Shown here in pieces: positions 1 through 64,000 of a stretch of 64,000 nucleotides of DNA. This DNA comes from Zanthoxylum bungeanum (Eukaryota > Streptophyta > Magnoliopsida > Sapindales > Rutaceae). A program made the position numbers and the translations under genes. The notes beneath the pieces were generated by a model. The model saw only the letters and a program-made list of their open reading frames with translations, did no database searches and was not told the DNA's origin. Location of the stretch: NCBI GenBank assembly GCA_019454045.1, contig SKCR01001811.1, positions 1-64,000 of the forward strand, written 5' to 3'. Every line of letters begins with the position of its first letter. Positions within the stretch are counted from its first letter, which is position 1.

Positions 1-36
1 AATCCAAAATCCAACTAGACGACATAGCTTCACAAG

Positions 37-921
37 CTAATGAGATATCAATAATGGGAAAATAAAAGTACCTGAAGTAGATGCTATTTCCGTTCTGATA
101 TGGGCCAGGTAATCAGGACAGTTCCTCTTCCAATGGCCCATCTCACTGCAGTGGTGGCATTTGTCTTCGGCAGCTCTCTTGGGTTTAGCTATCTTACCCT
201 GTGGTGGAAGATTCGCACCCTTATTTTTCTTCCCTTTCTTCTTCTTCCCTTTCTGTTTAGATTGGGAGGAAGCGAGAAGAGCAGTGGGTTTAGGAGGGCG
301 AGTCGGTACTCCCTTCCTCAAATCTTCATCCGATGTTTGCAGCATCTTATGCAACTCTTGGTAAGGATAGATAATCCCATTCATATTGAAATACATTACA
401 AATTGGTGATATGACGCCGGCAGAGATCCAAGTATGACACTTTGTCCTAAAGTGTCATTGAGGGGGAAATTATAGCGCTTCAACTGTTTGATCAAATCAA
501 TCAGATGAAGCACATGAGGGTTCACAACTTGTCCGTCTTCCAATTTTGCATGGAACAGTTCCATAGCAATCTTATGAACCGAGACCCGTTCTTGGTTCAT
601 AAAGAACTCTCGTAACTGCATCATCATAGTATATGTATCGGGCAATCCAAAATATTGCCTCTTAAGCTCCGGTGCCAAGGAACTGAGAATGTATGATTTG
701 ACTCGTCTATCCTCATCTCTCCACTTTTGGAGAGTCTTATGTTCCTCTAGTGTAGCATCAGGTGCTATGGCCAGTGGCAACGGACCTTCCAACACATATT
801 CTATTTGCTCAGACCCAAGAACGATTCTCAGATCGAAGTCCCAATCTATAAAGTTTTCAGCATTTTTAAGCTTGTTTGAATCAAGTATATGAGCAAAAGG
901 ATTAGGAGCAGGTGCCGCCAT
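37..921 (-). CDS. Copia gag polyprotein (element J)
   Basis: Structural capsid/nucleocapsid protein of a Ty1/copia element, about 294 residues from the ATG at 921 (start M-A-A-P-A-P-N-P). An upstream in-frame extension has no ATG and was not used. The N-terminal half has the gag-polypeptide fold typical of copia (N-F-x-D-W-D-F-D-L near the start, then W-R-D-E-D-R and S-L-A-P-E-L). A lysine-rich linker follows, then one zinc knuckle C-x2-C-x4-H-x4-C (C-H-H-C-S-E-M-G-H-W-K-R-N-C) near the C terminus. There are no internal stops, so this is the least decayed coding region among the copia elements here. It ends in a short tail out of frame with the protease signature just beyond. Whether it is expressed cannot be judged from sequence. 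Confidence 0.9.
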   Translation of the reverse strand: MAAPAPNPFAHILDSNKLKNAENFIDWDFDLRIVLGSEQIEYVLEGPLPLAIAPDATLEEHKTLQKWRDEDRRVKSYILSSLAPELKRQYFGLPDTYTMMMQLREFFMNQERVSVHKIAMELFHAKLEDGQVVNPHVLHLIDLIKQLKRYNFPLNDTLGQSVILGSLPASYHQFVMYFNMNGIIYPYQELHKMLQTSDEDLRKGVPTRPPKPTALLASSQSKQKGKKKKGKKNKGANLPPQGKIAKPKRAAEDKCHHCSEMGHWKRNCPDYLAHIRTEIASTSGTFIFPLLISH

Positions 922-1137
922 CGTAAATTTATCATATAGATAGCGAAAAATGGTTAGCAGACATACCAGTTTCAAATAATATAAATCAAACAAAACATAA
1001 ATAGATCATGGATTTTTAATCTAAAAATGCCCTTCCCACTATTACATGCAATACTGTAATCCCCAAACAAAATGCAAACAAACAATTAATTAAATTAAAT
1101 TTAATAGCGAAAGGTGGATCCTATGAATATATTTCAG

Positions 1138-1451
1138 CTCACAGCTTTGGCACGATGTCGCATACATATATTCATTAGGTAGACAACTCATTGCCAATCA
1201 CTCAATAGTGACTCCTGGGTTCCGGTCCTGGTCGTTTCTCATTGTGACAGCTTTGGCACATTCACAAGGAGGCGTACCAAGGTTAAAATTTTCAATGATA
1301 AATTCAAGATACTTGCGTAGTCTTGACAGCTTTGGCACGTTCAGGATTTCCGCTTTCGCTTAAATTTATCTACTATCACATATATATTCGGTATCGATAA
1401 ATTTCTATCAACTACACCCTCACAGCTTTGGTATGATCTCAGATGCAGCCA
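1138..1451 (-). repeat. Four iterated CAAAGCTG-core motifs in copia J leader
   Basis: Between primer site and gag, the plus strand shows CAGCTTTGG four times (about 1141, 1248, 1326 and 1432), about 80-110 bp apart. The sense core is GTGCCAAAGCTG in three copies and ATACCAAAGCTG in the fourth. The copy at 1242-1267 can form a 6-bp stem TTGTGA/TCACAA around the core. The copy at 1322-1344 forms a weaker stem with one mismatch. The other two show little pairing. The arrangement parallels the leader hairpins of copia E. Confidence 0.55.
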
Positions 1452-1665
1452 TAGAACAGATATCCACAAACCGTATTGACAAGAAGGACCAAGAAATATG
1501 TATCCAATACATACTACTTTCAAAACCTTATTAAAATGAGATATTTCCACAAAGATGAAACGTATTTAATTTAATCAAATTAAATAAATACAAGCATGTA
1601 TCAAGTAAGAACATAATTAAACAATGAATTTAAAGGCATATTCATATCATGTGTCGAGGTTTAGA

Positions 1666-1680
1666 CCTGCTCTGATACCA
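1666..1680 (-). other. Primer binding site of element J (initiator Met tRNA type)
   Basis: The minus strand reads TGGTATCAGAGCAGG four bases inside the LTR end. This is the standard copia primer site complementary to the 3' end of plant initiator methionine tRNA. Confidence 0.9.
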
Positions 1681-1684
1681 TTTT

Positions 1685-2162
1685 TGTTGGGGTTTCAGGT
1701 GGTAATTCGGGTAAACGCAGCGGATCGCGGAAAATCAAAATTTTCCGATTTCAATTATTTTTCTTGGGCAATTAAAATAAACTAATTTATTTCAATTACT
1801 CAATACTCAAAAAACTGAAATTTTTACCCAAAAGTCAGATTTTTCAGAATTTACCATTTTGCCCCAAAACTTTGTATTTTAATCATTTTAGTCCAAAATT
1901 GTTAAATACAATTCTAATTGATTCCAAATTAATTCCATAATGATTTATTCATGTCTAATACACGAAAATATAGTTTGCAATTCTAAGAAACAAATTTTTC
2001 CCTAATTGCCGAATGGTCCCTCAATTTTCAAGAATTTATAATTTGTTTATTTTTGTTCAAAACATGCCAAGATCAAATCCAAAAATTACCAAATTTAATA
2101 TACATCATATATACACTAAATCCCATCACATATATGAAAAGCTCCAAATTTGATGAAGGTTA
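1685..2162 (-). repeat. Copia J 5' LTR, truncated
   Basis: The inner end shows the inverted terminal bases TGTTGGGG on the plus strand (CCCCAACA in sense). The outer end lacks the expected TG and stops where the element B LTR starts, so only 478 bp remain. It is AT-rich with no coding content. Confidence 0.75.
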
Positions 2163-3473
2163 TGTAGGACACAAAAGTAGACTACGCTGTCCTGGGCTCG
2201 CGGCCCGATCGGGAGTACAAAGTAGCCCGCAGGGGACTAAACCGGAAAATTAAAATGGAGTCGCCACCCAGTGTGAAATGGGAAATGATTTAAGGCCACA
2301 CTCACCCCTCGCAAGGGAAGACCTCAAACCGTTGGGTTCAGAATGGTCCCTTACTTATGCCACTTGTAATGTACGGATTCACGCAATAATATAACCAAGT
2401 CTACACAACATACATATTCAAGGATAACCTATATCTAAGTTCGCGTATAACCTATATCTATGTTTGCATGCATAGGGTTTAAGGGTTGTCGTTTGTTTGG
2501 AGGGTCGGTGCCTTTTGCGTGAAGGTGAGTGAGCTGCTGCTAGTGGCGAAGGGACGTGGCAGTGTGTGTTTAGGGTTTGACGTTTTGTGTTGGTTCTGTG
2601 AGGGCTGTTGAGTGGTGAGAAGGGCTGCGTTGTTGTTTAAGTATGAGGTAAGTGGCAGACTTTAGAGACGTGAGGTGAGTTGCATGAGAGAATGATGGCT
2701 GGCTTTAGGGTTTATTATTTTTTGTTTTCTGAGTCGGCAAGGGCTGCTCTATGTGATTCGGTGGAGGGACGAGAGAGAGGAGAGGTTATTGGCTGCCGAG
2801 AGAGAATGTTGTAGAGATGGGAGAGAAGCCGTGAATATGAGTTAAAAGCCTTAGGTTTTTTTTTTTTGTGTGTTTGTGCCGTGAATCAGCTCTCTAGGGG
2901 GTGAAGGGTTTGGATTTTGGTTTCTTTTTATTATGGTATCCTAGGGTTAGGGTTGTGCATGAATTTTAAAAAGAAAACAAATCAAGTAATTGTGTGTGTA
3001 TTTAATTTAATTATTTAAGGAAAGAATATTTATATTTTTGGTGGGGGAATTTCTTTAATTTGGTGAGTGATTTAATTAAATTAGGAAGGGGATTTGAATT
3101 AATTAGGAAGGGGATTATTTTGATTTTAATTGGATTTGATTTGATTTAATTGGATTTAATTTAATTTAATTGGATTTGATTGGATTTATTTTAATTTGTG
3201 ACATGTGTTTTAAATGTTTTAATTATTTTTGGATTGGGTTTGGGCGAAATGGGCTTTGGATGGGTTATGGGGTTTTTGGCCGAGGCTTAATATTTTAAAA
3301 CAGGGATTAATCGAGCGAACCCGAGGCCAATTAGCGAGTTAAATTTATTGATGTATTAATTTTTAAATTTTTTCCTTCAGACGTCTGTTTCCCGCGACTT
3401 CCGCAACTTATCGGGTAGTGCCTCCATACGAGGCTCATCATTAGGCTTTCATGCAAAAATGCAAGTGTCTACA
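2163..3473 (-). repeat. 3' LTR of element B
   Basis: Bounded on the plus strand by TGTAGGACAC and GTGTCTACA. The first 310 bp match the B 5' LTR (16320-16640) closely. The next 900 bp (GT-rich then AT-rich) do not resemble it. The last 100 bp resemble the start of the A LTR (the GATGAGCCTCGTA and TTGCGGGAAACGG segments). The length is 1311 bp, against about 2050 bp for A, so its interior differs from the partner LTR. Confidence 0.8.
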
Positions 3474-3488
3474 GTCGCCCCCACTTTT
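3474..3488 (-). other. Polypurine tract of element B
   Basis: The minus strand reads AAAAGTGGGGGCGAC directly next to the 3' LTR start TGTAGAC, the expected plus-strand primer. Element A has the close equivalent AAAGTGGGGCGAC. Confidence 0.8.
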
Positions 3489-3636
3489 ATGGGACTTGTG
3501 TAGTGTGTGACAGTGACAATCCTATCAAAGTCATGCATGCATTTTTACTTACCTGGCTCACCAGTTGTTGACTGACTTACATGTTGTTCTGAGATACTTC
3601 AAACCGAGTTGATGGTGGCGAGGTGCTGCGAACTGA

Positions 3637-4274
3637 GTTGATGTAAGATGATGGTTCATTTCCGAACCGTTACTGATGTGAGATGATGGTTCATTTCCGA
3701 ACCGTTACTGATGCGAGGTGGTTCATTTCCGAACCGTTACTGATGTGATGGTGGTCCATTTCCGAACCGTTACTGAGTTGAGATTGTGGTCCATTTCTGA
3801 ACCCTTACTGATGTGAGGTGGTCCATTTCCGAACCGTTACTTGATAGATGGTTCATTTCCGAACCGTTACTGATGTGATGGTGGTCTATTTCTGAACCGT
3901 TACTGAGTTGAGATTGTGGTCCATTTCTGAACCGTTACTTGATGAGATGGTCCATTTCCGAACCGTTACTGATGGGAGATGGTCCATTTCTGAACCGTTA
4001 CTTGATAGGTGGTTCATTTCCGAACCGTTACTTGATAGGTGGTTCATTTCCGAACCGTTACTTGATAGGTGGTTTATTTCCGAACCGTTACTTGTTGAGA
4101 TGGTTCATTTCCAAAATGTTTCTGATGGGAGATGGTCAATTTCAGAACCGTTACTTGCTGAGATGATGGTCCATTTCGGAACCGTTACTGAGTTGAGATT
4201 GTGGTCCATTTCAGAACCGTTACTGAGTTGAGATTATGGTCAATTTCTGAACCGTTATTTACTGAGATGGTGGT
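3637..4274 (-). repeat. 3'-UTR tandem array of element B
   Basis: About 20 imperfect units of 24-35 bp whose plus-strand core is GGTTCATTTCCGAACCGTTAC, separated by short variable spacers. A few bases of the array continue at 13045-13071 on the other side of element A. The unit is the reverse complement of the array in A (10286-10740), as expected for two related elements in opposite orientation. Open frames across it are a by-product of repetition. Tandem arrays in the 3' untranslated region are a known trait of Tat/Ogre elements. Confidence 0.9.
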
Positions 4275-6321
4275 TGTAGGAACTATATTTTTGAATATAA
4301 GTCCCGATGATGAGCCTCGTACGGAGGCACTACCTTTTAAGTTGCGGAAGTTGCGGGAAACGGACGTCGGAAGGGAAAATTCAGAAATTGATACCTTGTT
4401 GGATTTAATTCGTTTGCTTAGCTTCGGGTTTGCTCGTTGGACCTCTGTTTTAAAACTTATCCCTGGCCAAAAACCCCCGCAAGCCACACACCCAAGCCCA
4501 CACACCACCAACCACACGCCCAAGCCCACCAAAAAGAACCCAAACACACGCCCAAGCCTTCCATGCCACACGCCCATCCCATCCAAAATAACAATTAACA
4601 CATTAAACACATGTTAAAATCAAATCAAATCACCTTCCCAAATTAAAAGAGTCAAATCAAATCTAATAAATCACATTCCTAATTAAATTAAATCTCATTC
4701 CTAAACTAAAACAATCCCCTCTCTAAATTAGAGAGTTCCCTTTCCTGTAGCACACTAATTGGAAGATATTCTCCATAAATTGCATGACTCATTCCCTTCC
4801 CGTACAAGGAAAGCCTTAAACTTTTTTTTATAAAAAGGACCATAAACCAACCATTCATTCCCCTAGCACTCACGCCCAACAAAAAGAAATTTCCCCTGCA
4901 ATTGCCGTGAACCAGCAGAGCCCAAGTTCCTCCTCCATCAACGAAAACACTGCCCTAAGATCATTTGCCGTAAAACACAACAAGAAATTACCCCCCTCTT
5001 TGCCGCAAAAAACAACAAGAAACTACCCCCTATTTACCGCAAAACACAGCAAGAAACCAAGCCCTCCATAATGCACAAGCAACTCCTTAACAGCCCTCCA
5101 TCCACGCACAAAACAGTCCCATAATCACCAAAAACTGCACTAAAAAACTACCTGAAACCACAACAAACTGTCCACCGAAACTACCATTGTAACCACAAAA
5201 AAGTCCAGAAACTGCACCTTGTATCACCAAAAAATAGCCTGAAAATGCCCCTATAATTACCGAAAAAGCTACCTAGAAAATAGTCCAGTCTCACCGTAAA
5301 AACCACACCTAAAACCCACAGAAAATAGTCCACCACATCCCCCCAAAAACTGTCCAAATACCGCAAGCAACAACCAAACACAATGACCAATAACCGCAAG
5401 CAAAACAGAGCAAACAACAGCCCAAAACAGCGAGGCAACGAAGGAAAACAGCGAACCAGTAAATCGAAAAAGTTACGGAGCATCAACCCTTCCGACACCC
5501 GCATAACGCACTTCGAAGAGGCGACTTTAGAGGTTAGACCTGAGGGCACCCTTTTATTTATTCCGTTCATTCTTTTTTATTATTTATATTTAATTCCTCG
5601 CAATCGTATTGTTGATTTATGTATGTTGTGGCCATGGGATGAATGATTTTGTGCTATCTCTCGTGGTATATCGGATGGAAACCCAGACGTAAATTCCGTA
5701 GCCGAATCCGAATGGATGGTAGTGCGGTCTGAACTCAGGATACAATTCCAGGTACCACTTGAGAGACACACATATTTCGTTTCATCAAATCTTGTGTTTA
5801 TCTATTGTTTAGTTGTTTAGTATGTTATTTTTACGTATGGTTTAGTTGTTTAGCATATTATCTCCAAGTATGATTTAGTTATTTCTTTCGCATTAGGAAC
5901 TTAATTATATCTCTTCTGTGTTTATGTTTAGATTATTATTCATTCATATTGTCATGTTTATCAATTTAATGTGTCCATGAGATTGTGTGCTTGCCGTTAT
6001 TTTGACTTACTTTTATGCATGGAAACTTAGATATAGGTTATATGCAGACTTAGATATAGTTGTATGCGAACTTAGATCTAGGTTATCTTGCGTATGTATG
6101 TTACGTAGACTTGGTTAGATTATTGCATAAATCCATTCATTACAAGTGGCACAAGTAAGGGACCATTCCGAACCCAACGGTTTGAGGTCTTCCCTTGCGA
6201 GGGGTGAGCTGTGCGGCCTTAAATTATTTCCCAGTTCACACTGGGTGGCGACTCCATTTTATTTCTCCGGTCGAGTTCCCCCGCGAGCCCGAAACAGCGT
6301 AGCTGGTTTCTGTGTCTTACA
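4275..6321 (+). repeat. 5' LTR of element A
   Basis: Starts TGTAGGAACTATATTTTTG and ends TGTCTTACA (2047 bp). It is nearly collinear with the 3' LTR at 10982-13044, with scattered substitutions and small indels, so insertion is not very recent. It contains a CA-rich middle part (4460-5500) and the conserved structured-looking block at 5658-5765. Long frames in the CA-rich part appear on both strands and reflect composition rather than genes. Confidence 0.92.
5658..5765 (+). other. Conserved 108-nt block with pairing ends (A 5' LTR copy)
   Basis: Begins CTCTC-GTGGTA and ends TACCAC-TT-GAGAG, so its ends can form an 11-bp helix with a 2-nt bulge. Inside are CGGAT/ATCCG and GGAA/TTCC complementary pairs. 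Related blocks occur at 12358-12465 (A 3' LTR), 17895-18005 (B 5' LTR, minus) and, unexpectedly, in the leader of copia G at 27611-27716. All are in sense orientation relative to their element. The function is unknown; a structured RNA or packaging or translation signal is a guess. Confidence 0.6.
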
Positions 6322-6324
6322 GTC

Positions 6325-6340
6325 TGGCGACTCTACTGGG
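6325..6340 (+). other. Primer binding site of element A
   Basis: TGGCGACTCTACTGGG lies three bases after the 5' LTR. It begins with TGG, as expected for pairing to a tRNA CCA end. Element B has the near-identical TGGCGACTCCACTGGG. The tRNA species was not determined. Confidence 0.75.
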
Positions 6341-7116
6341 ATAGAGAATCAGCCCCGAAATAATTTCTTGTAATGTTTGTGATTTGTGCTTTAGTTAACC
6401 GTGCCTATAGTGGGTTGAAGGGGGTTTAATCAAAGGTACTATGAGAGCTAGGTAATGGTTTGGTGTCTTCCTTAATTCACTACCTTTCTCTAAGGAAAAG
6501 CTGTGAAGGCACCTTGATAATCATTTACTTGAAGCTTACCGTGATGGACTAATTTGGAGGACCTATTATTTATTCCTGTCACCAAGGCGATAAGAGCCTA
6601 AGAGGCTTGGGTATTTAAGAGAGTCCGCTCTACCCTCCCTCTAGCAATCTTCAATAGGAAATCCATCTGATAGTCAGTCATGCATCATAACTTGTTGGTA
6701 GGTACCTTAACGTATAAAAAAGGTGCGCTCACTTGGTCGCTCGAACCCTTGAGTGGGGAGACCTAGTTGTGGGTAATCCTTCGCCGACGAGAGCCTTTGT
6801 CTATACCCCTAAAAACCCGCATGTGAACCGTAGTTGTAGGACCAATAGAAAACACCCATTTATGCTTATGTTCGGGACTATCGTCATTTGAATTCAGTTG
6901 GACCTTTCGTCATGAGTTGTGAACTTGTCAGGCCTTTTTCAACTGGGACAATTTTGCACCTCGCAATATTATGATTGCATGCTTTAAAATGATAATGGGC
7001 TGACTTATATATTCCATGCATCGTACGCATACATGCTAACATGCAGTTTTAAAAGACACCATAGATACCGTTGGGTTAGGGAAGATGGAAGACTCGTCAA
7101 AAGGCCGTTAACAAAC
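6341..7116 (+). other. Untranslated leader of element A
   Basis: Between primer site and gag there are no convincing reading frames. Segments such as that around 6700-6800 recur in the leader of B in the opposite orientation (15840-15930), confirming common ancestry. No other feature was recognised. Confidence 0.6.
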
Positions 7117-7960
7117 ATGAGCGAATAAGTTAACGAGGGATCTCGTATGGATCAGCTGGAGACTAGTCTCACTAAGGTTACCGAGCAGTTGCAAGCTTTG
7201 ACCACCGCTGTGGCCAGTATGGCTATGCCCCACGCTGGGGGGAGGCTCTGAGAATGAGAGGCGTGAGGAACCTCCGAACAGATTGAGTGATGATATCCCT
7301 ATTTTTTATGATGACATGGCTGAGTACGCCGCATGAAGGATAGCTGGGTCTCAGACTGAATGTAGAAACTCCGAGATCAGGTAGAGTGAGTTACCCGCAA
7401 GATGAGGGGTAATCATGAAGATTTGCTGGACTATGAGGCGATGACTTTTGAGGAGCAGCTGTCGGCTCAGTTCAAGATGCCTGACATAGCGAAGTTCAAT
7501 GGGAACGGGGACCCTAGGGTCCATCTCCGACAGTATGTTTATGTGATGAGTTCAATAGGTCTGTAGAAGCGTCAGGTTCAGAAGATGTTCGTGATGTCAC
7601 TTGAAGGGGCACCCGTAGTATGATACCATGGCCTGGAGAGGAAGGTCAAAGACGATTGGAGGGCATTGGCAGAGGCCTTTCTGAATCAATATGTCACGGA
7701 TTTGGAGATCGACTTGTTGCTTCGCGACTTGGAGAATACCAAACAGAAGCCGGAGGAGAGCTTCAAGGATTATGTGGACCGCTGGAGAATCCAGCTTTTG
7801 AAAATGCAGACTCTGCCCTCAGAGAAAGAACAGATCAAGATGATCATCAAGGTTACTAAGCCCTCTATTTACGGCAAGTTGATGAGGATGACCTCCATGA
7901 TTATGGATTTCCGACAGTTGAGGGAGATTGTCATGGACATTAAGGAAAGAAGAGGCTCAG
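7117..7960 (+). pseudogene. Broken gag of element A
   Basis: The ATG at 7117 starts a Tat-type gag that aligns with the gag of B: a heptad-like D-Q-L-E-T-x-x-T-K-x-T-E-Q-L-Q region, then the capsid part ending R-D-L-E-N-T-K-Q-K-P-E-E-S-F-K-D-Y and M-T-S-M-I-M-D-F-R-Q-L. Early stops (the third codon region is GAA-TAA, another near 7240) and a TAG at 7564 disrupt the N-terminal half. From 7666 a clean frame runs to the deletion junction. The C-terminal zinc-knuckle part present in B is missing. Confidence 0.85.
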
Positions 7961-9026
7961 AAAGCGATAGAAGAAGTACACACCGGAGAATCTGGACCAC
8001 ACATGAACAGATTGAACTTGTCCCACAAGATAGTGAGACAAGGTTTCTACTGGTCGACCATGGAAGCTGAATGTGCGAAGCTGGTAAAATATTGTCATGA
8101 TAGTCAATCGCACGGTAACTTGAACAATTTGCCTCACACTGAGTTGCACGGACTGTCATAGCCGTGGCCTTTCTCAGCATGGGGAATTGATATGATCGGA
8201 GAAATTCGACCGCACATATTGAATGGACATCGCTTCATAGTAGTGGCAGCAGACTACTTTTCAAAATGGGTGGAAGCTGAGTCATTTCGCAATGTCACAG
8301 CAAAGTAGATGGCAAAGTTCATAGCCCGGAACATCATTTGTCGATATGGGATGCCGCATCATGTAGTAACAGACAACGGAGTCCAGTTTCAAGGAGAAAC
8401 AAAGGCAATGCTACAAAGGTATGAGATAGGACATCATAAGTCGTCACCTTACGACCACAAGCGAATGGGGCAGTCAAGGCATCCAATACGACAATAAAAA
8501 AGCTGTTAGCCAAAATGACATAGAACTACAAAGATGGGCCGATAAGCTGCCGTACACCCTGTGGGGGTACAGAACTTCTGTGAGAACAGCAACAGGAGCC
8601 ACGCCTTACTCTTTGGCCTACGGGATGGAAGCAGTACCGCCAGTGGAAGTTGAGATACAGTCTATGCGGGTATTAGCAGAAGCAGAGTTACCTAAACAAG
8701 AATGGGCCTCGCGGAGATTTGAACAGTTAGCATTACTAGATGAAAAGAGAATGAAGTCTTTGTGTCATATGCAGTTATACCTGAAGAGGTTGGCTCGAGC
8801 ATTCAACAAGAAGGTGCGTCCCACTAAGATTAGAAATGGTGATCTGGTACTTAAGCAGTCAAAGTCGTCGACGACAGACCCGAGAGGAAAGTTCAGACCC
8901 AACTGGGAAGGACCCTACATAGTCCAGAAAGTCATGGGAAATGAGGCAGTGAGACTGTCAGATTTAGAAGGGAACGAGTTCACCGAGCCAATCAACGTGG
9001 ATAGATTGAAACAATATTTTGCCTGA
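7961..9026 (+). pseudogene. Broken integrase of element A joined to gag
   Basis: Gypsy integrase in pieces. The zinc-binding domain starts at H-T-G-E-S-G-P-H-M and its distal pair reads C-H-D-S where C-x2-C is expected, so one cysteine is lost. The core follows with W-G-I-D-M-I-G (first Asp) and V-T-D-N-G-V-Q-F (second Asp). In a shifted frame near 8455-8490 the third catalytic position reads N-G-A-V-K-A-S, with Lys in place of Glu. TAG at 8306 and TAA at 8495 add further breaks. The last 148 codons (8580-9026) are open and carry Y-R-T-S-V-R-T, Y-G-M-E-A-V and the chromodomain-free tail W-E-G-P-Y-I-V. It cannot encode an active enzyme. Confidence 0.9.
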
Positions 9027-9214
9027 GAGAGAGAAGAGTGAGCGATCATCAGGAGGACTGGCGGAAGACCTAACCCAACGGAATAAGAAATTCATTCATG
9101 CATGCATGCATACACGTAACATACTTGCATTCTTTTTTTGTGTTTGTTCTGTTTTATTTACAGGTTTCAAAAAGAAGGAGAAAGCGGCAAATGTAAGCCA
9201 ACCAGAATCAGCAA
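9027..9214 (+). other. Start of element A 3'-UTR with splice-acceptor-like tract
   Basis: After the integrase stop there is a T-rich tract ending TTTATTTACAG before GTTTCAAAAAG (9163). Element B has the same arrangement in sense orientation (TTGTGTTCACAG before GTTTCG, plus strand 13110-13130). It looks like a conserved 3' splice site; no function is shown. Confidence 0.4.
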
Positions 9215-9391
9215 CACATCAGTATCAGTTTCGGGAATGAATCCCAGGGTTGAGACCCACATCAGTATCAGTTTCGGGAATGGATCCCAGGGTTGAGGCC
9301 CATATCAGTATTAGTTTCGGGAATGGATCCAATGGTTGAGGCCCATATCAGTATCAGTGTTGGGAATGGATCCCAGGGTTGAGGCCCACAT
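9215..9391 (+). repeat. Tandem array of 43-bp units, element A
   Basis: Four units containing CAGTATCAGTTTCGGGAATG followed by GATCCCAGGGTTGAGGCC. The GGGAATGGA core resembles the core of the second array at 10286, so the two may share an origin. Confidence 0.85.
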
Positions 9392-10285
9392 TATCAGCGG
9401 TTGAAAGGAAGAATTCCAGTCGAGTGAAAAAAAAGAGAAGTCCTTGATTATCAAGCATATGTTCGGTGATGAAATTGTTTGCTGCACAGAGAGACCTTGG
9501 AAACGATAAGTCCGAGATGTGCTCTCATCCGGTGTTTTGAGTGGTTGATCTTGGCTAGACTCGCGGGCACTTAATTTCAGGACTTAGCAGTAGAAGCTGG
9601 AGTAGTCGGCGAGATGACTAGTTGAAGAGATGGCGGATCAGTGAATGACCGTTTGCTTAGATGTCCATCCTGGTTTACTTGTGTTACGATATGTGATATG
9701 GCTGGAAACGAAGGAAAAGTCTATGAAGAGGAAAAATAAACCACCTATAACCGATAAGCGTGAAGTTACCCATGGGCGAGTATTAGGAACACCATGAGGA
9801 GAAATGCTACCTTAAAGGGTAGGTGTGTGAAAAAAATGAAAAATGATGAAGAGAAAAAAGAAAAGAAGAGGAAAGCCATAGCACATTGAGTACAAGGAAG
9901 TAATCGCAGAGCATGACCAAGACATCCAGGTTGGTTAGACCACTGATCCCATTCTTCGAGACAAAATCATCAAGTTGGCTTGCTTAAGGATTTAGCTGTG
10001 AAAGAACCTTGGAACACACACACTTGGAGTCTAGTTCAGATCATTTATTCAAACGGTCAGATTCGAGTTGTATCAAGTACTTTGAAGGTTCCCTGGTTTC
10101 GACACAATGCATCATATGAGGATAAAAATATGTATAACTACTGGGACTATCTCCTAAAAGAGAGTAATATGGTATGACAGTGCGGAACACCGCATCAAAA
10201 GATCTACTTTAGCCGAGTACAAGCCATGAAGAACAAAGAGATAAGCTGAGTCTGGGGGCGACCAGCCTACTACATATGATACAAC
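9392..10285 (+). other. Element A 3'-UTR between arrays
   Basis: Stretch with no recognised gene. Short frames (for example 9980-10177) have no family features. Near 9985-10200 the translated text is reminiscent of a decayed coding segment but could not be assigned. Confidence 0.4.
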
Positions 10286-10740
10286 TAACGGTTCGGGAAT
10301 GGACCACCTCATACAGTAACGGTTCGGGAATGGACCACCTCACAATAACGGTTCGGGAATGGACCACCTCATAGTAACGGTTCGGGAATGGACCACCTCA
10401 CAGTAACGGTTCGGGAATGGACCACCTCACAGTAACGGTTCGGGAATGGACCACCTCACAGTAACGGTTCGGGAATGGACCACCTCACAGTAACGGTTCG
10501 AGAATGGACCACCTCACAGTAACGGTTCGGGAATAGACCACCTCACAGTAACGGTTCGGGAATGGACCACCTCACAGTAACGGTTCGGGAATGGACCACC
10601 TCACATTAACAGTTCGGGAATAGACCACCTCATAGTAACGGTTCGGGAATGGACCACCTCACAGTAACGGTTCGGGAATGGACCACCTCACAGTAATGGT
10701 TTAGGAATGGACCACCTCACAGATGGTTCGGGAACAAAAC
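10286..10740 (+). repeat. Tandem array of about 28-bp units, element A 3'-UTR
   Basis: About 16 units of CAGTAACGGTTCGGGAATGG plus ACCACCTCA, very uniform between 10370 and 10700. This uniformity contrasts with the diverged B array and suggests recent local expansion. The array lies just upstream of the polypurine tract, the position reported for hypervariable 3'-UTR arrays of Tat/Ogre elements. Confidence 0.92.
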
Positions 10741-10968
10741 CCAGAGGTCGACAGCACCTCGCCACCATATCAGTTTAGTTCAGTAGTGATTCCTAGAGAT
10801 CGTAACATCTTGCAGGGATGAACCTTAGGGGTCGCAATACCTCCCCACCAGATCAACTCAGTTCGAAGCAATAGGTAAGTCAAGCGGCAGCTGGCGAGCC
10901 AGGTAAGTGAAAATACATTGCATAATTTTGATAGGATTGTCATTGTCACATACTGCACAAGTCCCATC

Positions 10969-10981
10969 AAAGTGGGGCGAC
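10969..10981 (+). other. Polypurine tract of element A
   Basis: AAAGTGGGGCGAC immediately precedes the 3' LTR start TGTAGGCAC. Confidence 0.85.
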
Positions 10982-13044
10982 TGTAGGCACTGTATTTTTG
11001 CATATAAGTCCCGATGATGAGCCTCGTACGAGGGTACTACCCTTTAAGTTGCGAAAGTTGCGGGAAACGGATGTCGGAAGGGAAAATTCAGAAATTGATA
11101 CCTTGTTGGATTTAATTCGTTTGCTTAGCTTCGGGTTTTCTCGTTGGACCTCTGTTTTAAAACTTATCCCTGGCCCAAAACCCCCGCAAGCCACACATCC
11201 AAGCCCACACACCACCAACCACACGCCCAAGCCCACCAAAAAGAACCCAAACACACGCCCAAGCCTTCCATGACACACGCCCATCCCATCCAAAATAACA
11301 ATTAACACATTAAACACATGTTAAAATCAAATCAAATCACCTTCCCGAATTAAAAGAATCAAATCAAATCTCATAAATCACATTCCTAATTAAATTAAAT
11401 CTCATTCCTAAACTAAAACAATCCCCTCCCTAAATTAGAGAGATCATTTCCTTGTAGCACACTAATTAGAAGATATTCTCCATAAATTGCATGATTCATT
11501 CCCTTCCCGTACAAGGAAAGCCTTAAAAGTTTCTTAAAAAAAGGACTATAAACAAAGCCCATCACAAAGAAATTTCCCCTGTAATTTCCGTGAACCAACA
11601 GAGCCCAAGTTCCTCTTCCATCACCAAAAACACTGCCCTAAGATCCTTTGCTGCAAAAAACAACAAGAAACTACCCCTATTTGTCGCAAAACACAACAAG
11701 AAACTACCCCCCCTCTTTGCCGCAAAACACAGCAAGAAACCAGCCCTCCATCCACGCACAAAAAAATTATTAACAGCCATCCATCCACGCATAAAATAGT
11801 CCCCTAACAGCCCATATTCACAAAATATTGCACTTAAAAACTGCCTGATGAAACCACCGCAAACTGTCCACCAAAACTGCCCTTGTAACCACCAAAAAAC
11901 TGTCCAGAAACTGCACCTTATATCACCGAAAAATAGCCCGAAACTGCCCCTGTAATTATCAAAAAATCTGCACAGAAAACAGTCCAGTCTCACCGCAAAA
12001 ACCACACCTAAAACCCGCAAAAAATAGTCCACCAAATCCCCCCACAAACTGTCCAAATATCGCAAGTAAAAACCAAACACAACGACCAATAACCGCAAGC
12101 AAAACAGAGCAAACAGCAGCCCAAAACAGCGAGGCAATGAAGGAAAACAGCGAACCAGTAAATCGAAACAGTTACGGAGCATCAACCTTTCCGACACCCG
12201 CATAACGCACTTCCAAGAGGTGACTTAAGAGGTTAGACCTGAGGGCACCATTTTATTTATTCCCGTTCATTCTTTTTTATTATTTATTAGTAATTCTTCG
12301 CATGCGTATTGTTGATTTATCTATGTTGTGGCCATGAGATGAATGATTTTGTGCTATCTCTCGTGGTATATCGGATGGAAACCCGGACGTAAATTTCTTA
12401 GCCAAATCCGAATGGACGGTAGTGCGGTCTGAACTCGGGATACAATTCCACATACCACTTGAGAGACACACATATTTCGTTTCATCTAATCTTGTGTTTA
12501 TCTATTGTTTAGTTGTTTAGTATGTTATTTTTACGTATGATTTAGTTGTTTAGCATATTATCTCCAAGTATGATTTAGTTATTTCTTTCGCATTAAGAAC
12601 TTAATTATATCTCTTCTATGTTTATATTTAGCTTATTATTCATTCATATTGTCATGTTTATCAATTTAATGTGTCCATGAGATTGTGATCTTGCCGTTAT
12701 TTTGACTTACTTTTATGCATGCAAACTTAGATATAGGTTATATGAAACTTAGATATAGTTGTATGCGAACTTAGATGTAGGTTATCTTGCGTATGTATGT
12801 TACGTAGACTTGGTTAGATTATTGCACAAATCCATTCATTACAAGTGGCATAAGTAAGGGACCATGCTGAACCTAACAGTTTGAGGTCTTCCCTTGCGAG
12901 GGGTGAGTGCGGCCTTAAATCATTTCCCAGTTCACACTGGGTGGCGACTCCATTTTATTTCTCCGGTTTAGTTCCCCCGTGGGCTACTCCGTACTCCGAC
13001 CGGGCCGTGAGCCCAGAACAGCGTCGCCGAATCTGTGTCCTACA
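10982..13044 (+). repeat. 3' LTR of element A
   Basis: Starts TGTAGGCACTG and ends TGTGTCCTACA (2063 bp). It is followed by the target duplication GTGGT. The conserved block copy is at 12358-12465. Its end is closer to the B LTR consensus than the 5' copy, which has lost part of the GGGCTACTCCGTACTCC segment. Confidence 0.92.
12358..12465 (+). other. Conserved 108-nt block (A 3' LTR copy)
   Basis: Same block as at 5658-5765. The pairing ends CTCTC-GTGGTA and TACCAC-TT-GAGAG are both preserved, while the interior has about ten substitutions. Confidence 0.6.
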
Positions 13045-13600
13045 GTGGTCCATTTCTAAACCGTTACTGATTCGCTAGTCTTTGCCTTTTTTTCCCTTTT
13101 TCTTCGAAACCTGTGAACACAAAAACAAAAATTGCATGTATATGATATGTATGGATGTATGCATGGATGCATTCCCTATTCCGATGGGTTAGGCCTTCAT
13201 TGTGCTTCTTTGGTGCTTTTCGCCTATTAATGCCTTTAGTTGCCCCCAGGCTTGCCTACAATTTTCTTCTGTCAATTCTATTCCGCTTTTTACTTGCAAT
13301 TGAAGTTCCCTCGGGGTGCTCACATGTACCAAATTAGACGTATTTTTCGAATTAATATCAAATATGCTGATGTCACGCATGTTATAACGCCAAATCGAAA
13401 AGGTTCAAACAAGTAAGCAAAATAATATCTTTGTGACTAATAAATGCATGATTCAAAATAAATGTCTTCGTCATCTGCAGCCTTATCTTCTCGATTTCTT
13501 GAGCATCAGATTCTCCGACTGCAGCAGTTATTCTTTCTATTTATTCTTCTCTTTGTTACTGATCGAGAAATTTTCCCAGGAATCTATCCCTTGCCCTGTT
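13045..13600 (-). other. Element B 3'-UTR continuation
   Basis: Resumes the B array for one unit after the A insertion, then runs through the splice-acceptor-like tract to the end of gag. The 13150-13200 part matches the A sequence just after integrase, so in B the whole pol gene is missing between gag and this point. Confidence 0.6.
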
Positions 13601-14935
13601 TCATCTCTCACCACTGCTACCCCATATCTCCATGTTAAAGGCTCGGTGATCGATGGTTTGGAGGACAAGGCTTTCTGGTAGGCCGAAGCTAATTATGTAG
13701 GTGGGTGGTGGAACAGAGTGGTAGTTAGGTAGAAGGTTTCTGTGTGTATTGGGTTGTTCTTTTTCTGGATCGGGTATTTTATGGGCGTCAATGAGGTTTT
13801 GGATCTCATGCCTAAGGCGGGTGAAGTTGTCAGTTTCGTGGCCTTTCCTCTGATGGAAGTGAGAATATAGGCTTAGGTCGAGGTTGGGTGGCACAGGGTT
13901 TGGAAGTGGTTTAGGTTCTAAGGGTTCTAGGAGTCCTTGCATATTCAGCTTTTCAAACACCTTTGAAAGAGGCTTACCAAGGTTGGAAAACTGCCTGTTT
14001 TTTATGGCAGTGACCTCAGCAGTAGCGGGCATGGTCCTTAAAGGCCCCCCAATAGTCCTTTTATTCTGGCCATAGAACTTTATGTTCTCAGCTTCTTCCT
14101 CCTCAATATCTATAACAGTCTCTATCAACTATCGAAAATTTCCAATCATAGAGGTCATCCTCCTCAGCTTGTTATAAATAGAGGGCTTGGTGCCCTTAAT
14201 GATCATCTTGATCTGGTCCTTCTCCGAGGGCCGAGTTTGCATTTTCAAGACCTGGCTTCTCCAGTGATCTACATAATCCTTGAAGCTCTCCTCTGGCTTC
14301 TACTTGGTATTCTCCAAGTCACGGAGCGACAAGTCAATTTCCAAGTCCGTGACATACTGATTCAGAAAAGCTTCTGCTAATGCCCTCCAATCATCCTTAA
14401 CCTTTCTCTCCAGGCAGTGATACCATACCACGGGCGCCCCCTCTAGTGACATCCCGAACATCTTCTGAACCTGACGCTTCGACAAACTCATTGAACTCAT
14501 CACAGAAACATACTGTCGGAGATGAACCCTCGAATCCCCATTCCCGTTGAACTTGGCTATGTCGGACATCTTGAACTGAGAGGGCAGCTGCTCCTCAAAA
14601 GTCATCGCATCGTAGTCTAACAAATCTCCATGCTTACCCTTCAACTTACGGGTAACTGACTCTACCTGATCCTTGAGTTTCTTTAATTCTGCCTGAGACC
14701 CGGCTACCTTTCCTATAACATATTCTTCCATGTCATCATCGAAAATAGGGATCTCATCACTTACCCCATTCGGAGGCTCCTCACACCTGACGTTCTCATT
14801 GTTTTCTACTCCCCCTGTACGGGGCACTGCCAGACTGGCCATAGCGATGGCTAAAGATTGCAACTGCTCAGTAATCTTAGTGATGTTGGTCTCTAATTGG
14901 TCCAAGCGGGAAACCTCATTATCTGACTCACTCAT
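13601..14935 (-). pseudogene. Broken gag of element B
   Basis: Tat-type gag from the ATG at 14935 (M-S-E-S-D-N-E-V). The order is: a predicted coiled-coil N terminus, an acidic stretch (F-D-D-D-M-E-E-Y), a capsid region with F-N-G-N-G-D and W-Y-H-C-L, then a distal part with H-F-H-Q-R-K-G-H-E-T-D-N-F, which looks like a zinc knuckle in which cysteines became Phe. Two stops interrupt it: TAG after E-N-T-K (14300) and TAG before L-I-E-T-V (about 14128). Comparison with A shows that both replace CAG (Gln). Otherwise it is collinear over about 440 codons and better preserved than gag of A. Confidence 0.88.
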
Positions 14936-16300
14936 GCTTGCTAACTATTTTTTTACAAGTCTTCCTTTTTCTCTAACCTAACAGATATCTATTATGGCTG
15001 TTAATACTGTGAGTTAGCATGATGCGTGTATGCGTGCGATGCATGAGATATATAAGATGTATGGGGTTATCAAAAAAACATATATCCTTCCGACCTTATT
15101 CCTCCCATACTCGTGGTAAGTCCATTTCTATCCTAGGTATGGCTCATTTTATGCACTAATGTGGGGTACACAAAATCATTCTCTCCTATGCTATAAGGGT
15201 GAACCTTGGCTACCTCAGTCCATTTTCCATCGGTAGAAGACAAAGACCGCCCATTTACAACATGGACTAAGCCTATTATGGGATCATGTCATTGTCTAGA
15301 AACGACGAATTGGGCTTTCAGCAACCGCGCTCATGGGGATGAACTTGGAGGTATCCAAAGTAAACAAATATGTCATAACAAGGCGTATCCTTTCTGGATG
15401 AAAGCCAGTACAGATATCGAACTCATGCTTCTGGCATACTTGGATCATGTTTGGATTTTCTAAGCCCCTCAAGGTTTTCATACAAGTTGGCCCATTATCA
15501 TTTCAAAGCATTCAATCATATTACTGCGAGGTGCAAACTTGTCCCAGTTGCAAAAGGCCCAACAAGTTTACACTTTTGCAATAACGTCGCTAAACAACTT
15601 CAAATGATAGGGGGCCCCAAAACAAAGTGGCCCATCGTCATTTTAGAAGCTTTTGGCCCAATTATCATAAGACACAAACTCGTCACAGTTTAAATGGCCC
15701 AACCAGTTCACAGCTCATGACGAAAGGTCCAACTGAATTCAAATGATGATAGTCCCAAACACAAGCATAAAGGGATGGTTTCTATTGGTCATACAACTAT
15801 GGTTCATATGTGGGTTTATGGGGGTGTAGACAAAGGCTCTCACTGGAGAAGGATTGCCCACAACTAGGTCTCCCCACTCAAGGGTTCGAGCGACCAAGCG
15901 AGCGCACCTTTTTTATACGCTAAGGTACGTGCCAACGAGTGATGATACATGACTGACTGTCAAATGAATTTCTTATTGAAGATTCCCCAAATGGAGGGTG
16001 GAGCAGACTCTCTTAAATACCCAAGCCTCTTAGGCTCTTATCGCCTTGGTGACAGGAATAGACAATAGGTCCTCCAAATTAGTCCATCACTGTAAGCTTC
16101 GGGTAAATGATTATCTAGGTGCCTTCACCGCTTTTCCCTTCAGCTATAGAAAGGTAGTGAATGAAGAAGAAAGACACCAAACCATTACTTAGCTTTAATA
16201 ATGCCCTTAATTAAACCCCTTTCAACCCACGGTAGACACGGTTAACTAAAGCACAAATCACAAACATTGCATGACATTATTTCGGGGCCGATTCTCTATC
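14936..16300 (-). other. Untranslated leader of element B
   Basis: A 1.36-kb leader between gag and the primer site, with no gene. It includes direct repeats of GGCCCAA-containing segments near 15490-15720 and shares sequence with the A leader. Confidence 0.55.
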
Positions 16301-16316
16301 CCCAGTGGAGTCGCCA
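16301..16316 (-). other. Primer binding site of element B
   Basis: The minus strand reads TGGCGACTCCACTGGG three bases inside the LTR boundary at 16320, matching the site in element A. Confidence 0.75.
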
Positions 16317-16879
16317 GACTGTAGGACACAGAAGTGGGTGACGCTGTCCCGGGATCGCGGCCCGATCGGGAATACGGAGTAGCCCGCAGGGGACTAAACC
16401 GGAGAAATAAATTGGATTCGCCACCCAGTGTGAAATGGGAAATGATTTAAGGCCGCACTCACCCCTCGCAAGGGAAGACTTCAAACCGTTGTGTTCAGAA
16501 TGGTCCCTTACTTATGCCACTTGTAATGAACGGATTCGCAAAAATAAATAATCAAGTCTACACAACATATATATTCAAGGATAACCTATATCTAAGTTCG
16601 CGTATAACCTATATCTAAGTTCGCATACATAGGAGTAAATTGACATAACGACAAGCACACAATCCATTAACAATGAACAATGAAGTGCAATAGTGTAACT
16701 AAGAACAACTATGAAGGCATTAATAATGAAAGCGAGCATGCACTCTCCTGAACATATCGAATAAATAAATGCGAAAAAAAAAAATAAATAAAAGTAAAAG
16801 ATAGGCGATAATGATATGGTTAATTACGTAATGCAAAAGGAATGACCAAAAAGGCAAAATGCATGAAACATGATAACAA

Positions 16880-17232
16880 AAACTGTCCAGTGCGTGCGCG
16901 TGTCGTGTAGCGTCGTGAACGCGTTCGAACGGTAAGTAGAATATCCACATTCGTATAGCGTTCGAGAACGCGTTCAAACGGGATAAGACCTGATGCACGT
17001 AAAACAAAATACATGCGCGTTCGTGTAGCGTTCTGAGATGCGTTCAAACGTAAATGAAATAGAATGTCCGTGGTTCATATAGCATTCGGAAACACGTTCG
17101 AACGGGGTAAGACCTGATGCATGATAAAACAAAAATAGATGCGCATTCAAGTAGCGTTCATAAAAGCGTTCGAACGGAATGAGGCATAATGCATACGTTC
17201 GTGTAGCGTTCGGAAACGCGTTCGAACAAGAT
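16880..17232 (-). repeat. Array of GTTCGAACG-containing units in B 5' LTR
   Basis: Six imperfect units, about 60 bp apart, with the plus-strand consensus GTAGCGTTCGGAAACGCGTT followed by CGAACG. Each holds the palindrome CGTTCGAACG or a one-base variant. A single similar unit (GTTCAAACGCCCATAGAACG then CTAC, 27313) occurs in the leader of copia G. Confidence 0.75.
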
Positions 17233-17284
17233 TACCAAAATGGCATTTGAAATGACACAAAACATGCATGGATAAACAAATACA

Positions 17285-17800
17285 TAATATAAGACCTCGT
17301 ATGCCCGATTGAACATATTTCTCATTCAATTAAGTGTACTTCGTCCGCGCGGTAAAACATCGTGGTAAATGTAGCCTTTAGGCATTTCCTTCGAATGGAG
17401 GACCTTTAATCCACCCTAGTTAGCCCATGCGCGCTAGATCACAATGCATGAATAAACAAAGAGATAATATGCGAAAAATAAATAACGGAATAATAATAAA
17501 AGGGGCGCGGTAAAATATCGTGGTAAAGGTAGCCTTTTAGACTTTTTCTCAAATAGAGGACCTTTAAACCAACATAATTAGCTTATGCGCATCAAGTAAC
17601 AATGCATAGAAGATAAATAAAGCAATAATATGGGACCTTGTATGCCCGATTGAACATATTTCACATTCAATCGAGTGTACTCGTTCGGTGCGGCAAAACA
17701 TCGTGGCAAAGGTAGCCTTTAGGCATTTCCCTCGAATAGAGGACCTTTAATCCACCCTAGTTAGCCTATGCACATCAAGATTAACAATGCGTAAATAAGT
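17285..17800 (-). repeat. Three tandem units of about 170 bp in B 5' LTR
   Basis: Units starting near 17285, 17461 and 17626 share GGTAAAACATCGTGGTAAA, TAGCCTTTAGGCATTT and GAGGACCTTTAATCCACCC. The middle unit is shorter and more diverged. Confidence 0.8.
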
Positions 17801-17894
17801 AAAATGATAACATGCAGAAAATAAGTGACGGGATCACAAACACGAGTAATAGATGAACAACAAATAAATAAAAAAAAGAAACATGCGCTTAAGA

Positions 17895-18005
17895 GCTTCT
17901 CAAGCGGTACGTGGAGTTGTATCCCAAGTACAGACCGCACTACCATCCATTCGGATTCTGCTATGGAATTTACGTCTAGGTTTCCATCCGATATACCATG
18001 CTAGG
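17895..18005 (-). other. Conserved block (B 5' LTR copy)
   Basis: Sense (minus) reads GGTATATCGGATGGAAACC and then the same order of motifs as in LTR A. The GGTA/TACC part of the terminal helix is kept. The lower part of the helix is not well paired in this copy. Confidence 0.55.
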
Positions 18006-18990
18006 CAAGCCCGAGTCTGTAAATGCTACAGAGAACCTAATGCCTTACGGATCCAAAATGGGTTGGCCAATGCCACGGGGGCATTCCTCCTCCCCGTGCT
18101 AGGAATACCTCGAGGCTATAAATACTACGGAGGTGATCCCAGAAGGGGATTATCTGCAAAGACCTACCGAATAAAACATAGGTCACGAGGGATAGCTCGC
18201 CTCAGACTATCACACAACAAAAGGGTCTTGGTGGGACATAATCTATCCCCGAGCCAATCTGAAAATAGAGGTCTTGGGGGAAAAATTTAAACCCCAAGCC
18301 ATCTAAGTCAATTGGTCGCAAGGGAATGAATCATCCTTGTGCCAACAAGCAGCAATGGGTCCTCGGCGGGACGTAACCCAACCTCGAGCCGATCTGAAAA
18401 ATAGAGACATTGGGGAAAGATCGGCCCCAAGCCATATAAGTCACTTGGTCACAAAGGAATGAATCCTCCTTGCGCCAACACGCAGCAATAGGACCTCGAG
18501 GGGACGTAACCCAGCCCTCAGCCGATCAGAAAAAGAGAGTAATTGGGGGAACGACTCTGACACCAAGCCCACTAAGTGTTATGAGCTACAATTAGCCATG
18601 AAGGTCTGAGGCCTTACGTGCTATATGCCTCCCAACCCAATCGTCCTGGGGAGCTCTGTTAACCCCGGGCTATGGAACCCATAAAAAGCATGGAAAATTC
18701 CATGAACGCATGATCTCTCCCAATACTATGCAGAACTCGAGGCTGTAGTTTCCACGGAGGCGCTCTAGCCATATGTGCTATGGTTACCCCAAGCTCCAAA
18801 CACCACGCCGACCTCCAGCCACCTGTTCTATTATTACTCCGAGGCTCCAAACACCTTGCAGGCCATGGAGCCTTCCCCGCTCTATGCACCTCAAATAAGG
18901 ATATCCAACACCTCATAGGCCCTCGCACCAAACATGCTACATAGCTCGCCTTCCAAGCCTCTTGGATGATGATGGCTCAGCATCTCCTCA
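18006..18990. other. Unclassified repeat-rich segment with 134-bp direct repeats
   Basis: Three direct repeats about 135 and 133 bp apart (GAGCC-GATCTGAAAA at 18251, 18386 and 18519), followed by a GC-richer part with recurring CGAGGCT and CTCCAAACACC. Open frames are not conserved between units. It could be the outer part of the B LTR or the remnant of element C internal sequence. Confidence 0.5.
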
Positions 18991-19064
18991 TTTCATCAGG
19001 TGTCATTCGACTGTTTTGAATGATAAGTGTATGGTGATCTTTTTTCATTCTTAGATCCACTCTT

Positions 19065-19289
19065 CTACCGATTCTCCCCCAAATCTGTTGTTTTTTTTTT
19101 CTCTAACTTCTCAATCTTCTCCAGCATAGTATTCATGAAGGCTTGGGTTGTTTCCCTTTCTTTTCGATCATCTTCTCTCTCATTTACCAGGGTTTCTTCC
19201 ATCTTCTCTATCCACTCCGTCGTAGAAGCCTCTGAAGTTCTGTGGTTTCCATCTCCTGTGATCGTTTTAGTGCGTTTGCCACTTTTCAT
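19065..19289 (-). pseudogene. gag N-terminal fragment of element C
   Basis: 74 codons from the ATG at 19289, highly charged (E-K-M-E-E-T-L, E-R-E-D-D-R-K-E-R-E, K-I-E-K-L-E-K-K-K) with coiled-coil character, typical of the start of some gypsy gag proteins. It starts 7 bp after the primer site and stops at TAG; the following capsid part is not recognisable. Confidence 0.55.
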
Positions 19290-19295
19290 TCCTAT

Positions 19296-19312
19296 TCCCC
19301 ACAGATGGCACC
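19296..19312 (-). other. Primer binding site of element C
   Basis: The minus strand reads TGGTGCCATCTGTGGGG three bases after the LTR end. This is the widespread plant gypsy leader form (T-G-G-Y-G-C-C-R-T-C-T-G-T-G-G-G-G). The tRNA was not assigned. Confidence 0.7.
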
Positions 19313-19315
19313 AAC

Positions 19316-20526
19316 TGTTGATGGCTATTTTTCGTTCTAGGGTAATTTTGGAAAACTACTCTTCGAACAAACCTCCCTCAAGCAGTGAATTTATTTGGTT
19401 AGTTGGGAACTAAAAACATAAGCAAATCAGAAAACAAAGAAAAGACAAATAATTTAATGTAGTTCGGCAGAATGGATCCAACCTACGTCCACGAGAATAA
19501 AGAAAAAAAAGACTTTTATTACCACTTCGGGTCGGACCGATCTCTTATCTCTCGCTTATACTAAGCTTTCTCTCTCTATTTACAAGTTGAGTAAACACTA
19601 CAAAGTGCTATAAAATAATTAGCCAAAAAATAAGAACCATTCCACCAGGGTCTTCAATCCCTTTATATAGTGCGCCTATATCCGATTTTACACCAATTCA
19701 TGACGTCAGCCACGTTACCCTGTTATTATTTCCTTGGCTCATTTCCCCATCACTCTGTAAATAGTAGCTCTGCCGCCTGATAGAACCATTTCCTGCCATT
19801 TAAACCTCATTAATTTACCCTTTTTTTGTCTACACACTCTACCAATGTGCCAACTTGTATTCCAACCACTCACGTAATTTCGTGTGTCAATGGATAAGCC
19901 TGAGGTACTCTTCCATCCCATCATCTGCTGGCCTACTCCTATCTCATCAGCCCTTGGAGGCTTAAACTTCCGTTTAGCACTTACGTCGTTCGTAAGAGAG
20001 CATAATGCTACGACTCGACCTATGTTCCTGTGTCGGTGTACCAAAACGGGAGACGCTTCTCCTAGTTCACTTTACCATGTCGGGTTAGTAGAGATGTCTT
20101 ACTTCCCTCACATTCTCTTCACAATGGTCAAGCCAACATTAAGCTTCTTGGCCGCTTTAGTTATTGGCATGTAGAAATATTGAGAAATAGCTTCCCTTGA
20201 TAAATGTCTGAACTGTTATGATTTTCTTCTAGTTTCCATCTTCGAATGATCACCTTCTATGTTTCTTTGTTTCTGATAAAGCTTCCTCAGGTGTATGTGA
20301 TCGTGCCTCAATTGAATTTTTCCATATCTCACTCTCATTGTTACAAATACAAAACATATCTCATGACTATCTCGGGTTAGTCTTCATCTACGCCTTGAGC
20401 TCTGGTCTTATATTTTGACTTCTCATCCTCACGAAGATTTTGGACTTTCATCTGTTAAGCACCAAAAACCCATTCTACCCATCTTCAGGCTTCAGAATTT
20501 CTCAGGGTCGAAAATCACCATCAACA
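19316..20526 (-). repeat. 5' LTR of element C
   Basis: 1211 bp bounded by TGTTGATGG and CCATCAACA, a 9-bp inverted terminal repeat. Near 19680 (minus strand) there is CTATATAAAGG, a TATA box that marks the U3/R region. Confidence 0.88.
19672..19682 (-). promoter_or_regulatory. TATA box of element C LTR
   Basis: The plus strand CCCTTTATATAG reads CTATATAAAGGG on the minus strand, inside the LTR and correctly oriented for transcription of C. Confidence 0.6.
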
Positions 20527-20990
20527 ATGAATATAATAATTTTATAACGAATATATAATAAATTAAAGCCTATTGGAGACTAAGTGTGTGTTAGTCATCA
20601 AATGTGTAAAATTTTAGCATTCAAATACTAATTCTTTTTGTCAACTATGCAGAACGGGACAAGAACGTTTGTGACTATCAATCTTTATTAAGGCAATTTA
20701 TGATTAAATGATTTTTAGTCACCTAAAGTGTATGCTTCTTTCACTACAAATTAAAAATCTTGCGAGACTAGTACAGTTAGTCATCCAAAGTGTGCAATTG
20801 GGGAGCAATATATTTAGTCACAAATCATAAAGACATTTGAGACTAAATGGTTATTAGTCACCTGAAGCACAAGTGGAAAAATGTTTAGTCCGAAAAGTAT
20901 TTTTCTTTTTTTAAATAATAATAAAATTAAATACAAACAATTAATATTTTATGAAAAGCACTAAAGATTTATATTCCACTTTCACTCAAA
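20527..20990. other. AT-rich segment with degenerate TTAGTCACC repeats
   Basis: Four degenerate units about 80-130 bp apart combine GAGACTAA (or a close form) with TTAGTCAYC and AAAGTGTGCA-like strings. No terminal inverted repeats or flanking duplication were found, so no transposon class is assigned. It may include the promoter of the next gene. Confidence 0.45.
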
Positions 20991-20999
20991 CACAAATAA

Positions 21000-21626
21000 C
21001 CCATAAATTTAATTTACTGTCTACGATTCCCTGGTTCTTCCTCTCTCTCAAGAAAGCTTCAATACCCCAAGTGAGTCTTGATTTCTTCAACCTTTTTTAA
21101 TTCCTTATAATTTTTTATTTTTTTTAATCAATTGCTATTCGGATTCTTTCTTCAATTTTTGCGGCATATAACTTAAATATTTAGGAAATAAACTAAGAAT
21201 TTGGACTTTCTTTTTCTTAGCCTTTGTTAATTGTTGCCATAAATATTTCGACTGTATTCAACAATGATAATATGTTATAAATTTTCTAAAATGTACGTCG
21301 TAATATTGTAACAGTGCGTGTCTGTGTGTAGAATGAATTTTCCATCTCTTTTTGTTTTTTGTTTTTTGTTTTTCTTATGGGGTCTAATTTGACTTAATTT
21401 TATATTTTTTTCGTTGTAACATTATATTATATGTCGAGATTTTCCTACTAAAGTGAGTAAGATGAACAAGGATTTGTTATTGGTGAATATAAAAAACAAA
21501 ATAACTTAATAGTTTATTGTAATAATTTAAAATTAGTAATCCATCAATATAAATATTAGGTAGAAAAAATAAAGTTCTTGCAAATTATACTCAAAGCAGT
21601 TTTTTTTTCTCGAGGATCTCGCATAC
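21000..21626 (+). other. Possible 5' untranslated exon and intron of the defensin-like gene
   Basis: A CT-rich stretch (TTCCTCTCTCTCAAGAAAGC) ending CCCCAA before GTGAGT (21071) looks like a transcribed leader with a 5' splice site. A matching acceptor is not clear; CAG at 21597-21599 is a candidate. This part is inference only. Confidence 0.3.
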
Positions 21627-21996
21627 ATGCAAAAAATGGAAAAGATCTCATTTAAGTTAATTTTTTTAATCATCATCTTGATCGTTATATCCGGTTTGTG
21701 TTTGTCTCAAAATCCACTTTATTTTTTTATTTTTTTTTTTTTTGCTGTTACAAGTAACGTTCAAGTTTTGTTTGATTTACTCTGTGATCTTCATCTTAAA
21801 AAATAAAATTTAATTTGCAGGCACTATAATTTTTGGGTTACCAAAAGTTGAAGCCTACACTGGAGGGTTACCAATTCGTTGTGCAAAGGATTCTGATTGT
21901 GTGAGGGATTGTCCAACTGAAAAAGGATTTTGTTGCCAAAGTGAAAATAGACAAACATGTCCAAGAGGAATTTGTTTTTGTACTCAAAAATATTAG
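21627..21996 (+). CDS. Defensin-like secreted cysteine-rich peptide (two exons)
   Basis: Probable host gene. Exon 1 is 21627-21693, the intron 21694-21820 (GT...TTTGCAG, T-rich before the acceptor), exon 2 21821-21996. Together they give 80 residues. Two in-frame ATGs (21627, 21636) are possible starts. Residues 1-30 form a signal peptide: a lysine-rich start, then a run of Leu/Ile/Phe/Val. The mature part has eight cysteines spaced C-x5-C-x3-C-x6-C-C-x7-C-x4-C-x-C. It therefore contains the C-x3-C / G-x-C / C-x-C signature of the cysteine-stabilised alpha-beta fold. A phase-1 intron at the end of the signal peptide is the usual structure of plant defensin-like and nodule cysteine-rich (NCR) peptide genes. 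Such peptides are secreted and act in defence, signalling or symbiosis; which applies here is unknown. No stop or frameshift is present. Confidence 0.78.
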
Positions 21997-22575
21997 TTAT
22001 TAATTGAATTATCATTGTAGATTTTGGTTTCCCGGAGCTCCTACCTCTCTTCTAACTCCCTAATATTCGAAGTTCGTAAAGCCACTTTTGTCTTATGCTT
22101 GGTAGCGAACTTTAACAGACCAAAGCTGGAAATCGGATCCTTCCAAATCCCTTCATCATAAGAAAGAAAATAATCATGAGAGCAGCACATATTTTGAAAT
22201 CTAAAGAGTGCTTGTTCATAAGAAACCAACACTTTACATAAAAAAAACTTGTTGATGGTGGTTTTTTTTGTTATGCTCTTGATCCTAGGAAGGTCGAAGG
22301 ATATAGTGGTAATACTCACCTAAGTGGATAGAAAGGCCCAAGGGCCCACAAGTTAGAGGAAAGATGGAACATGATCCGACCTTGATGGGTGTTGATGGTA
22401 ATTTCCTAACCCGAGAAAAGCCAGAGTATGAAGAAGGTATAGAAATGGATTTCCACTTCCGGAACAAGGGACCCAGGCCCAAGAGGCATAGACATTTGGC
22501 TCGACGGAAAGACCAGAGTTAGTTTGCACTTGATGACTGACTCGAGGTGAAAAGATGTTCGGGGAAGATGATGGG
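21997..22575. other. Spacer between defensin-like gene and element F
   Basis: Includes the probable 3' end of the peptide gene, then sequence with moderate-length minus-strand frames (22041-22319, 22285-22482) that show no known domain and overlap each other. Nothing further can be supported. Confidence 0.4.
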
Positions 22576-24206
22576 TGATGAGCGGAAAATATATCAATAT
22601 TTACCGCCACTTTCACTTAATATGTTGTACAGTTTCTCGAGTTTTATGAACGTTTTGATGTGTTTGTGTTTATTTTAAAGATAAATAAAATATCGGGACT
22701 CACTGGAATCAATTCGGGGCTAAAACGATGAAATTTGGATCAAAAGAGCAGAATTGGAATTTTACAAGGCCCATCGCGACGCTCGACCTTTAATGCGTCG
22801 CGACGCCGGGCCAATAATGCAGACTGCCGACACTTTTCATCATTGTTGCGCGCTTCGCGACGGTCAACCCTCAAAACCTCACGACGCCGACCCAATAATT
22901 CAGTCCGCCGACACTACTGTAGCACGCGTCGCGACACACAAGTGTTTTGCGTCACGACGCGCACCCGTTTTGGAGCCTATAAATAGCAGCCTCAATTGAT
23001 GGAAAATTTCATGCTTTCTTTTGAGGTTTCTTTATAAAACTTAGAAGAGAGTGTCTTGTTTGTTTATTTTCAGCTTTCTTGTATTTTTTTTTTAATTTTA
23101 GCAATAAAATTGTGTGTGTTTTTATTCAAGCATGAGTAGGTAACTTCTTTCTACTGGGGTGAAAGGTGACAATTTTATTATGATAATTTAGATTAATCTC
23201 CCTTATTTTATAATATATAAATTATCTAAAAACCTGACTTAATTGGATACCGCCGTTATGGTTGGTTGGACTTAATTGGATACCGCCTAAAAACATGACT
23301 TAATTGGATACCGCCTATATGATCGGTTAGTAATATAATGCAAATTTATATATTATAATAAGGGAGATTTCTAGATTTGAAATATTAAAAGTGGATCCCC
23401 TAACCCCAGCATTTTTTTCATTGTTTTATTTCAACTTTTTAGTTTTCAACTTGTTGTATGATGTTTTGTTTTATTTATTTATTTAGTAGTCCTAGGTATG
23501 TGTTGTAACTAAATATATTATCTATGGTTGTGATGAATTCCAACATTAGGGATTTTATAAGGTTATTTGTCTTATGTCTTGTGTGATGTTTTGGTTTATT
23601 TATTGAGTCTTAATCTTAATGCTTCTTGTTAATTGGCCAGTAATAAGATTGATTTGGTAAACTTAAAATGAACTTGACAAAGGGATTTTAGGTTTCACCT
23701 TTAGACTCAATAGCTCACGATCTTACCTTAGAGATTTCCTTCCAGGATAGACATATACCTGTCGGGCGTGGGTAGCCATAATTGGAACTTGATCTTAATG
23801 ATTTTGGAGTTTCTAAATTAACACAGACATGCAGTTAATTGGGTCACTTTGGGTGTTTGCATTCGACCATCGACATAGGCTTTTGCATATCTTCGTGTTC
23901 CAGGTTAATAAACCAATATATTACACAAGTATAAGATAATCACTTCGTATTTAGAAGATTATTGGAATGATTCACAACCCTAGATAGTTTCATATTATTG
24001 ATTTCTTTTAGAGTTTACCTTTGTTTTGTTTTATTTATTTGTTTTAGATAAAAATCATCATCCAACCAACAATCAAATCAATTAGATACTTGTAGAACTT
24101 TAACTTCATTATTTAATAGCATAAGTAATAAGTCTTCGTGGGATCAATACATTTTATACTACTTGAACGATAAGTGCGCTTGCATAACATTTGTTTACCG
24201 CCGGTC
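22576..24206 (+). repeat. 5' LTR of element F
   Basis: Starts TGATGAGCGG and ends TACCGCCGGTCA (1631 bp). Its ends match LTRs D1, D2 and H. U3 contains several copies of the palindrome GCGTCGCGACGC or one-base variants (22770-22960). Downstream of the TATA box are ACCGCC hairpin units at 23249-23266 and 23310-23327. Confidence 0.88.
22978..22985 (+). promoter_or_regulatory. TATA box of F LTR
   Basis: TATAAATA in the context GCCTATAAATAGCAGCC, just after the GC-rich palindrome cluster. The same GCCTATAAA context occurs in LTRs H, D1 and D2. Confidence 0.75.
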
Positions 24207-24212
24207 AAGTTT

Positions 24213-24231
24213 TTTGCGCCGTTGATGGGGA
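24213..24231 (+). other. Primer binding site of element F (Asp tRNA type, degenerate)
   Basis: TTGCGCCGTTGATGGGGA follows the LTR. The Athila form is TGGCGCCGTTGCCGGGGA, complementary to the 3' end of plant Asp tRNA; here two or more positions differ. Confidence 0.7.
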
Positions 24232-24447
24232 CTTATTTACCTTTTACTATTAATTTTGAGGTTAGATACTTTACTTGTGTCTAATTTATTTTTACTTATT
24301 ATTTTTATTTTCTTGTGTTTCAGGTTCTCAAACACTACATCAGAAGAAGCAGCAGCTTTGAAATCTGTCCCATTAACCCATAAATTAAAAGAACACTCAG
24401 ACAATTAAGAAGGGAAAGGCGAGAAGATCAAGAAGCAGTGATCAACA

Positions 24448-24674
24448 TGAACAATCAAGAACCTGAACCTTTGGAAGTAGCACCACCAATTCCCATTCGA
24501 TATAGAACAATTCTGGTGGTTGACGACTTCATATCATGTATTGTTCTTCCACCCTACCAGCAAATGCCTGTGAAATCAAGGTATTCATTCAAATGATCAA
24601 CAGTCAGTTAAGTTCGGGGGAAGTACAATTGAAGATCCTAAGCACACATCAAAAAACTTCCGGGATGGTTGTGG
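24448..24674 (+). pseudogene. Athila gag N-terminal part (element F)
   Basis: The ATG at 24448 opens a frame with P-I-P-I-R-Y-R-T followed by a decayed segment that still shows the gag N-terminal order (F-E-I-K ... I-Q-M-I-N-S-Q). Frameshifts are present near 24595-24640. The frame is cut at 24674 by copia G, and gag resumes at 36476. Confidence 0.75.
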
Positions 24675-26655
24675 TGTTGGGATTTATGTCCTAGAGCTTC
24701 ATGTATTGTAAATGGAATTGATTATTGTAATAATAATAAATGCATTATTCTTTTTATCAAAGTTGTTTAATTTATATCGCATATTGTCCAATTGTCTTGT
24801 TTACCTTGATTACTATTTTACCTTCAGACTTAGTGTATGTTTGATGCATAAGAGGATTTAAGTCTAAAGTTAGTAATCTAAATAGTCCATAGAGAGCAAA
24901 CAAAGAGGGTACTTTGTTTGTGGTATATCTATAGCTGCGGTCCATTCTATACTTGTATGACGACATTGATCTGGGATCGTTCATGTAGTGACATGGGAAT
25001 GGAGGCACCTTGTATGATAAGATCATATAGGACTTGACTCAGATAAATACGAATTTTTTTAATATCCGTTAATCGAAGAAATTCTTTTATCTAATAGATG
25101 GTCATATATGGATTCGATCTTAATCCTAAGTGTACTACGAACTCCTGCATGCCAGGTTATGTCCTTTGATTTACTATGGTGAGGTTGGTGTTGCATTCCC
25201 AGCCAATAACTACGTATTTTGGGGATATGATTTGGTATGTAGCTGGGAACATTTTACATAGATATGGAATTCACTCATTCTTACGAGAAGCAGATGAATA
25301 TCTCTTTTAAGAGTTGATTCGGGACTTAAACAATTTGAGCGCTCAACTTTTCTATTACGAATAGAAAATATTTTATATTCATAATTGTTATGAATTAATT
25401 GTTCATTATAGAATTAATGGTGCTTAAGAGACAAAATATTTAGAGGGGTTTTAACGGACTTATGACCGGCTCTATTTATGAGATATTCGTGAAGGGCTAA
25501 TCCATATGTAATGACTATATCGATGGACACCGAAAATGTTCGATTTATTTAATCCATCTACGATAACGGGAGTTCAACTTCGCGTTTTTAGTGGAATAAC
25601 ATGGAGTTAATAATTCATAATATTTGATTAAGAGTTTAATTAATATTCGGAATTATTGGAGCTCGAACTGTAGGTCCATTTGGTCCCCGTGCTAGCTCGA
25701 TTAACTGTAGCAAACCTAATATAACTAGATTGTCTAATTATATGCTCACATTATATTTATTTATATATTATTAATAAGATTAATAATATTTATTGTCACA
25801 AATGAAAACTATGTTAAATTAGTTTAATGTAATGTTTTCTAGAATTCTTTGATTATGAGATAATCAAGTCTTGATTATGAGATAATCAAGTTAGTAATAA
25901 TTATGAGATAATTACTACAACATAATTGAAGGTAAATAAATCATTATTAATATATTGATTTTTATTTACCATTGGAGACAAAGCCATATGGCTTACCATG
26001 TCATCCAAGCAATTATGTCTATTAGGTGGCTTGGATACACCTAATAGATTTGTCATTAGCTAATGCATTTTATGCTTAGTATGGCCTTCACATTCATGTG
26101 TTTGCCATTGAAAGAAAGCATTGAATGCTTAATGACAAAGCCATTGTCTTTAGCTTTACATTTCTTATGCTTTGGTATGACATTCACATTTTTGTGTTGG
26201 CCATTGCAAGAAAGCATTAGATGCTTAATGACAAGGTTAGTTGGCTTGTGTAAGAGAATATAATCTCTACCATTTCTCTCACTTCCTAAGGTTAACACTT
26301 TGCATTCATTCACAAAATTGTTGTGAGAAAAATTTGAGAGAAAAGAAAGAAGAACTTCAAATATTCACAAGTGTTGTGAGAGTATTTGAAATTCCAAAAG
26401 GCCAAACACCATTGTGACATCCTAAATCTCTAAATAGTTTAGAGGTTTAATCTTTGTGAGTGAAGCCCACACTTCGGTTTGTTGGTTTCGATTCATAGTT
26501 CGGAAGATCGAGTGGTTGATCTAAGTGTTGGACACTAAAGATTGATCTTGGCTAATACAAAAAAGGGAGAAGGCAAAGAAAATTTTGAAGATCCATACTG
26601 GACCCGGTGCCACCACAAGCAACTTCCGCCGCGCTAAGGAAAGTCGTTTCCTACA
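24675..26655 (+). repeat. 5' LTR of element G
   Basis: Begins TGTTGGGATTTATG and ends TTTCCTACA (1981 bp). It differs from the 3' LTR by scattered substitutions and a 20-bp duplication of the TGATTATGAGATAATCAAG segment at about 25850-25890. Confidence 0.93.
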
Positions 26656-26656
26656 A

Positions 26657-26671
26657 TTGGTATCGGAGCTT
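26657..26671 (+). other. Primer binding site of element G
   Basis: TTGGTATCGGAGCTT follows the LTR by one base. The normal TGGTATCAGAGC has one substitution (A to G). Confidence 0.8.
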
Positions 26672-28577
26672 AAGGTTGAAAAGTTTTCTTAACCCTTTCT
26701 CTTTTTAAGTTTAAGTTTTAATAATTATATTAGATATAAATTATTAATATGCATGTTGTGATGAGTAGGCACAATTAGATTCATGAGAAAAATGGTTTTT
26801 TAATGTTCATGTGATGAATGTTTACTTTGATTCATGTGATGAATGTATTGCGTTGATCGTTAATTTTTCCGGCTCTTATTTTTAGTATTGAAAATGTAAG
26901 ACCATAAGTCATATTCTTTCAAGTGTTGTAAGTTCATTTCTTTTGTAATAAGTCCATTTTGGAACTCAATTTGTAACTTGGAGGAGCCGATGCCACAAAG
27001 GACTCATTACGAACCTATTCCGCGAAGAACTCAACAACATACCATGGAGCAAGATTTGAAGACCAATGGATGCCTTTGATTTATTGTACTAATTAGATTA
27101 GTATTTTTTTTTAAAAAAAAGAGCCTGGTTAACGCAATATTTGTATGTATGTGAAACTTCATTCCGTTACGAGTCATAGAAAAAAATGGGGACCAAAACG
27201 GACTCCGGAAGCTCCCGAACGGAGTAAATGAAGTTTTAGTGTTTTAACACCAGACCGATTTCGTTCGAACTCCAGTCAAACGAAACTCAAACATTTTGTT
27301 ACTGCCTGGAAACCGTTCAAACGCCCATAGAACGCTACAAAAACGTTTTCAGCCCAGACCTGGGCATATATATGTGTTTTAAATTGTTTATTAACATGCC
27401 ATATAGCCAAGGGTGCCTACTCTTGCATTTTCACATGCCATAACATGTAGACATGCATGATATTCAAGTTATAAAATATGATTTTATGTAAATTTAAAAG
27501 TTAAATTAGAATATAGATGCATGTAAATGAATTAATAAGATTAATTAGTTTAAAGGTTTGAAAATTACGAATTCAAGTTTAAGAACAAATGGACATTATG
27601 AGTACATTATTTTCCTTGGTATATTGGATGGAAACCGGATATAAATTCCATAGCCGCTTCCGAATGGACGGTAATTTGGTTTGCACTCGGGATATAATTC
27701 CACGTACCTTTGGAAATAACATACTTTTATCTATTAAATGGTTTAATGACATATAGTCCATTAGTTGAATTTTAAAATTTTAAAACCTATAAGTGAACTA
27801 ATTTTTTAATTGTTAAAATTAATTAGATCACTTAAGAAACTTGATTAAATTAGTTTAATTAAGTTAATGATTAGTAGAGACTAATAAGTATTAGTGAATA
27901 AAATTTTAAGTGTTAAAATTAGTTAGATCACTATAATCCACTAGTATTAATAAAGATATGTTTTAGCCGAGCATAATCTTAATACATTAGAAACGAGTGA
28001 GATAGAAACCTTAAACTTCAAAATAGTGAGTGGGAGAGGGATATACCACAATATATCCCGCGATCTCCATTGTTATCTAGAAACGTGAGATTCAATAGGC
28101 GCCTCGAGACGGCTTTGCTTTCGTCCCCCTACGGATGGTGTCCTTATTGGGTCAATATCAAGTTTGGATTCCGAAAGGATAGGGACTCTAGATGCATTTG
28201 GTGATTTGACCTACCCTACGGCGTCACTTCACTAGTTAAGTCCAAGGGTTCTGAAATAATGGGTCACACTCACAAAGGAATAGTTAAGTTGTTAATCAAA
28301 GCTTCCTTGATCAAAATAACGGTAGTTGATTAATATAGGAATAAGAGTTATTTCAGATATATTATTCAATTGAGAATGTCTCAATCTATCATGCGAATAC
28401 TTGACCTACCCTACAGCGGCACTTATTTGTGGGATGATAGATAATCGTGGCATAGTAATTCTTTTAGGTTCTAATTCATTATACATTGATCATGCATCAT
28501 GTTTAATTTTATGCCTAAATGTTTGACAATTTTAACATGCGACGAATGAATATTGAATGTGCGTTTATTATTTTTCC
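26672..28577 (+). other. Long leader of element G
   Basis: A 1.9-kb untranslated region. It contains the conserved block at 27611-27716 and the GTTCAAACG/GAACGCTAC unit at 27313. It also has two copies of TTGACCTACCCTACRGCG (28207 and 28402), each preceding a CAC-TT element. No gene is seen. Confidence 0.6.
27611..27716 (+). other. Conserved block (copia G leader copy)
   Basis: Shares GGTATATTGGATGGAAACC, TAAATTCCATAGCCG, TCCGAATGGACGGTA and GGGATATAATTCCACGTACC with the blocks in Tat-like LTRs. The terminal helix here is TTTCC-(TT)-GGTA with TACC-(TTT)-GGAAA, whereas LTR A has CTCTC with GAGAG at the same place. The lower stem therefore differs in sequence but stays complementary. Confidence 0.6.
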
Positions 28578-29702
28578 AGCCATGGCATCTGCAATAATCT
28601 CCATTATCAAACAACAAGAAAAATTAACCGGGGATAATTATGTTAAATTGAAAAGTGACATGAATGCTATCTTGGTCTGTGAAGACCTTAAATTTGTCCT
28701 AATGGAGGAATGTCCTCATGTGCCAGCACCTAATGCTGGCAAAGCTGCACGTAAAGCTTATAATAATTGGATTAAAGCTGATGAGAAAGCCCATAGCTAT
28801 TTGATAGCATCCATGTATCAGGATCTTGCTGCACAGCATGAGCCTATGGCGATGACCGGCGTAAACACACACGTATAACGCAAGCGCACGTATCATTCAA
28901 GTAGTATAAAAATATCGATCCCACGAGAACTTAATTCCTACTGTTGTTATTAATTATTGATTCTATTTATTTACGAGTATCTAATTATAGGGAGAAAGGA
29001 ATTGATTGCTTTTGGTTGGTTGAATGTGGTTTTGCAAAATAAAATAAAAACAGACTCAAAAGAAAATACTAAGGAAAATAAAAGAAAAGACTCAAGGATC
29101 TAGGGTCGTGACTCCACACAATATTATTATAAGATGAATTGATTCTCTTATTTATGTGTAATTAATTCAGTTTACTAACCTGGAACACAAAAATATGCAA
29201 AAGCATCTTCCGATGGTCAGATGCAAATACCCAGTATAACACAATTGAACCATATTCCTATGTCAACCATATTACCCTGGATTCATTAAGTTTAAGTTCC
29301 AATTATGGCTACCCCCGCCCGACAGGTATATGTCTATCCTGTAAGGAAATCTATTAAAGGGTTATCTATCCTCAAGGAAGATCGTGAGCTATTGAATCTA
29401 AGGCTAAACTTAAAATCCCTATGTCTAGTTCATTTTAAGTTTACCAAATCAATCTTATTGGTGATCAGACAACAAGAAGCATTAAGCTTAAGACTCAATA
29501 AACAAACTAAAGAACTACCCATAAAAAGAAAATCAATTATTAAGTGTGTGTATTGTGTTTCATCACTTCCCTAGAATAAAATAAAATGCTGGGAGTTAGA
29601 GGATCCACAATTAATATTTCTTATCTAGGAATCTCACTTATTATAATATATAAATTATTTTATATTCTGCTTTCTCAGGAATTAATAATATTAAACATTT
29701 AA

Positions 29703-29831
29703 AACCAGCCATATAGGCGGTAATCTATTTAGTCCAATTACACCAGCCATATAGGCGGTAATTATCTGTCACATAAAGACCAGCCATATAGGCGGTAAGG
29801 TAATTTATATTTAAACCAGCCATATAGGCGG
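29703..29831 (-). repeat. Four bulged-hairpin units in LTR H
   Basis: Sense units ACCGCC-TATAT-GGC-T-GGT at 29703-29720, 29741-29758, 29778-29795 and 29814-29831, identical in the stem and spaced 36-38 bp. They lie downstream of the TATA box and so would be in the RNA. Confidence 0.85.
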
Positions 29832-30112
29832 TAATAAAGTCTGACATTAATTAATCCGGTTAAATTATAATTTATAAATTATAATTAAGTGAGATTTACC
29901 TAAATAATTATATTAAAGGTTTCACCTTTTACCCCAGCGGTAAATTAACTACTAAACATTAAAAAGAAAGGTAGAAGAAGAGAAATACTATTACTGAAAA
30001 TTAAAAGACATAAATTAAAAATATTATTTATATATACAAAAATAGATGCTTCTATGAAATCAGAGAGAATTCTCCAAGGAAAGCATGAAGAAAAATGAAT
30101 CCGGCGGCCTCC

Positions 30113-30119
30113 TTTTATA
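30113..30119 (-). promoter_or_regulatory. TATA box of LTR H
   Basis: The minus strand reads GCCTATAAAAGG, downstream of the ACGT-core array in transcription order. Confidence 0.75.
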
Positions 30120-30224
30120 GGCATATTTTGGTCCAGCGTCGCGGCGCTGGAAATGCACTAGCGTCGCGACGCTGGAAACAGTCCACGCGGGTTGACCACG
30201 CGTCTGTCGGCAGCAATAATTGAG

Positions 30225-30540
30225 CCACGTGTCACGCTATGGTTGGCTGGCGATGTGGTCGAATAGCAGGGCGACACGTGGCAGGCGCTGATAGGTGGAA
30301 TTTCGGTCCAATAGCGGCTTGACACGTGGCAGCATCTGATTCGTCAATAATTCGGTCCAATGGTGAGATGGCACGTGGTACGCGCTTGGTTTGGTCCAAT
30401 GAGATGTTGGCACGTGGCGGCCGGCGCATATTAGCAAAACCGTTGTGATGGTGACATGTGGCACAACGCACGTTAGCATGATCGGCGCACGTTAGTAAAT
30501 TTTGACCAATCAGATTTCGACACGTGCCACACGGTGCAAG
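30225..30540 (-). promoter_or_regulatory. ACGT-core (G-box/ABRE-like) array of LTR H
   Basis: About seven copies of CACGTG with flanks such as GACACGTGGC or GCCACGTGTC (one is CATGTGGC), 35-60 bp apart. They are interleaved with GCGCACGTTAGCA strings and the palindrome AGCGTCGCGACGC. CACGTGGC is the known binding core of plant bZIP/bHLH factors, including ABA-response factors. Activity here is inferred. Confidence 0.7.
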
Positions 30541-31377
30541 TTACCAAGTCCGGCGCATGCTGGGAGTCGCGACGCGCAGGCCTTGAGCGTCGCGACGCGA
30601 AAAAGACAAAAATATCTCTGTTGACGCATTTTTGTCCATTTATGCCCCAAATTGCCTCCAATGCTTTCCAAACTTTATTTATCTGCAAAATAACAAACAA
30701 AACACATCAAAACGTTCATAAAACTCGAGAAACAATACAAAACATTAGGTCAAATGAGTGAGAATAAGTGATATAAATACCACTTATCAGGCGACAACAT
30801 CAATAATTATGCAGTCATTACAGAACATGTTTGGGCAACCTTCAGACCGGCAACAACATGAGGCAATTGCCTCTGTATTGACCGCTAGAATGAAGGAAGG
30901 CACATCAGTCCGAGACCATGTGTTAAGGATGATGGCTCATCTTAATATGGCTGAAACCCATGGTGCACGTATCAATGTGCAAAGCCAGGTGACAATGATC
31001 ATGGAAACCCTTCCGAAGAGTTTCCTGCAGTTTAAAAGCAATTGTTCTTGAATAAATTGACTTTTACGTTGACTGAACTGCTAAATGAGCTCACCAATTA
31101 CGAGTCCGTTATGAATGTTCTCGTAGGCCAAATACCGAGGCAAGTTTCCGAATCTTCTAAATCTGCAAAGAAGAAGAAGAAAGGCAATTGGAAGGCAAAG
31201 AAAACCAATGAAAAAGAAGAACAACAAAAGCTCCAAAGGAACCAATGCCAAAAGAAAATGTTTCCATTGTGAACAACAAGGGCATTGGAAAAGGAATTGT
31301 CCGAAATACCTTGCCGAGTTTAAAAAGAGAAGAAAAAATCAGGTAAATATGATTTACTTGTCATTGAGTCTCTTTTA

Positions 31378-31740
31378 GTGGAGGATGATAAATCCGCTTG
31401 GATTGTTGATTCTGGTGCCACTAACCATGTTTGTTGTTCTTTGCAGCTACTTGACTCATGGAGGGACCTTTCTGAAGGTAGCTTCACCATGAGAGTTGGG
31501 ACAAGGGATGCTGTTTCAGCAAAAGCAGTGGGAGATTCCAAGTTAAACTTTAATAATAGTTATTTATGTTTAAATGGTGTGTTATATATTCCTGGTTTTC
31601 GCAGGAATTTGATTTCTGTAACAAAACTTATGGAATGTGGTTTTTCTGTTTCATTTAATAATAAGTCAGTTATTATTAGTAGAAATGGATAAAATATATG
31701 CACGGGAAACTCCGAAAATAATCTATATGTATTAAGGCCG
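31378..31740 (+). pseudogene. Protease region of element G
   Basis: W-I-V-D-S-G-A-T-N-H-V marks the aspartic protease active site (D-S-G). The frame is open from 31321 to a TAA at 31690, where N-G-stop-N-I-C interrupts the text leading into integrase. Confidence 0.9.
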
Positions 31741-32340
31741 TTAATGCATGAATCACTGCTTAATACTGAAATGTTTAAGATTGAAAGATCTAAAACTAAA
31801 CGGCAAAAGATTTCTCATGATGATACCTATTTATGGCACCTTAGACTTGGTCATATTAACCTTGACCGGATAGATAGACTAATTAAGAACGGAGTTTTAA
31901 ATCAGTTAAAACTTGGTACTTTACATGTCTGCGAATCCTGTCTAGAAGTCAAAATGACCAAGAGACCTTTTACTGGAAAAGGGATAAGAGCCAAAGAAAC
32001 TCTTGAGCTAATACATTCGGATGTGTGCGGACCGATGAATGTAAAAGCCTGAGGTGGTTTTGAATACTTCGTCACTTTCATTGACGATTATTCCAGATAT
32101 GGGTATGTTTACCTAATACAGCACAAGTCAGATACATTTGAAAAGTTCAAAGAGTATCGTGCTGAGGTTGAGAACCAATTAGGTAAAAGCATCAAAATTC
32201 TACGATCAGATCGTGGAGGAGAATACCTTGATAGAGATTTTGAGGAATTCTTAGTCGAGCATGGAATTGTTTCACAGCTCACAGCACCTGGAACACCACA
32301 ACAAAATGGTGTTGCAGAAAGGAGAAATTGAACCCTACTA
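31741..32340 (+). pseudogene. Integrase of element G
   Basis: The zinc-binding region L-W-H-L-R-L-G-H-I-N ... C-E-S-C is followed by the core H-S-D-V-C-G-P (Asp 1), L-R-S-D-R-G-G-E-Y (Asp 2) and N-G-V-A-E-R-R-N (Glu), so all three catalytic residues remain. Stops TGA at 32050 (between K-A and G-G-F) and TGA at 32329 (in R-R-N-x-T-L) both fit CGA to TGA changes of conserved Arg codons. Confidence 0.92.
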
Positions 32341-32919
32341 GACATGATAAGATCAATGTTTAGTTATAGCAATCTACCTAGTTCATTCTGGGGGTATGCA
32401 TTGCAAACTGCAATGTATATCCTGAATGTAGTTCCTTCTAAGTCTGTTTCTAAGACTCCCTTAGAGTTGTGGAATGGTCGTAAAGCTAGTTTGCGATATT
32501 TCCACATATGGGGGTGTCCAGCACATGTGCTAAAGAACAAGACTACTAAGTTGGAACCACGTTCACATGTGTGTCTATTTGTAGGCTATCCTAAGGAAAC
32601 TAGGGGTGGATTCTTTTATAGTCCAGAAGATAATAAAGTATTTGTGTCGACTAATGCTATATTTCTTGAGGAGGACTATATGAGAGAGTTCAAACCTCGA
32701 AGTAAAGTGTTACTTGAGGAGTTACTTGCTGGTACGACCAGTACATCATTATCAAATGTTGACAAAGACATAACACCTTCTACATATGAAAGTCAGATGC
32801 AAGTTTATCAGGATACCATATCACCTAGGCGCAGTGGCAGGGTTGTAAGACAACCTTAACGCTATCTAGGAAATGGTGAGGTACAAGTTGTTGCATCTTG
32901 TGATGGTATAGATGATCCA
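32341..32919 (+). pseudogene. Integrase C-terminal and linker region of element G
   Basis: An open frame of 171 codons with [18 protein letters not shown] and the G-C-P-A-H-V motif, ending before [10 protein letters not shown] where TAA (32857) replaces the usual Glu or Gln codon. Confidence 0.9.
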
Positions 32920-33912
32920 TTGACCTATCGTAGTGCAATGAATGATACTGATAAAGAAGAATGGCTCAAAGCCATGAACCTTGAGATGGAGTCCATGTAT
33001 TCTAACTCGGTCTGGGAACTTGTAGACCAACCTAATGGAGTAAAACCCATAGGTTGTAAATTGATCTACAAGAGAAAAAAAAGAATAGATGGGAAAATAC
33101 AGACTTTCAAGGCTAGGCTAGTGGCAAAGGGTTATACCCAAAAAGAGGGAGTTGACTATGAAGAAACTTTCTCGCCAGTAGCCATGCTTAAATCCATCAA
33201 GATTCTTCTTTCCATTGCCGCATATTATGACTATGAGATTTGGCAAATGGATGTCAAGACTGCATTCTTGAATGGTAATCTTGATGAGAGTACTATATGG
33301 TACAACCAGAAGGGTTCATTACCCAAGGTCAAGAGCAAAAGGTTTGCAAGTTACAAAGGTCCATTTATGGACTTAAGCAAGCATCTAGATCTTGGAACAT
33401 AAGGTTTGATACTACGATCAAGTCTTATAACTTTGAGCAGAACATTGATGAGCCTTGTGTCTACAAGCGCATCATTGATGGGAATGTGGTTTTCCTTGTG
33501 TTATACGTTGATGATATTTTACTCATTGGGAATGATGTAAAGATATTATCGGACGTGAAAATCTGGCTAGCTAACCAATTCCAAATGAAAGATTTGGGAG
33601 AGACAAGTTATGTACTTGGGATTCAGATCATTCGGGATCGCAAGAAACGACTGTTAGCAATGTCTCAAGCAACCTATATCGACAAGATTCTTGTGCGATT
33701 TAGTATGCAGAATTCCAAGAAAGGTAATTTACCTTTCAGACATGGGATTCATTTGTCTAAGGAACAGTCTTCTAAGACACCTCAAGGAATTGAGGAGATT
33801 AGACATATACCATATGCTTCTGCAGTTGGAAGTCTTATGTATGCTATGTTATGCACGAGACCAGACATCTGTTTTGCAGTGGGAGTAGTCAGTAGGTTTC
33901 AATCCAACCCAT
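32920..33912 (+). pseudogene. Reverse transcriptase of element G
   Basis: Copia reverse transcriptase: F-K-A-R-L-V-A-K-G-Y, W-Q-M-D-V-K-T-A-F-L-N-G, L-Q-R-S-I-Y-G-L-K-Q-A-S-R and the active-site box Y-V-D-D (33504-33515). A one-base shift near 33300-33400 divides it into two overlapping frames. TGA at 33913 separates it from RNase H. Confidence 0.93.
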
Positions 33913-34503
33913 GATTAGATCATTGGGTAGCGGTGAAACATATTCTCAAGTATCTTCGGAGAACGAGAAATTATATGCTAGTATATACAAGTCAGGATAT
34001 GATTCTGAGAGGATATACTGACTCTGATTTTCAGACAGATGTCGATTCTAGGAAATCAACATCTGGATCAGTGTTCACCCTAGGTGGTGGGGCTATAGTA
34101 TGGAGGAGCATTAAGCAATCTTGTATTGCTGACTCCACCATGGAGGCTGAATATGTAGCAGCTTGTGAAGCAGCTAAGGAAGCAGTCTGGCTCCGTAAGT
34201 TCTTGGCAGATCTGGAAGTTGTTCCAGATATGGATAAACCACTCACACTTTATTGCGATAATAGTGGTGCAGTGGCGAACTCCAAAGAACCAAGAAGCCA
34301 CAAGAGGGGTAAGCATATTGAGAGGAAATATCACCTCATCAGGGAGATAGTGCATAGAGGAGATGTCACTGTCACGCAGATTCCATCTGCAGACAACCTG
34401 GATGATCCGTTTATAAAAACCTTATCGGCTAAAGTATTTGAAGGTCATCTAAATGGTTTAGGATTACATGACATGTCCCATTGCTCTAGTCCAATTGGGA
34501 GAT
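33913..34503 (+). pseudogene. RNase H of element G and end of pol
   Basis: Y-T-D-S-D-F (Asp), S-T-M-E-A-E-Y (Glu) and L-Y-C-D-N-S-G-A (Asp) give the RNase H active residues. H-I-E-R-K-Y-H-L-I-R-E completes the domain. The frame reads into the 3' LTR, and a purine-rich CCAATTGGGAGAT precedes it. Confidence 0.92.
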
Positions 34504-36470
34504 TGTTGGGATTTATGTCCTAGAGCTTCATGTATTGTAAATGGAATTGATTATTGTAATAATAATAAATGCAATATTCTTTTTATCAAAATTGTTTGAT
34601 TTATATCGCATATTGTCTAATTGTCTTGTTTACCTTGATTACTATTGTACCTTCAGACTTAGTGTATGTTTGATGCACAAGAGGATTTAAGTCTAAAGTT
34701 AGTAATCTAAATAGTCCATAGAGAGCAAACAAAGAGGGTACTTTGTTTGTGGTATATCTATAGCTGCGGTCCATTCTATACTTGTATGTCGACCTTGATC
34801 CGGGATCGTTCATGTAGTGACATGGGAATGAAGGCACCTTGTATGATAAGATCATATAGGACTGGACTCAGATAAATATAAATTTCTTTTAATATCTGTT
34901 AATCGAAGAAATTCATTTTATCTAATAGATGGTCATATATGGATTCGATCTTAATCCTGAGTGTACTACAAACTCCTGCATGCCAGGTTATGTCCTTTGA
35001 TTTACTATGGTGAGGTTGGTGTTGCATTCCCAGCCAATAACTACGTATTTTGGGGATATGATTTGGTATGTAGCTGGGAACATTTTACATAGATATGGAA
35101 TTCACTCATTCTTACGAGAAGCAGATGAATATCTCTTTTAAGAGTTGATTCGGGACTTGAACAATTTGAGCGCTCAACTTTTCTATTACGAATAGAAAAT
35201 ATTTTATATTCATAATTGTTATGAATTAATTGTTCATTATAGAATTAATGGTGCTTAAGAGACAAAATATTTAGAGGGGTTTTAACGGACTTATGACCCG
35301 ACTCTATTTATGAGATATTCGTGAAGGGCTAATCCATATGTAATGACTATATCGATGGGCACCGAAAATTTTCGATTTATTTAATCCATCTACGGTAACG
35401 GGAGTTCAACTTCGCATTTTTAGTGGAATAACGCGGAGTTAATAATTCGTAATATTTGATTAAAGAGTTTAATTAATATTTCGGAATTATTGGAGCTCGG
35501 AACTGTAGGTCCATTTGGTCCCCGTGCTAGCTCGATTAACTGTAGCAAACCTAATATAACTAGATTGTCTAATTATATGCTCACATTATATTTATTTATA
35601 TATTATTAATAAGATTAATAATATTTATTGTCACAAATGAAAACTATGTTAAATTAGTTTAACTTAATGTTTTCTAGAATTCTTTGATTATGAGATAATC
35701 AAGTTAGTAATAATTATGAGATAATTACTACAACATAATTGAAGGTAAATAAATCATTATTAATATATTGATTTTTATTTACCATTGGAGACAAAGCCAT
35801 ATGGCTTACCATGTCATCCAAGCAATTATGTCTATTAGGTGGCTTGGATACACCTAATAGATTTGTCATTAGCTAATGCATTTTATGCTTTAGTATGGCC
35901 TTCACATTCATGTGTTTGCCATTGAAATAAAGCATTGAATGCTTAATGACAAAGCCATTGTCTTTAGCTTTACATTTCTTATGCTTTGGTATGACATTCA
36001 CATTTTTGTGTTGGCCATTGCAAGAAAGCATTAGATGTTTAATGACAAGGTTAGTTGGCTTGTGTAAGAGAAAATAATCTCTACCATTTCTCTCACTTCC
36101 TAAGGTTAACACTTTGCATTCATTCACAAAATTGTTGTGAGAAAAATTTGAGAGAAAAGAGAGAAGAACTTCAAATATTCACAAGTGTTGTGAGAGTATT
36201 TGAAATTCCAAAAGGCCAAACACCATTGTGACATCCTAAATCTCTAAATAGTTTAGAGGTTTAATCTTTGTGAGTGAAGCCCACACTTCGGTTTGTTGGT
36301 TTCGAGTCATAGTTCGGAAGATCGAGTGGTTGATCTAAGTGTTGGACACTAAAGGATTGATCTTGGCTAATACAACAAAGGGAGAAGGCAAAGAAAATTT
36401 TGAAGATCCATACCGGACCCGATGCCACCACAAGCAACTTCCGCCGCGCTAAGGAAAGTCGTTTCCTACA
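34504..36470 (+). repeat. 3' LTR of element G
   Basis: TGTTGGGATT...TTTCCTACA, 1967 bp, followed by the duplication TGTGG and the resumed gag of F. Confidence 0.93.
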
Positions 36471-36475
36471 TGTGG

Positions 36476-37629
36476 CATATTCAACTACAACCGAGGGGCA
36501 GAAGAAGCAATGCGCCTACTTGTATTCCCTTATTCCTTGAGAGACAGAGCTAAGGCTTGGCTCCATTCACTACCAGCAGGTTCCATAATCACTTGGAACA
36601 ACCTTGCCACCAAGTTCGTTGCAAATACTTTCCCCCAGCCAGAACAGCAAAGTTAAGAAACGACATCACATCCTTTGTGCAATATAATTTAGAATCCATT
36701 TACGAAGCATGAGAAAGATATAAGGAACTGCTACGAAAATGTCCCCACCATGAGATTAGAAAGTGGCTACAAGTCCAAACCTTCTACAATAGGCTTATTG
36801 GATTGATGAAATCCAGAGTAGGTGTTGCTACTAGAGGAGCATTAATGGAAAAAGGAGAAGATCAAGCTTGAGACTTAATTGAAGAAATGGCTAACAACAA
36901 TTCTTTATGGCCAACAGAGAGGAGCATGATCTATCGAGTAGCAGGAATCCACGAAGTAGGAACTAACATAGTCGTGAATGCCAAGCTGGATCAGATTTAC
37001 AAATGCCTGGAAACTCTTAGCATGCAGGTTAATGTTGGATCCACAAGTTCACTATATGGGGGAGCACTAGAGGCAGAATCTTACAACCAACATGATGAGA
37101 CTGTGAACTATATTAGAGACTTCAACAGACAAGGAAACAATCTATATTCCAACATCTACAACCCAGGTTGAAGGAATCATCCCAACTTCGCATGGAGCAA
37201 CACTTCAGGGAAAAGAACAATCCACCACCAGGATTCCAACAGCAGTATAAAAGCCAATAATATGAAAAGAAGCCAGGAATAGAAGATTTGCTTATAGAGA
37301 TACTCAAAATGCAAGAAGCCAAATATGATGCCATGTTTCAAGCACAAGCAACATCTATTCAAAGCCAAGTAGCATATTTGAAGACCTTGGAGAATCAATT
37401 GGCAAAATTGGCCAATGCTCAGAGTTACAGACCGCAAGATACCATTTCTAGCGACACAGAACCAAATCCAAGGAACATAAAGAATGAACAATGCCAAGCC
37501 ATCACTTTGAAAAGCGGAATTGAAATCAACAAAGATGTTGGAGTCAAGGCATCTACTGAGAATGTTCTAAAAGAAAGCAATGAAGCAGATTCACAAATGG
37601 AAGAAAAAGAGGCAAAAGAAAATGATTGA
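36476..37629 (+). pseudogene. Athila gag, central and C-terminal part (element F)
   Basis: Continues F gag after G: E-E-A-M-R-L-L-V-F-P-Y-S-L-R-D-R-A-K-A-W-L-H-S-L-P is the conserved retrotransposon gag core. Later comes Y-S-N-I-Y-N-P-G with TGA where W-R is usual, then a predicted coiled coil (K-M-Q-E-A-K-Y-D-A-M-F, A-Y-L-K-T-L-E-N-Q-L-A-K-L). Several stops and frameshifts are present (for example 36868, 37171, 37258). Confidence 0.88.
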
Positions 37630-37729
37630 GAGATTTACTCAACCTTCACCTTTCCACAGCGTGTCTAAAAACACAAACTGGAAAAAAAATTTGCTCGATT
37701 CCTAGAAATTTTCAAAAAGCTCCATATCA

Positions 37730-38330
37730 ACATTCTATTTACAGAAGCGTTGGAGCAAATGTCCAGCTATGTCAAATTCATGAAAGATATTTGGTCACGA
37801 AAGCGAAGATTGGGAGATTACGAGACTGTAGCATTGATAGAAGAATACAACGCCATCATTCAGAGGAAGCTCCCCCAAAAATTGAAGGATCATGGCAGTT
37901 TCACCATCCCTTGCACTATAAGGAACCATTACTTTAGTACGGATTTATGTGATTTAGGTGTTAGTATTAACTTGATGCCTTTGTCTATTTACAGGAAACT
38001 ACAGCTTGGAGAAGCAAAGCCCACCTCAGTCACTCTGCAACTTGCTGACAGATCACTCACATTTCCAATAGATGTAGTGGAAGACATACTGGTCAAAGTC
38101 GACACATTCATTTTCAGCAGATTTCATTATCCTTGACATAGAAAATGACAGAGACGTACCCATCATCCTCAGGAGACCATTCTTGGTTACAGCTCGAACC
38201 ATAATAGATATACAAAAAGGTGAACTAACCATGAGGGTGTAGGACCAAGAAGTAACATTCAATGTTTTCAAAGCCATAAAATTTCTAAATGATGAACGAG
38301 ATGAGGAATGTTTCTAACTTGACGTACTAG
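37730..38330 (+). pseudogene. Protease region of element F
   Basis: The text Y-V-K-F-M-K-D-I, S-F-T-I-P-C-T-I and then D-L-G-V-S-I-N-L-M-P-L-S-I-Y-R-K-L is the Athila protease, with D-L-G-V where the active site D-x-G-A is expected. A frameshift near 38110 and a TAG near 38240 follow. Confidence 0.85.
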
Positions 38331-38433
38331 ATAGTATCATCCAAAACACAGATGCAATGCAACTTTCCACTAACAAACTTGATGAATGCATCACCAACAT
38401 AACTAACAATGAATTAGATGATGAGATTCTGGA

Positions 38434-38620
38434 ATGTATCAACTATCGAAACCGCCGGTGGAAAGCTTGAAACTAGCAACAAAAAGGCAAGTCAAGCCCT
38501 CGATAGAAGAACCACTGCAACTGGAACTAAAGCCACTTCCGAGCCATCTCAGGTATTCATACTTGGAGAACTCTTCTGAATTAACTGTTATTATTTCTTC
38601 TTCGCTAACATGGGTGCAGT
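38434..38620 (+). pseudogene. Pol segment before reverse transcriptase (element F)
   Basis: P-S-I-E-E-P-L-Q-L-E-L-K-P-L-P-S-H-L-R-Y-S-Y-L is the conserved segment in front of Athila reverse transcriptase. It is cut after T-W-V-Q by copia E. The continuation (E-D-K-L-L-R-V-L) is found directly at 63628, 25 kb away. Confidence 0.9.
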
Positions 38621-39461
38621 TGTTGGACAATTATGACCCATAGCATCACTATTTGTAAAAGACATGGTGTTTTTGTACAAATTAACTATGTGACAAAGAA
38701 AATTGCTCTTTTATCATTTTGTAATTGGATTACTTGGATATATAAATGATAAAAGTCCATATGATAAGTACCAAATTAATAAGATATGTGACAATATTAA
38801 TCCATGAAAGGTTTAATCATTAAATATCCCTAGTCGTAATATTATCGAGACTGGACATCGATAATGCGGAATAGGCTAGTATTACACTTGTGCGCGTTAT
38901 GGAAGCTTAACGACATAGTTCTCATATATTTAAGTATTGGATACTTATGCAAGCGTGATAGGAGGTTATGTTAGCCATTGGACCGGGAACAGCTTCGCTC
39001 TGGATAGACCCCTCGGAGTCCCATTGGTAGTATGACTATGTGTTTATGGGAATCCGAATCAGGGTAGGTGTATGTGGTCTTAACCTGAGACTTGCATCGC
39101 TAATACTTGCGACAATCAGTACGTTTTGGTTTTGGTCGTCCGGGGCTTTAACAGGTTCTGTGTACGCTTCTTCTGGGTATACTGAGAATCGTAGTGTATT
39201 GGGTGTGATGTCAAAATGGAAATATCACTTCAGTCATATGGAGATGATGATCTCACAGGGATACAAAACTAGTACTTTTAAATGTTGCAGCTATAAGGAT
39301 AATTTAACTAGGTCATGATTATCCGATTACAGAGACTAGTTGCTAGTGATCCAATATATGCTTCGTATAGGGCAGTCACAATTCCTGCCCCAGGCCTAGT
39401 ATGTGACATCCGATACTGGATCGTATTATGCAGTACATTGTATACTACGCCTAATACAGAT

Positions 39462-39509
<48 letters not shown>

Positions 39510-40542
39510 CATTTGAATATATTTCTGGAGAATTGGGTAGGCACAGTGCTTTGCTAGAAGCCAACCATGTCTTGTAAATCGATAAGAATGTGGTACCGGG
39601 TACGAACGTGTTCGGATAGTCCGATGACCGTATTTACTACCAATATATCCATGGATCTCTTGGGTCGCTTCCCAAAGATTCACCGATGATATTTGACTCG
39701 AACAAAATTAATCTGGGATTAATTATGGCAAGAATTAATTTGGGTTAATTATGACAGAGAAATTAATCTGGGATTAATTGCGGTAAGAATTAATCTGGGA
39801 TTAATTCATCTAGAAGAGAGAACGCGATTAATTTGGAATTAATCAGCAAAGTAAATTTAATAGTTAAATTGGATTTTAATATTTAATTTATTTAATTGGG
39901 CTAAAATAATATATTGGATATATTAATTGAAATTGGATTTCAATATGAAATTAAAATTGGATTTTAATTCAAGCGAACGAATTAATTTGGAATTAATTCA
40001 CAAGTGACTTTCGTAATAATTTTGCGAGGCATAATTATTTTCTTAAATTGGATTTAATTATTTAGCGACGGAAAATTCATTTAGTTGGATTAAACGAACT
40101 CGGGCCCAAAGTGTGTTGTGTAAGCCAACTCAAATTTGGAATTTAAAAGTGGTGGGACCCACTTTACTTACATCAATTATCACACACTTGATGAAAGTAG
40201 TTGAGCTAATTAAATGTTGCATTTAAACACACAAATCAACCAAGTCATTCACTATTCACAAAATCTCTCCCAACTCTCTCTTAATTGCCGATTTTCCCTC
40301 TTCTTGGAAGAGAAAATTTTACTTCAATTTTTGGACAAAGCTAGCACTTTGGGAGTCAAAGAAAGGTGATAGGGAAACTCACCAAGAGTTTGGAACTCAA
40401 AAGGAGGGCTTGGAGCTTCTACATCCAACGGAAATTTTGAAATCTCCAATCCGATCAATGTGAGTATTTCCGCAAAATTTCTTGATTAATTCACACTAGA
40501 ATCATGCTTAAGATCATTGAGCTAGTCTTAGAGACACTAACA
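38621..40542 (+). repeat. 5' LTR of element E
   Basis: TGTTGGACAATTATG...GACACTAACA (1922 bp). It contains an AT dinucleotide run (39461-39507) absent from the partner LTR, and repeated TTAATCTGGGATTAATT strings at 39710-39850. A 92-codon frame at 39040-39318 is also open in the partner LTR. Confidence 0.92.
39461..39507. repeat. AT microsatellite
   Basis: About 20 AT/TA dinucleotides with one interruption; expanded only in the 5' LTR of E. Confidence 0.95.
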
Positions 40543-40543
40543 A

Positions 40544-40556
40544 TGGTATCAGAGCC
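40544..40556 (+). other. Primer binding site of element E
   Basis: TGGTATCAGAGCC, the initiator Met tRNA type, one base after the LTR. Confidence 0.92.
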
Positions 40557-42060
40557 ACTTAAACTTGATTTTGAATTTTAGGTTTCTTAACTTTAATTTG
40601 GGATTTTTTTCTAGGAGCATGATTTTTCGAAATTAGTTGTTTGGTTATGTTTAGATGATGATGAATTGGATTTGTGCATCATTGGATTTGAGAAAAATTG
40701 ATTAGATTAATTTTCCCCAAAAATCCAACTTGGCCGAATGGAACCCTAGAAAATGCTCATGGTGATTTTTGAAATTTGACAATTGGATATGATAATTGGC
40801 ATGAAATTGAATATTAATTATTGATTTAATTAGATTGAAATCAAAATTGGATGTTAATTTCATGTTATTATCATGGGATGTAGCATGTTGGATGACATGA
40901 TTTTACTTCAATTTGTGTTGGACATGAATTGAAATGTTGAACATGATTAATTAGACTAATTTATGTTTTGGAAATATTAGATTAATTAATTAATTGTGGT
41001 AATTACACTTTAAATTAGATTAATATGTAATTTGGAATAATATGTTAATTTAATTTGATGTATTTGGGCTAATGGGCTTGGTTTGGCCAAGTTTGGTTTT
41101 GGACAATTGGGTTGGATCCAATTGGGCCTAAAACCATTTCCATAAAGTCCAAAATATGTAATTGGGCCCTTTATAATTTAATTGGGCCTAAATTGATTTT
41201 GTGGCATAGGGTGATTCCTAAATTGGGCCTTGACATTTTGGGTTTGATCCATAATGGCCAAAGCTCATGCCTAAATAATTAATTGAAAGCCCATTGGACT
41301 TTAATTAAGTAGTATTGGATGCTAATAGGGCCTTTGAGGCCCATTTGGATTGAATTTGGAATCAAAGTTTTTAAGGCACATAAAAAGGTATAATTATTTA
41401 ATTTGGAATTAAATATGAATTAGTATTGGATACAATTTGAATTGGATTTAAAATTGTAGTTCGATTAATTTAAGAATACATACTTTGAGTATTTATTCTT
41501 AAACGAGTTGGACTCGCGCAAATCAAATCGTTGTATGAATATTGGATGGTCAATTATCAAATATTAATTAATTGGATTAGATTGATTGACAACATGTTTT
41601 GCGTGAATACTTGGATGTATTTGAATGAATAATGTATATCGAATGAATATTAGATGGGTGGGGGAAATTTTGGAAATTATTGTAAGTATGGTACTTATTT
41701 ATTAAATTTGACTTGCGTGTCCAGCCTTTCACATCCTTATCTCTTTGTATTTCTCTTCTCACCAATTCCCCTCAATGCAAATGAGGTTTCCTTTAGTATT
41801 ATGTAATTGGGTAGAAGTATGTAAAGTGCTAGAGGGAGAGAGGAAAAAGAGTGATTTGTTCTAGGAATAAATTGTATTATATATCCATCCGCATATCATT
41901 ATTAATTTATATTCGCCTTATTATGCTTTTAGAATGCATGTTTAAGGGTGTATGATGAGACCTAATCAAAGATAATATATTGGTTGCCAATTTACGCGAA
42001 AAAACCCTCACTTTAATATTAAGCGTTTTCCTTCCACTGAGTGGTTCTCTCTCAAGATCC
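40557..42060 (+). other. AT-rich first part of the element E leader
   Basis: Low-complexity, rich in AATTGGATT and TTAATTTAG strings, with no coding sequence. The leader of E is over 2.2 kb, unusually long for copia. Confidence 0.6.
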
Positions 42061-42066
42061 AAGATT

Positions 42067-42443
42067 GGCATTGGTTTGTTAGCCAAAGTCAAGATCATTG
42101 TCTATCGCGGATGTGTTTGAACCACGAAAGCTTTGTTATATATCGCATGTCTTGGGCAGTTGTGACTTGTTGGCCAAAGTCAAGGTCACTTCTGTACATC
42201 GACGTGGATTACGAAGCTTTCCCACTGTCAATGGGTCGCGCTTAACTGGAATCATTAAGCTTGTTGAGCCAAAGCCAAGGCTTAGTTGATTCAAAGGAAA
42301 AAGTTAGGAAATATATATTGGATATATATCTTGGACTTAGAGGTCCACCTACCAGATTTAGGAATTGGATGGGATCCAATTGATCTTAGAGATCTACCTA
42401 GTTAAGTTTCATACAGCTTGTTGGCCAAAGTCAAGGCTGTGTG
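42067..42443 (+). ncRNA. Four iterated leader hairpins with covarying stems (element E)
   Basis: Four copies of a loop close to TTGTTGGCCAAAGTCAAG lie at 42076, 42167, 42261 and 42418. The immediate flanks pair differently in each: TGGT/ATCA (one G-U), GTGAC/GTCAC, TAAGC/GCTTA and CATACAGC/GCTGTGTG (one G-U). The loop is nearly constant while the stem bases change and remain complementary. This is the pattern expected of an RNA structure kept by selection. It is located between primer site and gag, so in the genomic RNA leader. The role is unknown. Confidence 0.6.
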
Positions 42444-42766
42444 TTATTTAATGGGATCCTAGCCCACTAGGAAACTGGGTTTCCCGAGTACTCTACAGAG
42501 GGTTAGAGGCTTGCTGAAAAATAGTGGGAGGCCATTATTAAATTTGCAATTTCGTTTAATACTTACTTACACAAGCTCTTTTATTTTATTTATCATTGTT
42601 ATAAATATATTAGTTGGATTAATATTGAATATTGCTTTCTTTGAACAGTTAGACTGTACAAGACGCTACTCTACTTGTAGTGGGTTATATAGTTGGACTA
42701 TAGTAACCATTGCATTTTGAGTGTACCTGAAATCATTGTTTGGATAGTTGGACTATTGCAATCAAG

Positions 42767-43480
42767 ATGGCTGGAAAGATTAGCATTATGGACATCATCA
42801 TGGGCGATAATGTCTTTAACGGCTCCAATTTTTTAGATTGGGAGATGAATCTCAAGATAGTCCTGGGAGCCGAGAAGTTACTCTATGTCATAGAGAAACC
42901 TCTCAGGCCTGAGCCCGGAGTTGAGCAACATAATAGAGAATGAGCTTTGGAAGACTCATCTTGATGATAACTTTAGTGCTCATTCCTTCATGCTTGCCGC
43001 AATGACTCCTCAATTTCATCATTAGAACAAAGGATTGGATCCTTATAGTATGATGTTGAAATTGAAGGATCTTCACAAGTCTAATCCTAGATCTCAGAAG
43101 CATGAGTTGCGAAAGAAGCTCTTTCGCTCGCGTATGTCAGAGGGTACATCTGTCGAGCACTATGTATCGTAGATGATTGCTGACATCAAACAGCTAGGTC
43201 AGCTGGGTAGAACTTCGAGGCTGAGACTTCCATAGATTTAATCTTACAGTCTCTGCCCGAATGCTGGGGCGGGTTCGTCATGAACTATAACATGATGAAC
43301 CAAGAAAAGACTCTTGGAGAGTTAATGGAGATTTTGAAAGAAGTAGAGCCAGAGCTTCTGAAGGGCAAGAAGCGCAAGGCGCACCTTACTTCGACATCCT
43401 AGAAGGTCAAGGCTTGGCCGAAGGCTTCTAGGGGTGTGAAGGAAAGGAAGAAATAGGGCAAGGCTAAATCATCACAGTCT
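42767..43480 (+). pseudogene. gag of element E
   Basis: The ATG at 42767 (M-A-G-K-I-S-I-M-D-I) starts a copia gag: N-F-L-D-W-E-M-N-L-K-I-V-L-G near the N terminus and S-E-G-T-S-V-E-H-Y-V in the capsid. Stops start at about 42941 and are frequent. The zinc knuckle is no longer recognisable. Confidence 0.82.
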
Positions 43481-43579
43481 TCTGGAAGACTAAAGACATA
43501 TCACAAGACGTCCGCCTACATTGTAGCAAATAGGGTCACTAGAAGCGTGACTACTGTGTGTACAAGGCGGAGTTAAGGA

Positions 43580-44930
43580 AGTGAAGACGGGCAAGACTCC
43601 GACTTCAGATATGTTTGTTATAAACATGTACACTACTGGTTTTAAAAATTGGATTTTTGATTCTGGATGTGGTACCCACATATGTACTGGTGTGCAGGAT
43701 CTACTAGATCGGAAATGGGACGAGAGTCGATGTTTTGGCCATTGGGACCTATTTCTTATATCTGCCATTGGGGCATGTAATTACATTAGGTGACTGTTAT
43801 TTTGTACCTAGTTCAACTATGAACATCATCTCTGCATCTTATTTAACCCGTTGCAGTAGATGTTAATAATGGTCTTTATATTTTGAATATAAATGAATCT
43901 CAAACATATAACATGACAAACAAAAGCTCAAACTGAGTAAATCAGATGAGACTAATTTGTGGCATTGTTGTCTGAGACACATTGACAAGACTCATATATC
44001 CACACTTTCAAAGAGTTGATACTTGAATGAATTTGATCCTAATTCATGATGTCTGCGAATCCTATTTATTAGGCAAATTACCTAAAACACCTTTTAGCGG
44101 TAAGAGTGTACGTGCCACTGAGCTGTTAGCCCTCGTTCATAGTGACGTATGTGGGCCTATTTCTAACCAGACTAGAGGTGGATATGAATACTTCGTAACC
44201 TTTACGTATGTTACATCACATTATGGTTATGTGTATCTTATGAAACACAAGTCGGAAACTTTTGAGAAATTCAAAGAGTTTCGACACGAAGTAGAAAAAC
44301 AGACCAGTAAAATTATTAAAACATTACGGTCGGACCATGATGGAGAATACTTAAGCAATGAGTTTCTTGATTACTTGAAAGAGTATGGTATTATTTCACA
44401 GTGGACTCCTCCCGGAACACCTTAATTGAAAGGTGTGTCCGAACGGAAAAACCGAACTTTGTTGGACATGGTAAGGTTAATGATGAGTCATACTAGGCTA
44501 CCAATTTTCTTCACGGGATAAGCATTGAACAATGCAATACTTATTTTGAATAATGTTTCGTCAAAGTCTGTTGAGAGACTCCATATGAAATATGGACAGG
44601 AAAGAAATCGGGTTTCTCATTCCTGAAGATTTGGGATGCTAGGCATATATTAAAGTTTGGATGGTACCAAACTAGAACCCAAATCGAATAAGTGCCTATT
44701 TGTAATTGGTTATCCTAGGGAAACCAAAAGATATTATTTCCACAACCCATAAGAGAACAAAATATTTGTTGCTCTCCATGCGGTTTTCCTTAAAGGAATT
44801 CCTAAATGCAGTGGTAAGTGGGAGGAAAGTAGAACTCGATGAAAATTGGAGTGATACTGTTCCTGACACCGATCCCCTCACGGAACATGAACAGTTCATC
44901 AGGGATGAGGCTATTCCATAATCTTCTAAT
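43580..44930 (+). pseudogene. Protease and integrase of element E
   Basis: The protease box reads W-I-F-D-S-G-C-G-T-H. The integrase frame 44027-44425 shows H-S-D-V-C-G-P, L-R-S-D-H-D-G-E-Y and, after a stop at 44423, V-S-E-R-K-N-R-T-L-L. The usual F-I-D-D-Y-S segment is altered to F-T-Y-V-T-S. The linker ends with L-R-R-S-E-R-F-I-K-Q-P at about 44940. Confidence 0.85.
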
Positions 44931-45235
44931 ACACAAGAACTGCGTAGGTCGGAGAGATTCATAAAACAACCTAAGAGGTATGGGTTTCTGATCTCACCTT
45001 ATGTAGACATTAATCTTATTGAGGATTCAGGAGTGGTAAATCTATCACTATTTCCTACTCATTTAACCTAATATTTTGTATAGTTTCTTGGGTTTTGTGA
45101 ATATTTTGATGTGTTTTGTGTTATTTTGTAGATAAAAACAGTGAAAATTGGAAAAAAGATATTTTCATAATTTTGGGTGCGTCGCGACGCCCAAACCCTT
45201 GGCGTCGTGATGCTTAACGTGCGCTGAGTCCTTGC

Positions 45236-45536
45236 TAACGTCCACCTGGTCCACGTGTCAGAATCTGAAAAGTTGACTTTGCTAACGTGCGCCGTGCCAT
45301 GTGTCACCATCACAGAAGATCTGCTAACGTGCGCCTGCCACGTGTCATCATCCTAATATGCCGACAATTATCATCTACGCTAAAATGCACCTACCACGTG
45401 TCAAAATCTCAGCGGATCACACTAAAATGCGCCTGGACACGTGTCGCCATCATATGTTGCCGACATTAAAAAGTCAACTTCCGACATAACAGTGCCACGT
45501 GTCACGATCTCGTGAAGCCAAGTTTTGCCTATAAAT
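45236..45536 (+). promoter_or_regulatory. LTR promoter of D1: ACGT-core array and TATA box
   Basis: Six to seven elements of the GCCACGTGTCA type (CACGTG at 45254, 45339, 45397, 45440 and 45497, with CATGTG at 45299) lie 40-60 bp apart, followed by TATAAAT at 45530-45536. CACGTG with a C/GC flank is the classical G-box/ABRE core. The spacing and position suit an inducible U3 promoter; which signal acts is not shown. Confidence 0.7.
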
Positions 45537-45812
45537 TCGGCTTTTGGTCACTTCATTTGGTGTGCTTTCCTTGGGAGTTTTTCCCTGTTTTTAAAGGATT
45601 GCATCTAATTTTTGCAAAAATAAATAATATTTAATTTATGTATTTTAATTTTCAGTAGTAATAATAGTTCTTATTCTTCTTCTTCTCTTTTCTTTTATGT
45701 TTTGTAGTTAAATTTCTACTGGGGTAAAGGTGAAGCTTTTTACTTTTATAATTTAGATTAATCTCCCTTAGTTATAATATATAAATTATTTAAAAACTGA
45801 CTTAATAAGGAT

Positions 45813-46207
45813 ATCGCTATATTGGTCGGTTGGTAATTATTTTTAAACTGGTTTTAACCTGACCTAATGAGGATACCACCTGGTTGGTCGGTTGATATTT
45901 AATTATTAATTTGATTTAATCAGGATACTGCCTATATGGCTGGTTGGTAAATATCACACGTATTTATATATTATAATAAGGGAGATTTCTAAATTATAAA
46001 TAGTAATGGTAGATTAATCTTACTTTAATTATAATATGGAAATTGTGATTTAATAATATGGATTAAAAGTTGATTCCGCCTTAATGGCTGGTTTTAATTA
46101 TGTAACATAATGTGACACCGCCTATATGGCTGGTCTTTATGTGACAGATAATTACCGCACATATGGCTGGTTTATGGATAAATAATAAGACCACCTTTAT
46201 GGCTGGT
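45813..46207 (+). repeat. Seven bulged-hairpin units in transcribed part of D1 LTR
   Basis: 18-nt units at 45813, 45875, 45927, 46075, 46117, 46154 and 46190. The consensus is ACC-GCC-TATAT-GGC-T-GGT, a 6-bp stem with one bulged base and a 5-nt loop. Variants keep pairing: ACC-ACC-TGGTT-GGT-C-GGT exchanges G-C for A-U, and ACT-GCC uses a G-U pair. The units at 46154 and 46190 pair less well. Confidence 0.7.
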
Positions 46208-46828
46208 TCAAATTAATTAGATAATACTGGCAATTTCCATATTATAATAATTTGAGATTTTAGGTTTCAGCCTTAGATTCAATAGCTCACGATCTTCCTT
46301 GAGGATAAATAGCCCTTTAATAGATTTCCTTAGAGGATAGACATATACCTGTCGGGTGGGGGTAGCCACATTGGGAATTTATTCTTAATGAATCAAGGTA
46401 ATTTTGTTGACATAGGAATATTTTTCAATTGGGTTATACTTGATATATGCGTCTGACCATCGGAAGAGGCTTTTGCATATCATCGTGTTCCAGGTTAACA
46501 AATTAATTTATTACACATAAATAAGAGAATCAATTCATCTTTATAATAATATTGTGTGGAGTCACGACCATAGATCCTTGAGTCTTTTCTTTTATTTTCC
46601 TTAGTATTTTCTTTTGAGTCTGTTTTTTATTTTATTTTGCAAAAACCACATTCAACCAACCAAAAGCAATCAATTCTCTTCTTCCTATAATTAGATACAT
46701 GTAAATAAATAGTATCAATAATTAATAACAACAGTAGGAATTAATACCTCGTGGGATCGATATTTTTATACTATTTGAACGATACGTACGCTTGCGTTAT
46801 ACGTGTGTGTTTACGCCGGTAAAGTTTT

Positions 46829-46846
46829 TGGCGCCGTTGTCGGGGA
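46829..46846 (+). other. Primer binding site of D1 (Asp tRNA type)
   Basis: TGGCGCCGTTGTCGGGGA matches the Athila Asp tRNA site except for one base. Confidence 0.85.
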
Positions 46847-46953
46847 CTTATTTTTCTTTAGTTATTAATTTTGAAGCTATCTAATTTACTTGTATCTAAT
46901 TTTCTTTTATCTGTATTTTTTATTTCCTTATTTTATTTTTTAGGTGATTGAAA

Positions 46954-47931
46954 AATGGAACATTATTGGGAGATTGAAAGATTACGAGCTTTACAAGAAG
47001 ATACACCCCACATCTGGGAGTAACAATCCGATTTTCTGAACCTGTTGTCCAGCCCAAAAATTATCACTGGATGCCAGAACCAAGCAATGCTACATTTGCT
47101 CAACAGAACGCAATGTGGAGATGTGACATATGTAATGGTAACCACCCAAGCGATTATTGCGAGTACAACTACAATCCAGGGTGGCAGAGCTATCAAAATC
47201 ATTCAAGGTACGAAGAGACATCACATTTTCCACCTTATCCATCATCTACCTACGATCTTCATCAACAATCAGAACCATCAGAAGAAGATCAGATGATTGA
47301 CACGCTCAAAGATTGGTTCAAGAAATGAGACGAAGAGTTGGATACGATGCTTGAAACATACCAGAATCAACTCGAAAGTATTCAGAGACAATCAGCATCC
47401 ATTCAGAATATGACAGATCAAATGAGACTATTAACTGAAAACAAGAGCTACATATCTCAAGAACCATTTTCAGATGACACTGATGAAGCCTTCGAGTACC
47501 AATCATTTCACAATGACACCTTAACAGAGGAGGAGGCTGAGTAGTATCAACAACCAGAGGTATCAGTTCAGGAGCCCGAACCAGCAAAGTCTCTATTTGA
47601 TTTTTATTATTCAAATTCTAACTCTGACGAGGACAAAAAAGCTGAGCTGTTTGTACCAATTACACCAACAAAGGAGGATCAAACTTTCAATCCTCAAAAT
47701 GAAGATCTTGGAGCATGCTTTGCAACAATGTTTGAAGAAGATCTTCCTGAACCATCCATTCCAGTCATATCAGAGGATGAAGACCTAAAATCTGACATTT
47801 CTTTACATCCTCAGGTTGACAATTTTGAAGCATGTATTTCACAGATGACAGATGAAGAGCTGAATGCAGAAATTTTCAAATACATTTGTGAAGAAAACGT
47901 GGAGCAAGAAGCAGAGCAAATGGAGGAGTAA
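46954..47931 (+). pseudogene. gag remnant of D1
   Basis: The ATG at 46954 (M-E-H-Y-W-E-I-E-R-L) is followed by TAA after 22 codons and a frameshift. The next frame has W-M-P-E-P-S-N-A-T and a zinc-knuckle-like C-D-I-C-N-G-N-H-P-S-D-Y-C, then Y-N-P-G-W-Q-S-Y-Q-N-H as in Athila gag. A predicted coiled coil and an acidic tail follow in further frames up to 47931. Only the C-terminal part of gag is represented; the capsid core is absent. Confidence 0.75.
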
Positions 47932-48000
47932 TTGTCAGACCAAATTGAAAATCCAGAGCTTTCAGGAGAAACATCATTGTTTTGGGGAGTAAAATTTAGA

Positions 48001-48243
48001 GAAATCACCTAGAAGCTTGACAGAATGAAACTTCCATTCCAAGTCAAGCACCATACAAGACCTCCTGATTTTCTTTCTTTCTTTTCAGGAACCACTGGAG
48101 CAACAAAGGTTAAAAAGGTGGCACAAGGACTGAATGAGACAAAATATTTTTTGCCACTTTACCGTTGGAAGAGACCTTTCAAAAGAAACGCTCATGGGAT
48201 TGTCTTTAATCAGACATCCAAAACGACGCTGAAACCTCATTGA
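48001..48243 (+). pseudogene. Conserved unknown segment of the D family (D1 copy)
   Basis: About 72 codons with K-L-D-R-M, F-Q-V-K-H-H-T-R-P-P-D-F-L-S-F-F and L-P-L-Y-R-W-K-R-P-F. The same segment is in D2 (56114-55722) with about 80 percent identity and no indels, so it was kept when other parts decayed. No family was recognised. The following GGGAGGCAACC resembles the post-pol sequence of Athila elements, so it may be a highly altered end of pol. Confidence 0.55.
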
Positions 48244-48783
48244 CAGATGGATTTCAGTCCCGTCTGGCTGAAGACGGAAAATTTAGCGCTAGTAGGGAGG
48301 CAACCTATGCAATTTGTTGTAATTTTTGTTTCATATTTTGTGTATACATGTTGTAGAGTTCTTAATTTTGTGTGTTATTTTTGTAGGGAAAAGCACAAAC
48401 GGAGCATTTTAAGACAGAAGGAAAACATGAATGATGTTTTGCAATCAGGAAGAAAAGAGCTAATTCATTTGTGATGGCTGAGTAAAGAATTAATTCTTGA
48501 GACGCATCCTAATGAATTTATATTAAGCGAGTGGCGTATTGCGTACACAATTCTGTTGCCTTAATTAATTGCTTTGATTCGCTTTTCTGTTGTAATTATC
48601 TTTATTTTCGTAGACATGATCCAGACTTTTTGACCTTTCACGATTTCTTTTGTTTTGTTTAGCTAACAAACGTCCTATGGAAGATACTAGTGCTATTATT
48701 ACTCACCCTTTTCAGGTACTATAAATTTAGCCCGTCATTGCACCTTTGGAGGCATCCAGATTTGAGAAAGAAATACATAAAAA

Positions 48784-49370
48784 ATGGTAGCCACTTCATG
48801 AAGACGAGTTGAAAACATTTGTGTGTTTTGTGGTAGTAGTGTTGGTGTTAAGCCACAATACGTAGAAGCAGCACAGGAATTGGGTCTAGTCTTAGCTGCA
48901 AGGAATATGCACTTAATATATGGCGGAGGAAATCTTGGACTTATGGGGATCGTTTCAAAGGCTGTACAGGAAAGAGACAGTCACGTTTTGGGAATCATCC
49001 CAAAACCCTTGGCAGAGGAAAATCTTATTGAGCCATCAAACAGAGAGGAACTGATCGTGCCAGGTATGTCCGAGCGATTGGTAGAAATGATTAACCGTGC
49101 TGATGCTTTTATCGCTTTGCCAGGTGGCTTGGGATGTTTAACGTTGATGGATTTTATGATTTTCTTTGTGTGTTTCTTGATGATGCCCGGAGAAATGGGT
49201 TCGTGTCAAAATCTTTGAAAGAACTCCTCTTTACAGCCAGAACTGCTCCGGATCTAATAGACCAACTCATAGCCTATGAACCACAAGTTGACCCTATCCT
49301 TTCAAAGATAAATTGGTCCAAGAATGATAATGGTAAGAGGCGTAGGATTAATCTGGATCTTAACCTTTAA
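48784..49370 (+). pseudogene. Captured LOG-type gene, D1 copy (broken)
   Basis: LOG proteins release active cytokinin bases from riboside 5'-monophosphates in the cytosol; they belong to the Rossmann-fold family once called lysine decarboxylase-like. The copy starts at ATG 48784 and shows V-F-C-G-S-S, then Y-G-G-G-N-L-G-L-M-G (nucleotide-binding loop), I-P-K-P-L, M-S-E-R (the catalytic Arg position) and A-F-I-A-L-P-G-G. A TGA at codon 6, and a deletion of about 70 bp after P-G-G-L-G relative to D2, destroy the gene. The deletion removes the G-T-L-E-E part of the signature P-G-G-x-G-T-x-x-E and shifts the frame. Beyond it the C-terminal part (L-N-V-D-G-F-Y to L-D-L-N-L) is intact in the next frame. 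There are no introns, although plant LOG genes normally have several, so capture was probably through RNA. Confidence 0.85.
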
Positions 49371-50690
49371 TTTCCTATAGATTTTCAGTTAACCAGGTAC
49401 GACCTTCTTAACTCTCATTTTACTGTTTAAGATATTGGGGACAATGTCTCATTTTGGTTTGGGGAGGGAATTAGTTGATCTGTACCTTGTTTTTAGTTTG
49501 TGTGTTATTTTTATTTTTAGTCCAAAATTTTTCGAAAAATACAAAAAAAAATTGAATTTTTTTCAAAAATTACAAAAATATTTTGCGTTTTTATAGTTTT
49601 ATTTTGACTAAAAAGGTGAAATTGGTAAGAGATATCTTAGTAAGGATTTTTCACTCCTGAGATGTATCTCAAACCATTTTTGAAACAAGTTAATTTTGGT
49701 TTATTTCATTTTGAATTATTTAATTTGTAAATTCTCCATAAAATTGACTAAAATGGATCTTCATATGCTCAATTGACAGGTATTATCAACATACATAGAA
49801 ACATACAGACATGAGCTAAAATTGAAAAGTTTGTAATATTCAGTGCTCTCGTTTAATTGGAGGAAGCATCTCAAAAAGCAATGGAGTAAAAAAAAAATCT
49901 GAGATCCGAGTTATTAAGTCTTTAAGGGTGTTTTAACACCTAATGCCCTAAAAGCCAACTGGTTTGGGAGTCACTGGCCCAAAGCTCGCTACATGGATCA
50001 AAGATGCTGCAAAAATATATATATCTGAAGTCTGAGCAATTAAGTCCGTAGGGGTGTCTTAACACCTGGTGCCCTAAAGCCAACTGGTTTGGGAGCCACC
50101 GACCCAACACTCGCTACATAGACGGAAGGTATTGTATATAAATAAAAAACAGAGAAAAATCAAAGAAAAAATCTGAAAAATCCGAAAAATTATTCCATTG
50201 CTGCAAAAAGGTGTGAATTCCGATAAAACTTTAGGACAAAAATATTACTCTCTTATCAACTGCACTTATGACTGTTGTGGGTAAAAATGAGTTAATTAAT
50301 ATTTTGTTGGCTGTGTATATGGAGAATTGTAAATATAATCGGAGAATTTACCTATTCGGTAATTTAGAAAGAAATAAAACAACTAGTAACTTGGAGTAGA
50401 AGTTTCACCTGATTAGTCACTAACATCTTTATTCTCCTTTCGCTTGTCTTTTTTCTTTTGTTTGCATTAGTTTTACTTTCTTTTTACTTTTGTAAAATGT
50501 TTGCGGGTATCATTGTTGTAAACCCTCACGAGACTACAACTCGTCCACTAGGGACACCTAGGGATTTAAAGGCTTGTTACATACGCTAAATGAAACCGTG
50601 ATCCCTACGAAAGTGGCTTAGTTTAATTTTATTATGTTATTTTATTTTTTGTTTTGCTCGAGGACTAGCAAAATGTTAGGTTTGTGGGTG
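49371..50690 (+). other. 3' region of D1 after the LOG-type gene
   Basis: Begins with GATATTGGGGACAATG, typical of Athila 3' regions, and ends with the purine-rich GGTTTGTGGGTG before the 3' LTR. It contains the direct repeats at 49898-50130. No gene is seen. Confidence 0.6.
49898..50130 (+). repeat. Two direct repeats of about 120 bp with internal palindromes
   Basis: Each unit has AGTCTTTAAGGGTGTTTTAA-like sequence forming the palindrome GGGTGTTTTAACACC (second unit GGGTGTCTTAACACC), then GCCAACTGGTTTGGGAG and CTCGCTACAT. The same pair occurs in D2 at 53785-54000 on the minus strand. Confidence 0.8.
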
Positions 50691-51096
50691 TGATGAGTGG
50701 TAAATCTATCACTATTTCCCACTCATTTAACCTAATATTTTGTATAGTTTCTTGAGTTTTGTGAATATTTTGATGTGTTTTGTGTTATTTTATAGATAAA
50801 TAAAGTTCCAGGACATTCTGGAGGTGATTTGGACCAAAACAATGAAAATTGGAAAAAGGGCATTTTCGTAATTTTGGACGCGTCGCGACGCCCAAACCCT
50901 TGACGTCGCGACACCTAACATGCGCCGAGTCCTTGCTAACGTACGCCTGGTCCACGTGTCAGAATCTGAAAAGTTAACTTTGCTAACATGTTTTGTGCCA
51001 CGTGTTACCATCACAGAAGATCTGCTAACGTGTGTCTGCCACGTGTCATCATCCTAAAATGCCGACAATCATCATCTACGCTAAAATGCACATACC
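50691..51096 (+). repeat. 3' LTR of D1, left part
   Basis: Starts TGATGAGTGGTAAATC after the purine tract and is interrupted by D2 after ATACC (51092-51096). Confidence 0.9.
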
Positions 51097-51987
51097 TGAC
51101 CGGCGTAAACACACACGTATAACGCAAGCGCACGTATCGTTCAAGTAGTATAAAAATATCGATCCCACGAGGACTTAATTCCTACTGTTGTTATTAATTA
51201 TTGAATCTATTTAATTACAAATATCTAATTAAAGGGGAGAATGGAATTGATTGCTTGATTGATTTGGTTGATTGAAGATTTGCTAAATAAATAAATAAAA
51301 AGATAAAAGAAAATACTAAGGAAAATAACAGATAAAAAGATATAAGGTTGTGATTTCTTTTAAGTATCATTTAAAAGATGAAGTGATTATTTTATGTTTG
51401 TGTAATAAATCAGTTTACTAACCTGGAACACTAAATTATGTAAAAGCCTCTTCCGATGGTCAACTACAAATACCCAGTATAACCCAATTGAACCATATTC
51501 CTATGTCAACCACATTACCTGGATTCATTAAATCTAAGTTCCAATTATGGCTACCCCCGCCCGACAGGTATATTCCTATCCTGTAAGGAAATCTATTAAA
51601 GGGTTATCTATCCTCAAGGAAGATCGTGGGCTATTAAGTCTAAGGCTAAAACCTAAAATCCCTATGTCTAGTTCATTTTAGATTTACCATTTCAATCTTA
51701 TTGGTGATCAGACAATAAGAAGCATTAAGCTTAAGACTTAATAAGTAAACTTATTAATTACCCAAACTATAAAATAATCTCTTATAAACTATTGATATTA
51801 AAAGTCATCACAACCCCTAGTTAACTAACACATAACTAGGACTAGTAAAAACATAAAAATAAAAGACATAAAATAAAAATACTGAAAAGTAAAATAAAAT
51901 AAAATGTTAAGGTAAAAGGAATTATTTCTACTACTACTTATTTAGATATCTCCCATTAAAATAATATAAAAACTTGTGATTAATATC

Positions 51988-52128
51988 AACCAGCCATAAA
52001 GGCGGAACCAAAATAACCAGCCATAAAGGCGGAACCAAAATAACCAGCCATAAAGGCGGAACCAAAATAACCAGCCATAAAGGCGGAATATATGTTTTAT
52101 TATTCACCGACCAATCTGGCGGTATCCT
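51988..52128 (-). repeat. Hairpin units in D2 3' LTR
   Basis: Four tandem 27-bp units with sense CCGCC-TTTAT-GGC-T-GG, plus a fifth, ACC-GCC-AGATT-GGT-C-GGT, at 52111-52128. Compared with LTR H the units have become a true tandem array. An identical set is in the partner LTR at 57954-58095. Confidence 0.8.
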
Positions 52129-52514
52129 GATTAAGTCCAATTTAAATAGTAAATATATTATTTTAAGGGAGATTAATCTAAATAGTAATAGTAAAAGAAA
52201 TTACCTTTCACCCGAACATAAAGAAATTACCGCATCACGGTAAATAGTAAAAACTGTAAAAAGTAAAAAGTAAATAGTAAAAACTGTAAAAGAAAGTAAA
52301 AAGTAAAAATTAAATTACTATTATTACAAAAAGTAATTAAAATTATTTACAAAACTTAAAAAAGTAAAAACTAAAGACTTTTAGAGAGAGAAACTCTCTC
52401 TTTAGAAGGAGTTGAAGAGAGAGGATGGGATACAAATTTCTGAAATCGGGTTCTGAATTTATAGGCTTCAATGGGGTGCGCGCGTCGCGCCGCGCGGCCA
52501 GCGTCGCGACGCGC

Positions 52515-52910
52515 GCTACAGTGACACGTGTCACTTGCTGGTTCGTTGACTCAGATCTGATCCGCTGACGTGGCACTGTTCATGACGTCATCGCTTACGT
52601 CATGCTGACGTGTCAACTGTTCATGACGTCATTGCTTGCGTCATGGTGATGAGGTGGAAGGTGACGTGGCGACACGTGGGGCGGCGGCCGTCCGACGAAT
52701 GAGATGTTGACACGTGGCGCGCTGTGATTGGCTGATGATGACGTGGCACGTTGACTCGGTTGACTTGCTGACGTGGCTGCTGATGTGGACGATGATGTGG
52801 CGACACGTGCATGACACGTGAGGCGGTGGCCGTCCAAGCAATGAGATCTTGACACGTGGCACGGCGCACGTTAGCATCTCCGTTGTGATGGTGACACGTG
52901 GCAGGCGCAT
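52515..52910 (-). promoter_or_regulatory. ACGT-core array of D2 LTR
   Basis: At least twelve ACGT cores in 400 bp, either CACGTG (GACACGTGGC, GACACGTGTC) or TGACGTGGC/TGACGTCA types. This combines G-box/ABRE and TGACG-like motifs. It is the densest array in the window and is duplicated in the 5' LTR at about 58480-58865. Confidence 0.72.
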
Positions 52911-53207
52911 GTTAGCAAAGTCAACTTTTCTCAGATTCTGATTTTGTGGACCCAGCGTATTTTAGCAATTTCGGCGCAGGCTGGGCGTCGCGGCGCGCAA
53001 GGCTCCAGAGTCGCGACGCGCAGAAGAAGGAATTTTTCCTGTTGACACATTTTTGACCGGTTTTGTCCCAAATTGCCTCCAGTGCTGTCCAAACTATATT
53101 TATCTGCAAAATAACAACAAACACATCAAAACGTTCATAAAACTCGAGAAATAATACAAAACATTAGGTCAAATGAGTGGGAATAGTGGTATAAATACCA
53201 CTCATCA

Positions 53208-54000
53208 CACCCCCAACCTAACATTTTGCTAGTCCTCGAGCAAAACAGAAAATAAAATAAAATAAACTTTAACTAAGCCACTTTCGTAGGGATCACGATT
53301 GCATTTAGCGTATGCAACAAGCCTTTAAACCCCTAGGTGTCCCTAGTGGACGAGTGTAGTCTCGTGAGGGTTTACAGCAATGATACCCACAAACATTTTA
53401 CAAAAGTAAAAAGTTAGTTAAAACTAATGCATACAAAAGCAAAAAGACAAGCGAAAAAGAGAATAAAGAAAGTTAGTGACTAATCAGGTGAAAATTCTAC
53501 TCCAAGTTACTAGTTGTTTTGTTTCTTTCTAAATTACCGAATAAGTAAATTCTCCGATTATTTTTACCATTCTTCATATACACAGCCAACAAAATATTAA
53601 TCAACTCATTTTTGCCCACAACAGTCATAAGTGCAGTTGATAAGAGAGTAATATTTTTGTCCTAAAGTTCTATCAGATTTCACATCTTTTTGTAGCAATG
53701 GAATAATTTTCTGATTTTTCTGATTTTTTCTTTGATTTTTTCTCTATTTTTTTATTTATATACAATATCATCTGTCTATGTAGCGAGCTTTGGGTCGGTG
53801 GCTCCCAAACCAGTTGGCTTTAGGGCACCAGGTGTTAAGACACCCCTACGAACTTAATTACTCAGACTTCAGATAATATATTTTTTGCCAGCATCTTTGA
53901 TCCATGTAACGAGCTTTGGGCCAGTGACTCCCAAACCAGTTGGTTTTAGGGCACTAGGTGTTAAAACACCCTTACAGACTTAATAACTCGGATCTCGGAC

Positions 54001-54036
<36 letters not shown>

Positions 54037-54550
54037 CCATCACTATTTAGAGATGCTTCTTCCAATTAAACTATAGCACGGAATATACAAACTTTTCAAT
54101 TTTAGCTCATGACTGATGTATGTTTCCATGTAAGTCATAATACCTGTCAACTGAATATATGAAGATTCATTTTAGTCAGATTTATGGAGAATTCACAAAT
54201 TAAATAATTTAAAAGGAAATAAACAAAAATTAACTTGTTTTGAAATAAATGGTTTGAGATACGTATCAGGAGTGAGAACTCCTTACTCAGCTACCTTTCA
54301 CCAATTTCACCTTTTTAGTCAAAATAAAACAAAAATGCAAAATATTTTTGTAATTTTTGAAAATTTTTCAATTTTTTTGTATTTTTCGAAAAATTTTTGG
54401 ACTAAAAATAAAAACAACATACAAACTAAAAATAAGGTACTAATCAACTAAATTCCTCCCCCAAACCTAAATGAGACATTGTCCCCAATGTCTTAAACAG
54501 TAAAAGGAGAGTTAGAAGGTTGTACCTGGTTAGCTGAAATCTACAGGAAA
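53208..54550 (-). other. 3' region of D2
   Basis: Collinear with the D1 region 49371-50690, including the purine tract next to the LTR (plus strand CACCCCCAACC) and the paired repeats at 53785-54000. A T run at 54001-54033 interrupts the second repeat boundary. No gene is seen. Confidence 0.6.
54001..54033. repeat. Poly-T run
   Basis: 33 consecutive T (a poly-A run in the sense of D2). In D1 the matching place is a short A run, so this is probably local slippage. Confidence 0.9.
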
Positions 54551-55205
54551 TTAAAGGTTAAGATCCAGATTAATTCGACGCCTCTTACCACGATCGTCCT
54601 CAGACCAATTTATTTTTGATAGGATAGGGGTCAACTTGTGGTTCATAGGCTATGAGTTGGTCTATCAGATCCGGAGCAAGTCTGGCAGTGAAGAGGAGAT
54701 CTTTCATAGGTTTTGACACGAACCCATTTCTCCGAGCATCATCAAGAAACACACAAAGAAAATCATAAAATCCATCAACGTTGAGTAGTCCAATTGGTTT
54801 CTAGTGTATGTTCAGGTTCGCCCAAGATAGAACTATAAAAATTTCCTCCAATGTACCCAATCCACCTGGTAAAGCAATAAAAGCATCAGCACGGTTAATC
54901 ATTTCTACCAAACGTTCAGACATACCTGATACAATCAGTTCCTCTCCGTTTGATGATCCAATAAGATTTGCATCTGCCAAGGGTTTTGGGACGATTCCCA
55001 AAACGTGACTGCCTCCTTCCTGTACGGCTTTTGAAACGATCCCCATAAGTCCGAGATTTCCTCCGCCATATATTAGGTGCATATTTCTTGCAGCTAAAAC
55101 TCGACCCAATTCCCGTGCTGCTTCTATGTATTGTGGTTTAGTACCAACAGTACTACCACAAAACACACAAATGTTTTCAACTCGTCTTCTTGAAGTGGCT
55201 TCCAT
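54551..55205 (-). pseudogene. Captured LOG-type gene, D2 copy (nearly intact)
   Basis: ATG at 55205, about 217 codons to the TAA at 54553, the usual LOG length. Motifs in order: V-F-C-G-S-T, Y-G-G-G-N-L-G-L-M-G, V-P-K-P-L, M-S-E-R, A-F-I-A-L-P-G-G-L-G-T-L-E-E (full signature with the Glu), W-A-N-L-N-I-H, K-P-I-G-L-L-N-V-D-G. Two defects are seen: a TAG at 54801-54803 between N-I-H and K-P-I-G, and one extra C near 54626 that shifts the last 25 codons. It contains no introns. The gene is in sense orientation within D2. The exact LOG subfamily was not determined, and enzyme activity of the family may vary. Confidence 0.88.
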
Positions 55206-55721
55206 TTTTTATGTATTTCTTTTTCAAATCAGGATGCCTTCAAAAGTGCAATGACGGGCTGAATTTATAGTACCTGAAAAAGGGTGAGTAATAATAGCAG
55301 AAGTATCTTCCAGAGGACGTTTGTTAGCTAAACAACAAAACAAATCGTGAAAGGTCAAAAAGTCTGGATCCTGTCTACGAAAATAAAAATAATTACAACA
55401 GAAAAGCGAATCAAAGCAATAATTAAGGTAACGGAATTGTGTACGCAATACGCCACTCGCTTAGTATAAATTCATTAGAATGAGTCTCAAGATTTCATTC
55501 TTTATTCAGCCATCGCTAATGAATTGTCTTATATTTGCTTGCCAAACACAATTCCTTCTGTCTTAAAATGCTTCGTTTTGTGCCTTTCCCTACAAAAATA
55601 ACACACAAAATTAAAAAGTTCACACAAAACATGAAAAAAATAATTACAACAAATTGCATGGGTTGCCTCCCTGCTAGCGCTAATTTTTCGTCTTCAGCCA
55701 GACGTGACTGAAATATATTTG
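55206..55721 (-). other. Spacer upstream of the D2 LOG-type gene
   Basis: Aligns with D1 48244-48783. A short frame shared by both (N-K-R-P-x-E-D-T-x-A-I-I-T-H-P-F) could be part of the captured transcript leader or of the element; no family was recognised. Confidence 0.45.
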
Positions 55722-56114
55722 TCAAGGAGGTTTCAATGTCGTTTTGGATGTCCGATTAAGGACAATCCCGTGAGCGTTGCTTTTGAAGGGTCTCTTCCAA
55801 CGGTAAAGTGGCAAAAGGAGTTTTGTCTCATTCAGTGCTCGTGCCACCTTTTTAATCTTTATTGCTCCAGTGGTTCCTGAAAAGAAAGAAAGAAAATCAG
55901 GAGGTCTCGTATGATGCTTGACTTGGAATGGAAATTCCATTCTGTCAAGCTTCTGGGTGATATCTTTGATTTGTACTCCCCAACACAGCGATGTTTTTCC
56001 TGAATGCTCTAGATCTTTATTAAGGTCAGACATTTGCTCCTCCATTTGCTCTCTGCTTTTTGCTCCACCTTTTCTTCGCAGATGTATTTGAAAATTTCTG
56101 TATTCAGCTCTCAT
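55722..56114 (-). pseudogene. Conserved unknown segment of the D family (D2 copy)
   Basis: An open frame of up to 130 codons, with the R-P-P-D-F-L-S-F-F and L-P-L-Y-R-W-K-R-P-F segment in its C-terminal half and a charged, Glu/Lys-rich N-terminal half. It ends just before the GGGAGGCAACC sequence. The function is unknown. Confidence 0.55.
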
Positions 56115-56942
56115 CTGTCATCTGTGAAATACATGTATCAAAATTGTTAACCTGAGGATGAAAAGAAATGTCAGATTTTAGGTCTTCATCCTCTGATCTG
56201 GGTGAAATGATTGGCTCAGGTAGATCTTCATCAAACATTTGTGCAAAGCATTCTCCAAGATCTTCATTTTGAGGCTTGAAAGTTTGATCCTCCGTTGTTG
56301 GTGCAGTTGGAATAAATGGATCAGCTTCCTCCTCGTCAGAGTCAGAATAATAAAAATCAAATCGAGACTTTGCCGGTTCGGGTTCCTGAACTGATACCTC
56401 TGGTTGTTGATACTGCTCAGCCTCCTCCTCTGTTGAAATGTCATTGTGAAATGATTGGTACTTGAAGGCTTCATCAGTGTCATCTGGAACTGGTTCTTGA
56501 GAGTATATAGTTCTGGTTTTCTGTGAATTGTCTGATCTGATCTTTCATTCTCTGTATAGAAGCTGTTTGACTCTGAATTTGTGCATCAAATTGAGCTGCT
56601 TGTTCCTTGAACATGTGAATCAATTGATCTTCCTCAAATGGTTCTGGTTGTTGATGAAGATCAAAGGTAGATGGTGGATAAGATGGAAAATGTGGCTCTG
56701 TGAAATGTGATGGCTCTTCATTGCATGATTGCCTCCAGAAATTCTCCCACTCTGATCGATATATACATATGATCTGCGTCGGGTGGTTACTGTCACAAAT
56801 CACACATCTCCCCATTTCGTTCTGATGAACAAATGTAGCATTGCTTGGTTCTGGCATCCAGTCAACAGGCCTCAGAAAACCAGACTGTTGCTCCCAGATT
56901 TGGGGGTGTACGTAGTCTCTCAATCTCCCAGTAGTGTTCCAT
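56115..56942 (-). pseudogene. gag remnant of D2
   Basis: The ATG at 56942 (M-E-H-Y-W-E-I-E-R-L) gives way after a short deletion to a second frame that is open for about 147 codons. That frame has W-M-P-E-P-S-N-A-T, a zinc-knuckle-like C-V-I-C-D-S-N-H-P-T with its last Cys altered, and a glutamine-rich coiled coil. It is better preserved than the D1 copy. Confidence 0.72.
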
Positions 56943-57060
56943 TTTTAAGTCACCTGAAATCAAAAGAAAGTAATAAAAATTACAGATAAAAATAAAGAAA
57001 TTAGAATAAAAAAGAAAATTAGATACCAAGTAAATTAGATAGTTTCAAAATTAACAACTA

Positions 57061-59170
57061 AAGAAATATAGTCCCCACCACACGTATAACGCAAGCGCAC
57101 GTATCGTTCAAGTAGTATAAAAATATCGATCCCACGAGGACTTAATTCCTACTGTTGTTATTAATTATTGAATCTATTTAATTACAAATATCTAATTAAA
57201 AAGGAGAATGGAATTGATTGCTTGATTGATTTGGTTGATTGAAGATTTGCTAAATAAATAAATAAAAAGATAAAAGAAAATACTAAGGAAAATAACAGAT
57301 AAAAAGATATAAGGTTGTGATTTCTTTTAATATCATTTAAAAGATGAAGTGATTATTTTATGTTTGTGTAATAAATCAGTTTACTAACCTGGAACACTAA
57401 ATTATGTAAAAGCCTCTTCCGATGGTCAACTACAAATACCCAGTATAACCCAATTGAACCATATTCCTATGTCAACCACATTACCTGGATTCATTAAATC
57501 TAAGTTCCAATTATGGCTACCCCCGCCCGACAGGTATATTCCTATCCTGTAAGGAAATCTATTAAAGGGTTATCTATCCTCAAGGAAGATCGTGGGCTAT
57601 TAAGTCTAAGGCTAAAACCTAAAATCCCTATGTCTAGTTCATTTTAGATTTACCATTTCAATCTTATTGGTGATCAGACAATAAGAAGCATTAAGCTTAA
57701 GACTTAATAAGTAAACTTATTAATTACCCAAACTATAAAATAATCTCTTATAAACTATTGATATTAAAAGTCATCACAACCCCTAGTTAACTAACACATA
57801 ACTAGGACTAGTAAAAACATAAAAATAAAAGACATAAAATAAAAATACTGAAAAGTAAAATAAAATAAAAATGTTAAGGTAAAAGGAATTATTTCTACTA
57901 CTACTTATTTAGATATCTCCCATTAAAATAATATAAAAACTTGTGATTAATATCAACCAGCCATAAAGGCGGAACCAAAATAACCAGCCATAAAGGCGGA
58001 ACCAAAATAACCAGCCATAAAGGCGGAACCAAAATAACCAGCCATAAAGGCGGAATATATGTTTTATTATTCACCGACCAATCTGGCGGTATCCTGATTA
58101 AGTCCATTTAAATAGTAAATATATTATTTTAAGGGAGATTAATCTAAATAGTAATAGTAAAAGAAATTACCTTTCACCCGAACATAAAGAAATTACCGCA
58201 TCACGGTAAATAGTAAAAACTGTAAAAAGTAAAAAGTAAATAGTAAAAACTGTAAAAGAAAGTAAAAAGTAAAAATTAAATTACTATTATTACAAAAAGT
58301 AATTAAAATTATTTACAAAACTTAAAAAGTAAAAACTAAAGACTTTTAGAGAGAGAAACTCTCTCTTTAGAAGGAGTTGAAGAGAGAGGATGGATAAAAT
58401 TTCTGAAATCGGGTTCTGAATTTATAGGCTTCAATGGGGTGCGCGCGTCGCGCCGCGCGGCCAGCGTCGCGACGCGCGCTACAGTGACACGTGTCACTTG
58501 CTGGTTCGTTGACTCAGATCTGATCCGCTGACGTGGCACTGTTCATGACGTCATCGCTTACGTCATGCTGACGTGTCAACTGTTCATGACGTCATTGCTT
58601 GCGTCATGGTGATGAGGTGGAAGGGACGTGGCGACACGTGGGGCGGCGGCCGTCCGACGAATGAGATGTTGACACGTGGCGCGCTGTGATTGGCTGATGA
58701 TGACGTGGCACGTTGACTCGGTTGACTTGCTGACGTGGCTGCTGATGTGGACGATGATGTGGCGACACGTGGCATGACACGTGAGGCGGTGGCCGTCCAA
58801 GCAATGAGATCTTGACACGTGGCACGGCGCACGTTAGCATCTCCGTTGTGATGGTGACACGTGGCAGGCGCATGCTAGCAAAGTCAACTTTTCTCAGATT
58901 CTGATTTTGTGGACCCGGCGTATTTTAGCAATTTCGGCGCAGGCTGGGCGTCGCGGCGCGCAAGGCTCCAGAGTCGCACGCGCAGAAGAAGGAATTTTTC
59001 TGTTGACGCATTTTTGACCGGTTTTGTCCCAAATTGCCTCCAGTGCTGTCCAAACGATATTTATCTGCAAAAAAAACAACAAAACACATCAAAACGTTCA
59101 TAAAACTCGAGAAATAATACAAAACATTAGGTCAAATGAGTGGAAATAGTGGTATAAATACCACTCATCA
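57061..59170 (-). repeat. 5' LTR of D2 with deleted primer-site junction
   Basis: Nearly identical to 51097-53207. At its inner end, however, the plus strand passes from ATAGTCCCC directly to ACCACACGTATAACG. The LTR terminus and almost the whole Asp-type primer site are missing (about 40 bp by comparison with D1 and the partner LTR). Confidence 0.85.
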
Positions 59171-60224
59171 CTACCACGTGTCAAAATCTCAATGGATCAC
59201 ACTAAAATGTGCCTGGACACGTGTCGCCATCACATGTTGCCGACATCAAAAAGTCAACTACCGACATAACAGTGCCACGTGTCACGATCTCGTGATGCCA
59301 AGCAACACGTGTCGCAAATCAACGCGCGTCGGGACGCTGGAACCAAGTTTTGCCTATAAATTCGGCTCTTGGTCACTTCATTTGGTGTGCTTTCCTTGGG
59401 AGTTTTTCCATGTTTTTAAAGGATTGCATCTAGTTTTTGTAAAAATAAATAATATTTAATTTATGTATTTTAATTTTCTGTAATAATAATAGTTCTTCTT
59501 CTTCTTCTTCTTCTTCTTCTTCTTCTCTTTTCTTTTATGTTTTGTAGTTAAATTTCTGCTGGGGTAAATGTGAAGCTTTTTACTTTTATAATTTAGATTA
59601 ATCTCCTTTAGTTATAATATATAAATTATTTAAAACCTGACTTAATAAGGATACCGCTATATTGGTCGGTTGGTAATTATTTTTAAACTGGTTTTAACCT
59701 GACTTAATGAGGATCCCGCCTGGTTAGTCGGTTGATATTTAATTATTAATTTGATTTAATCAGGATACCACAATGAGAATTTAATCTTAATAAGTCAAGG
59801 TAATTTGGTTGACATAAGAATATTGTTCAATTGGGTTATACTGGATATATGCGTCTGACCATCAGAAGAGGCTTTTGCATATCATCGTGTTCCAGGTTAA
59901 AAAATTAATTTATTACACATAAATAAGAGAATCAATTCATCTTTATAATAATATTGTGTGGAGTCACGACCCTAGATCCTTGAGTCTTTTCTTTTATTTT
60001 CCTTAGTATTTTCTTTTGAGTCTGTTTTTTATTTTATTTTGCAAAAACTACATTCAACCAACCAAAAGCAATCAATTCTCTTCTTCCTATAATTAGATAC
60101 ATGTAAATAAATAGTATCAATAATTAATAAAAACAGTAGGAATTAAGTCCTCGTGGGATCGATATTTTTATACTACTTGAACGATACGTACGCTTGTGTT
60201 ATACGTGTGTGTTTACGCCGGTCA
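59171..60224 (+). repeat. 3' LTR of D1, right part
   Basis: Resumes with CTACCACGTGTC, has TATAAA at 59355-59360 and hairpin units near 59662 and 59715, and ends GCCGGTCA. About 430 bp of the hairpin region present in the 5' LTR is deleted at about 59769. Confidence 0.9.
59492..59527. repeat. CTT microsatellite
   Basis: About eleven TTC/CTT repeats, expanded relative to the corresponding 5' LTR position (45666-45690). Confidence 0.9.
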
Positions 60225-61793
60225 AGGATAATGAACCGGCTACGTATGAGGAAGCGATACAAGGTATCGACTTCGCTTTATGGCAAGTTGCCATGAAATC
60301 CGAAATGGATTCCATGTATACAACTAAGTTTGGACACTGGTTGATGTACCAGAAGGCATTGTGCCTATTGGTAGTAAATGGGTCTTCATGGTGAAGACAA
60401 ACATAGATGGCAACATACAAACGTATAAAGCTAGGCTTATAGCGAAAGGTTATCATCATCAACATGGTTTCAATTACGACGAAATCTTTTAACTGTTGCC
60501 ATGATTAAATCCATTCGGATAATGCTTGCAAATGCCGCATATTTCGATTCTGAAATATGGTAGATGGACGTCAAAATCGTTTTCCTTAACGGAAACCTTT
60601 TGGAGGATGTTTATATACAACACCCTGATGATTTTGTCGTGCCAAAACATGCAAAAAATATTTGCAAGTTAAATCGATCCATTTATGGATTGAAGTAAGC
60701 ATTGCGTTCTTGGAACCAACGTTTTGATGAGATCATAATGGTATACGGTTTCATTCAAAACGAAGATGATTCTTATGTATATAAGAAGGTTAGTGGAACG
60801 CACTGACATTGATTGTCCTATACGATGATGATGTATTGCTGCTCAGCAATGACATTCCCATATTATAATCGGTGAAAGCTTGGCTTTCATTAAAATTCTC
60901 CATGAAATTCTTTGGAGAGAAGACCTTTATTCTAGGAATAAGGATCTACTGGGATAAATCTAAAAGTTGTTGGCACTCTCCGAGAACACGTACATTGACA
61001 ATGTTGAAGAGATTCAACATGGATCAGTCCCAGAAGGGACTGCCTCCAGTATCACATGGCGTCTCTCTATCTAAGAACATATGTCATAAAACTCAAGATA
61101 AGAGAGATTCAATGAATCAGATCCCGTTCGCTTAAGCAGTCGGATTGATCATGTATGTCATAACATGTATGTGACTTGGTGGCTCATACGCTTTGAGCAT
61201 ATATAGTCACAATTAGGCCGATCCAGGTGATAGTCACTGGATTGATGTTAAGAACATCCTTTAGTATCTTAGACGAACTAAGGATGCTTTCTTAATTTAT
61301 GGAGATAGAGAACTTGAGGTGATTGGGATCACCGATGTAAGTTTCCAAACCGATAACGATGACTATAAGTCGCAATAAGGGTACATATTTTGTTTGAACA
61401 ACGGAACAATGAGTTGGAAATCTTCCAAGCAAGATACTGTTGCCGATTCAACAAAAAAATCGGAATACATTATTGCGGCTGAGGCAGCAAAAAAAGCATT
61501 TTGGATCTATAAAATTCCTAATTGGATTAAGAGTAGTTCTGTTAGCAGCTGAGCTGGGCTACAACATAGGCTAAGGTATTAAGGTCTCATCAATGATCCA
61601 AGTATTTACTTCGATGGTTTCATCTGATTCGTGAGATCACACATCGTAGCGATGTGAAGATCTAAAAGATCATTTCAGATGATAGCCTTGCAGATCTGCT
61701 GACGAAAGCTATATCTCCGCAAAAGTTTGAGCGACCCGTACAAAGTTTAGGTGTTGGACACTTGAGTGATTTGATATAGGCCAAGTGGTTGAT
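60225..61793 (+). pseudogene. Reverse transcriptase and RNase H of element E (decayed)
   Basis: Continues E pol after D1: E-P-A-T-Y-E-E-A-I-Q-G, then fragments of R-T in three frames. The active-site box reads L-Y-D-D-D-V-L where Y-V-D-D is expected. The RNase H trace A-D-S-T-K-K-S-E-Y-I-I-A-A-E-A-A appears near 61445. Stops are too many for any function; this is the oldest-looking coding region of the window. Confidence 0.88.
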
Positions 61794-63627
61794 TGTTGGA
61801 AAATTATGACCCATAGCATCACTATTTGTAAAAGACATGGTGTTTTTATACAAATTAACTATGTAATTAAGGAAATTGCTCTTTTATCATTTTGTAATTG
61901 GATTAGTTGGATATATAAATGATAAAAGTCCATATGATTAGTACCAGATTAATAAGATATGAGACAATATTAATCCACGAAAGGTTTAATAATTAAATAT
62001 CCCTAGTCGTAGTATTATCGAGACTGGACATCGATAATGCGGAATAGGCTAGTATTACACTTGTGCGTGTTATGGAAGCTAAACGACATAGTTCTCATAT
62101 ATTTAAGTATTGTATACTTATTCAAGTGTAATATGAAGTTCTGTTAGCCATTGGACCGGAAACAGCTTCGCTCTGGATAGACCCATCGGAGTCCCATTGG
62201 TAGTATGACTATGTGTCTATGGGAATCCGAATAAGGGTAGGTGTTTGTGGTCTTAACCTGAGACTTGCATCGCTAATACTTACGACAATTGGTATACTTT
62301 GGTTTTGGTTGTCTGGAGCTTTAACAGGTTCTGTGTACGCCTCTTCTGGGTATACTGAGAATCGTAGTGTATTGGGTGTGATGTCAAGATGGAAGTATCA
62401 CTTCAGTCATATGGAGATGATGATCACGCAGGGATACAAAACTAGTACTCTTAAATGCTACAGCTATCGGGATAATATGACTAGGTCATGATTATCCGAT
62501 TACAGAGACCAGTTACTAGTGATCCGATATATGCTTTGTACGGGACAGTCACAATTCAAGCCCTAGGCCTAGCATGTGACATCCGATACTGGATCGTATT
62601 ACGCAATACATTGTATACTACGCCTGATAAAAATTATATATATTTCATGCTGAACATATTTCTGGAGAATTGAGTAGGCATGATGCTTTTCTAGAAGCCA
62701 ACCATGTCTTGTAAATCGTTAAAAACTTGGTACCGAGTACGCACGTGTTCGGTTAGTCCAATGACCGTATTTACTGCCAACATATCCAGAGATCTCTTGG
62801 GTCGCTTCCCAAAGATTCACCGATGACATTTGACTCAAAAAAAATTAATCTGGGATTAATTACGGCAAGAATTAATCTGGGATTAATTATGAAAGAGAAA
62901 ATTAATTGGGATTAATAGCGGTAAGAATTAATCTGGGATTAATTCATCTAGAAGAGAGAACACGATTAATTTTGAATTAATCGGCAAAGTAAATTTAATA
63001 GTTAAACTATTTAATTTATTTAATTGGGCTAAAATAATATATTGGATATATTAATTGAAATTGGATTTCAATATGGAATTAATATTGGATTTTAATTAAA
63101 TCGAACGAATTAATTTGGAATTAATTCGCAAGCGACTTTCGTAATAATTTTGCGAGCATAATTATTTAATTAAATTGGATTTAATTATTTAGCAACGGAA
63201 AATTCGTTTAGTCGGATTAAACGAACCCGGGCCCAAATTGTATTGTGTAAGCCAACTAAAATTTGGAATTTGAAAGTGGTGGGACCCACTTTACTTACAT
63301 CAATTGTCCCACAATTGATGGAAGTAGTTGAGCTAATTAAATGTTGCATTTAACCACACAAACCAACCAAGACATTCATTATTCACTCATCTCTCCCAAT
63401 TCTCTCTCAATTGCCGATTTTCCCTCTTTTTCGAAGAGAAATTTTTGCTTCATTTTTTAGAAAAAGCTAGCACTTTGGAACTCAAAATGAGGGCTTGGAG
63501 CTGCTACATCCAACGAAAATTTTGAAATCTCCAATCCTATCAATGTGAGTATTTCCGAAAACTTTCTTGATTAATTCACACTAAAATCATGCTTAGGATT
63601 CTTGGGCTAGTCTTAGAGACACTAACA
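61794..63627 (+). repeat. 3' LTR of element E
   Basis: TGTTGGAAAATTATG...GACACTAACA (1834 bp), with many substitutions against the 5' LTR, in agreement with an old insertion. Confidence 0.92.
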
Positions 63628-64000
63628 GCAGGAAGATAAGTTGTTGAGAGTGCTATATGAGCATAAGAAAGCAATTAGCTGGACTATAAAAGACATACGA
63701 GGCATCAGTCCAACATTTTACATGCATAAAATCTTACTGAACGATGACTAGAAAGCCACAGTGGAGTATCAATGAAGGCTGAATCCAATCATGAAAGAAG
63801 TAGTAAGAAAGAAATCATCAAATGGTTGGATGCATGTATCATCTACCCCATCTCTGACAACTCTTGGGTGAGTCTTATGCAATGTGTACCCAAGAAAAGA
63901 AGAATGATTGTAGTCACCAATGAAATGAATGAGCTGATTCCAACAAGAACAGTTAGTGGATGGAGAGTGTGTATGGACTAGAGGAAGCTGAACAAAACAA
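63628..64000 (+). pseudogene. Reverse transcriptase start of element F
   Basis: Athila reverse transcriptase resumes: E-D-K-L-L-R-V-L, E-H-K-K-A-I-S-W-T-I, then W-L-D-A-C-I-I-Y-P-I-S-D-N-S-W-V-S, V-T-N-E-M-N-E-L-I-P-T-R-T-V-S-G-W-R-V-C-M-D. Stop and frameshift changes are present before 63772 and at 63980. The domain continues past the window. Confidence 0.9.

Follow-up and report, generated by a model that had tools for sequence, protein, structure and literature searches.

A LOG-type gene, probably kept by purifying selection, in an Athila-like retrotransposon family of Zanthoxylum bungeanum

Two nested LTR retrotransposons, D1 and D2, in a 64,000-nucleotide stretch of Zanthoxylum bungeanum DNA (the window) each carry a LOG-type (cytokinin-activation) gene. 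The carrier family is a very abundant Athila-like Ty3/gypsy retrotransposon. Taken as a whole, the explanation that we consider probable, with room for doubt, is that D1 and D2 are pol-less relatives of this family and that its LOG, kept by selection, serves the element by acting through cytokinin.

LTR retrotransposon hallmarks (LTR pair, primer binding site, polypurine tract, and target site duplication) are present in the window elements, with the primer binding site lost from D2; that of D1 is presumably the complement of the 3' end of plant Asp-tRNA (Table 1). D2 is inserted within the 3' LTR of D1. The two copies of its target duplication agree at four of five bases, and the uninterrupted 5' LTR of D1 has CTACC at that place. 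The D2 LTRs are 99.3% identical (K2P 0.0067), and the D1 pair gives K2P values of 0.095 (365 bp) and 0.044 (994 bp). An earlier note on this DNA had described D1 and D2 as separate insertions with their own target duplications, as the duplications and opposite strands confirm. These features, together with LTRs that are 56–81% alike in 300-column windows, rule out segmental duplication of one locus, an origin that the note had set out as the alternative. Over the 3' internal part with LOG, D1 and D2 are 88–95% alike.

Table 1. Features of D1, D2, and related LTRs in the window
Feature	Positions	Strand	Basis or remark
LTR related to D1/D2 LTRs, then PBS-like stretch	22576..24314	+	no LOG match adjoining
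Solo LTR akin to D1/D2 LTRs	28853..30789	-	target duplication GGCGA at both ends
D1 left target site duplication AGGAT	45022..45026	.	
D1, whole element	45027..60224	+	AGGAT at both ends
D1 5' LTR	45027..46822	+	self-BLAST; border inspection
D1 primer binding site (PBS) TGGCGCCGTTGTCGGGGA	46829..46846	+	
D1 gag-like ORF remnant	46955..48243 (approximate limits)	+	zinc-knuckle-like motif by eye; 4 stops in 400 matched codons
D1 leftover of the leader directly 5' of the NABP ORF in larger members	48256..48329	+	82% DNA match
D1 LOG-type gene, broken	48784..49370	+	stop at codon 6; 67-nt deletion with frameshift
D1 polypurine tract, 5' of 3' LTR	50677..50690	+	by sequence
D1 3' LTR, part 1	50691..51096	+	final 5 bases ATACC, the D2 left target duplication
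D2, whole element	51097..59170	-	
D2 3' LTR	51097..53207	-	
D2 LOG-type gene, broken	54551..55205	-	TAG at codon 135; 1-nt insertion near 3' end
D2 gag-like ORF remnant, split over several frames	55722..56950 (approximate limits)	-	
D2 5' LTR	57079..59170	-	small deletion removed LTR/PBS junction
D2 right target site duplication CTACC	59171..59175	.	left copy ATACC, 51092..51096
D1 3' LTR, part 2	59171..60224	+	
D1 right target site duplication AGGAT	60225..60229	.	

Neither element has the gag, protease (PR), reverse transcriptase (RT), RNase H, and integrase (INT) set in gypsy order of an autonomous Ty3/gypsy element, and neither matched the protease, RT, or integrase of larger relatives. 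D1 also gave no protein-level match to the nucleic-acid-binding protein (NABP) ORF of those relatives. The ORF termed a gag remnant contains no gag domain by Pfam; as judged by eye, it derives from the C-terminal part of gag. Used as a query, the gag-like piece retrieved 25 protein matches, all from "ena" contigs.

The main LOG ORFs of D1 and D2 score above the curated cut-offs of PF03641, PF18306, and TIGR00730. For the 134-amino acid piece of D2, the scores are 78.4 bits for PF03641 (cut-off 27), 125.3 for TIGR00730 (cut-off 96.35), and 93.6 for the equivalog NF058542, which is under its cut-off of 300. The PGGxGTxxE motif is kept in D2, and its second half was lost from D1 through the deletion. 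Pfam, NCBIfam, the tree, and the predicted fold of a relative all place the protein inside the LOG family, contrary to the possibility, raised in the earlier note, that homology searches might place it elsewhere. The note had also reported the same intronless LOG-type gene in both elements, in sense; family, orientation, and lack of introns hold, but both copies are pseudogenes. Given that both are broken and that D2, by its LTR identity, moved recently, a broken LOG may not prevent mobilization in trans.

Copies were sought in the 3.96-Gb genome to which the window belongs, where 19 loci were fetched and a script paired the outer LTR ends at both sides in 10. Nine of these 10 carry LOG between LTRs with perfect, mutually different 5-bp target duplications, and K2P between LTRs is 0.010–0.044 in the eight end-paired elements with both LTRs measured. 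The tenth (L022) is without such a duplication and seems to be nested in a complex way; L010 was excluded because it represents the window locus on the other haplotype (99.97% over 8,948 bp). LTR-bounded copies beyond D1 and D2 thus exist, and mobilization as a family, which had been put forward as an inference, is now observed in this genome. Open frames are frequent: LOG had no stop in 125 of the 150 best-scored matches of one search (our own count, in a set that favors open frames), and seven of 19 D1-like copies are intact. A further 26 matches were flagged with exactly one TAA. Since all 14 of those fetched proved open, with the TAA in the leader two codons 5' of ATG, the idea of a sub-family that had spread with a common LOG stop was dropped. 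A donor gene in this genome was not found with a canonical LOG query, whose results were dominated by element copies.

Larger members show what D1 and D2 lack. The order PR-RT-INT-NABP-LOG occurs, with frameshifts, in four genomic copies (L019 and L030–L032). Pfam recognized RT and RNase H in L030–L032, whereas rve was above its cut-off in L032 only and below it in the L030 and L031 pieces; the protease profile stayed below cut-off (16.5 versus 20.3), and a capsid-type gag domain was found in L027 only. The NABP ORF, a second accessory ORF, resembles betaflexivirus nucleic-acid-binding proteins (Carla_C4/Viral_NABP). At E 0.01 these two profiles match 29 and 27 of 31 NABP-like members, and the first member scores 25.2 and 29.0 bits against curated cut-offs of 20.9 and 23. 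A full NABP-like ORF precedes LOG in five of the 19 loci, and one with or without frameshifts does so in L030–L032. The AlphaFold model of the NABP-like protein is poor (pLDDT 61, pTM 0.30), and no NABP relatives were found among PDB sequences or in the viral contigs scanned. Scanning viral and genome contigs for LOG gave one remote viral-contig match (27%, L001).

Long LTRs, an Asp-tRNA-type primer binding site, and a sense extra ORF 3' of pol are features of the Athila lineage. In the present family, LTRs are 1.8–2.1 kb long, TGGCGCCGTTGCCGGGGA stands 3' of the 5' LTR (exact in seven of 14 loci, one base off in seven), and NABP and LOG lie 3' of INT in the larger members. On such lineage-level features (LTR length, primer binding site, and extra ORFs), we would assign the family as Athila-like. 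D1 and D2 are most likely pol-less deletion derivatives of larger Ty3/gypsy relatives.

The D1–D2 pair, which was not chosen for being intact, has a LOG dN/dS of 0.25 (bootstrap 0.13–0.44; 0 of 1,000 replicates at or above 1). Among 24 copies that are intact by construction of the sample, the median over 276 pairs is 0.24, none reaches 1 where dS exceeds 0.02, and the median is again 0.24 in the 84 pairs with dS of at least 0.2. Variants common to several copies number 29, 19, and 62 at codon positions 1, 2, and 3; singletons number 33, 27, and 42. Integrase gave a ratio of 0.21 (one pair) and NABP 0.38–0.97 in close pairs. Over 16 elements, lesions amount to 12 in 3,453 codons of LOG and 34 in 6,474 of the gag-like ORF. 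Total D1–D2 LOG divergence (0.103) is not below that of flanking element DNA (0.094–0.103), so the constraint is visible only in the codon pattern. We conclude that purifying selection has acted on LOG from one jump to the next, with free decay once a copy is inserted; for both reasons, LOG most likely benefits the element rather than the host.

The tree included 64 element-type LOGs, which came from this genome, from several rosids, and from one asterid genus. They group in a single clade distinct from canonical plant LOGs (SH-aLRT 98 in the 64-row tree; support 100/98 in a 61-row tree). The same ORF recurs in several genera of rosids and in an asterid. In 28 rows, P113, G114, G115, and G117 are invariant and R98, T118, and E121 are at least 90% conserved; PGGxGTxxE and R98 are what we take to be the LOG motif and catalytic residue. 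The Lys after R98 is replaced in own-genome copies and several other rows (SERLVEM for MHxRKAEM) and retained in Xanthoceras rows; given this replacement, substrate or activity may have changed. Most element LOGs listed terminate in a basic, LxLxL-bearing tail, which is missing from both canonical LOGs in the same listing. Alternating Leu at 213, 215, and 217 (37/40, 37/39, and 36/39 non-gap rows of 49) follows the basic cluster after a variable linker. The exact ending occurs in 17 of 24 intact own-genome copies and is altered in seven, and LOGs of the Xanthoceras group stop after the basic cluster. The tail, which we take to resemble a nuclear localization signal plus an EAR-type LxLxL repressor motif, is predicted to be disordered. 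Motif and tail are conserved across element LOGs that are only about 50% identical. The structure predicted for the L032 LOG is a LOG fold (pLDDT 85), with At5g11950 and At2g37210 as best PDB matches.

Ty3/gypsy elements that carry LOG have been described before. Steinbauerova and colleagues reportedly described, in Genetica in 2011, just two Athila-like elements whose 3' region holds an extra ORF similar to LOGL4. These share lineage, a 3' extra ORF, and LOG similarity with the present family, which differs in its great abundance, pol-less members, and viral-type neighbor ORF. The cysteine-rich nucleic-acid-binding proteins of carlaviruses (PF01623, PF05515) resemble the NABP in profile matches above cut-offs and in having a Cys cluster after a basic stretch, but the present NABP is element-borne and about 182 amino acids long. 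Some plant RNA viruses have enzymes of the AlkB type. An AlkB-type m6A demethylase is carried by Gypsy elements of orchids (PMC9289625), likewise Ty3/gypsy elements with an acquired accessory enzyme, although enzyme and host group differ. A YgdH (LOG) domain lies in Ty3/gypsy consensuses of Citrus sinensis and C. clementina and, once a filter was dropped, of Populus trichocarpa (Alvarado-Marchena et al. 2022, PMC9289625), likewise a LOG-family domain inside Ty3/gypsy in rosid hosts; the section concerned gives the domain two sentences and mentions no NABP ORF, selection, or pol-less carriers. The earlier note had called it unusual for a hormone-activation enzyme to be kept through more than one round of transposition; its reading is supported, with the corrections that the window copies are pseudogenes and that LOG in Ty3/gypsy is already in print. 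Athila env-like and other sense extra ORFs are described between pol and the 3' LTR (PMC7264820), the place that NABP and LOG take here. Compared with canonical plant LOGs (At2g37210, At5g11950, Diospyros LOG7-like), element LOGs share the fold and PGGxGTxxE, but they are intronless, form a separate clade, and carry the basic LxLxL tail absent from the canonical rows compared. Neither the NABP-LOG pair, nor the LOG tail, nor LOG retained in pol-less derivatives was described in the literature that our searches turned up.

LOG could have been captured once and carried since as neutral cargo, its intact look reflecting recent amplification from few masters. Host-gene capture by LTR elements is known, and low LTR divergence, lesions about as common as in the gag-like ORF, and total divergence equal to flanking DNA would all agree with this. 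We nevertheless regard it as improbable in view of the low dN/dS, which persists at higher dS and is near that of integrase, the motif and tail conserved in such diverged proteins, and the spread of one ORF across rosid genera and an asterid. Somewhat less unlikely, but still doubtful, is a role outside cytokinin, in which the LOG fold became a nuclear adaptor that brings in a co-repressor or the nucleic-acid-binding partner, for instance to counter silencing. The alternating Leu residues after a basic cluster and variable linker, the tail's absence from the two canonical LOGs listed, the changed residue after R98 in many rows, and the position 3' of the NABP-like ORF point that way; yet an adaptor would need neither PGGxGTxxE nor R98, both kept in nearly all 28 rows, and the tail is predicted disordered, altered in some intact copies, and cut short in the Xanthoceras group.

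That the host domesticated LOG within old LTR elements and kept it for the plant's benefit is very improbable. Annotated plant proteins of the element-LOG clade are named LOG-like (Populus LOGL10), but the target duplications, perfect and different between insertions, speak against it, as do the many similar copies and some gene models of other plants in which element LOG is fused to the viral-type ORF, or the viral-type ORF to integrase; we rejected it on the free decay after insertion.

Under the favored reading, of a LOG that serves the element through cytokinin, the simplest origin would be a single capture of an intronless plant LOG coding sequence, which then acquired the basic, LxLxL-ending tail and would since have been an element gene handed on by retrotransposition. 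Larger members would carry gag-PR-RT-RNaseH-INT-NABP-LOG between LTRs, from which D1 and D2 would have lost pol. LTR-driven RNA would yield an active phosphoribohydrolase releasing active cytokinin in element-expressing cells; the hormone would hold cells in, or push them into, a dividing, meristematic state in which the element may be more readily transcribed, integrated, and passed to the germ line. The tail may direct the enzyme to the nucleus or attract a co-repressor. Activity, expression, cytokinin effect, and tail role are inferred. More tentatively, and with the odds somewhat against it, a retrotransposon lineage of rosids and an asterid may carry a two-gene manipulation module, a plant-virus-type NABP and a nuclear-targeted, LxLxL-tailed cytokinin-activating enzyme, with the enzyme selected even in pol-less parasites and the element setting cell state by its own hormone signal.

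Populus proteins named LOGL10 fall in the element-LOG clade, and NABP-LOG fusion gene models occur in Citrus, Rhamnella, and Orobanche; plant LOG gene counts may therefore be inflated. The viral-type ORF beside LOG suggests that RNA viruses and retrotransposons have exchanged genes. In the usual view, mobile elements make use of the growth state of the host rather than set it. If the favored reading is true, a retrotransposon that encodes its own hormone-activating enzyme, kept by selection and open in many copies, would tie transposable elements directly to the control of plant hormones.

The two LOG-type genes in the window (LOG denoting the cytokinin-activation family) lie in the LTR elements D1 and D2, whose anatomy and borders the earlier note had read correctly from the sequence alone, each element having its own target duplication. 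In both, the LOG-family gene (PF03641, PF18306, TIGR00730) is intronless, in sense, and broken. The two sides of the D2 duplication differ by one base (CTACC on the right, ATACC on the left). The host of D1 is a Ty1/copia-like element with LTRs at about 38620-40542 and 61793-63627, 87.8% identical by self-BLAST, and nesting is three levels deep, with D2 in D1 and D1 in the copia-like element. LTR divergence (K2P) is 0.0067 for D2 and 0.044 and 0.095 for the two pieces of D1; because it is smaller in D2, this element inserted well after D1. When D1 (45027-50690) and D2 (53208-59170) were globally aligned in 300-column windows, the LTRs were 56-81% alike, whereas the shared 3' internal half with LOG was 88-95% alike. 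This combination may reflect mosaic elements or fast LTR turnover.

The surroundings in the window are repeat-rich and of plant type. A solo LTR of a related family lies at 28853-30789 (-) with GGCGA at either side. Another LTR pair (24675-26663 and 34504-36478, 96.6% identical) surrounds pol ORFs at 32344-34523, judged by eye to be copia-type. Near an LTR end, 36650-36756 (-) matches the plant snoRNA snoR71 (RF00097, 46.3 bits; gathering cut-off 40). Two tandem arrays of related ~29-35 bp units in opposite orientation lie just before (3639-4257) and between (10286-10734) the members of a direct-repeat pair (4275-6283 and 10982-12979, 90.8%).

Beyond the window, we searched its own genome (3.96 Gb in 51,709 contigs, some of them second haplotypes). 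With the D1 LOG DNA as query, 6757 loose first-look candidates came up and 40 of them were scored; a protein search produced 70,454, with 150 scored. These first-look numbers are not copy counts. By our own count, 125 of the 150 scored protein matches had no internal stop, a figure that favors open frames because the scored set comprises the best-scoring matches. Around places from the DNA search, 20 stretches of ~9-10 kb were fetched, and 19 were kept after removal of L010, the other haplotype of the window locus. A full open LOG frame was present in 7 of the 19. Both outer LTR ends were paired by script in 10, and nine of these (L012, L015-L018, L020, L021, L023, and L024) had perfect, mutually different 5-bp duplications; the tenth, L022, had no perfect 5-bp target duplication. 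The family mobility proposed in the earlier note is thereby borne out.

Some members are larger and encode a second accessory ORF upstream of LOG, which resembles betaflexivirus nucleic-acid-binding proteins (NABP). This ORF is present and open in five of the 19 loci and scores above the curated cut-offs of the Carla_C4 and Viral_NABP profiles, which match 29 and 27 of 31 NABP family members, respectively.

LTR elements D1 and D2 of the window and full NABP ORFs in the fetched loci
Feature	Location	Strand	Remarks
D1 LTR element	45027-60224	+	AGGAT target duplication at both ends
D2 LTR element	51097-59170	-	within the 3' LTR of D1
NABP ORF	L019:4859-5404	-	182 codons, just upstream of LOG
NABP ORF	L025:4998-5543	-	182 codons, just upstream of LOG
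NABP ORF	L026:4872-5417	-	182 codons, just upstream of LOG
NABP ORF	L027:4916-5461	-	182 codons, just upstream of LOG
NABP ORF	L028:3701-4246	+	182 codons, just upstream of LOG

Upstream of the NABP ORF, L019 matches protease, RT, and integrase; pol matches comprise protease in L025, integrase in L026, and protease plus the integrase end in L027 and L028. Three further stretches, L030-L032, picked for a LOG equal or nearly equal to the database protein P0002, have the order gag end, protease-like, RT, RNase H, integrase, NABP, LOG, with frameshifts in pol and, for L031 and L032, also in NABP. The 14 loci without a full NABP ORF retain small NABP remnants at most; no pol match was found in D1, D2, or 12 of these 14, and those of L023 and L029 sit outside their LTR borders. 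D1 and D2 thus belong to a pol-less form that has retained LOG.

Several measures bear on whether LOG is constrained. Over 276 pairs of 24 LOG copies, intact by choice, median dN/dS was 0.24, and no pair with dS above 0.02 reached 1; the D1-D2 pair gave 0.25 (codon bootstrap 0.13-0.44). Variants common to at least two of the 24 copies numbered 29/19/62 at codon positions 1/2/3, and singletons 33/27/42; in a first set of 21 copies that included broken ones, the counts were 26/16/47 and 52/38/62. The weaker positional bias in singletons is as expected if copies decay freely after insertion, and the frequency of lesions is about the same in LOG, with 12 over 3453 codons, as in the gag-like ORF, with 34 over 6474. 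For other element genes, dN/dS was 0.21 for integrase (one pair), 0.43 for the gag-like ORF (one pair), and for NABP 0.24-0.32 in deeper and 0.38-0.97 in close pairs. Counting against constraint are the total D1-D2 LOG divergence, which is not below that of the flanks, and the choice of intact copies.

At the C-terminus of the element-clade LOG, a variable linker leads into a basic cluster and then into leucines at alternating positions; we take this tail to resemble a nuclear localization signal followed by an EAR motif. Among 49 aligned LOG rows, K207 occurs in 42 of 44 non-gap rows, L213 in 37 of 40, L215 in 37 of 39, and L217 in 36 of 39. The basic cluster with an exact LxLxL ending is found in 70 of 96 listed LOG proteins of 205-260 aa; the other 26 include near-variants, truncated models, two canonical LOGs, and Xanthoceras and related LOGs in which nothing follows the basic cluster. 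Of the 24 intact copies from this genome, 17 still end exactly in LxLxL. The folded part of the L032 LOG is predicted to adopt the LOG fold (pLDDT 85; best structure matches At5g11950 and At2g37210), and its tail has low model confidence, as if disordered.

Among the best 120 of 7892 database relatives of the D2 LOG, the closest are "ena" proteins (up to 87%), and named ones come from Xanthoceras, Populus, Reevesia, and Diplodiscus. The NABP ORF has 176 relatives, with Xanthoceras, Acer, Citrus, Rhamnella, and Orobanche named among the best 120. Gene models fuse NABP and LOG in Citrus (P0233, P0251, and P0253), Rhamnella (P0247), and Orobanche gracilis (P0241 and P0254), so the NABP-LOG neighborhood recurs in these plants; a further Rhamnella model, P0242, joins the integrase end and NABP, judged by sequence. 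LTR borders were seen only in the genome of the window. A quick tree, rooted on two bacterial LOGs and built from 70 rows picked out of the listings, places the 64 element-type LOGs in one clade (SH-aLRT 98) beside four canonical plant LOGs; a careful tree of 61 rows, with three long-branched fused models (Rhamnella and Orobanche) left out, supports the clade at 100/98. Of the plants named, Rhamnella and Xanthoceras are rosids and Orobanche is an asterid. One capture is the simplest reading of this clade; plant-to-plant transfer is possible.

LOG-bearing Ty3/gypsy elements as a kind are already in print: PMC9289625 describes Ty3/gypsy consensuses with a YgdH (LOG) domain from two Citrus species and, once a filter is omitted, from Populus, and cites Steinbauerova 2011. 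Among the open-licence papers listed, there was no further account of LOG or cytokinin with retrotransposons and none of carlavirus or NABP with retrotransposons, an absence that is weak evidence. As far as searched, the extent of the family in this genome is new, as are its viral-type partner ORF, the LOG tail, and the retention of LOG in pol-less members. A putative hormonal role of the element LOG is the most likely reading. Given that Populus proteins named LOGL10 sit in the element clade of the tree, annotated plant LOG genes may in part be retrotransposon genes.
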